From the NCBI GenBank assembly GCA_003278095.1, contig QCHB01000017.1, positions 1-34,406 of the forward strand: a stretch of DNA of 34,406 nucleotides, written 5' to 3'. A program made the position numbers and the translations under genes. This DNA is from SAR116 cluster bacterium AG-390-L20 (GTDB taxonomy: Bacteria > Pseudomonadota > Alphaproteobacteria > Puniceispirillales > Marisalimonadaceae). The notes beneath the pieces are model-generated. The model was not told the origin of the DNA. It worked only from the letters and a program-made list of their open reading frames with translations, and did no database searches. Shown here piece after piece: positions 1 to 34,406 of this stretch (positions are counted from its first letter, which is position 1; each line of letters starts with the position of its first letter).

Positions 1-2031
1 CTAGGTTCAGGTCATGATCAAGTATTTATTCAACCGATGCTTCAAGACATCAAAATCAGCGGTGTAGCATTTACAAAAGATCCAAATAACGGAAGTTTTT
101 ACTACATAATAAATTATGATGATCATTCAGGTAAGTCTGATACAGTTACTTCTGGTTATGGTAAAAATCTAAAAATTTTTTATCATGTAAAATACTCATC
201 TGATCCTGTTGTGAAGTGGAAAAAGGAATTAATAACTCTTTTAAGAGAGCTTGAACTTTTCTTCAAAAATGAAAATTTAGATGTAGAATTTGCTATTGAT
301 AAAAATATGAATTTATATTTGTTTCAAGTTAGGCCGCTAGTAATTAATAATTTTACTATTGACAAAGAAGCACATAAAAAAGCTATGGAAGGTATTTTTT
401 CTAGAACAAGTAAGTTATCTAAACCTTATCCATATTTATTCGGTAAGAAGTCAATATTTGGGATTATGCCAGATTGGAATCCTGCGGAGATTATAGGTAT
501 AAGGCCAAAACCATTAGCACTTTCTTTATACAAAGAATTAATAACTAATGGTATTTGGGCTTATCAAAGGAGCAATTATGGGTATAGAAATCTCAGAAGT
601 TTTCCTTTGCTATTAAGTTTTTCTGGTTTGCCATATATTGACGTGAGGGTTAGCTTTAATTCATTTATTCCTTCCAATTTAAGCCCAAGCTTGGCTGAGA
701 AATTAGTTAATTATTACATAAAAAAACTTCAATCAAATGAAAAAATGCATGATAAAATTGAATTTGATGTTGTATTTTCATGTTATACTTTTGATTTACC
801 TGAAAGGATTAAATCCCTAGGAAAGAATAATTTTTCCTTAAAAGAACGAAATGAAATTATAGAAAAGCTAAAACATTTAACAAATAAGATAATGAATGTT
901 AAAAATGGCTTATGGAAAAAAGATATTAAAAAATTATCTGAACTGTCAAGTAGGCAGTTAAAAATTAATAATAGTAACTTAAGTAAATTAGATAAAATAT
1001 ATTGGTTATTAGAAGATTGTAAAAGGTATGGAACTCTTCCATTTGCAGGTCTTGCCAGAGCAGGTTTCATAGCTGTACAATTTCTCCAATCAATGGTTAA
1101 TTTGGGAGCGATATCTCAAGAAGATAAAGACAACTTTATGTCATCTCTTAAAACTGTAAGTTCTTCACTTAAAAACGATTACCAATTAAACAAAGACTTT
1201 TTTATAAAAAAATATGGTCACTTGCGTCCAGGAACTTACGATATAACTTTACCTAGATATGATGAAAATCCAGAATTATACATAAACCAAATAGAAGATA
1301 GTCAATTTGATGCAAATAATCAGGAAAATGTAAATTTTACCTTGTCGCTAGATCAAATTAAGAATCTAGAAGAATTAATTAAAAAACATGATTTAAAACA
1401 TGATGTTTTAAGTATTTTTGATTTTATTAAAGGTGCAATTGAAGGAAGAGAGTATGCAAAGTTTGTTTTTACAAAAAGTTTAAGTGATATTTTATCACTA
1501 ATAACTGAATTAGGAAACGAAAATAACTTAAATTTAAATGATTTATCTTTTTGTAATATAAATTGTTTAAAAGAAGCTTATTCAACCACTGAAGATATCA
1601 ATAAAATTCTTCATTCATCAATTAAGACTGGCAAAAAGGAATATTTAAATACTTGCTCAATAACGCTACCTCCACTTATAAAAAATCCAAAAGATATTTT
1701 TTCTTTTGAATTAATTTCTTCTGAACCAAATTTCATAACTCAAAAAATCATACAGTCTGATATAATTGTTGAAGGGACTGATACTCAAAATTTATCAGGA
1801 AAAATATTGATGATTGAAAATGCAGATCCAGGGTATGATTGGATTTTTCTTCATAAAATAAGGGGGTTTGTTACCAAATATGGCGGTCTAAATTCTCACA
1901 TGGCTATTCGTGCTGCAGAATTAGGTTTGCCAGCCGCTATAGGTTCAGGAGAAGTTTTATTTAAATCCTGGTCAAAAGCTAAAACTATAAATATGGATTG
2001 TGCAAATAGACAAGTTAGAATTGTCTCATGA
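1..2031 (+). CDS. PEP-synthase-like kinase, probable L-glutamine kinase (5' partial)
   Basis: The reading frame is open from base 1, so the start lies upstream of the window; about 676 residues are visible. The first residues (FIQPML, then GVAFTKDP) are the end of a PPDK/PEP-synthase ATP-grasp domain, which closes at DVEFAID...LFQVRPL (about residues 94-115). A central domain of about 450 residues follows. A C-terminal swivelling phosphohistidine domain contains GGLNSHMAIRAAE, whose His is the expected phospho-carrier, followed by LGLPAAIG. There is no C-terminal PEP/pyruvate-binding barrel, so it is not a true PEP synthase. The same architecture is found in Campylobacter L-glutamine kinase (Cj1418), which makes L-glutamine phosphate for capsule phosphoramidate. 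The next two genes match the following two steps in the same order, and this neighbourhood is the main reason for the specific call. Its stop overlaps the next start by 4 bases (ATGA). Confidence 0.68.
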   Translation, partial: LGSGHDQVFIQPMLQDIKISGVAFTKDPNNGSFYYIINYDDHSGKSDTVTSGYGKNLKIFYHVKYSSDPVVKWKKELITLLRELELFFKNENLDVEFAIDKNMNLYLFQVRPLVINNFTIDKEAHKKAMEGIFSRTSKLSKPYPYLFGKKSIFGIMPDWNPAEIIGIRPKPLALSLYKELITNGIWAYQRSNYGYRNLRSFPLLLSFSGLPYIDVRVSFNSFIPSNLSPSLAEKLVNYYIKKLQSNEKMHDKIEFDVVFSCYTFDLPERIKSLGKNNFSLKERNEIIEKLKHLTNKIMNVKNGLWKKDIKKLSELSSRQLKINNSNLSKLDKIYWLLEDCKRYGTLPFAGLARAGFIAVQFLQSMVNLGAISQEDKDNFMSSLKTVSSSLKNDYQLNKDFFIKKYGHLRPGTYDITLPRYDENPELYINQIEDSQFDANNQENVNFTLSLDQIKNLEELIKKHDLKHDVLSIFDFIKGAIEGREYAKFVFTKSLSDILSLITELGNENNLNLNDLSFCNINCLKEAYSTTEDINKILHSSIKTGKKEYLNTCSITLPPLIKNPKDIFSFELISSEPNFITQKIIQSDIIVEGTDTQNLSGKILMIENADPGYDWIFLHKIRGFVTKYGGLNSHMAIRAAELGLPAAIGSGEVLFKSWSKAKTINMDCANRQVRIVS

Positions 2032-2654
2032 AAAATATAGCTGTGATACAAAGAGTTGAATTTATAGAAAAACGAAATGAATTTTGTGATGCTTTGGACC
2101 AAAGATGGACAGACTTATTATTATCTATAAACCTTTTCCCAATATTTCTTCCTAACAATGTATCCTATGTTAAGAAATTTCTTAAAATTAACGAAATCAA
2201 TGGACTACTTATTAGTGGAGGGGGGGCATTATTGAAATATAATGGATCCAACCCTGAAAGAGATGAAGTTGAAAACATACTGATTAATTTTTCAATTAAA
2301 AAAAATATACCAGTTCTAGGTGTGTGTAGAGGTATGCAGTCAATACAAAATTATTTTGATAATAATATTCAGATAATTAAAAATCACGTTAATAAACGTC
2401 ATACACTAAAAATTGTAGATAATACAAAAATTGGAAAAATATTAAAACAATATGATGAAGTTAATTCGTTTCATGAATATGGTTCGATTAAAACAAACAA
2501 AGATATTATTACTTTAGCTATATCTAATGATGGTATTATTGAAGCTATAAGACACATAGATAAAGAAATTTATGGTATAATGTGGCACCCAGAAAGAGAA
2601 AATCCATTTAATAAACTTGATAAATTATTTTTAAAAATGATTTTTGGAGCATGA
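2028..2654 (+). CDS. Class I glutamine amidotransferase, probable gamma-glutamyl-CDP-amidate hydrolase
   Basis: A 208-residue protein of the PuuD/gamma-glutamyl hydrolase (peptidase C26) type. It has the nucleophile elbow LGVCRGMQ with Cys100 and, near the end, GIMWHPERE giving His187 and Glu189, so the Cys-His-Glu triad is complete. An oxyanion-type glycine loop (ISGGGA, about 62-67) is also present. Generic family members cleave gamma-glutamyl amides. In the Campylobacter phosphoramidate pathway the homologous enzyme (Cj1417) releases cytidine diphosphoramidate from CDP-glutamine. That role is inferred here because the gene sits between the kinase and the cytidylyltransferase, with its ATG inside the kinase stop (ATGA) and its own stop one base before the next likely start. 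Alternative: gamma-glutamyl-GABA hydrolase, less likely in this context. Confidence 0.7.
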   Translation: MKNIAVIQRVEFIEKRNEFCDALDQRWTDLLLSINLFPIFLPNNVSYVKKFLKINEINGLLISGGGALLKYNGSNPERDEVENILINFSIKKNIPVLGVCRGMQSIQNYFDNNIQIIKNHVNKRHTLKIVDNTKIGKILKQYDEVNSFHEYGSIKTNKDIITLAISNDGIIEAIRHIDKEIYGIMWHPERENPFNKLDKLFLKMIFGA

Positions 2655-2655
2655 A

Positions 2656-3396
2656 GTGAAAGCAATTATATTAGCAGCTGGTAGAGGAAGTAGAATGGGA
2701 GAGCTTACAAGTAAACTTCCTAAATGTATGACTGTTTTGTTTAATAAACGATTAATAGAGTGGCAATTTTTGTCATTGAATCACAAAGCTATTTCAGAAA
2801 TAGGTATCGTTACCGGATATTTAAAAAATAAATTTAATTATAAAAAAAGATATTTTGTTAATAATAATTGGGAAAATACCAATATGGTTTCGTCTTTGTT
2901 AACTGCTATTGATTGGTTAAGGAATGATACTTGTATAATTTCTTATTCAGATATTATTTACGAAAAAAAAATCATAGACCAGTTAGTTAAATCAAAGGGT
3001 GACATAGTAATAACTTATGATCCTAAATGGTTAAGTTTATGGGAAAGTCGTTTTGAAGATCCATTAATAGATGCAGAAAACTTTATTATTAAAAATGGAC
3101 TTTTAAAAAATATTGGAGGTAAGTCCAAAAAATTATCTTCTATCCAAGGACAGTATATGGGCCTTATTAAGTTTTCTAAAGTTGGATGGAATAAAATTGA
3201 GAATTTTCTCAATAAATTGAATAAAAATGAAATTGACAAGATAGATATGACACAATTATTTAAAAAATTATTGAAACAAGGTTTTATCGTAAACTGTATT
3301 GCTATTGATGGAAGATGGTTAGAAGTCGATACAAAGAGTGATCTAATAAATTATCAATCAAATTATGATAAGACATTTATTTCGGACTTGGTTTAA
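2656..3396 (+). CDS. Nucleotidyltransferase, probable CTP:phosphoglutamine cytidylyltransferase
   Basis: A 246-residue NTP-transferase with the signature AIILAAGRGSRMGELTSKLPK at its N-terminus (nucleotide-binding glycine loop and catalytic Lys). SYSDIIYE, around residues 98-105, is the metal-binding Asp region. GRWLEVDTKSDL near the end is the second metal/substrate motif seen in phosphocholine-cytidylyltransferase-like enzymes. GTG at 2656 is preferred as start: GGAG at 2646-2649 lies 6 bases upstream and the protein then begins MKAIILAAG, as family members do. A longer frame from TTG 2644 would overlap that ribosome site. It is the third gene of the presumed phosphoramidate operon, corresponding to Cj1416, which attaches CMP to L-glutamine phosphate. 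A sugar-phosphate or phosphocholine nucleotidyltransferase is the alternative. Confidence 0.7.
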   Translation: MKAIILAAGRGSRMGELTSKLPKCMTVLFNKRLIEWQFLSLNHKAISEIGIVTGYLKNKFNYKKRYFVNNNWENTNMVSSLLTAIDWLRNDTCIISYSDIIYEKKIIDQLVKSKGDIVITYDPKWLSLWESRFEDPLIDAENFIIKNGLLKNIGGKSKKLSSIQGQYMGLIKFSKVGWNKIENFLNKLNKNEIDKIDMTQLFKKLLKQGFIVNCIAIDGRWLEVDTKSDLINYQSNYDKTFISDLV

Positions 3397-3434
3397 TCTT
3401 AGTGAATATGTCATTAAATTTATCAAATACTTAT

Positions 3435-3451
3435 AAAAAACTAAGTTTTTT
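3435..3451 (+). terminator. Possible intrinsic terminator after the cytidylyltransferase gene
   Basis: A 7-bp inverted repeat (AAAAAAC / GTTTTTT) surrounds the 3-base loop TAA, and its right arm is itself a run of six T. The position, 39 bases after the third gene's stop and 37 bases before the methyltransferase start, suits an operon end. The stem is almost entirely A-T and therefore weak. Confidence 0.3.
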
Positions 3452-3488
3452 CAAGTGAAAAATTTTATAACAGAAATAGGTTGAGTTT

Positions 3489-4250
3489 ATGCAAAAAGGC
3501 GATTTTTCTAATTTAGCAAGTTATTATACTAAATATAGACCTTCTTACAATAGGGAAGTTGTCAATAAAATTATCAATACGATTAATAAGAAATCTGAAA
3601 ATATACGTGCAGTCGATGTGGGTGCTGGAACTGGAATTTTTACTAAATGCTTAATTGAAGCAGGAATTAAAGATGTTGTTGCAGTTGAACCTAATGAATA
3701 TATGCGTAATACAGGCATTGAAAATCTTGGAAAAAAAATACAATTTTTTAGAGGTTCTGGAGAAAATACTACGTTGGTTAGCAACAAATACGATCTTGTA
3801 ACGATGGCATCATCCTTTCACTGGCCTAATACACAAGATACGCTCTCAGAGTTTAAACGTATTTTAAATGGTAACGGTGTTTTTGCTGCCTTATGGAATC
3901 CACGCCTTACTGAACGTTCTGATAGTGAAAATGAAGTGCAAAATCTTCTTTTAACAAAATATCATGTGGGCTCAAGAGTTTCTTCTGGATTAAGTGGAAT
4001 AACAAACCACCTTCATGACATACTATCTAAAAGTAAAATTTTTCGTTCAGTTACTTACTTTGATGCAATTAATGTTGTTAAAAGAAGTCATGAAGAATAT
4101 ATAGGCGCTTGGCGATCAGTAAATGATATCCAAGCGCAACTAGGAAAAGAAAAATTTTCACAGTTTCTGTCTGATGTTGAGAAAATTATTAAAAAACGCT
4201 CCTATGTAGAGGTGCATTATTTAACTCGAGCTTGGGTAGCCCAAAAATAA
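3489..4250 (+). CDS. Class I SAM-dependent methyltransferase
   Basis: A 253-residue Rossmann-type methyltransferase. Motif I is AVDVGAGTGIFTK (about residues 40-52), the acidic end of strand 2 is VAVEPNEYM (about 66-74), and motif IV/post-motif is TMASSFHWPNTQDTLSEFKRILNGNG (split around residues 104-130). This is the Methyltransf_11 pattern, including the family's N-terminal FSNLASYYTKYRPSY. AGG 8 bases before ATG 3489 supports the start. The substrate cannot be read from sequence. It follows the phosphoramidate-type genes on the same strand after a 92-base gap holding a weak terminator-like hairpin. A role in methylating the phosphoramidate or its glycan is possible (Campylobacter MeOPN loci also carry methyltransferases) but unproven. 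Confidence 0.75.
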   Translation: MQKGDFSNLASYYTKYRPSYNREVVNKIINTINKKSENIRAVDVGAGTGIFTKCLIEAGIKDVVAVEPNEYMRNTGIENLGKKIQFFRGSGENTTLVSNKYDLVTMASSFHWPNTQDTLSEFKRILNGNGVFAALWNPRLTERSDSENEVQNLLLTKYHVGSRVSSGLSGITNHLHDILSKSKIFRSVTYFDAINVVKRSHEEYIGAWRSVNDIQAQLGKEKFSQFLSDVEKIIKKRSYVEVHYLTRAWVAQK

Positions 4251-4348
4251 ATTATATTATCTGATATAGTTTTAAATTCGAAATTTGTTCATAATTTTAA
4301 TGGAAGATTGAAAAAATTTAAGAAACTGGATTTTAGTTATGATTCTAC

Positions 4349-4367
4349 TTAAGTAAGACTTACTTAA
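4349..4367. repeat. Inverted repeat between convergent genes
   Basis: Arms TTAAGTAAG (4349-4357) and CTTACTTAA (4359-4367) flank one base. It overlaps the stop codon of the minus-strand TPR/OGT gene and sits 98 bases after the convergent methyltransferase gene. It may act as a weak bidirectional transcription end, but there is no T-run on either side. Confidence 0.3.
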
Positions 4368-7336
4368 TTCGGTACAATAATAGTTTCAGGAACTTTGCCA
4401 TCACAATAATTTTGATAAGCGGTTAGGTACCCATTTTCTAAGTATTTAGTATATAACTCAGTATCAAACAGTGGTTGTGACAACCGATTTGCTGCTAATT
4501 TTTCTTTAATTTGAAAAAGTTTATTGGGATTAGTGGCAAGTTCTAATATCAGTGATTCATAGTCATGGTTATTTCTTGTTATTAATTCTGGAAGTCCAAT
4601 AGCATTTAGTAAACTTGCTGCAACTCTAGCAGCAAAACCTTGACCTTGTTTTGTAACTACAGGTAATCCTGACCATAGTGCTTCTGAAGCGGTTGTGTGT
4701 GCATTAAAAGAAAACGTGTCAATGAACAAATCTGCTAACTTATGTCTACTTAAGTGTTCTTTCATCGGCAATTTATCAGCAAATACAATTCTTGTTTCAC
4801 AGATATTTCTTTTTTTTGCTGCTTTTATAATATTTTTATCAGACAGTTGATTAGACCTTCTGAGCCATAAAACACTTCCTTTAACTTTACTAAGTAATCG
4901 CATCCAAATCTCAAATTCTAGATCTGTAATTTTATAGTTATTGTTGAAACAGCAAAATACAAAAGATTTATCAGGTAATCCCATGTCACGTCGAGAAATT
5001 AAGCGATTGGAAAACTCTCTACTATTATCTGTTGGCATATAAGTGTTAGGAAGGTAAAGTAGCTTTTCAGTAAAGTATTTCCTGTTATTAGGTGGAATTA
5101 AATATTGATCAGCTATTATATAATCAATGAAATCTGCCCCCATTGTTCCAGGAAAACCAAGATAATTGATTTGAACAGGAGCAGCACGATAAGCAAAAAT
5201 GCTACTTCTGCTGTTTCGAGTATAACCATTTAAATCAATAGCAATATCAATATTGTCTTGTCTACAAAGAACAGCCACTTCTTTATCACTTATCCCGCTT
5301 ACATCTTTAAAAACATCAAATGATTTTGTAAGTCTTTTTCTTAATTCATCATCTTTACTACCTATAAGAGAGTAAGCAAAAATGTCGAATTTATCACGGT
5401 TATGTAATTCTATAACTTTTGCTATCAAATAAGCGACAGGATGACTCACAAAATCTGAACTAAAATAACCAATACGAATACGCTCTGATTTTTTCAATGT
5501 CTTGGTTTGAAATGACATTGGTTTTTCAGGAAAATTGTTTTTAGCATATATTCTCGAACGCATATAATGACGTTCAGGGGCATCTTCTAAAGAAAGTATT
5601 GCTAACGGATTAATATGTTTTTCAGATATTCCTAGGCTAGGTATTAATTTCCTATCTTTTTCAATGGAGTGCCAATCACAAATGTTAGCTTGCTGATAAA
5701 GCTTTTGTACTCTAGCGGCCTCGTAATCAGGTTTGAGTGAAAGTGCTTTTTCATAAGCTTCAATAGCTTCATCTTCTTTGCCTTGGTCTGCGAGAGCATT
5801 TCCCAAATTATAATAGGCTTCAATATAATCAGGCTTAAGTGAAAGTGCTTTATTATAAGCCTCTATTGCTTTGTCTAGTTTGCCTTGGTATCTAAAAGCG
5901 ACCCCAAGGTTGACAAAACCTTTTGCATAATTAGGATTTATTGATATTGCATTATTATAAGATTCAATAGCTTTATTTAGCTTTCCCTTATATTTGAAAG
6001 CATTACCCATATTATTATAAGCATCAGAATAATCAGGCACAAGTAATAATGCTTTATTATATGAGTTTATAGCTTCATCCAGTTTTCCTTGATCTTTAAG
6101 AGAAATGCCAAGATTATTATGCGCCTCTGCAAAATTAGGTTTAAGCACGACGGCTTTATTATAACACTCAATTGCTTCCTCGATTTTATTTTGATTTTGG
6201 AAAGTTATACCCAAGTTGTTATAAGCCTCAGCATAATCAGGATTAAGTGAGAGTGCTCTATTATAGGCTTCTATCGCCTCATTAAATTTGCAAAGGTCTT
6301 GAAGAGTTAATCCCAAGTTGTTATAAGCCTCAGCCCAATTAGGTTTGAGTGAAAGAGCTTTATTATAGGCCTCAACAGCTTTTTCCAATTCGCTTTGATC
6401 TTTTAGAGTGTTCCCCATATTGTGATATGATTCAGCGTAGTCGGGTTTTATTAATAGAGCTTTATGATAAAATTCAATAGCTTTTTCCAATTTACCTTGA
6501 CCTTGAAGAGCAACACCCATGTTATTATACGCGTCAGCATAATTAGGATTCAGTGATAGTGCTTTATCATAAGCCTCAATAGCTTTTTCTATTTTACCTT
6601 GGTCTATAAAAGCATTACCCATATTATTAAAGGCTTCAGTATAATCTTCTTTAAGTGAAAGTGCCTTATCATAAGCTAATAAGGCTTCTTCCACTTTACC
6701 TAGATCTTTGAAAGCAACACCCACATTATTGTAAGCCTCAGCATAATCAGGCTTAATTGATATAGCTTTATTATAAGAATCAATAGCTTCATCGAGTTTA
6801 CCTTGATCTTTGAGTGTCATACCCATGTTAAGATAAGTTACAGCATAATCAGGCTTGATGGATAAAGCTTTATTGTACGCTTCTATGGCATCATCTAGTT
6901 TGCCTTGATCTTTGAGACTGACTCCAAGATTATTAAACCCGTCAGCATAATTTGGGTTCAACTCTGTAACTTTCTTGAAAGCGTCTGAAGCCTTTACAAC
7001 TTGTCCCAATCTCTTATTTGCAGCTCCTAAAATATTCCAAAGGATAAATGCCTGAGGATATTGTTTTGTAAGTATTTGTAATTGTTTGACAACATCAACA
7101 AATTGACCTTGATTATAAAGATTGATCAGGTGATTAATTGTTTCCTGATTTAAACTCTGGGTTGCATATGCTTGTTGAGACTTCTTTAACATTGCTAAAC
7201 CTTGTTGAGCAGGTATATTTTCAGGAAAACTGTCTAACACTGATTGGTATAGTTTTTGTGCTTCTAAAATCTCATCTTTTTCTAAATGAGACTTTGCCTT
7301 CATAAGCGCTTGATCTAAAGATAGTTCTACTAACAT
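4364..7336 (-). CDS. TPR protein with O-GlcNAc-transferase (GT41/SPINDLY-type) domain
   Basis: A 990-residue protein. Residues 1-133 form a divergent helical/TPR-like segment. About twelve near-perfect 34-residue TPR units (consensus YNNLGxxxxDQGKLDEAIEAYNKALSLKPDYAEA, read as a pattern) span about 134-541. The C-terminal half is the catalytic part of GT41, with RIGYFSSDFVSHPVA, INYLGFPGTMGADFIDY, FCCFNNNYKI, and DTFSFNAHTTASEALWSGLPVVT followed by GFAARVAASLL. It should transfer a sugar from a nucleotide donor to Ser/Thr of a protein bound by the TPR superhelix, in the cytoplasm. It lies 46 bases downstream of the second TPR gene and is probably co-transcribed from the sigma-54 promoter at 9699-9714. 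Flagellin is the likeliest acceptor given the flagellar cluster next door, but no flagellin gene is present here. Confidence 0.88.
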   Translation of the reverse strand: MLVELSLDQALMKAKSHLEKDEILEAQKLYQSVLDSFPENIPAQQGLAMLKKSQQAYATQSLNQETINHLINLYNQGQFVDVVKQLQILTKQYPQAFILWNILGAANKRLGQVVKASDAFKKVTELNPNYADGFNNLGVSLKDQGKLDDAIEAYNKALSIKPDYAVTYLNMGMTLKDQGKLDEAIDSYNKAISIKPDYAEAYNNVGVAFKDLGKVEEALLAYDKALSLKEDYTEAFNNMGNAFIDQGKIEKAIEAYDKALSLNPNYADAYNNMGVALQGQGKLEKAIEFYHKALLIKPDYAESYHNMGNTLKDQSELEKAVEAYNKALSLKPNWAEAYNNLGLTLQDLCKFNEAIEAYNRALSLNPDYAEAYNNLGITFQNQNKIEEAIECYNKAVVLKPNFAEAHNNLGISLKDQGKLDEAINSYNKALLLVPDYSDAYNNMGNAFKYKGKLNKAIESYNNAISINPNYAKGFVNLGVAFRYQGKLDKAIEAYNKALSLKPDYIEAYYNLGNALADQGKEDEAIEAYEKALSLKPDYEAARVQKLYQQANICDWHSIEKDRKLIPSLGISEKHINPLAILSLEDAPERHYMRSRIYAKNNFPEKPMSFQTKTLKKSERIRIGYFSSDFVSHPVAYLIAKVIELHNRDKFDIFAYSLIGSKDDELRKRLTKSFDVFKDVSGISDKEVAVLCRQDNIDIAIDLNGYTRNSRSSIFAYRAAPVQINYLGFPGTMGADFIDYIIADQYLIPPNNRKYFTEKLLYLPNTYMPTDNSREFSNRLISRRDMGLPDKSFVFCCFNNNYKITDLEFEIWMRLLSKVKGSVLWLRRSNQLSDKNIIKAAKKRNICETRIVFADKLPMKEHLSRHKLADLFIDTFSFNAHTTASEALWSGLPVVTKQGQGFAARVAASLLNAIGLPELITRNNHDYESLILELATNPNKLFQIKEKLAANRLSQPLFDTELYTKYLENGYLTAYQNYCDGKVPETIIVPN
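5714..6937 (-). repeat. TPR-encoding tandem array, 102-bp units
   Basis: Twelve consecutive 34-codon units of the upstream half of the TPR/OGT gene. Units share long stretches, for example the minus-strand coding of GCTTATAATAA-like and AAAGCACT-like segments recurring every 102 bases. A divergent thirteenth unit precedes them in the protein (about residues 100-133). Confidence 0.85.
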
Positions 7337-7382
7337 TGTATGAGCTTCTTTTGTTCTAATGGTATCATGTTCACGAATAACC

Positions 7383-9662
7383 TTAACGTTTATTAATGTT
7401 ATTTTTTAAGTTAAAAACATCTTTTGCAATCAAATTAAAGACATTATCCCATGGCTCCCATATGTTTCTCTCGAATACGTTTACAGAAGAACTTGAAGGG
7501 CTTAATAAAATATTATTACAAGAACTTTGTCGATAATTTAGAACTTTAGTTGGTGTTCCAACCCCTCCTGAGATTATTGGCACAGATATTTGAGATGATA
7601 TAACCATATCTAATGCAGCGCAAAGTGCCGCCACATCGTCTATGTCATTGAAATGATCTAAATCATCAAAATTATGTACCTTTAGTCCAAATTTATCTTC
7701 AATTTTATTTAAATCACATTCAAAATTTATATATTGTAAATTAATAAAAGTTGTATCAGGGACACTAAGAACAGGAAACCATTCAGTTATTTTGGTATTA
7801 TTTGGAAGCTTGTCAGGCGAGGTATTAGAGCTTTTCCAGGCAATTCCAATGTAAGGACCTTTTCCTATGTCCTTAAGTCGTTCTTTCCAAAATGTAACCC
7901 TTTCTGCATTTGGAACAAGATGAGAAGCCGCTTTTGCATTTGTATCAATTTTATCATTAAAGTGCCTGTAAAGACTACCCATGGGTAAATGAACATCAAA
8001 GTCATCTCTTTCCATATCAAAGCTTCTATTCTCAGGTTTTATTTCTACGTTTGGAAATGAGCGTTTTAACAATGGAACTAATTTTTCTTGGCATTCTAAA
8101 ATACAGTGTTTAGCCTGTGCTGCTAATAGTGAAAGACATGAGGACCACCTAATTGTGTCCCCGATACCTTGTTCACTCCATAGAAGTATTGTTTTATTAC
8201 GAAGACTTTGTTTTTTGTTCAAGAAAGGCTTAGAAAAATGCCGTTTATGTGACTTAAAAACTTCAGTTTCAAAACGCCATTCATATGCATCAAGACCTTC
8301 TTTTATTTTACCAGAATTTAGAAGCGTAAAACTCATGTTATGATGTGCTTCAGGAAAATCGGGTTTAAGAGATAGTGCTTTATGGTAAGCCTCTAATGAC
8401 GCCTCTAGTTTTCCTTGGTCTTTGAAAGCTGATCCCATATTACTTAAGGCATCAGCGTAATCAGGCTTAAGTGATAATGCTTTATGGAATGCTACTATTG
8501 CTTCATCCGGTTTACCTTGGTCTATAAAAGTGGCGCCCTTATTATTATGAGCTTCAGCGTAATTAGGCTTAAATGTGAGAGCTCTATTAAAAGCCTCAAT
8601 AGCTTTATTAAGTTCACCTCTTTTTTTATAAATATTACCAATATTGTTATAAACAGCAACGTAATTGGGCCTGAGTGATAATGCCTTTTTATATGCGTTT
8701 AGAGCTTTATCAAATCTGCCCTTAGTTTGGAAAGTTAAACCTATGTTGTTATAAGCCTCAGCATAATCAGGTTTTAACGCAAGTGCTTTATTGTAAGCCT
8801 CAATAGCTTCGTCAAGTTTATCTTGATTTTGTAGGGTTGCCCCAATGTTATTATAGGCTTCAGCATAATTAGGCTTAAGTGACAGTGCTTTATTGAATGA
8901 TTTTATAGCTTCATCCAATTTGCCTTGATCTATAAAAACAGAACCTTTGTTATTATGGGCTTCAGCGTAATCTGGCTTAAGTAATAATACTTTATTGAAT
9001 GTCTCTATGGCTTTATCAAGTTTACCTTCTTCTTTGAGTGTGGTTCCCATGTTATAATGAGCCTCAGTATAATCAGGCTTAAGTAACAATGCTTTATTAT
9101 ATGCTTTTATAGCTTTATTCATTTTGCCTTGGTATTTGAAAACATTGCCAAGGTTGTTATAAGCCTCAGCATAATCAGGCTTAAGTAATAAGGCTTTATT
9201 AAATGAGTCTACAGCATCATCCAATTTACCTTGATCTTTAAGAGTGATGCCAAGATTAATATAACCATCAGCGTAATTTGGGTTCAACTCTGTAACTTTT
9301 TGGAAAGCTTCTAAGGCCTTTTCAGTTTGCTTTAAGCCAATATTTGCTGCTCCTAGAATATTCCATACAACAAAAGCTTTAGGATACTGCTTTATAATAG
9401 ATTGTGCTTGCTCAACCACAGCTACAAGTAGTCCTTGGTTATAGAAATTTACTAGTTGATTGAGTTCTTTCGCAGGGGGAGTTTGTATTGCATTATCTTG
9501 AGTATAATTGCTTAAAGCAGCTAATCCTTGTTGTGCTCTTGTATTGTTGGGAAAAGCCAGTAAAACATCTTGGTATACCTTTTGGGCTTCTTTGATCTCT
9601 TTTTTATTTACATGAGATCTAGCTTTCATAATCGCTTGATCAACGGAAAATCTTACCGACAT
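7383..9662 (-). CDS. TPR protein with heptosyltransferase-like (GT-B) C-terminal domain
   Basis: A 759-residue paralog of the neighbouring TPR/OGT protein. The first 133 residues align without gaps (both read AQQGLA, VVWNILGAAN or ILWNILGAAN, and KVTELNPNYADG at the same positions). Nine full 34-residue TPR units follow at about 134-439, plus a tenth degenerate one. The C-terminal 280 residues are different: ILLWSEQGIGDTIRWSSCLSLL, GPYIGIAWKSS, then DIDDVAALCAALDMVISSQISVPIISGGVGTP (split here only in reading). This is the pattern of TPR proteins with a GT9/heptosyltransferase-like domain. It is probably a cytoplasmic protein glycosyltransferase or partner of the OGT protein; alphaproteobacterial flagellin glycosyltransferases of the TPR type (FlmG) are a reasonable comparison. 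A sigma-54 promoter match lies just upstream. Confidence 0.78.
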   Translation of the reverse strand: MSVRFSVDQAIMKARSHVNKKEIKEAQKVYQDVLLAFPNNTRAQQGLAALSNYTQDNAIQTPPAKELNQLVNFYNQGLLVAVVEQAQSIIKQYPKAFVVWNILGAANIGLKQTEKALEAFQKVTELNPNYADGYINLGITLKDQGKLDDAVDSFNKALLLKPDYAEAYNNLGNVFKYQGKMNKAIKAYNKALLLKPDYTEAHYNMGTTLKEEGKLDKAIETFNKVLLLKPDYAEAHNNKGSVFIDQGKLDEAIKSFNKALSLKPNYAEAYNNIGATLQNQDKLDEAIEAYNKALALKPDYAEAYNNIGLTFQTKGRFDKALNAYKKALSLRPNYVAVYNNIGNIYKKRGELNKAIEAFNRALTFKPNYAEAHNNKGATFIDQGKPDEAIVAFHKALSLKPDYADALSNMGSAFKDQGKLEASLEAYHKALSLKPDFPEAHHNMSFTLLNSGKIKEGLDAYEWRFETEVFKSHKRHFSKPFLNKKQSLRNKTILLWSEQGIGDTIRWSSCLSLLAAQAKHCILECQEKLVPLLKRSFPNVEIKPENRSFDMERDDFDVHLPMGSLYRHFNDKIDTNAKAASHLVPNAERVTFWKERLKDIGKGPYIGIAWKSSNTSPDKLPNNTKITEWFPVLSVPDTTFINLQYINFECDLNKIEDKFGLKVHNFDDLDHFNDIDDVAALCAALDMVISSQISVPIISGGVGTPTKVLNYRQSSCNNILLSPSSSSVNVFERNIWEPWDNVFNLIAKDVFNLKNNINKR
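8346..9263 (-). repeat. TPR-encoding tandem array, 102-bp units
   Basis: Nine consecutive 34-codon TPR units of the second TPR gene, close in nucleotide sequence to each other and to those of the neighbouring TPR/OGT gene. This fits recent expansion or gene conversion between the two genes. Confidence 0.82.
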
Positions 9663-9698
9663 TGGATGAGCCTGTCATATTATAATTTATTTGTAATT

Positions 9699-9714
9699 AG
9701 CAAATGCTATGCCA
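9699..9714 (-). promoter_or_regulatory. Sigma-54 promoter upstream of the TPR glycosyltransferase pair
   Basis: Read on the minus strand this is TGGCAT-AGCAT-TTGCT, matching the sigma-54 consensus TGGCAC-N5-TTGCW with the invariant GG and GC in exact spacing. The expected start of transcription is near 9688, about 26 bases before the ATG at 9662. The rest of the 277-base gap (9663-9939) is AT-rich with no gene or convincing hairpin. Confidence 0.72.
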
Positions 9715-9939
9715 AGCAAGAGCTTAAAAACAATTTATAAATTTACGTTTAAATGTAATAGATCAATTGAACTTTAATATGGTGATTAAAAACTGATACA
9801 TATTAAATTACATTGAGAAGCAAATATACCAATTTTCTATTAGAAATATTCAAATCAGACAAACTTAAAATAATTTTTAACACTTTATCATTTTTAATTA
9901 GTCATCTGCGAGGCACAGTTAAAGTTTTTTTGAGGTTAA

Positions 9940-11097
9940 TTAATAATTACTTTGATTAACATTTATCGAATATTTCTTCATTTTTTCTATCAGTGTTGTT
10001 CTTCTCAACTTTAATTTATCTGCAGCTAGGGCGACTTTATTATTTGTTTTTTCTAGGGCTTCTTCTATTAAAACAATTTCTACATCTTGAAGGTGCCTTC
10101 TTAAGTCAATTTCGTCATAAAAGGAAAACCAGTTTTTGTAATTTTTGGGATGAGGTAAATAATCTTCAGCACTATTACCATGATCAATTTCGTCAATGTT
10201 TGTAATACCACTCAAATCTGATGTCATTTCCCACAGGGCATCTTGTTCTTCTGCAACAGAGGGTACCTTTAACCTAAGAAGATTTTCATAGACATTTGAA
10301 CTTGTAATTTCTTTTCCAGGAAAAATTATACATGCTCTCTCAATTACATTCTTTAGTTCACGAACATTTCCTGGCCAATTGTGTTTAGTAAGAGCTGTTA
10401 TTGCGTCTGGTGTAAAAATTGGTTTAACTAATTCTTCTAAATTTAAATTTGATAACAGTTTTTCCTGAAGGCTAGGTATGTCTGTTCTTCGTTCAGCAAG
10501 AGAGGGGACATTAATTGGAAGGACATTTATTCTAAAAAATAGGTCAGCTCTGAACTCACCGCTCTCCACTTTTTTTTCTAAATCTCTGTGAGTTGCACAA
10601 ATCAATCTTAAATCAATCTTGATATCGTCTGCCCCCCCAACACGTTGAATAGACCTACTTTCAATAGCTCGTAGTAACTTTGCCTGAAGAGGTAAGGGCA
10701 TATCACCAATTTCATCTAGGAATAAAGAGCCACCACTTGATTGTTCAAATCTACCTTTTCTTTGTTTATCTGCACCTGTAAAAGATCCTTTTTCATGACC
10801 AAAAAGTTCAGATTCTAATAATTCAGAAGGAATTGCAGCACAATTTACTGTAACAAAGGGTCCTTTTTTTTTTGAACAATTATGAATAGCTTGTGCAACT
10901 ATATCTTTACCTGTTCCTGTTTCTCCTAAAATCAATGCTGTACTGTCTGTTTGGGAAACCATTGCAATCAAATTTTTCATTGATTTAGTTTCTGCACTCT
11001 CCCCGTCAATCATATCATTTAGCTTATCAATAATAGATTTTTCTTGAAAGGATTTACTTGATAATTTATCAACAACGTTCATTTTAAAATCCGTCAA
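9940..11097 (-). CDS. Sigma-54-dependent activator with Fis-type DNA-binding domain, no receiver (FlrA/FlrC/FleQ-like)
   Basis: A 385-residue enhancer-binding protein. About 35 N-terminal residues lead straight into the AAA+ domain: Walker A GETGTGKD at 58-65, sigma-54 contact loop GSFTGA at 104-109 (Ser in place of the usual Ala), Walker B SLFLDEIGD at 124-132, and the sensor/lid region NWPGNVRELKNVIERA. The C-terminus carries a Fis-type helix-turn-helix ending LRRTTLIEKMKKY, a tail typical of flagellar regulators of the FlrA/FlrC/FleQ group. No receiver domain is present, so it cannot be controlled by phosphorelay in the NtrC manner. It is divergent from the second activator, with a palindrome 23-44 bases before its start. 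It probably activates the sigma-54 flagellar promoters in this window. Confidence 0.85.
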   Translation of the reverse strand: MTDFKMNVVDKLSSKSFQEKSIIDKLNDMIDGESAETKSMKNLIAMVSQTDSTALILGETGTGKDIVAQAIHNCSKKKGPFVTVNCAAIPSELLESELFGHEKGSFTGADKQRKGRFEQSSGGSLFLDEIGDMPLPLQAKLLRAIESRSIQRVGGADDIKIDLRLICATHRDLEKKVESGEFRADLFFRINVLPINVPSLAERRTDIPSLQEKLLSNLNLEELVKPIFTPDAITALTKHNWPGNVRELKNVIERACIIFPGKEITSSNVYENLLRLKVPSVAEEQDALWEMTSDLSGITNIDEIDHGNSAEDYLPHPKNYKNWFSFYDEIDLRRHLQDVEIVLIEEALEKTNNKVALAADKLKLRRTTLIEKMKKYSINVNQSNY

Positions 11098-11119
11098 ATA
11101 TTTGAACTTGTTTTTGCAT

Positions 11120-11141
11120 ATATGTCATAATAATGACATAT
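11120..11141. promoter_or_regulatory. Palindromic candidate enhancer/operator between divergent flagellar regulators
   Basis: Perfect 9-bp arms ATATGTCAT (11120-11128) and ATGACATAT (11133-11141) flank the 4-base spacer AATA. Its centre is about 120 bases upstream of the predicted start of the sigma-54 promoter at 11225-11240, the usual distance for an enhancer. It is also close upstream of the DNA-binding activator's start codon, so it could serve autoregulation too. Confidence 0.55.
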
Positions 11142-11185
11142 CTTATAATAAATCAATACTGAATTTAAAAAATTATTATATAATT

Positions 11186-11214
11186 TATATAGAGCTAGTC
11201 ATAAAAGATAACAA
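11186..11214 (-). promoter_or_regulatory. Possible sigma-70-type promoter for the DNA-binding activator
   Basis: On the minus strand TTGTTA (11214-11209) and TATATA (11191-11186) are separated by exactly 17 bases. Such matches are frequent in AT-rich DNA. It is listed because no sigma-54 site is seen for this gene and a master regulator needs a separate promoter. Transcription would start near 11179 and run across the palindrome. Confidence 0.25.
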
Positions 11215-11224
11215 AAACTTAGAT

Positions 11225-11240
11225 TGGCAAGCTTCTTGCT
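11225..11240 (+). promoter_or_regulatory. Sigma-54 promoter of the regulator-fliE flagellar operon
   Basis: TGGCAA-GCTTC-TTGCT, with GG at -24 and GC at -12 in exact sigma-54 spacing; only the sixth base of the -24 element departs from TGGCAC. The expected start of transcription is near 11251, giving a 5' leader of about 20 bases before ATG 11272, which has AGGAG just upstream. Confidence 0.75.
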
Positions 11241-11271
11241 TCTTAAAACTTATCAAATTTAGGAGTTTTTA

Positions 11272-12468
11272 ATGAGCCAGGTCATTGTTATAAAAAATAA
11301 TCTAAAAATAGTTAATAATTTGTGTGACATATTAGAAAAAAGAGATGTTACAGTAATTAAGGCAGGCACTGACAATTCAAAGCCTGATTTTCTTGGTATT
11401 GATTTAGTAGGTTACCAAGCAGATACAATCGTATGCTCAGATATTTTTGAAAAAGAAATTGGTGGCTCTTCAAAATTAGTGTCATTTGCTAGGCAAGCTA
11501 AATTATCGAAAATCATTGTTATAGCTGATGATACTAAAATTAACGGAATTGAAATTAAAGATGAATTAGGTGGAGCAGTTAAAAGGATTACAGTTTCGGA
11601 TTATACAGACAAATATGCATTAGAATTAATTTTTAACACCTGCTGCCCTCATATCTTATTTTCTGCTGGAGACACAAAAACCTATGAGCTCTTATCACTT
11701 GCAAGAAGAGTAGCAATTACAGATGTAACAGTTTTTATTAATGGCCCAACTGGATCTGGGAAAGAAGTTTTAGCTAATTACCTACATGAAAACTCTAATA
11801 GAAAAAATGAACCCTTTGTAGCTGTAAACTGTGCTGCTATCCCAGAGAATATGTTAGAGGCAATCCTATTTGGACATGAAAAGGGCGCCTTTACAGGTGC
11901 TTCAAATGCAAACAAAGGAATTTTCAGAGCTGCAGATAAAGGAACGTTGCTTTTAGACGAAATTTCTGAAATGCCTTTATCCCTGCAAGCAAAATTATTA
12001 AGAGTTTTACAAGAAAGAAAAGTTACACCTGTTGGTGGTCAAAGAGATATTGATGTAGATGTAAGAGTTTTGGCAACATCAAATAGAGATATGGCACATG
12101 AAGTAAATCAATCGAGGTTTAGAGAAGATTTATATTACAGATTAAACGTATTTCCACTTCAAACACGTAACTTATCTTCGAGAAAAGATGATATTTTACC
12201 GATCTCAATAAAAATTTTAGATAAGCACAATAATGAAAGTAAAACAACGCCTTATATTACAAGTGACGCAAGAGATTTGTTATCAAGTCATAATTGGCCA
12301 GGAAATGTAAGAGAATTAGAAAATACGCTTCAAAGAGCGTTAGTATTGTGTAAAGACAACATTATTGATGGTAAATCTATAATGATAGATAAATCTTTAT
12401 CAAATATAAGTGAAAATTCATCAGTTGATTCTTTTGCTGATCAATTAGCTTTTGCAAAAGTAACATAA
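11272..12468 (+). CDS. flbD: Sigma-54 activator of the FlbD type lacking a DNA-binding domain
   Basis: A 398-residue protein. Residues 1-125 have the alternating strand/helix pattern of a response-regulator receiver (VIVIKNN, DTIVCSD, KIIVIADD) but lack the usual paired acidic residues near the N-terminus, so the fold is degenerate. The AAA+ domain has Walker A GPTGSGKE at 158-165, GAFTGA at 205-210, Walker B GTLLLDEISE near 225-235, and NWPGNVRELENTLQRA. After the AAA+ lid only about 40 polar residues remain, ending at AFAKVT, with no Fis helix-turn-helix; FlbD and NtrC relatives normally carry about 50-60 residues there. The stop is followed 13 bases later by fliE, so no remnant is present. 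It presumably acts from solution or through the divergent DNA-binding activator. The gene name rests on position and partial similarity. Confidence 0.72.
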   Translation: MSQVIVIKNNLKIVNNLCDILEKRDVTVIKAGTDNSKPDFLGIDLVGYQADTIVCSDIFEKEIGGSSKLVSFARQAKLSKIIVIADDTKINGIEIKDELGGAVKRITVSDYTDKYALELIFNTCCPHILFSAGDTKTYELLSLARRVAITDVTVFINGPTGSGKEVLANYLHENSNRKNEPFVAVNCAAIPENMLEAILFGHEKGAFTGASNANKGIFRAADKGTLLLDEISEMPLSLQAKLLRVLQERKVTPVGGQRDIDVDVRVLATSNRDMAHEVNQSRFREDLYYRLNVFPLQTRNLSSRKDDILPISIKILDKHNNESKTTPYITSDARDLLSSHNWPGNVRELENTLQRALVLCKDNIIDGKSIMIDKSLSNISENSSVDSFADQLAFAKVT

Positions 12469-12481
12469 GAGGAAATAGAGT

Positions 12482-12796
12482 ATGCAAGTTTCAAATCAAA
12501 ATATTAGTAGTTCAAGTCTCCTTCGTCAAAATATATTAGAAAAAGCAAATCAAGCATTATCGGGAGGAGAAAAGGCAGAAGATTTTTCAAAAAAAATTAA
12601 TGATGCCATTAATTCTGTAGCTGACAGTCAGAATAAAGCTTCAAAAATAACTAAGGATTACGAGCTTGGGAAAGAAACTGATTTAACTAAAGTTATAATG
12701 CAACAACAAATATCAAGTATAGCATTTCAAATGACTTTGAATGTTAGAAATAAGGTTTTGAGTTCTTACAAAGATATAATGAATATGCCCGTTTAA
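12482..12796 (+). CDS. fliE: Flagellar hook-basal body protein FliE
   Basis: A 104-residue protein, the usual FliE length. It has a polar N-terminus and the diagnostic C-terminal half KVIMQQQISSIAFQMTLNVRNKVLSSYKDIMNMPV (seen from about residue 70), in which the family's Q-x(5)-F-x(5)-VRNK(L/V)-x(3)-Y-x(2)-IMxMxV pattern is intact. FliE joins the MS ring to the proximal rod and is an early export substrate. It is first of the structural genes, 13 bases after the activator gene with a GAGG ribosome site, and 23 bases before fliF. Confidence 0.92.
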   Translation: MQVSNQNISSSSLLRQNILEKANQALSGGEKAEDFSKKINDAINSVADSQNKASKITKDYELGKETDLTKVIMQQQISSIAFQMTLNVRNKVLSSYKDIMNMPV

Positions 12797-12819
12797 ATTA
12801 ATTTAATTAGGAAAAGAAA

Positions 12820-14535
12820 ATGGCAGAAGCAACAACTGGAAATAATTTAACTGGAATGAATCAAGGCACAGGTGTTATTAGTAGAATTTCATCATCTTTT
12901 TCAAATGTAAAAAAGATGACTGCTGATCCTGCGGTTCAAAAATCAATACCTTTGATATTTGGAGTAATTGTTGCCTTTATAGGATTAATAGTTTTCTTTA
13001 CAATGCAAAAATCAGATATGACAACTTTGTTTGCGTCACTTCCAGAAAGTGAAAAGGCAAATGTAATTCAAACATTAAAACAAAACGGGGTTGATGTTTC
13101 CTTAAATCCATCAACCGGAGAAGTTATAGTACCAGTTAAGGATTATCATGAATCTAGAATGCTACTTGCAGGAGAAGGACTACCGTCATCTGTGCCAGAT
13201 GGCTATGATACTTTAGGTGACATGCCAATGGGTACTAGTAGGTCAGTGGAGGCAATTAAAATAAAGCAATCTCTGGAAGCGGAATTAGCAAGATCTATAA
13301 ACCATATTTCTGGTATAAGTTCAGCAAGAGTCCATTTAGCTATTCCTGAAAAAACAGTATTTGCTAGAGAAATTGCTTTACCCTCAGCCTCAGTATTTGT
13401 GAAATTATCCAATGGAAGATCTTTGGGAAGGCAACAAGTTCAATCAATAGTACATTTAGTTTCCTCTTCCGTCCCTAACTTACCCTCAGAAAAAATAACT
13501 GTTGTAGATCAATTTGGTGAACTCTTATCTAAGCCATCTAACGACGTTGGAACATCTTCATCAAATGAACAAATGTCTCAAACTATGAGATTAGGCGAGA
13601 TATATAGATCAAGAATTATTTCATTATTAACACCAATTGTAGGTGCAGGAAATTTAAAGGCCGAAATTAATGTGGATATGAATTTTACTAAAAGAGAGAT
13701 AACAGAAGAATCTGTAGACCCTAAAGGAAATGCTCTTAGAAGTGAGCAAACTTCATTAGATGAAAGTGCTAATCCAGAAGCAAGAGGAATTCCAGGTGCA
13801 CTGTCTAACGCTCCTCCTTTAGCACCTGATCTAAAAACAACAGTTCCCGAAGGTAAAGATGCAGGTGGTACTTTAAAACAAAGAAGTCAAACATCAGTTA
13901 AAAATTACGAAGTAAGCAGAAAAATCGAGACCACAACAGCTCAATATGGGGAAATTAAGAAAATTAAGGCTGCCGTTATAATAAGAGAAAAGAAAATAGT
14001 ATCACCAGAAGGATTGGTATCTTATGAAAAAATTAGTGACGAAAAGTTACTGGAAATTAAATCATTAGTTCAAGAAGCTCTTGGTTATGATGAAGTAAGA
14101 GGTGATAGCGTAACGGTAAAAAGTAGTCCGTTTGTAGATATACTTGAGGAAGACGTTGTTCCTTGGTATGAAAATGAGTCAATAAAAGAACTTGCGCAAC
14201 AATTAGCAACTGTTTTAATTTTAGCAATAGTAATATTTGGAGCACTTCATCCTCTCTTGAAAAGGGTACTTGTTCCAGCTGGATATTCATCTGGACCTGG
14301 AGTAATGGTTGGAGATGACATTGATGACGATGATGAAAAAATTGAGGTTCAAGAAGGTGAGTCACTTGAGGATATAAAGGCTAAATTAAAGCCTAAAAAG
14401 TCTGCTATTTCTGCGGAAATGCTTGATACTGCTAATACATATGACGACAAAGTTGCTGTAATTAGAATGATTGTTGGAGATGAGGCAGGTCGTGTTTCGA
14501 GTGTTTTCAAAGGCATGATGGAAAGAGATTCTTAG
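12820..14535 (+). CDS. fliF: Flagellar MS-ring protein FliF
   Basis: A 571-residue inner-membrane protein, typical length. The first membrane segment is at residues 43-62 (LIFGVIVAFIGLIVFF) and the second near 462-482 (ATVLILAIVIFGAL). Between them lie the periplasmic ring-building motifs: SGEVIVPVKDYHESRMLLAGEGLP (read around residues 99-125), RSVEAIKIKQSLEAELARSI, and VHLAIPEK. The last 35 residues (DKVAVIRMIVGDEAGRVSSVF) form the cytoplasmic FliG-binding tail. It assembles the MS ring that houses the export gate encoded downstream. Confidence 0.95.
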   Translation: MAEATTGNNLTGMNQGTGVISRISSSFSNVKKMTADPAVQKSIPLIFGVIVAFIGLIVFFTMQKSDMTTLFASLPESEKANVIQTLKQNGVDVSLNPSTGEVIVPVKDYHESRMLLAGEGLPSSVPDGYDTLGDMPMGTSRSVEAIKIKQSLEAELARSINHISGISSARVHLAIPEKTVFAREIALPSASVFVKLSNGRSLGRQQVQSIVHLVSSSVPNLPSEKITVVDQFGELLSKPSNDVGTSSSNEQMSQTMRLGEIYRSRIISLLTPIVGAGNLKAEINVDMNFTKREITEESVDPKGNALRSEQTSLDESANPEARGIPGALSNAPPLAPDLKTTVPEGKDAGGTLKQRSQTSVKNYEVSRKIETTTAQYGEIKKIKAAVIIREKKIVSPEGLVSYEKISDEKLLEIKSLVQEALGYDEVRGDSVTVKSSPFVDILEEDVVPWYENESIKELAQQLATVLILAIVIFGALHPLLKRVLVPAGYSSGPGVMVGDDIDDDDEKIEVQEGESLEDIKAKLKPKKSAISAEMLDTANTYDDKVAVIRMIVGDEAGRVSSVFKGMMERDS

Positions 14536-14577
14536 ATTAAGTTAAGTGAGATTAAGTTAAGAAAGTAGGGTAATAAA

Positions 14578-15615
14578 ATGGCGGAAGCAGCAAAAAAACC
14601 TAATGCAAATGAAGTATATCAAGGTTTAACTGGTACACAGAAATGCGCAATTTTGATGATGTTAATTGGTGAAGATGAAGCTGCAGAGATAATGGCAAAT
14701 TTATCTCCTAAAGAAGTACAAGTCCTGGGATCAGCAATGTACTCTGTACAAGGTTTAGGACAAGATACTGTTAACTTAGTTCTAGATGAATTTTTAGCAA
14801 TTATTAAAGCTCAAACAAGCTTAGGTATTTCTGGGGGTAGTTACATCAAAAATGTATTAACTAAATCTTTGGGAGATGACAAAGCTCAAACTGTTTTGGG
14901 TAAAATCACACCATCAGATAGTAATAAAGCTATTGAGATTTTAGATTGGCTTGATGCAAGATCTATTGCTGACTTAATTATTGACGAACATCCTCAGATT
15001 GTTGCATTAATTATCTCTTACTTAGAGCCCACAACTGCGTCAGATGTTCTAAATTTTATGCCTGAAGAACGTCAATCTGATTATATAAGAAGAATAGCAA
15101 CATTAGAAACAGTTCAACCTGAGGCATTAAAAGAATTAGACAGGGTGATGCAAAAAGTATTCTCATCAAATGCTAGTTTGAGAGCTAGTAAAGTTGGTGG
15201 TGTGCCAGCAGCAGCCAAGATAATGAACTTTTTGAGTGGTGATAATGAAGCAAAGATTATGAAGGAAATACTGAAGGAAGATAAACAGTTAATGTTATCA
15301 ATTCAAGATAGTATGTTTGTATTTGAAACATTATTATTATCTGACGATAAATCTCTTCAAACTCTACTTCGAGCAGTTGAAGATGACTTGATAATTCTTG
15401 CTCTTAAAGGCGCGGATGATGAGTTGAAAACAAAATTATTTGGATGCATGTCTCAACGTGCAGCGGCAAATATTCAAGATGAAATGGAAGCTCTTGGTCC
15501 AGTAAGACTTACTGAAGTACAAGAGGCTCAAAAGCAAATAATTGCTGTGGCAAGACGAATGTCTGATGAAGGATCGATAGTACTAGCAGGACGTGGCGGC
15601 GATGATTATGTATAA
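14578..15615 (+). CDS. fliG: Flagellar motor switch protein FliG
   Basis: A 345-residue protein with all three FliG parts. The N-terminal FliF-binding domain begins at LTGTQKCAILMMLIGEDEAAEI. The middle domain carries the EHPQ motif at residues 137-140 (IIDEHPQIVALIISYL). The C-terminal torque domain has the charged helix DDELKTKLFGCMSQRAA near the stator contact and ends QKQIIAVARRM. It forms the rotor face touched by the stator and binds FliM. It is separated from fliF by 42 bases. Confidence 0.95.
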   Translation: MAEAAKKPNANEVYQGLTGTQKCAILMMLIGEDEAAEIMANLSPKEVQVLGSAMYSVQGLGQDTVNLVLDEFLAIIKAQTSLGISGGSYIKNVLTKSLGDDKAQTVLGKITPSDSNKAIEILDWLDARSIADLIIDEHPQIVALIISYLEPTTASDVLNFMPEERQSDYIRRIATLETVQPEALKELDRVMQKVFSSNASLRASKVGGVPAAAKIMNFLSGDNEAKIMKEILKEDKQLMLSIQDSMFVFETLLLSDDKSLQTLLRAVEDDLIILALKGADDELKTKLFGCMSQRAAANIQDEMEALGPVRLTEVQEAQKQIIAVARRMSDEGSIVLAGRGGDDYV

Positions 15616-15629
15616 ATCGAGATAAAACA

Positions 15630-16676
15630 ATGACTTCAAACGTGAAATTTGATCAAGAAAAACATGATCATAATAACATCATACCCTTAGGTAACGATGA
15701 AATTAAATCTATTTTAAAGACTCAATCTGAAGCAGTTTTTGAAGATAAAAATATTACTAACAATTCTAATTTTGTTAAAAAGTCTCTTATTGACATTGCT
15801 ATGGATTTTGAAACTAAAGAAAGTAAAAAAGAAAAGTTAGAAAATACTGAAAACATAAAAGAAAATATTACTGAACCTGAAAAAAATGAGCATATAGAAG
15901 AAAAATCAAATGAGGATGTTGACCAAAAAGATAGTAATGGTCAAGACACTACCTCTAATGAAATAGATGAACGAGATAGGTTATCAGACCAATCTTTAAG
16001 TGAACCTGAATTGGTTGATCAAAATAATGATGGACTAAATACAACTTCAGATGAAACAAGTACCGAAAATAATCAATCAGATAATATAACAGATTCAAAT
16101 ACAGAAATTGGAAATGTTAATAATCAAATTAAAGATCAAATAGATGAAAGTGAAATAATCTCAGAGTCTGATAATAAGATTGACGAGACACAGCAAGCAC
16201 TTGAATCAGTGAGGAATGCAGTCTCTCAATCAATAAATAATAGCGACACCGCAAACGAAAATATTTCAAATGAGAGTAAAGATATCTCTATTGAGGTTTC
16301 TGAAAATATTTCAAAAGATTTTGACCAGTTCAAGAATATTTTTTCATCCTTATCAAATTTAGGTGAAAAAGCCATATTTGACGCGTTACAAATTAAAATC
16401 ATTGATATCGCGTATGAACTAGCAGGTTACCAAATAGATAAGATGCCAGAAAAATACGAAAAAAAAATTAGAGCTCTTCTTAAGAATATTAATTGTTTTG
16501 AAGATAAAATGAAAATTGAAGTAAACGATCAGGATTATGATGCACTTTCAAAAATAGAGAGTTTTTTTGATACTCAAGATAAATCAATATTTGTATCCAA
16601 CAAAGATCTCTCTAGAGGAGATATTATTTTAAACTGTGATGGAATGCATTATTCAGAAAAAAGTAATAAGACCTAA
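15630..16676 (+). CDS. fliH: FliH-like flagellar export regulator with long acidic N-terminal region
   Basis: A 348-residue protein; FliH is usually nearer 220-250. Residues about 60-230 are a low-complexity stretch rich in Asp, Glu, Asn and Ser. The FliH/SctL-type domain is confined to about 245-345: a helix region IKIIDIAYELAGYQIDKMPEKYEKKIRALL, then KIEVNDQDYDALSKI and DLSRGDIILNCDG, matching the family's final strand where late residues follow an L-x-x-GD motif. It lies between fliG and fliI, the standard fliH place, and should bind and restrain the FliI ATPase and link it to FliN. The acidic arm is lineage-specific and its role unknown. Confidence 0.8.
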   Translation: MTSNVKFDQEKHDHNNIIPLGNDEIKSILKTQSEAVFEDKNITNNSNFVKKSLIDIAMDFETKESKKEKLENTENIKENITEPEKNEHIEEKSNEDVDQKDSNGQDTTSNEIDERDRLSDQSLSEPELVDQNNDGLNTTSDETSTENNQSDNITDSNTEIGNVNNQIKDQIDESEIISESDNKIDETQQALESVRNAVSQSINNSDTANENISNESKDISIEVSENISKDFDQFKNIFSSLSNLGEKAIFDALQIKIIDIAYELAGYQIDKMPEKYEKKIRALLKNINCFEDKMKIEVNDQDYDALSKIESFFDTQDKSIFVSNKDLSRGDIILNCDGMHYSEKSNKT

Positions 16677-16702
16677 TAAGCTAAAAACACCGGATATGTT
16701 TA

Positions 16703-18022
16703 ATGAATTTTGAAGCTAAATTAATCCATAATATTTCTCAGATTAAAAGACAAAAGTCTATTATTAGTTCTGGGAGAGTTAACCGATTTGATGGCAACGT
16801 CATTTATTGTGATCCTTTCCCAGCACCTATTGGAAGTTTATGTCTTGTAAAAGATCAAATTGGAAAACAAATTCTAGCAGAAGTTATTCGCTTTGATCAA
16901 AATCATAACATGTTGGCAATTTTGGAGCCTAGTTCTCATATTGTAGCTGGATGTGAAGTTTTTTTACATGATGATGGGAGATATATAGATGTTGACGAGA
17001 CATTATTAGGTAGAGTAACGGATGCGTTCGGTAAACCACTTGATGAAAAACCATTAGATAAAATTAATAATAAATGGCCATTAATGGGTAAAGTAATGAA
17101 CCCTTTAAAAAGAAGTTTAATTAAAAAGCCGCTGGATGTAGGAGTTAGGGTTATCAATGCCTTGTTAACAGTTGGTCAAGGCCAAAGATTAGGAATTATT
17201 GCTGGTTCAGGTGTTGGAAAGTCAGTTTTGCTAGGAATGATGAGTAAATATACTGAAGCGGATGTTGTCGTTATTGCATTAATTGGAGAAAGAGCTAGAG
17301 AAGTTGGTGCAATGGTCAATGAATTATTTAAAGATGAAGCTTCTAAAAAAATAACAGTGGTAGCTGTTCCTGCTGACAGATCTCCGTTGATGAGAATTAG
17401 AGCTGCAAATAGAGCAACAGCAATAGCTGAATATTTTAGAGATCAAAATAAAAATGTTTTACTTATCATGGATAGTCTCACAAGGATTGCCCATGCTAAA
17501 AGGGAAATTGGCTTATCATTAGGAGAAACAGCTACTTCAAAAGGTTACCCAGCTTCAGTCATCTCAATGATTCCTAATTTGATAGAAAGAACAGGAACGA
17601 GTGACAAAGGTCAAGGAAGTATCACATCATTTTATACAATTTTAGCTGATGGTGATGATAATAATGATCCAGTTGTTGATACCGCAAGAGCTATACTTGA
17701 TGGTCATATTGTCTTAAGTAGATTAAATGCCCAGATGGGTATCTACCCTGCTGTAGATATCTCTCATTCAATAAGCAGGGTAATGGATGATTTGATTTCA
17801 GCAGACCATCTTGAAGCTTCAAAACTATTTAGAAAACACATAAGTAGTTATATTGAGAATAAAGATTTATTATTAATGGGAGGTTATACCCAAGGGCAAG
17901 ATAAAGATCTTGATGACGCTATAAGCATGTGGCCAAAATTAATAGAGTTCATATCTCAAGCTAACACTAAAAAAGCAAGTTATGACAGTGCTAAAACTGA
18001 ATTATTAAAGTTATATCAATAG
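16703..18022 (+). CDS. fliI: Flagellum-specific ATPase FliI
   Basis: A 439-residue F1-beta-like ATPase. Walker A AGSGVGKS is at residues 167-174, VIALIGERAREVGAMV follows strand 4, Walker B is NVLLIMDSLTRIAHAKREIGLSLGE (around 252-276), and the C-terminal lid contains MGIYPAVDISHSISRVM. This is the FliI/SctN signature. It energises loading of export substrates with FliH and FliJ, whose genes flank it. ATG 16703 has a weak GGAT ribosome site. Confidence 0.95.
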   Translation: MNFEAKLIHNISQIKRQKSIISSGRVNRFDGNVIYCDPFPAPIGSLCLVKDQIGKQILAEVIRFDQNHNMLAILEPSSHIVAGCEVFLHDDGRYIDVDETLLGRVTDAFGKPLDEKPLDKINNKWPLMGKVMNPLKRSLIKKPLDVGVRVINALLTVGQGQRLGIIAGSGVGKSVLLGMMSKYTEADVVVIALIGERAREVGAMVNELFKDEASKKITVVAVPADRSPLMRIRAANRATAIAEYFRDQNKNVLLIMDSLTRIAHAKREIGLSLGETATSKGYPASVISMIPNLIERTGTSDKGQGSITSFYTILADGDDNNDPVVDTARAILDGHIVLSRLNAQMGIYPAVDISHSISRVMDDLISADHLEASKLFRKHISSYIENKDLLLMGGYTQGQDKDLDDAISMWPKLIEFISQANTKKASYDSAKTELLKLYQ

Positions 18023-18031
18023 GACATATAA

Positions 18032-18424
18032 TTGGAAAAGAAAATTAAAAGATTTCAGAGACTTGCAACTCTTAGAAAAAGAGATATTTCAAAGGAAATT
18101 ACAAACTCAAATTTGTTGGAAAATGAAATTACTAAAAATAAAAACCTTATTGATCAAATCAATACAATTATGGATAGTAGTAAGGATGATCCCTCAAAAA
18201 AAATAATTAGCTCAGGTTATTTTAAGAATAATGCTCAACTTTTAAATACGCTCCAAAGTCAAAAAAATATAGCTACCAACAGAAATAAATATTTGTTAAA
18301 TGAAAAACAAATCACACAAAAGAAAATTTTAATAAATAATTTAAAAAAAAATAAAGCTGAAGAAAAAACTTTAGAGTATCAAAAATCTTTTGTTAGAGAA
18401 TTAGAAAGAAGAAATAATAAATAG
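18032..18424 (+). CDS. fliJ: FliJ-like flagellar export chaperone
   Basis: A 130-residue protein, mostly charged helix with heptad-like spacing (coiled coil), of the size and composition of FliJ, directly after fliI. It starts at TTG 18032, with AGGA at 18021-18024 seven bases upstream, 9 bases after the fliI stop. FliJ sequences are poorly conserved, so the name depends mainly on position and coiled-coil character. The role would be the central stalk of the FliI ring. Confidence 0.72.
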   Translation: MEKKIKRFQRLATLRKRDISKEITNSNLLENEITKNKNLIDQINTIMDSSKDDPSKKIISSGYFKNNAQLLNTLQSQKNIATNRNKYLLNEKQITQKKILINNLKKNKAEEKTLEYQKSFVRELERRNNK

Positions 18425-18499
18425 AGTTTGATCCTCAAAAAAATATATTTTTATTTATGGCACTGTATTTGCAGAAATCTTAAAAATATGGAATTTAAG

Positions 18500-19885
18500 A
18501 TGAATATTAATAGCGATGTAAATAAAAATATTGATTTATTATCCGGTCTCAAAAGTGATGAGCAAAACACATCTATATTAAATACTTTATTCTCCATAAA
18601 TTTTGAAAATGATACACCATCAGAATTAATTAATGAAGAAGAATTTGTTTTTAAAGAAGATGAAGTTGCTATTATAAATTACCTATCAAACTTAATACCT
18701 AATTTTCAAAACGAAAATAAAAACTTATTAGATTTAAAAAAAATTAAAAAGCAAATTCAGATAGATGTAAATATTAGTCCTAAATTAAAAGAAAATATAT
18801 TAAATTTTTTAAGTGAAGAAAAGTTTGGCTTGAAAGACTTTAATGTAAATATTTTAAATAAAAATAATGTTAATAATAAAAAACCTTTTGATTATATGGA
18901 AAGTTTAAAACCAAATATTAATCAAAAACACCAGTCAAATAATTTTGTAAAAAATGAAAGCAAATCAACTAATGTTGTAAAGAATGAAAGCAAAATTAAC
19001 ATTAGGGGAAATAATCCTCTAAATAAGGATAATATAAATATATCAAAAACTTTTGAAAATATTTATTCTGAAAATAAAAATATTAATAAAGTTGAAAATG
19101 ATAAAAAAGAAGTTTCAAACTTTGTTAAAAAAATTAAGAAAAATAATCACCCAAATAAAATTTATCAACTACCTCAATCCAATTCATTAAAATATAAACA
19201 ATTAAGTGAGATAACTTCACATATTGATCAAAAAATAGTTGATAATAAGAATTTTCCCTCAACAAATAACCAAATAATTGAAGTCTCTAAAAATAATAAG
19301 TTTAATGGAAACAAGTTAAATAATAATCAAATTTTAAACGTTCAACACTCAATACAATCTAATAATACTGGTAGTAACTTTTCTCAACAAAATGACTCTT
19401 CATTTTCAAACAGTAGTTACAATTCTGTTCTAGAAAACTTTATTGATAATTTAGATTTAACACAAAAGGGTTGGACATCTAAACTTACTTCTAGAATAGA
19501 AAAAGCTATTCAAAATGGCGGAGAGGAAATCGAATTTAATCTTAAACCTAAAAACCTTGGTTTGTTAAAGGTATCAGTTAAATTTAAAAATGGAGTTGGT
19601 AATGTTAAAATTATTACTGAAAATAGTTTTGTTACCAGTGCTTTAAATCAGAATGAAAATTACCTTCAAAAACTTTTTAACGAGCAGGGTATGAATTTAG
19701 ACTTTTCAGCACAAAATGAAGGTAAAAAATTTGATTCTAGAAATAATTCGAACCAAAATTCACAAAATGAAGATAAAAAAGAATCCACACAATCTGACCT
19801 TAATATAAAAAGAAATAGTGAAGACGAAAGCGATATCATAGCTAAAAACAATTCATCTAGACATATGATAAACGTGATTGCATAA
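18500..19885 (+). CDS. fliK: Flagellar hook-length control protein FliK
   Basis: About 461 residues. The N-terminal three-quarters is Asn/Lys/Ser-rich and low in complexity, as expected for the disordered molecular-ruler part. The C-terminal domain (GGEEIEFNLKPKNLGLLKVSVKF, then VKIITENSFVTSALNQNENYLQKLFNEQGMNL read in two parts) is the Flg_hook/FliK switch domain with its L-x-P-x-x-LG-x-L-x-V core. The frame extends upstream to TTG 18428 and ATG 18488. ATG 18500 is preferred because GGA lies 7 bases before it and the upstream residues are an unlikely hydrophobic stretch; ATG 18488 remains possible. It sets hook length and switches export specificity through FlhB. Confidence 0.85.
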   Translation: MNINSDVNKNIDLLSGLKSDEQNTSILNTLFSINFENDTPSELINEEEFVFKEDEVAIINYLSNLIPNFQNENKNLLDLKKIKKQIQIDVNISPKLKENILNFLSEEKFGLKDFNVNILNKNNVNNKKPFDYMESLKPNINQKHQSNNFVKNESKSTNVVKNESKINIRGNNPLNKDNINISKTFENIYSENKNINKVENDKKEVSNFVKKIKKNNHPNKIYQLPQSNSLKYKQLSEITSHIDQKIVDNKNFPSTNNQIIEVSKNNKFNGNKLNNNQILNVQHSIQSNNTGSNFSQQNDSSFSNSSYNSVLENFIDNLDLTQKGWTSKLTSRIEKAIQNGGEEIEFNLKPKNLGLLKVSVKFKNGVGNVKIITENSFVTSALNQNENYLQKLFNEQGMNLDFSAQNEGKKFDSRNNSNQNSQNEDKKESTQSDLNIKRNSEDESDIIAKNNSSRHMINVIA

Positions 19886-19912
19886 TATCAACAATATAGT
19901 AGTGAGAGAAAA

Positions 19913-20509
19913 ATGGCAGAAGAAGTTGAAGAAGAACCAAAAAAGAGTAATTTATTAAAAATAATTATTTTTGTAGTTGCAGGTCTATTACTGATAGTGG
20001 TTGGGCTAGGTATTGGTTACATGATTTTTGGTGGTGAGCCAGAGCCGGATCCTTCTGCAGAAGTAAATCAAATCATTGAAGGTAAAGAAACTGAAAAAAA
20101 AGAAAAAAGTGAAAATAACGAAGAAGGTGAAGAAGTTGGGGAAGATGGAATTATAAAGAAGAATGTCAAAGCAATCCCAGAAGTTGATAGCTATGAAACA
20201 ACATATTTTGAATTTCCTGGAGATTTTACAACAAATTTAAAGGGTAGTAGAAAGTTTTTACAAGTTAGTGTAGGAGTTTCTACTCAATATGATGAAAAAG
20301 TCATGGAAGTTGTAGACTCTCACCAGTTAGCGCTTCGTTCAGAGATATTGTCGACTATAAGTGATTTTACAGAAGAAGATATTTCTGGAAGTGACGGAAA
20401 GAAAAAACTCTCAGAAAGGCTAATGGTTGTTCTCAATAAGAAGTTAGAAACACTTAATGAGTTTCCTGGTATAGAAGATGTGTATTTTACTGCTTTCATA
20501 TTACAATAG
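19913..20509 (+). CDS. fliL: Flagellar basal body-associated protein FliL
   Basis: A 198-residue protein: a short acidic cytoplasmic N-terminus, one membrane segment at about 14-40 (LLKIIIFVVAGLLLIVVGLGIGYMIF in two runs), and a Glu/Lys-rich linker at about 55-80. The periplasmic FliL domain follows, with YFEFPGDFTTNLKGSRKFLQVSVGVSTQYDEKV (in parts) and the closing LETLNEFPGIEDVYFTAFILQ. FliL rings surround the stators and modulate torque. It begins the fliL-M-N subgroup, 27 bases after fliK. Confidence 0.92.
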   Translation: MAEEVEEEPKKSNLLKIIIFVVAGLLLIVVGLGIGYMIFGGEPEPDPSAEVNQIIEGKETEKKEKSENNEEGEEVGEDGIIKKNVKAIPEVDSYETTYFEFPGDFTTNLKGSRKFLQVSVGVSTQYDEKVMEVVDSHQLALRSEILSTISDFTEEDISGSDGKKKLSERLMVVLNKKLETLNEFPGIEDVYFTAFILQ

Positions 20510-20526
20510 AATAGGGTTGTAGAATT

Positions 20527-21495
20527 ATGTCAAATACATCTCGAAAATTATCATCTGATGAAGTTTCTGCATTGATGGAAGGTCTCCAATCTGGTGAAAT
20601 AACAGCAAATTCAGGTGTCAATAACGAGGTTGAGGTAACAGAATTTACGTTTGGATCAGACAATCTAGAACTTCTTGGAGATTATTACGCCTTAAGACTA
20701 ATAAATGAAAGATTTGCAAGATTAGTAAGAAGTATTTTTTTGCCAATGATCAGAATGCAACCTAAGATTAATCCATTTCCTCCTGAAGTTAAAACTTATG
20801 ATGAATATAGTGCTGGCCTCAACAGTTTTATGAGTTTAACCACTAGTAGGATAGATGAGTTAAGAGGTTCAATGTTGCTTGTACTTGAACCTTCTTTTAT
20901 TAGTGTTTTAACAAATTGTTATTATGGCGGAAAATTAGCAAATTTTCCAACTACAAAAGCTGAGTTTACAGCTACTGAAGACAGAATAATTGAAATAGTT
21001 TCAGACGGAATGGGGCAATGTTTACAAGCAGCTTGGAAAGATCTTATGCCCATTACAATCAGGCACCAAGCCAGGGAAATAAATCCGCAGTTTGCTACTC
21101 TAGTTGAATCAACAGATTCAGTTATTATTTGTTCTTTTGTTGTACAATTACCTAATATTGACTCTGCTTCATTTGATATAATATATCCTTTGCAAACATT
21201 GAAGCCAATTGCATCACTATTACGTTCAAGAGTTCAGTCTGATGTTATTGATGATGACACTAGTTGGAGAGAACGATTAGAAAAATCAGTGTTAAATGTA
21301 CCTCTTCCTGTATCAGCTATCTTAAGTGAACCTTCAGTATCTTTGTCAAATTTAGTCAAATATAAAGAAGGAGATATTATTAACCTTCCTCCAGTTGATG
21401 GGGTTGATTTTTTTGTAAATGAAAAGTTATTATTTAAGGCTGAAATTGGAGAAACAAACGGTCAAGTTGCAGTTAGTTTGAAAAACAGATTATAA
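20527..21495 (+). CDS. fliM: Flagellar motor switch protein FliM
   Basis: A 322-residue protein. The N-terminal peptide LSSDEVSALMEGL resembles the conserved CheY-P-binding segment (LSQDEIDALL type). The CheC-like middle domain contains INERFARLVRSIFLPMIRMQPKI and the family's second repeat DRIIEIVSDGMGQCLQAAWKDLMPI. The C-terminal SpoA domain begins near LEKSVLNVPLPVSAIL and ends GQVAVSLKNRL. It sits in the C-ring between FliG and FliN. The linked fliN gene follows after 19 bases. Confidence 0.94.
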   Translation: MSNTSRKLSSDEVSALMEGLQSGEITANSGVNNEVEVTEFTFGSDNLELLGDYYALRLINERFARLVRSIFLPMIRMQPKINPFPPEVKTYDEYSAGLNSFMSLTTSRIDELRGSMLLVLEPSFISVLTNCYYGGKLANFPTTKAEFTATEDRIIEIVSDGMGQCLQAAWKDLMPITIRHQAREINPQFATLVESTDSVIICSFVVQLPNIDSASFDIIYPLQTLKPIASLLRSRVQSDVIDDDTSWRERLEKSVLNVPLPVSAILSEPSVSLSNLVKYKEGDIINLPPVDGVDFFVNEKLLFKAEIGETNGQVAVSLKNRL

Positions 21496-21514
21496 TTTAG
21501 TAGGAGTTATTTTA

Positions 21515-21829
21515 ATGGCAGAAAATGAAACAGCACAAACAAACGAAGAAACTAATTCAGAGAGTGCTGGAATAGACAATCTGAAAGTTTTAGAAAATAT
21601 TGAGGTCAAACTCACAGTAGAAGTTGGTTCTACAGAATTGAAAATCAGAGATCTCTTAAGACTAAATGAAGGTTCTGTGGTTGAATTAGAGAGATTAGCA
21701 GGTGACCCTTTAGACATTTTAGCTAACGGTGTTAAAATTGCTAAAGGGGAAGTTGTTATGGTTGGAGAAAGGTTTGGTATAAGATTTACCGAAGTAACTA
21801 ATCCTGAAAATCGAGTACAAAAACTTTAA
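21515..21829 (+). CDS. fliN: Flagellar motor switch protein FliN
   Basis: A 104-residue protein with the complete SpoA domain: LENIEVKLTVEVGSTELKIRDLLRLNEGSVVELE (in parts), then LDILANGVKIAKGEVVMVGERFGIRFTEV. These are the canonical FliN strands, including the PLDILANG and GE-V-V motifs. A short acidic N-terminus precedes it. It forms the base of the C-ring and docks FliH. It is the last gene of the first flagellar transcription unit; the following 116 bases carry a new sigma-54 promoter. Confidence 0.95.
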   Translation: MAENETAQTNEETNSESAGIDNLKVLENIEVKLTVEVGSTELKIRDLLRLNEGSVVELERLAGDPLDILANGVKIAKGEVVMVGERFGIRFTEVTNPENRVQKL

Positions 21830-21899
21830 TCTTCAAAATTTTGACAACTTATTATAACAAAATATTCATATAAATCAGTAGTTTATTTTTTTACGGAAT

Positions 21900-21915
21900 T
21901 GGCACCTTTTTTGCT
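21900..21915 (+). promoter_or_regulatory. Sigma-54 promoter of the fliO-P-Q-R-flhB operon
   Basis: TGGCAC-CTTTT-TTGCT is an exact match to the sigma-54 consensus TGGCAC-N5-TTGCW in bases and spacing. Transcription would begin near 21926, some 20 bases before the fliO ATG at 21946. No enhancer-like palindrome similar to that at 11120-11141 was found in the 150 bases upstream, which are partly fliN coding sequence. Confidence 0.82.
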
Positions 21916-21945
21916 TCTTTTATCCAAATATAAAGGAAAGCTAAA

Positions 21946-22377
21946 ATGTCGCAAACAGCTCCAGACTTTACAACTGCAATAGTTACTATTTTATTTTTAT
22001 TAACTCTAGGTATTATAGCGTTTGTTATAAAGAAAAAAAGTGGTCCCTTAAAAAAAATAATTAAAAATCAAAATAATCTTGAAGTGTTAAATCAATTATC
22101 ACTCAGGAATGGTTATTTGGCATATGTTCTTAAGGTTGGAGAAGAAAACTTTTTCTTTGTTGGGCATAAGTCTGGAAGAGGTTCTTTAACTCAAATAAAT
22201 ACTAATACATTAAACGAAGAAAATACCAAAAACAAAAAAATTCATAAATCATCATCAAAAAATATTGTTCATAATAAAACTTCACTTCCGGAAAAAATCA
22301 ATGAGTCAAAACCTCTACAACATGTAAACATATCTGATTTATTAACTGCTCATAAAAAAGGTGGTAGAGATGCGTAA
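21946..22377 (+). CDS. fliO: Flagellar biosynthetic protein FliO
   Basis: A 143-residue protein with one N-terminal membrane segment (TTAIVTILFLLTLGIIAFVI, about 9-28). A cytoplasmic FliO domain follows, in which LEVLNQLSLRNGYLAYVLKVGEENFFFVGHKSG (in parts) matches the family core of basic and L-x-V-x-x-G features. The tail is Lys/Asn-rich. It lies directly before fliP, as usual, and assists assembly of the FliP ring. Its stop overlaps the fliP start region by 8 bases. Confidence 0.85.
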   Translation: MSQTAPDFTTAIVTILFLLTLGIIAFVIKKKSGPLKKIIKNQNNLEVLNQLSLRNGYLAYVLKVGEENFFFVGHKSGRGSLTQINTNTLNEENTKNKKIHKSSSKNIVHNKTSLPEKINESKPLQHVNISDLLTAHKKGGRDA

Positions 22378-23212
22378 AGCAATTTGTCCTCAACCAATTA
22401 AAAGAATTTATTTTTATAATAGGCGAGAAGAAATTATTAATAAATTTAAAAATTTTTGTAAAATCGTATCTTTTTTAGTTACTATTTTTTTAATTAGCGG
22501 TCTACCAGTTCAAGCTTTTGGGGAGACAATATCTTCTGGTTTCCCTGCATTGAATGTATCAACTAATGGAGATACTACGGAATATTCGCTCCCCTTACAA
22601 ATTTTGCTATTGATGACAGCTTTAACTGTTCTTCCTTCTTTAGTATTAGGAATGACTAGCTTTACAAGAATTATAATTGTAATGTCAATACTTCGTCAAG
22701 CTTTGGGAACTCAACAGACACCACCAAATCAAGTGTTAATAGCAATTTCCCTATTTTTAACATTTTTTATAATGGCACCAACTTTTAATAAAGTTTATGA
22801 TAATGCAGCAGTACCTTATATGGATAAAACTCTACCAGCAGAAAAAGCCCTCGAAACAGCTAGTTCTGAAATGAAACGTTTCATGGTCAAAAATACCAGA
22901 AAGACGGATTTAATTATGTTTTCAGAATTAGCTGGTCTAGAAAAATTTGACGAAGTATCAGATATCCCATTTCGAATTGCGTTACCAGCATTTATGACGA
23001 GTGAGCTTAAAACTGCATTTCAAATAGGTTTTTTATTATTTTTGCCATTCCTTGTAATTGATATGGTCATTTCTTCTATTTTGATGTCACTTGGAATGAT
23101 GATGCTTTCTCCAATGTTAGTTGCTCTTCCTTTTAAATTATTACTATTTGTTTTAGTTGATGGTTGGAGTATGACGGTTGGTTCTTTAGTAAGTACATTT
23201 GCAGCGGGATAA
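22370..23212 (+). CDS. fliP: Flagellar export gate protein FliP
   Basis: 280 residues from ATG 22370, which has AGG eight bases upstream and overlaps the fliO stop; a GTG at 22361 in the same frame is less likely. A long N-terminus leads to a signal-type hydrophobic segment (about 34-51, ending VQAFG). The conserved body follows: PLQILLLMTALTVLPSLVLGMTSFTRIIIVMSILRQALGTQQTPPNQVL (in parts), PAFMTSELKTAFQIGFLLFLPFLVIDMVISSILMSLGMMMLSP (in parts), and the family's closing LLLFVLVDGW. It forms the core of the inner-membrane export gate with FliQ and FliR. The N-terminus is about 20-30 residues longer than usual. Confidence 0.95.
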   Translation: MRKAICPQPIKRIYFYNRREEIINKFKNFCKIVSFLVTIFLISGLPVQAFGETISSGFPALNVSTNGDTTEYSLPLQILLLMTALTVLPSLVLGMTSFTRIIIVMSILRQALGTQQTPPNQVLIAISLFLTFFIMAPTFNKVYDNAAVPYMDKTLPAEKALETASSEMKRFMVKNTRKTDLIMFSELAGLEKFDEVSDIPFRIALPAFMTSELKTAFQIGFLLFLPFLVIDMVISSILMSLGMMMLSPMLVALPFKLLLFVLVDGWSMTVGSLVSTFAAG

Positions 23213-23215
23213 AAA

Positions 23216-23488
23216 ATGAATTTTGATGAAAATATTAGTATGTTAAGTATGGCCTTTTACCAAGTTTTACTGGTGTCAGGTCCCATATTAGCTCTAGCTC
23301 TAGGTATTGGTCTTTTTATAGGAATTATTCAGGCTGCAACTTCTATCAATGAAATGACGTTAAGTTTTGTTCCAAAAGTTGTAGTTGTAATGTTAGGCAT
23401 AGGCTTGTTAGGTAATTTTTTTATGATGGGGTTAGTTGATTACTTTAACTTTATTTTTGACCAAGTTGCTGGTGTAGGACAAAATTAA
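23216..23488 (+). CDS. fliQ: Flagellar export gate protein FliQ
   Basis: A 90-residue protein with two membrane helices (LLVSGPILALALGIGLFIGIIQAA and VVVVMLGIGLLGNFFMMGL) joined by the conserved loop SINEMTLSFVPK. This is the full-length FliQ pattern. It starts 3 bases after the fliP stop. Confidence 0.95.
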   Translation: MNFDENISMLSMAFYQVLLVSGPILALALGIGLFIGIIQAATSINEMTLSFVPKVVVVMLGIGLLGNFFMMGLVDYFNFIFDQVAGVGQN

Positions 23489-23506
23489 ATTTGAAAGAAA
23501 TTTATT

Positions 23507-24322
23507 ATGTATGGATCTGAATTAAGTCTACCTGGAGTGAATTTATTTAACTTATACCAGTATCTAATAATCTTTTTCGTAGCATCATTACGTATTTCGT
23601 CATTCTTAATAAGTGCACCATTTTTCTCCTTAGGTGGAATTCCACTGCAAGTAAGAATTGTAGCTAGCATTAGCCTTACAGCTTTTTTATTTCCAGTTAT
23701 TAAGGTACCTGATATTCAAAATATGCTAGGTTTTAACCTCTTCATACTAGTTTTATCAGAAATAGGAATAGGTTTATCTGTAGGGTTAATTTTAAATATT
23801 ATATTTTCAGCTGCAGCTGTTGCTGGTGAAAAGATTGCTTCTACTGCAGGACTTTCAATGTCTAGTATGATTGACCCACAATCAGGCGGACAAACGTTAG
23901 TTTTAAGTACCGTATTAACGTTGTTTTTAATTTCGTGCTTTTTATCCTTAGATGGACACTTGTTTATAATCAAAATGTTACTAGAAAGTTATACATATTT
24001 ACCAATTGGTATATTTCTAAATTTTTCCCAAGTAAGTGAAATTGCCGTTAATACTTTTGGAAATATGCTTTATTTGGCAGCACTTATTAGCTTACCAGTT
24101 GTAGGTGGATTATTATTAATACAATGTTCTATTGGCATTATTACAAGATCTGCTCCTTCTCTTAACCTCTTTTCCTTTGGTTTTCCAATAGCTCTAATAA
24201 GTGTTTTTATATTTTTGTATGCAGGCGTAGGTCCTATTTCAGATGCATTTTCGGATTTAACAGGAACAGCCATAAACTTGATTTACGAAGTACTTCAATC
24301 ATCCGAGAATGGAAGTTTATAA
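23507..24322 (+). CDS. fliR: Flagellar export gate protein FliR
   Basis: A 271-residue polytopic membrane protein. Family features include FFVASLRISSFLISAPFFSLGGIPLQVRI near the N-terminus, GEKIASTAGLSMSSMIDPQSGGQ in the middle loop, and GIITRSAPSLNLFSFGFPI toward the end. It is one subunit of the FliP5-FliQ4-FliR1 gate. Its stop (TAA) is directly followed by the flhB ATG with no gap. Confidence 0.95.
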   Translation: MYGSELSLPGVNLFNLYQYLIIFFVASLRISSFLISAPFFSLGGIPLQVRIVASISLTAFLFPVIKVPDIQNMLGFNLFILVLSEIGIGLSVGLILNIIFSAAAVAGEKIASTAGLSMSSMIDPQSGGQTLVLSTVLTLFLISCFLSLDGHLFIIKMLLESYTYLPIGIFLNFSQVSEIAVNTFGNMLYLAALISLPVVGGLLLIQCSIGIITRSAPSLNLFSFGFPIALISVFIFLYAGVGPISDAFSDLTGTAINLIYEVLQSSENGSL

Positions 24323-25486
24323 ATGGCTGAAGAAGATAATTCACAAGATAAAACCGAAGAACCGTCTCAACGAAAACTAGATAAAGCAGCTGAGGACGGC
24401 CAAGTACTATCCTCGAAAGAAATGTTTGTATTTACGACTTTAATAATGGGTTTGATGGTATTAACATCAATACCTTTTTTTGCTAGAGACTTTTTAAGTC
24501 TCTGGAAAATGTTTTTCTTATTTGACTTAAATTATATTATTAACGTATCTCCAATTTCAGGAATGGAGAAATTAATTAAATACGTAATATATATAACTTT
24601 AATCATAGGCATTCCTCTAATACTTACAATTTTATTTACCCAAATGGCTGTAGGAGGTATTAACTTCGCTCCTAAGGGTTTTCATTTCAAATCTAATAGA
24701 ATTAATCTTTTATCGGGCTTAAAAAGAATATTTTCATCAAAAGGCCTAGTTGAATTAATTAAGTCTTTATTTAAAGTCGGGTTGCTAGGTGGGATTACCT
24801 ACGGTGTCATATACGTTAATATTAAAGATATTATTAATTTGTCAGAACGTAACCTATACAGCGCTTTGTCAAACCTTCTCAATAATTTTCCTCAATTGAC
24901 AATTGCCTTATTAGTAGCTCTAGGTTTCATAGCTATTTTTGACTTTATTTGGCAAAAATACATACATGTAGAAAAATTAAAAATGACAATCAAGGAAGTT
25001 AAAGACGAACATAAAGATACTGACGGATCGCCAGAAGTTAAGCAAAAAATAAGAAGATTACAAAATGAAATTTCTAATAGAGCTGCAACTCAGACAGCTG
25101 CTCTTGACAATGTTAAAGATGCTTCAGCAATAATAACTAATCCTACACACTTTGCAGTGGCCATAAAATATGATGTAGGTGAGACTGGAGCACCAACAAT
25201 TTTAGCAATGGGTAGGGGAATGATAGCTGAAAAAATAATAAAATTAGCTAATGAAAATCAAGTAACTATTTTTCAAAGTCCTTTACTAGCTAGAGCCCTT
25301 TATTTTACTGGTGAAATAGGCAAGGAAATTTCAGAAAATTTATATTCAGCTGTTGCTTCAGTTTTAGCATATATCTTTAAAATTGAAAGAGGTGAGGAAT
25401 CTGACTATCCTGATTTTGAATTACCTGATGATATGAGTTTTGATGAATATGGTAAAACATTAACTGAAAATATGGAGAGAAAGTGA
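24323..25486 (+). CDS. flhB: Flagellar export switch protein FlhB
   Basis: A 387-residue protein. Its N-terminus EDNSQDKTEEPSQRKLDKA is the typical charged FlhB start. Four membrane segments fall within about 30-215, and a charged linker (about 215-260) follows. The autocleavage motif NPTH is intact at residues 273-276 (IITNPTHFAVAIKYD), so it should self-cleave between N and P and permit the FliK-driven switch from hook to filament export. Its TGA overlaps the next small gene's GTG. Confidence 0.96.
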   Translation: MAEEDNSQDKTEEPSQRKLDKAAEDGQVLSSKEMFVFTTLIMGLMVLTSIPFFARDFLSLWKMFFLFDLNYIINVSPISGMEKLIKYVIYITLIIGIPLILTILFTQMAVGGINFAPKGFHFKSNRINLLSGLKRIFSSKGLVELIKSLFKVGLLGGITYGVIYVNIKDIINLSERNLYSALSNLLNNFPQLTIALLVALGFIAIFDFIWQKYIHVEKLKMTIKEVKDEHKDTDGSPEVKQKIRRLQNEISNRAATQTAALDNVKDASAIITNPTHFAVAIKYDVGETGAPTILAMGRGMIAEKIIKLANENQVTIFQSPLLARALYFTGEIGKEISENLYSAVASVLAYIFKIERGEESDYPDFELPDDMSFDEYGKTLTENMERK

Positions 25487-25713
25487 AAAGAAGAAAAACT
25501 TTTGGACAGATAATTATTACGGCAATGTTTTTATGGTCAGCACTTTTATGTCATTTTGAAGCAAGTTCTCTTAGAGAAGAGGGCGATTTATCAAACGCAA
25601 TATTATATTGGTTTTTTGGTTTTACTGCGGTCATGGGAGCATTAAGATTTAAAATTGCGGAATTAATATATGGGTTACTTGAGTTAATAAATAAAAATAA
25701 AAATAAAGAATAG
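25483..25713 (+). CDS. Small membrane protein of unknown function, coupled to flhB
   Basis: 76 residues with two hydrophobic segments (IIITAMFLWSALLCHF, about 9-24, and AILYWFFGFTAVMGALRF, about 39-56) and a basic tail. It starts at GTG 25483, overlapping the flhB stop (GTGA), with GGAG at 25474-25477 five bases upstream, so it is very likely translated with flhB. No family recognised. A motor- or export-associated role is only suggested by position. Confidence 0.6.
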   Translation: MKRRKTFGQIIITAMFLWSALLCHFEASSLREEGDLSNAILYWFFGFTAVMGALRFKIAELIYGLLELINKNKNKE

Positions 25714-25718
25714 AATTA

Positions 25719-25907
25719 ATGATTAACAATAAAAATGAAAAGAAAATAGTTAAATGTAGTGGGTGCTATTATTTCTTTATTACTTATAAGAAGGAACGTC
25801 CATGGGGCTGTAAGAAATTTGGTTTTATTTCTAAATCTATTCCTGCGATTGATGTTTTTAGTACAACTGGTATAGAATGTGCATATAGAAAAGAAAAGAA
25901 TATATAA
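25719..25907 (+). CDS. Small Cys-containing protein, possible zinc-binding
   Basis: 62 residues with four cysteines arranged C13-x2-C16-x14-C31-x22-C54, plus conserved-looking aromatic and PWGC features. The spacing suggests a single zinc site. It lies 5 bases after the preceding small membrane protein gene and on the same strand, so it probably belongs to the same transcript. I do not know its function. Its codon and base use look like those of its neighbours, which supports a real gene despite the size. Confidence 0.5.
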   Translation: MINNKNEKKIVKCSGCYYFFITYKKERPWGCKKFGFISKSIPAIDVFSTTGIECAYRKEKNI

Positions 25908-25951
25908 TTATCATATTAAGACAATTTTAATGGTTTTATAGGATTTATAAA

Positions 25952-26665
25952 ATGGATACTAAAATGGAAGCTGTACAAGAAAGTATTAAATTAGCTTTAG
26001 ATGCAGCTGATGCGGCTACTGATGTAACCTCAGAATATAATAAAGTTAAAAAAGCTCACGCATTATTGGAGGCTAAAGTGAAACAAATTCATAAATACAC
26101 TACTGTTGTTTTTTTATCATCTATTGTTTCGGGGCTGGTTGTTATAACCGTAAGTGCATTTTTATTTATGCAGTCATCTGACAAATTAACTAATATGACT
26201 GAAACAAGTAGAGAAGCTTTAGTTGTTTTTGCAGAAAATGTAGACGGCGTTAATGCATCATTAAAAAATCTTGACGAAGCTATAAAAAAACAAGGTGATT
26301 TGTTAGCTGTTAATGAAAAATTGGTAGCTAATCTTGATAAGATTGAAAAGCGTGTCGAAAAATCTAATGAAAATACTATTGGTGAGCTACAATTAATTAC
26401 AACTACCTTGATAAATGAGTTGAGTAAAAATTCAAAAATTAGTGTTGAAAACAACAAAAAACTAAGTGCAGACTTAGCAAAACTTAATCGTTCCAATAGT
26501 AAAACTATATCTAAAGCTATTCAGCAAATAAGCAACAAAGCCATATATAAACAGATAGTAGCTAATCAAGCTATACAAGCTCAACAAATTTCTAAACTTG
26601 TTAAGCAAAATAATAATGTTTTAGGAAAGATTGCAGATAAAACTAGTAGAATTAAGTATCCATAA
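25952..26665 (+). CDS. Single-pass membrane coiled-coil protein, unknown function
   Basis: 237 residues: a mainly helical cytoplasmic start, one membrane segment at about 50-72 (TVVFLSSIVSGLVVITVSAFLFM in parts), then about 165 residues of almost continuous coiled coil rich in Lys, Asn, Leu and Glu. It resembles a chemoreceptor-like stalk but has no ligand domain, HAMP or MCP signalling tip. AGGA precedes ATG 25952 at a normal distance. The gene follows the flagellar operon on the same strand, so a role in motor placement or in the envelope is possible but unsupported. Confidence 0.6.
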   Translation: MDTKMEAVQESIKLALDAADAATDVTSEYNKVKKAHALLEAKVKQIHKYTTVVFLSSIVSGLVVITVSAFLFMQSSDKLTNMTETSREALVVFAENVDGVNASLKNLDEAIKKQGDLLAVNEKLVANLDKIEKRVEKSNENTIGELQLITTTLINELSKNSKISVENNKKLSADLAKLNRSNSKTISKAIQQISNKAIYKQIVANQAIQAQQISKLVKQNNNVLGKIADKTSRIKYP

Positions 26666-26698
26666 TATTATAAAATTTGTTTTTGTGAGTTTGATTAT

Positions 26699-27406
26699 AT
26701 GAATGAAGAAATTGAAACTGAAAAAGACTTTTTACAAATTAAGGCTATAAGAACTTCTTCTAATGCATTTGTTATGAAGTTAGCGGAAGGAGATATTATA
26801 ATAGCTCTTGATGGATTAATAGTTAATAAAAGTTATGATGATTTAACAAAAGAATTGAATGAAATCGAAGACAAAAAAATTCTTACTTTATATAGAGATG
26901 GAGTTTTTTTTAATACTTTTGTTTATGGTTCATTAGGCGTCATATGTGAAAGTGTCAATTCTAATACAATACCTGATTTAAAAAAATTAGATCCCAATGA
27001 TTATTTTAATCAAGACGATTTTTATTTTCAATTTGAAGTTTATAAAAAACCTCAAAAAACAGCTATTCTTCTAAATACTTTTCCTACAATTCTTGCAAGT
27101 ATTGCTCCACCATTGTGGATGTTACAAAATAGATTATGGACTTTTTTATGTATTTCTTTGGTTTTTTATTGGTTCCTTTTAATGATTTCCCCGTGGTTGT
27201 TTTTTATTGGTTGGATATTAAAGTCATGGCACGTTGGGAATAGTCAGATCGACATTTTAAGATTTTTTTATAGGATGCATAATTACAGACTAAGCTTGAG
27301 TTTTTGTGCAACAAATGAAAAAGAAGCCCAAGAGACAGCAAGGCGATTTGATGATAAGGTTGATTTTTATTATTCTTATCTTGAACCTGTAGCATTAGAG
27401 GATTGA
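26699..27406 (+). CDS. Membrane protein with N-terminal PDZ-like segment, unknown function
   Basis: 235 residues. The N-terminus (FLQIKAIRTSSNAFVMKLAEGDIIIALDG, then TLYRDG, in parts) resembles a PDZ fold's carboxylate loop and GD-x-I-x-x-(L/V)-(D/N)-G core. The second half has two or three membrane segments between about 120 and 178, rich in Trp and Phe (PPLWMLQNRLWTFL, PWLFFIGWILKSW), and a cytoplasmic C-terminus. It has no protease domain. It starts 33 bases after the coiled-coil gene and its last 31 bases overlap the convergent SDR gene. Confidence 0.55.
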   Translation: MNEEIETEKDFLQIKAIRTSSNAFVMKLAEGDIIIALDGLIVNKSYDDLTKELNEIEDKKILTLYRDGVFFNTFVYGSLGVICESVNSNTIPDLKKLDPNDYFNQDDFYFQFEVYKKPQKTAILLNTFPTILASIAPPLWMLQNRLWTFLCISLVFYWFLLMISPWLFFIGWILKSWHVGNSQIDILRFFYRMHNYRLSLSFCATNEKEAQETARRFDDKVDFYYSYLEPVALED

Positions 27407-28113
27407 TTTGATTTTATTATGTTAATAGTATCACCCTTATAGAGTTTATCTAAAAAAACTATTTCTATAATAATTTTTGCTACTTCACTCGGCTTTTGAA
27501 GTTTTCTTGTATCTTCCCCAGGCATTGCTTGATTTCTCATTTTTGTATTAGTTTTACCCGGATTAATTATGAATATAGACAATTTATTATGTTTATTTTC
27601 AGCCGACCATATTTTAATCATATGTTCTAGAGAAACTTTAGACACTGCATATGCTCCCCAAAATGGTCTAGGTTCAATAGCAACACTTGAAGTTAAAAAA
27701 CAAGCTTTGGGTTTATGGCTTTTTTTTAAAAGTGCGTCACATGAACGGATTAGTCGATGATTGCTTATTGTATTTACCATCATTACTTCTAAGAATTCAT
27801 CACTACTTTGATGGTGTATAGGCCCTAAAGTACCAAGGACGGCAGCGTTAGCAATCAAAATATCTAATCTCCCCCAACGTTCAAATATCTTTATTCCTAG
27901 ATTATCTAAACCTTTCAAGTCCTTCATATCTAATTCAACTAAAGTACAAGTGCCTCCATTATCAATAATAGACTTCTCAGTTTTCATTAGTCTTGATGCA
28001 GATCTAGCAGTTATTATAGTGTGAACATTTTTCTTTGCCAGCTGTATTGCAATCTCAGCACCAATCCCACTACTGGCACCGGTTATCAAGGCAATTTGTT
28101 TATCTTTATTCAT
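27376..28113 (-). CDS. Short-chain dehydrogenase/reductase (SDR)
   Basis: A 245-residue classical SDR: TGASSGIG at residues 11-18 (cofactor loop), NAAV near 89-92, LTSS near 139-142 (catalytic Ser), and YAVSK near 153-157 (catalytic Tyr and Lys). It is a cytoplasmic NAD(P)-dependent oxidoreductase; the substrate is not evident. It follows purF with an 8-base overlap, a linkage frequent in alphaproteobacteria. Its 3' end overlaps a convergent gene by 31 bases. Confidence 0.85.
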   Translation of the reverse strand: MNKDKQIALITGASSGIGAEIAIQLAKKNVHTIITARSASRLMKTEKSIIDNGGTCTLVELDMKDLKGLDNLGIKIFERWGRLDILIANAAVLGTLGPIHHQSSDEFLEVMMVNTISNHRLIRSCDALLKKSHKPKACFLTSSVAIEPRPFWGAYAVSKVSLEHMIKIWSAENKHNKLSIFIINPGKTNTKMRNQAMPGEDTRKLQKPSEVAKIIIEIVFLDKLYKGDTINIIKSNQSSNATGSR

Positions 28114-29530
28114 TGATTTTTTTATTTATTTCTAGAATTTCAGAAACATCTATTGGATACTCTCCTGTAAAACAATGATCTGTGAATTGAGGTGTTATAG
28201 GGTTTCTTTTGTCACATCCCATAGCTTTATAAGTTCCAGCCAAAGATAGAAAAAACAAAGATTTTGCTCCAACAAGTTTAGTCATTTCATTTAAATCAGA
28301 CTGTGATGCAATTAATTCATTATAGTTTGGTGTATCAATTCCATAGAAATCAGGATGCATAATAGGTGGGCATGAAATGCCTAAATGAACTTCTTTTGCT
28401 CCAGCTTCATAAACCATTTTCACAATTTTGCTCGCAGTAGTCCCTCTAACTATTGAGTCATCAATTAGAATAACTTTTTTATTTTCTATGCAAGATTTAT
28501 TAACACTATGTTTAAGTTTAACCCCAAATTGTCGTATTGTTTGTGAAGGTTCTATAAATGTTCGCCCTACATAATGGCTTCTTATAATGCCTAGTTCAAA
28601 TGGTATAGAAGATTTTTGTGAAAAACCTATTGCAGCAGAAACACCTGAGTCAGGGATAGGAACTACTACATCTGCTGTAACACTATTTTCATTTGCTAGT
28701 TGCTCTCCTAGAGATTTTCTGTAAGTGTATACTGTCTTCTTACCGACTATACTATCAGGACTTGCAAAGTAAATTCTTTCAAAAATACAAGGTCTTTCAT
28801 GAACTCTTTTAAAAGGTTTGATTGATTCGGTACTATTTTCTGTAATTATAATAATCTCACCATTTTCTACATCTCTTGTGTATTTGGCTCCAATCATATC
28901 AAGAGCACAAGTTTCTGAGGCTAGAACAGGAGAACCGTCTTTTTCACCTAAAACTAAAGGCCTTATACCAAATGGATCTCTTACTCCAATCAGTTTTTTG
29001 TTAGTAAGTATTATAAGAGAATAAGCACCTTTAATTTGTTTGAGGGCATCTATTAACTTATCAACAAGTTTTTTCTTCTTAGACCTCGCAACTAATTGTA
29101 AAATAATTTCTGTGTCAGACGATGTTTGAAAAATAGACCCACTTTCAACTAATTTTTTTTTAATCGAATATGTATTAGTTAAATTTCCATTATGTGCACA
29201 TGCAAAACCACCAATTGCTAAATTTGCAAATAATGGTTGCAAATTTTCGGGCTTAGAATCACCAGTCGTAGAATATCTTACATGACCAATTGCTGTTTTT
29301 CCTGGAAGTTGAGATAATATATTGGTATTATTGAAGTTATCTCCAACTAATCCTTGCTTGCGCACTGAGTGAAAATTATTACCGTCAAAACTAACTATAC
29401 CAGCACCTTCTTGGCCTCTATGTTGAAGAGAATGTAGTCCTAAGGTTGTTAATACAGAAGCTTCCTCGGTTCCAAATATACCAAATACGCCGCATTCATC
29501 CATATATCGATCGGTATCTTTACAATACAT
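28106..29530 (-). CDS. purF: Amidophosphoribosyltransferase PurF
   Basis: A 474-residue enzyme of the Bacillus-type, iron-sulfur class. A 12-residue propeptide ends before Cys13 of ECGVFGIFG, the N-terminal nucleophile freed by processing. SLQHRGQEGAGIVS is the glutaminase motif. VILIDDSIVRGTTASKIV is the PRPP-binding loop. Cysteines at ERPCIFE, GISCPP, MGCDKRN and DHCFTGEYP are candidate 4Fe-4S ligands. It catalyses the first committed step of purine synthesis, PRPP plus glutamine to phosphoribosylamine. It lies 9 bases after cvpA in the same operon. Confidence 0.96.
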   Translation of the reverse strand: MYCKDTDRYMDECGVFGIFGTEEASVLTTLGLHSLQHRGQEGAGIVSFDGNNFHSVRKQGLVGDNFNNTNILSQLPGKTAIGHVRYSTTGDSKPENLQPLFANLAIGGFACAHNGNLTNTYSIKKKLVESGSIFQTSSDTEIILQLVARSKKKKLVDKLIDALKQIKGAYSLIILTNKKLIGVRDPFGIRPLVLGEKDGSPVLASETCALDMIGAKYTRDVENGEIIIITENSTESIKPFKRVHERPCIFERIYFASPDSIVGKKTVYTYRKSLGEQLANENSVTADVVVPIPDSGVSAAIGFSQKSSIPFELGIIRSHYVGRTFIEPSQTIRQFGVKLKHSVNKSCIENKKVILIDDSIVRGTTASKIVKMVYEAGAKEVHLGISCPPIMHPDFYGIDTPNYNELIASQSDLNEMTKLVGAKSLFFLSLAGTYKAMGCDKRNPITPQFTDHCFTGEYPIDVSEILEINKKINE

Positions 29531-29539
29531 TAAAAATCC

Positions 29540-30094
29540 TTAAAGTTTATTTTCTTGTAAATTTTCATTTTTATTCTGATTGTCTCCTGGCTCAACTTGT
29601 TCAACAAAATAATGACTTAAAGCATCAGTAGTATTCTTTAAATATTCATAAGTATGAGCTTCTAAAATTAAATCTGGTAATTCTCTTTCTTTGCCTATTA
29701 AGTAAAGAAATCCAAGATAAAATAAAACAACTATTAATGCACCTCTTAAAGCACCAAATAGCAATCCAAAAACTTTGTCTAAAAATAATATCTCAGAAAA
29801 ATTGAATTTTGGTGATAACCATTTTGAAATCAGGTGTGAAATAAATAAGGTTGCTAAAAAAGGAAAGCTAAATGCAATGACGTCAACTACAATCTTTTGA
29901 GATATATATTCAACTAACTCTAATTTAAATTTTTCAAATGTATTATATGCTACAAATAAAGAAAATATCCAGGAAATTATACTAAAAGTTTCTTTTATAA
30001 AACCTCTAAATGTAGCTACTATACAAGAAGTAAGAATGATTATTAAAATAAATATATCAATTATATTAAAGTAAATGTTATGCATAAATTCCAT
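29540..30094 (-). CDS. cvpA: CvpA family membrane protein
   Basis: A 184-residue protein with four membrane segments in the first 130 residues (IIDIFILIIILTSCIVATFRGFIKE in two runs at the start; GLLFGALRGALIVVLFYLGF later) and an acidic Asn-rich tail. The order radA-cvpA-purF supports the call. Its ATG overlaps the radA stop (TAATG). In enterobacteria CvpA is needed for colicin V production and envelope stress tolerance; here it is probably a general envelope protein. Confidence 0.88.
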   Translation of the reverse strand: MEFMHNIYFNIIDIFILIIILTSCIVATFRGFIKETFSIISWIFSLFVAYNTFEKFKLELVEYISQKIVVDVIAFSFPFLATLFISHLISKWLSPKFNFSEILFLDKVFGLLFGALRGALIVVLFYLGFLYLIGKERELPDLILEAHTYEYLKNTTDALSHYFVEQVEPGDNQNKNENLQENKL

Positions 30095-31470
30095 TAGTTC
30101 AAATCATTCATAGTATCTTTATAAATTAAATTTACTAAATCACTTAATAGACTAATAGATTTATATCTCATATTTTTTTCTATTAGAACTTTTTGTTTAT
30201 TAGGTAAGTAAATTTGATTAAAGCCTAGTTTTAATGCTTCTTTAATTCTCACTTCTGGCTGATTTACTTTTCTAATTTCACCTGAAAGACCAACTTCTCC
30301 AAAAAAAATACCTGAAAAAGATAAAGGAACATTTTTTATAGATGAAATAATTGCTGCTGCCACAGCTAAATCAGCTGCTGGTTCAAATATTCTTATACCA
30401 CCAGCAATATTAAGAAAAATATCCATGTTTGATAAGTGGATTTTACATCTTGCTTCTAGAACTGCACATAACATTGAGAGCCTAGATATATCCCATCCAA
30501 CAATAGTTCTCCTTGGAGAGGCGAGTGTTGATGGAGTTACCAAGGCTTGTACTTCTACTAGAAGTGGTCTGGTTCCTTCCAAACCAGCAAAAATTGCAGT
30601 TCCAGATATATTTTTTTGTCTATCTGATAAAAATAAAGCTGAAGGGTTATTAATTTCTTTAAGGCCGTCCCTCAACATTTCAAATACACCTATTTCGTTT
30701 GTAGGTCCAAATCTATTTTTAATACTTCTTAAAATTCTATATTGAAAGTTATTATCTCCATCAAAATATAAAACTGTATCGACCATATGTTCTAAAACAC
30801 GAGGTCCAGCAATTGAGCCATCTTTAGTTACATGTCCAATTAAAATTAGAATAGAGTCTGTTTTTTTTGCAGCAATAATTAATTCTTGGGTGCTTGCTCT
30901 TACCTGTGACACCGTTCCTGGGGAGTTATCTAATTGAGGTATATACATAGTTTGAATAGAATCAATTACCAATACATGTTTTTTGCTAACAGAACTTATT
31001 GTTGCTGCAATATCAGAGGCATTTGTTACAGAAGCAAATCTAATTTCATTGTTTTTTATACCTAGTCTATCTGCTCGCATTTTTATTTGAGATAAACTTT
31101 CTTCACCAGAAACGTATATGCATTCCTGTTTAAGCTTTGATAAATTACCAACTAGTTGTAACAATAATGTTGATTTTCCAATACCAGGATCGCCTCCAAT
31201 TAAGGTTACTGATCCAGGTACGAAACCACCTCCAATAACTCGATCTACCTCACTTATATTTGACGTAATTCTTGAATGATCATATGTTTCATCCTTTAAA
31301 TATTCAAAGCTAATAGTTTGTCCATTTGACTTAGATAAAATACCAGATGGTTTTGTGTTTCTTTCTTCTAATAAAGTGTTCCATTCGTTACATTGTTCAC
31401 ATTTACCTATCCATTTCGGATAAACCGAACCACATGATTGACAAATATATTGTTTATTTGACTTTGCCAT
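30094..31470 (-). CDS. radA: DNA repair protein RadA
   Basis: A 458-residue protein. The zinc finger is formed by C10, C13, C24 and C27 (CQSCG...CEQC). Walker A is GGDPGIGKSTLL (about 91-102), the RadA-specific motif is KNRFGPTNEIGVFEM (about 251-265), and a C-terminal Lon-protease-like domain contains GEVGLSGEIRKV. It is a branch-migration helicase in recombination. It starts within the mlaF stop (TAATG) and is likewise coupled to cvpA. Confidence 0.96.
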   Translation of the reverse strand: MAKSNKQYICQSCGSVYPKWIGKCEQCNEWNTLLEERNTKPSGILSKSNGQTISFEYLKDETYDHSRITSNISEVDRVIGGGFVPGSVTLIGGDPGIGKSTLLLQLVGNLSKLKQECIYVSGEESLSQIKMRADRLGIKNNEIRFASVTNASDIAATISSVSKKHVLVIDSIQTMYIPQLDNSPGTVSQVRASTQELIIAAKKTDSILILIGHVTKDGSIAGPRVLEHMVDTVLYFDGDNNFQYRILRSIKNRFGPTNEIGVFEMLRDGLKEINNPSALFLSDRQKNISGTAIFAGLEGTRPLLVEVQALVTPSTLASPRRTIVGWDISRLSMLCAVLEARCKIHLSNMDIFLNIAGGIRIFEPAADLAVAAAIISSIKNVPLSFSGIFFGEVGLSGEIRKVNQPEVRIKEALKLGFNQIYLPNKQKVLIEKNMRYKSISLLSDLVNLIYKDTMNDLN

Positions 31471-32240
31471 TAAATGAATAGCTTAGGATTTGTTGATTTA
31501 ATAAAGTCTTTTATTTTTGCATTATCAGACTTTAACATTTCTTTGGGTGTTCCTGACCATGAAATAGTTTGCTTATCAATTAAAATTACTTTATCCGCTA
31601 TTCTACACACTGATGCCATATCATGAGTAATTGTAATGGCACTTCCTCCAACCGTTTTAACAGCAGATTTTATTAATTTATCAATTAAGCTACCGGTTAC
31701 TGGATCTAAGCCGGATGTGGGTTCATCAAATAATAGTACTTTTGGATTTCCACATATAGCCCTAGCTATTGCAACTCTTTTCTGCATTCCTCCTGAAATT
31801 TCTGACGGATAAAGGTCTAAAATATCAGAATTTAAGCCTAAACGCTTTATTATTGAAAATGCTAATTCTTTAGCATCTTTGTTAGAAAGTTTTTCTTTAT
31901 TTCTAACTTTGAAAACAATATTTTCCCAATTTTGTAAAGAATCAAATAACGCACCGTGTTGAAATGTTATTCCTAAATCTAGTAAAATTTTTTCTTTTAC
32001 AGATCTTTTTAAACCTACCATTGCTACATTATTTATTTTAATAGAACCTTTGTCTGGTGACAATAAACCAATGATATTTTTCAGAAGCACCGACTTACCA
32101 GATCCTGAGGCGCCTATTACAGCCAGAGATTCACCTTCAAATAGTTTAAAATTAATATCATTCAAAACCATAGTTTCATTAAAACTTTTAGTAAGGTTTT
32201 TAACTTCAATTATTATTTTATTGTTTGATTTATTTTCCAT
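31470..32240 (-). CDS. mlaF: ABC transporter ATP-binding protein, MlaF type
   Basis: A 256-residue ATPase: Walker A GASGSGKSVLLKN (about 38-50), Q-loop ITFQHGALFDSLQNW typical of MlaF, signature ISGGMQKRVAIARAI, Walker B VLLFDEPTSGLDP, and H-loop TITHDM. With the adjacent permease it forms an MCE-type phospholipid transporter of the inner membrane that keeps outer-membrane lipid asymmetry. No mlaD-like substrate-binding gene is next to it. Confidence 0.9.
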   Translation of the reverse strand: MENKSNNKIIIEVKNLTKSFNETMVLNDINFKLFEGESLAVIGASGSGKSVLLKNIIGLLSPDKGSIKINNVAMVGLKRSVKEKILLDLGITFQHGALFDSLQNWENIVFKVRNKEKLSNKDAKELAFSIIKRLGLNSDILDLYPSEISGGMQKRVAIARAICGNPKVLLFDEPTSGLDPVTGSLIDKLIKSAVKTVGGSAITITHDMASVCRIADKVILIDKQTISWSGTPKEMLKSDNAKIKDFIKSTNPKLFI

Positions 32241-32242
32241 TC

Positions 32243-33034
32243 TTAACCAAAAAACAAAGCTGTTATAATATAAGTGCTTGTTAAAATCATTACTGATGAA
32301 ATTACTACAGATGCTGTTGTAGCGTACCCGACTCCCTCTGCTCCTTTGGTAGCATTAAAACCAAAATAACAACTTACCATTGATATTATTAATCCAAAAA
32401 TTGCTGCTTTGACTGTACCTTGAATAATATCTATCCATTGTAAATATTCTACAGTAGCATATAGATAGATGTTTGGATTAAATTCTAATTTAAAAATTGC
32501 AATTATATATCCTCCTAAAATACCAATCGTATTACCTAGAAGTACTAAAACTGGAATACAAATTAATGAGGCAATAATTTTTGGTGCAATTAAATATTGC
32601 ATGGGTCTCGTCCCTAGAGTGCCCAAAGCGTCTATTTGTTCAGTGACCCTCATTGTAGCTATTTCCGCTGCCATTTTAGCTCCAATTCGTCCAGCGACCA
32701 TCAGGCCAGTTAAAACGGGCCCTAATTCTCTTGTAATTGAGGTTAATACAACTCTCGCTACTGTTGTTTCATTATTTAGTTCACTAAAACCATTATAAGT
32801 TTGAAGAGCTAAAACCATACCAGAGAAAAATGTGGTGAGACCAACTACAGGTAAAGAAAAATAACCAATGTCTATAATTTGATAAAATATTTTCTTAAAA
32901 TACCATGGTGGTCTAAATATCCAAAAAATGGCAGTTATAAAAAAAATAAAGAAATGACCAATATTAGATAAAAATTTAAAAAACTTTTGACCTATAGCGC
33001 CACAAATTTTAAATATCGACTTAATCAAATTCAC
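32243..33034 (-). CDS. mlaE: MlaE-type ABC permease
   Basis: A 263-residue membrane protein of the MlaE family: a hydrophobic N-terminus, then the conserved VVGLTTFFSGMVLALQTYNGFSEL, RELGPVLTGLMVAGRIGAKMAAEIATMRVTEQIDALGTLG (in parts), and several membrane segments to the end (SSVMILTSTYIITALFFG). It pairs with mlaF, 2 bases downstream. The position between alr and radA is one I associate with Rhodospirillales-like alphaproteobacteria. Confidence 0.9.
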   Translation of the reverse strand: MNLIKSIFKICGAIGQKFFKFLSNIGHFFIFFITAIFWIFRPPWYFKKIFYQIIDIGYFSLPVVGLTTFFSGMVLALQTYNGFSELNNETTVARVVLTSITRELGPVLTGLMVAGRIGAKMAAEIATMRVTEQIDALGTLGTRPMQYLIAPKIIASLICIPVLVLLGNTIGILGGYIIAIFKLEFNPNIYLYATVEYLQWIDIIQGTVKAAIFGLIISMVSCYFGFNATKGAEGVGYATTASVVISSVMILTSTYIITALFFG

Positions 33035-33059
33035 TAACTTACCTTTGTTAAATTACTAA

Positions 33060-34145
33060 CTAATTATATTTTCTTAACAAGCGGTTGCCCATAAGTGTTA
33101 AGAGTTCATAGCTGATTAAATCTAACTTATTAAGAATATTTCTAATGTTAGAGTTATCCAGCAAACATAAATATTCACCTTCTTTTAATGATTTTTCTTT
33201 TAAGTTAGAGACATCTAAAACGAAGCTATCCATTGTGACATTACCAATAATATTACAATTTTTTTTCCTTATTGAGAAGCAACTATTAGGCTTTAATAAT
33301 CTTAACCAACCATCTGCATAACCAATTCCAATTGTAGCTAATCTAGATTTTCTTTTTGTTATATCAACACCTCCATAAGATACTTTTTCACCAACATTTA
33401 CGCTTCTTATTTGAATAATAGGTCCATGTAAACTTAAGGGAAATTTTAAAATCTTAGAATTTAATTTAATATTATTACCACAATTATCAATTCCATACAA
33501 TCCAATGCCTGGTCTTGTTTGATCAAGACAAAACCTTGATCCAAGCATTATTCCGGCACTGTTTGCTAAGCTTAATTTTGTATTTGGTATAATTTTAGAA
33601 AATTGTAATATTTTATCTAATTGTTTAACGTTTTCCTTATTTTTTATTTTATCAGCGTTTGCAAGGTGGGACATTATAAAGTCCCATTCAATGAGGTTTA
33701 ATAACTCTTTGTTAGTTAATAACAAATTAATTTCACTTTGACTAAAACCTAATCTATTCATCCCTGTATCAATATTTAATATAGCTTTGATTTTGTAACC
33801 TTGAGAAATAAGTTTTTTAAGCCTAATTAATTGATCTAAATTATTAATTATAGGGGTTAATTTATATTTCACATAAGATTGTTCACTACCTTTTAACAAA
33901 CCTTCAAAAATAGCAATTTTAATGTCTTTAGATTTTAGTTCTTCTCTTAGCTGGATCCCCTCATTAAGGTTTGCAACATAAAAATAATTACATCCTGCTT
34001 TCATTAGAGTTTGGGCCACTTTTATCATACCTACACCATATGAATTAGCCTTAATTACAGCTGCTGCTTTCCCATTAGACGCGTCATTAAGCGCAACCCA
34101 ATTTGATTTAATATCTTTTAAAGAAATATCTAGAATAGCTTGCAT
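33060..34145 (-). CDS. alr: Alanine racemase
   Basis: A 361-residue fold-type III PLP enzyme. The PLP Lys is K32 in AAAVIKANSYGVG. The catalytic Tyr lies in GEKVSYGGVDIT, and substrate/PLP motifs include HLANAD, NSAGIMLG and RPGIGLYG. It converts L- to D-alanine for peptidoglycan. It lies 32 bases downstream of dnaB and 25 bases upstream of mlaE. Confidence 0.95.
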   Translation of the reverse strand: MQAILDISLKDIKSNWVALNDASNGKAAAVIKANSYGVGMIKVAQTLMKAGCNYFYVANLNEGIQLREELKSKDIKIAIFEGLLKGSEQSYVKYKLTPIINNLDQLIRLKKLISQGYKIKAILNIDTGMNRLGFSQSEINLLLTNKELLNLIEWDFIMSHLANADKIKNKENVKQLDKILQFSKIIPNTKLSLANSAGIMLGSRFCLDQTRPGIGLYGIDNCGNNIKLNSKILKFPLSLHGPIIQIRSVNVGEKVSYGGVDITKRKSRLATIGIGYADGWLRLLKPNSCFSIRKKNCNIIGNVTMDSFVLDVSNLKEKSLKEGEYLCLLDNSNIRNILNKLDLISYELLTLMGNRLLRKYN

Positions 34146-34177
34146 AATAAAAGATTATATATTTTTAAACAATTTTA

Positions 34178-34406
34178 CTAATAAATTTGATCTGGCAACC
34201 TATTATCTTGAGCTAAATCCATAAATCTAGTATACTTAGCCTCGAATTGAACTTGTATTATACCAGTTGGTCCATGTCTTTGTTTCGAAATAATTATTTC
34301 AGCCTTTCCGTCTGCAGCATTTCTTCTATCTTGCCATTTTGAAAAACGTTCATTAAAACTTTCTTGATTTTCATTATCTCTTTGAGAAGGTTCACTTTTA
34401 TCAAGA
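34178..34406 (-). CDS. dnaB: Replicative DNA helicase DnaB, C-terminal end (5' partial)
   Basis: 76 codons of the gene's 3' end run off the right edge of the window; the stop is at 34178-34180 on the minus strand. The encoded KAEIIISKQRHGPTGIIQVQF...TRFMDL is the DnaB C-terminal signature, where AEIIIxKQRxGPTG is part of the last RecA-fold strands. The dnaB-alr adjacency is common in proteobacteria. ATPase motifs are outside the window. Confidence 0.92.
   Translation of the reverse strand, partial: LDKSEPSQRDNENQESFNERFSKWQDRRNAADGKAEIIISKQRHGPTGIIQVQFEAKYTRFMDLAQDNRLPDQIY

Follow-up and report, generated by a model that had tools for sequence, protein, structure and literature searches.

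In Campylobacter jejuni, Cj1417 is the hydrolase and Cj1415 the CDP-amidate kinase of phosphoramidate biosynthesis; the genes are transcribed in the order kinase, hydrolase, cytidylyltransferase, with the APS-kinase-like gene last and methyltransferases nearby. The roles of Cj1418 (glutamine kinase) and Cj1416 (cytidylyltransferase), and the C. jejuni gene set, are described in the literature, including the available portion of PMC12275187. In the accessible parts of two reviews, the modification is stated to have been identified so far only in Campylobacter (PMC6429109) and the glutamine kinase is called C. jejuni-specific (PMC9561416, which also cites a phage recognising the capsular phosphoramidate of C. 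jejuni), and unmethylated phosphoramidates, according to the available text of PMC3907429, occur in the LPS of Xanthomonas and Shewanella. The locus studied here lies in a window of 34,406 nucleotides (contig C17) from a marine alphaproteobacterium, SAR116 cluster bacterium AG-390-L20, and occupies a flagellar place, in contrast to the capsule locus of C. jejuni. Among the titles and abstracts listed by the literature searches, none describes such a gene set, whether from SAR116 or from a flagellar locus, most subscription papers being outside reach.

The three-gene cassette reported at 1–3396 in the initial annotation, consisting of a kinase that lacks the PEP barrel, an amidotransferase with a Cys-His-Glu triad and a CTP-type nucleotidyltransferase (here placed in the LicC type), was confirmed. 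With the gene found on a second contig, C28, it probably comprises the same four enzyme types as cj1415–cj1418, in the same kinase–hydrolase–cytidylyltransferase order and with a methyltransferase nearby, although the APS-kinase-like gene is first in the SAR116 cassette and last in C. jejuni. The features are as follows.

1..2031, plus strand: L-glutamine-kinase-like enzyme, C-terminal 676 aa (NF004508 match)
1897..1899, plus strand: His633 codon within the motif GGLNSHMAIR, presumed to carry the phosphate (alignment column)
2028..2654, plus strand: gamma-glutamyl-CDP-amidate-hydrolase-like class I amidotransferase, Cys100-His187-Glu189 (profile match below equivalog cut-off)
2656..3396, plus strand: CTP:phosphoglutamine-cytidylyltransferase-like protein, LicC type (homologue alignment)
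3489..4250, plus strand: SAM methyltransferase of class I, a probable cassette member (homologues inside cassettes of two relatives)
4364..7336, minus strand: TPR protein with GT41 domain, candidate flagellin glycosyltransferase (context)
7383..9662, minus strand: TPR protein (context)
9940..11097, minus strand: sigma-54 activator (context), the anchor for locating the same place in genus relatives
11272..25486, plus strand: a further sigma-54 activator, with flagellar genes of FliF, FliG, FliI, FliK, FliM, FliR and FlhB type (context; part of the frames scanned)
C28:159-701, minus strand: APS-kinase-like gene, candidate CDP-amidate kinase, directly upstream of the kinase N-terminus

The open frames run from 1 to 2031 (5'-open, 676 aa), from 2028 to 2654 (208 aa) and from 2644 to 3396 (250 aa from TTG). 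The window begins at the contig end (base 1), where the kinase frame is cut, a correction to the earlier description. Window positions 3261–11237 recur in a related genome (G001) at 94.2% nucleotide identity, and the cassette gave no blastn match, at the DNA level, in E. coli genomes.

The kinase scored 891.1 bits against NCBIfam model NF004508 (cut-off 501), over profile positions 108–788, and by score is thus a member of the NF004508/PRK05849 family, whose model is named hypothetical protein and assigns no function. A PPDK_N match lies at residues 75–130 and the PEP-utiliser mobile domain at 600–668 of 676; the protein ends just after this domain and therefore has no PEP barrel. His633 sits in TKYGGLNSHMAIR, and its column is invariant in all seven aligned kinases. 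As predicted from the sequence, the architecture is that of a glutamine kinase, with a nucleotide-binding part and a swivelling His domain but no PEP barrel. The N-terminus was found on C28 (bases 1–155, minus strand), where positions 33–155 match profile positions 8–48; the gap inside the kinase between the contigs amounts to about 47–60 codons (98–111 residues in six relatives, less the 51 read on C28). C28 and C17 do not overlap, so that their adjacency is one that we infer. Grouping with PEP synthases or rifampicin phosphotransferases, which the initial annotation had named as the finding that would count against its reading, was not observed: the kinase scored at most 42.4 bits with any PEP-synthase model and 31 bits with rifamycin phosphotransferase, and in a tree it fell among 86 family members, apart from an outgroup of six other PEP-utiliser rows, which were labelled PEP-synthase-like by us and included no named rifampicin phosphotransferase. 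On model scores and tree position both readings of the kinase were rejected.

The amidotransferase carries the triad Cys100, His187 and Glu189, which is shared by all 78 homologues in an alignment drawn from 80 fetched loci. Its top match among 18950 NCBIfam models was gamma-glutamyl-CDP-amidate hydrolase, at 122.8 bits against a cut-off of 250, compared with 40.2 bits (cut-off 266) for the PuuD equivalog PRK11366. A PuuD identity, which the initial annotation had named as counting against its reading, was rejected on these scores. In the PDB a PuuD chain scored best (E 1.1e-7), with no Campylobacter hydrolase named among the 25 matches listed, and the best Pfam family, Peptidase_C26, is a broad one. 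The NF045546 cut-off was reached neither by the window hydrolase (P0002) nor by any of the 49 matches listed from 50 further genomes. Run over 198 related genomes, the gamma-glutamyl-CDP-amidate hydrolase model gave eight leading matches of 88.7–131.7 bits, followed by one at 55.9; the leading eight belong to exactly the eight genomes that bear the kinase (in G047, the kinase end only). The proposed link to Campylobacter rests on this best-scoring model, the published gene roles and synteny; the score of the SAR116 hydrolase below the equivalog cut-off is a difference from C. jejuni.

The cytidylyltransferase frame is readable from TTG 2644, with homologues aligning from about GTG 2656, and its best solved relative is the CTP:phosphocholine cytidylyltransferase 1jyk (E 4.4e-13). 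Phosphoglutamine is its putative substrate. Cytidylyltransferases of this type take several phospho-substrates, according to the available text of PMC12275187, and this lends something to the improbable alternative that the cassette, instead of making CDP-amidate, serves a similar route to another CDP-activated amine or amino acid. CDP-threonine, put forward for the C. difficile type A flagellin glycan, would be an example. The type A cluster (C. difficile cd0240–cd0244, P. aeruginosa pa1088–pa1091) likewise includes a cytidylyltransferase, together with a TagF-like transferase; the accessible part of that account, however, puts forward phosphothreonine rather than a glutamine-derived amidate and describes the cluster without a glutamine kinase or gamma-glutamyl hydrolase (PMC10714395), whereas in the SAR116 locus both are linked, together with an APS-kinase-like gene.

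This last gene bears on the fourth Campylobacter step. A CDP-amidate kinase is indeed absent from the window, as first noted, but inspection upstream of base 1 yielded a candidate on C28, although no phosphoramidate transferase. The encoded protein matches PF01583 (104.2 bits), as does the CysC family of canonical APS kinases. It passes NF004041 (188.5 bits, cut-off 127), a model that itself carries the name adenylyl-sulfate kinase, and fails the apsK equivalog TIGR00455 (115.3 bits, cut-off 138.7). The genome has a separate, ordinary-looking CysC on contig C3, which reads ISPFEQDRQ where the C28 protein has ISMFEEIRA.

The same companions were found in other genomes. From one scan that gave at least 575 confirmed kinase-encoding stretches, the best 80 loci were fetched, along with 22 control loci; these 80 stem from several phyla, and no record among them is titled Campylobacter. 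The hydrolase, the cytidylyltransferase and the APS-kinase-like gene all lie beside the kinase in 72 of the 80, the APS-kinase-like gene being linked to it in 75, and none of them occurs in any control. All three were also near the kinase in each of seven other alphaproteobacterial loci examined. Single frames join the APS-kinase and kinase domains in one locus (L140) and match both the kinase and hydrolase profiles in another (L161). Two of the 80 (L087 and L120) have a kinase with no hydrolase detected and no contig end to account for its absence. The NF004508 score of 891.1 bits (cut-off 501) and the recurrence of the same companions in many genomes argue that the cassette is not a chance grouping. 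A view of the genes as PEP-synthase-like and PuuD-like housekeeping enzymes, lying by chance beside a sulfate-activating kinase, could appeal to the PuuD chain found in the PDB search and to a plasmid copy in Azospirillum lipoferum annotated as PEP-utilizing enzyme, gamma-glutamyl-gamma-aminobutyrate hydrolase family protein and adenylyl-sulfate kinase; already disfavoured, it is made very improbable by the linkage and fusions, the kinase's lack of a barrel and its place in the tree, and the separate CysC. Searches of a viral collection gave one relative (30% identity, L160) and of a phage collection one unverified faecal record, which we do not read as evidence of phage carriage.

The methyltransferase at 3489–4250 probably belongs to the cassette: homologues 43% and 48% identical to it lie between the APS-kinase-like gene and the kinase in L036 and L037, and in 64 of the 80 fetched loci (best 80 of at least 575) the surroundings of the kinase include a methyltransferase match of 100 bits or more. 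In thirteen loci a phosphatase-type frame sits inside the cassette or next to it; the one member scanned, in L036, matches Pfam Inositol_P. Such an enzyme would suit recycling of a 3'-phosphonucleotide. As to phosphoramidate transferases, of which Cj1421 and Cj1422 represent the Campylobacter type, the genome itself gave no match to PF04464 and a single sulfotransferase match (PF13469), located on C3 like the ordinary-looking CysC; therefore no transferase is in sight, a further difference from C. jejuni. A TagF-like identity was considered for a family of frames that precede the APS-kinase-like gene in ten loci, mostly of Pseudomonas, and of which nine were aligned. This reading found no support: one member (L116) had no Pfam match, profile comparison with L036:7510-8679 gave a probability of 1.6%, and a search for solved relatives returned one chance-level match (E 0.65).

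Taken together, it is very probable that the cassette makes a nucleotide-activated phosphoramidate donor, CDP-amidate and its 3'-phosphate. The genes, their order, the conserved catalytic residues, the conserved synteny and the fusions are observed here, and we infer every reaction from the Campylobacter enzymes, as known from reviews and citing papers. In the second step the cytidylyltransferase (2656–3396) would join N-phosphoglutamine to CTP, in the third the amidotransferase (2028–2654) would strip glutamate to give CDP-amidate, and in the fourth the C28 APS-kinase-like protein would add a phosphate at the 3'-OH, yielding a PAPS-like donor from which, in the fifth, a transferase would pass the phosphoramidate to a surface glycan. 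Judged by its context, the methyltransferase (3489–4250) may O-methylate the phosphoramidate. The original proposal, CDP-amidate made for a surface glycan, is thereby supported, with the methyltransferase probably added and a flagellar glycan favoured over a capsule.

The acceptor is suggested by the place, which points to a glycan carried by flagellin. Of the seven genus relatives examined, six have flagellin-like genes at the position of the cassette, and a flagellin glycan is therefore the likeliest acceptor; on this context we give a flagellar target about an even chance. A search of the assembly for flagellin came back empty, and FliD gave only partial matches, within an 1893-aa frame on C14. 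The protein at 4364–7336 resembles the alphaproteobacterial FlmG of Caulobacter in layout, a likeness of arrangement rather than of compared sequence; FlmG, in the available descriptions, combines an N-terminal flagellin-binding part with a C-terminal transferase part and needs pseudaminic acid. Use of the same donor on O-antigen or capsule, with an accidental flagellar neighbourhood, is a possibility of some weight, though short of probable; it concerns the acceptor only, and its likelihood overlaps with that of the donor pathway. Several cassettes (L037, L039, L040 and L041) lie amid frames that by eye resemble nucleotide-sugar and glycosyltransferase genes, 31 loci have a DegT-aminotransferase-like cluster (also by eye), and in G011, G019 and others the surroundings look by eye like polysaccharide rather than flagellar genes. 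Set against these are the TPR-GT41 and flagellar flanks of the window, the flagellin-like genes at that place in the genus, and a flagellin-N-type frame (by Pfam for L103) that belongs to a cluster in eight loci, all Pseudomonas or Gammaproteobacteria records, several of them near-identical and one (L092) with the frame about 9 kb from its kinase.

We tentatively suggest that a widespread, horizontally moving cassette may equip flagellin with a methylated phosphoramidate, both in some marine Alphaproteobacteria and, independently, in some bacteria of the Pseudomonas type. In this genus the cassette would fill a slot among flagellin-like genes that in other genomes is taken by genes for sulfate activation or for other modifications of sugars, so that PAPS and the phosphoramidate that mimics it would be alternative decorations of one slot. 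At least 575 kinase-encoding stretches, the best 80 mostly with the same companions, contrast with reviews that limit the modification to Campylobacter. If the cassette does serve to make a phosphoramidate donor, P–N bonds on bacterial surfaces would be far commoner than described, marine bacteria included, and loci in non-pathogens would offer a route to phosphoramidate transferases outside Campylobacter and to the role of the decoration.

The three cassette genes are real, their reading frames having been checked, and they lie in the order and arrangement that the initial annotation described. The window begins at base 1 of its contig, C17, within an assembly of 2.23 Mb in 33 contigs, and the kinase is therefore without its N-terminus; the 676 visible residues score 891.1 bits against NCBIfam model NF004508 (cut-off 501), and the protein terminates right behind the swivelling domain. 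The amidotransferase carries Cys100, His187 and Glu189, and among the NCBIfam models gamma-glutamyl-CDP-amidate hydrolase comes first for it with 122.8 bits, under the cut-off of 250, the runner-up scoring 60; its top Pfam family is Peptidase_C26 and its top PDB match is a PuuD chain (E 1.1e-7). The nearest PDB relative of the nucleotidyltransferase is a CTP:phosphocholine cytidylyltransferase, which we take to be LicC. Judged from sequence, the cassette is probably a phosphoramidate donor set of the Campylobacter type in this SAR116 bacterium.

The fourth Campylobacter step, which the initial annotation found missing from the window, now has an APS-kinase-like candidate. The genome contains three APS-kinase matches: one on contig C3 (219.8 bits), within a 620-residue frame that looks like an ordinary CysN-CysC; a weak one on C7 (22 bits); and a third at the end of C28, a contig of 3925 bases, as follows.

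C28:159-701, minus strand, APS-kinase-like gene

Beside this match, C28:33-155 fits positions 8-48 of the kinase-family profile, and the APS-kinase-like gene, read along the minus strand, is directly followed by a frame opening MPIFETKANTLKVLEK, which reaches the contig end. The first residue of the window kinase corresponds to residue 98-111 in six relatives, so that about 50 codons would be absent between C28 and C17; because the two contigs, when compared, share no overlap, we infer their join from the fit of N-terminus and gap. The C28 protein scores over the cut-off of NF004041, a subfamily model itself named adenylyl-sulfate kinase, and under that of the apsK equivalog. Where CysC of the same genome reads ISPFEQDRQ, the C28 protein reads ISMFEEIRA, and the cassette copies of relatives are similar to it in this region. 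C28 also carries, at 1439-3925 and on both strands, pieces of TPR and GT41 genes (stretch L035), one GT41 domain being shortened; these look like rearranged copies of flanking paralogues.

Among 198 related genomes, the window's own included, the kinase was found over cut-off in seven, and an eighth, G047, shows the kinase C-terminus where a contig breaks off. At E 0.001 the hydrolase model finds matches in 180 of the 198, none over cut-off, and its eight top scores belong to exactly the eight kinase-bearing genomes, whose seven other loci all contain APS-kinase-like, hydrolase and cytidylyltransferase genes. A wider profile search of genome contigs confirmed at least 575 kinase-encoding stretches, from which the best 80 by kinase similarity, not a random sample, were fetched; one, L063, is the same as L037, a locus used in building the profiles. 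Within 7 kb of the kinase, at thresholds of 150, 150 and 100 bits, these best 80 of at least 575 loci showed the hydrolase in 78, the cytidylyltransferase in 78, the APS-kinase-like gene in 75 and all three in 72. Five of the eight incomplete loci sit at a record end (L083, L084, L089, L106 and L142). The record of L117 stops about 370 bases past a phosphatase-type frame that comes after the hydrolase, so its cytidylyltransferase may be cut off; in L087 and L120 the hydrolase was not detected near the kinase, with no record end to account for its absence. Control loci around other PEP-utilising enzymes, with flanks of at most 1.5 kb, contained none of the three genes (0 of 22). The Cys-His-Glu triad of the hydrolase is conserved in all 78 aligned rows and the GGxNSHMAIR motif in 77 of the 80 kinases; in the genomes of 50 of the 80 loci, the hydrolase model matches 48 at E 1e-15, none over cut-off.

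Some of these enzymes are also found fused. In L140, APS-kinase and kinase domains, both seen by Pfam, form one protein of 1009 residues (2738-5764), and a frame in L138 (2992-5937) matches both profiles, by profile only; both fusion frames are acidobacterial. One frame of L161 (619-3684), an unverified faecal 'Bacteriophage sp.' record, fits the kinase and hydrolase profiles.

Further copies or relatives were seen on two plasmids and an IMG/VR contig. A plasmid of Azospirillum lipoferum (L143, 8323-10863) encodes an 846-residue protein with an APS-kinase domain at 658-801, before which no Pfam family was found at E 0.01. A Vibrio alfacsensis plasmid (L144) has cysD and cysN upstream and, between hydrolase and CDP-glycerol phosphotransferase, a cytidylyltransferase-like stretch (12645-13441) that lacks annotation in the feature table and matches in two frames. 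An IMG/VR contig (L160, 4201-6012) holds a kinase relative of 30% identity running to the contig end.

The class I SAM methyltransferase that follows the cassette (3489-4250) has methyltransferase homologues in L036 and L037, of 43% and 48% identity, which sit between the APS-kinase-like gene and the kinase. In 64 of the 80 fetched loci a methyltransferase scoring at least 100 bits lies near the kinase, and in 22 of these the score is at least 230 bits.

A FastTree phylogeny of 92 rows (86 kinases, with six other PEP-utilisers as outgroup) separated the outgroup with support 100 and grouped the window kinase, a row of unusual letter composition, with those of a gammaproteobacterium (L127) and a Nitrospina (L132), with supports of 92 and 97; L040 and L041 may have been joined through a long-branch artefact. 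Kinases of the same genus (window, G019 and G011) occupy three different positions, which points to spread by horizontal transfer.

The cassette enzymes would act in the order known from Campylobacter, taken over by analogy from reviews, citing papers and general background. Phosphatase-type frames lie within or adjoining the cassette in 13 loci; the one scanned, in L036, is Pfam Inositol_P and in our reading CysQ-like, and such an enzyme would be suited to cleaving the 3'-phosphate off the leaving nucleotide. Eight loci share a cluster of sulfotransferase-type frames (Pfam for L120, L127 and L128); seven of these frames overlap a gene of APS-kinase-like, cytidylyltransferase or methyltransferase type or come within about 120 bases of one, and the eighth, in L122, is 781 bases away; L037 has a weak Pfam sulfotransferase directly after the cytidylyltransferase. 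A second cluster of 13 frames includes a PF04464 match directly before the APS-kinase-like gene (L036:7510-8679); five of the other 12 adjoin a core gene and seven lie about 2 kb off, and the other scanned member, in L108, gave no Pfam match. Both clusters are candidate phosphoramidate transferases; none was seen beside the cassette in the window's own genome as far as assembled.

Next to the cassette, the window encodes two TPR proteins, of which one contains a GT41 domain, as well as sigma-54 activators and flagellar proteins. The activator at 9940-11097, taken as an anchor, is present in 26 of 40 genus genomes, its own included, at E 1e-80, and seven anchor stretches were fetched from relatives (G014, G035, G003, G007, G038, G004 and G001). 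All except G001 have flagellin-like frames on the facing side, joined in G035 and G003 by frames resembling FliD and FlgL; all of these names were assigned by eye from N-terminal motifs rather than by Pfam. Also by eye, CysD- and CysN-CysC-like genes stand among the flagellin-like frames of G014 (L150, 8163-10963) and G038 (L154, 7349-10149), at the position that the cassette occupies in the window's genome, which suggests a slot whose glycan-modifying cargo varies; G007 has on the facing side a small gene set resembling sugar modification. G001 is 94.2% identical in nucleotides to window positions 3261-11237, the cytidylyltransferase end included, so this part is not a chimera of this assembly. 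No Flagellin_N match was obtained in the own assembly, whose flagellin genes perhaps fall in gaps; on C14 (60-3608), an open frame of 1893 residues contains repeats that share 37-45% identity with a portion of the FliD-like protein of a relative. Flagellin-type frames also cluster in eight fetched loci from Pseudomonas or gammaproteobacterial records (Pfam for L103).

The probable donor cassette lies at a flagellar locus, now with a candidate for the fourth enzyme and a methyltransferase. Cassettes of this kind are already known; their breadth and flagellar place are little described in those parts of the literature within our reach.
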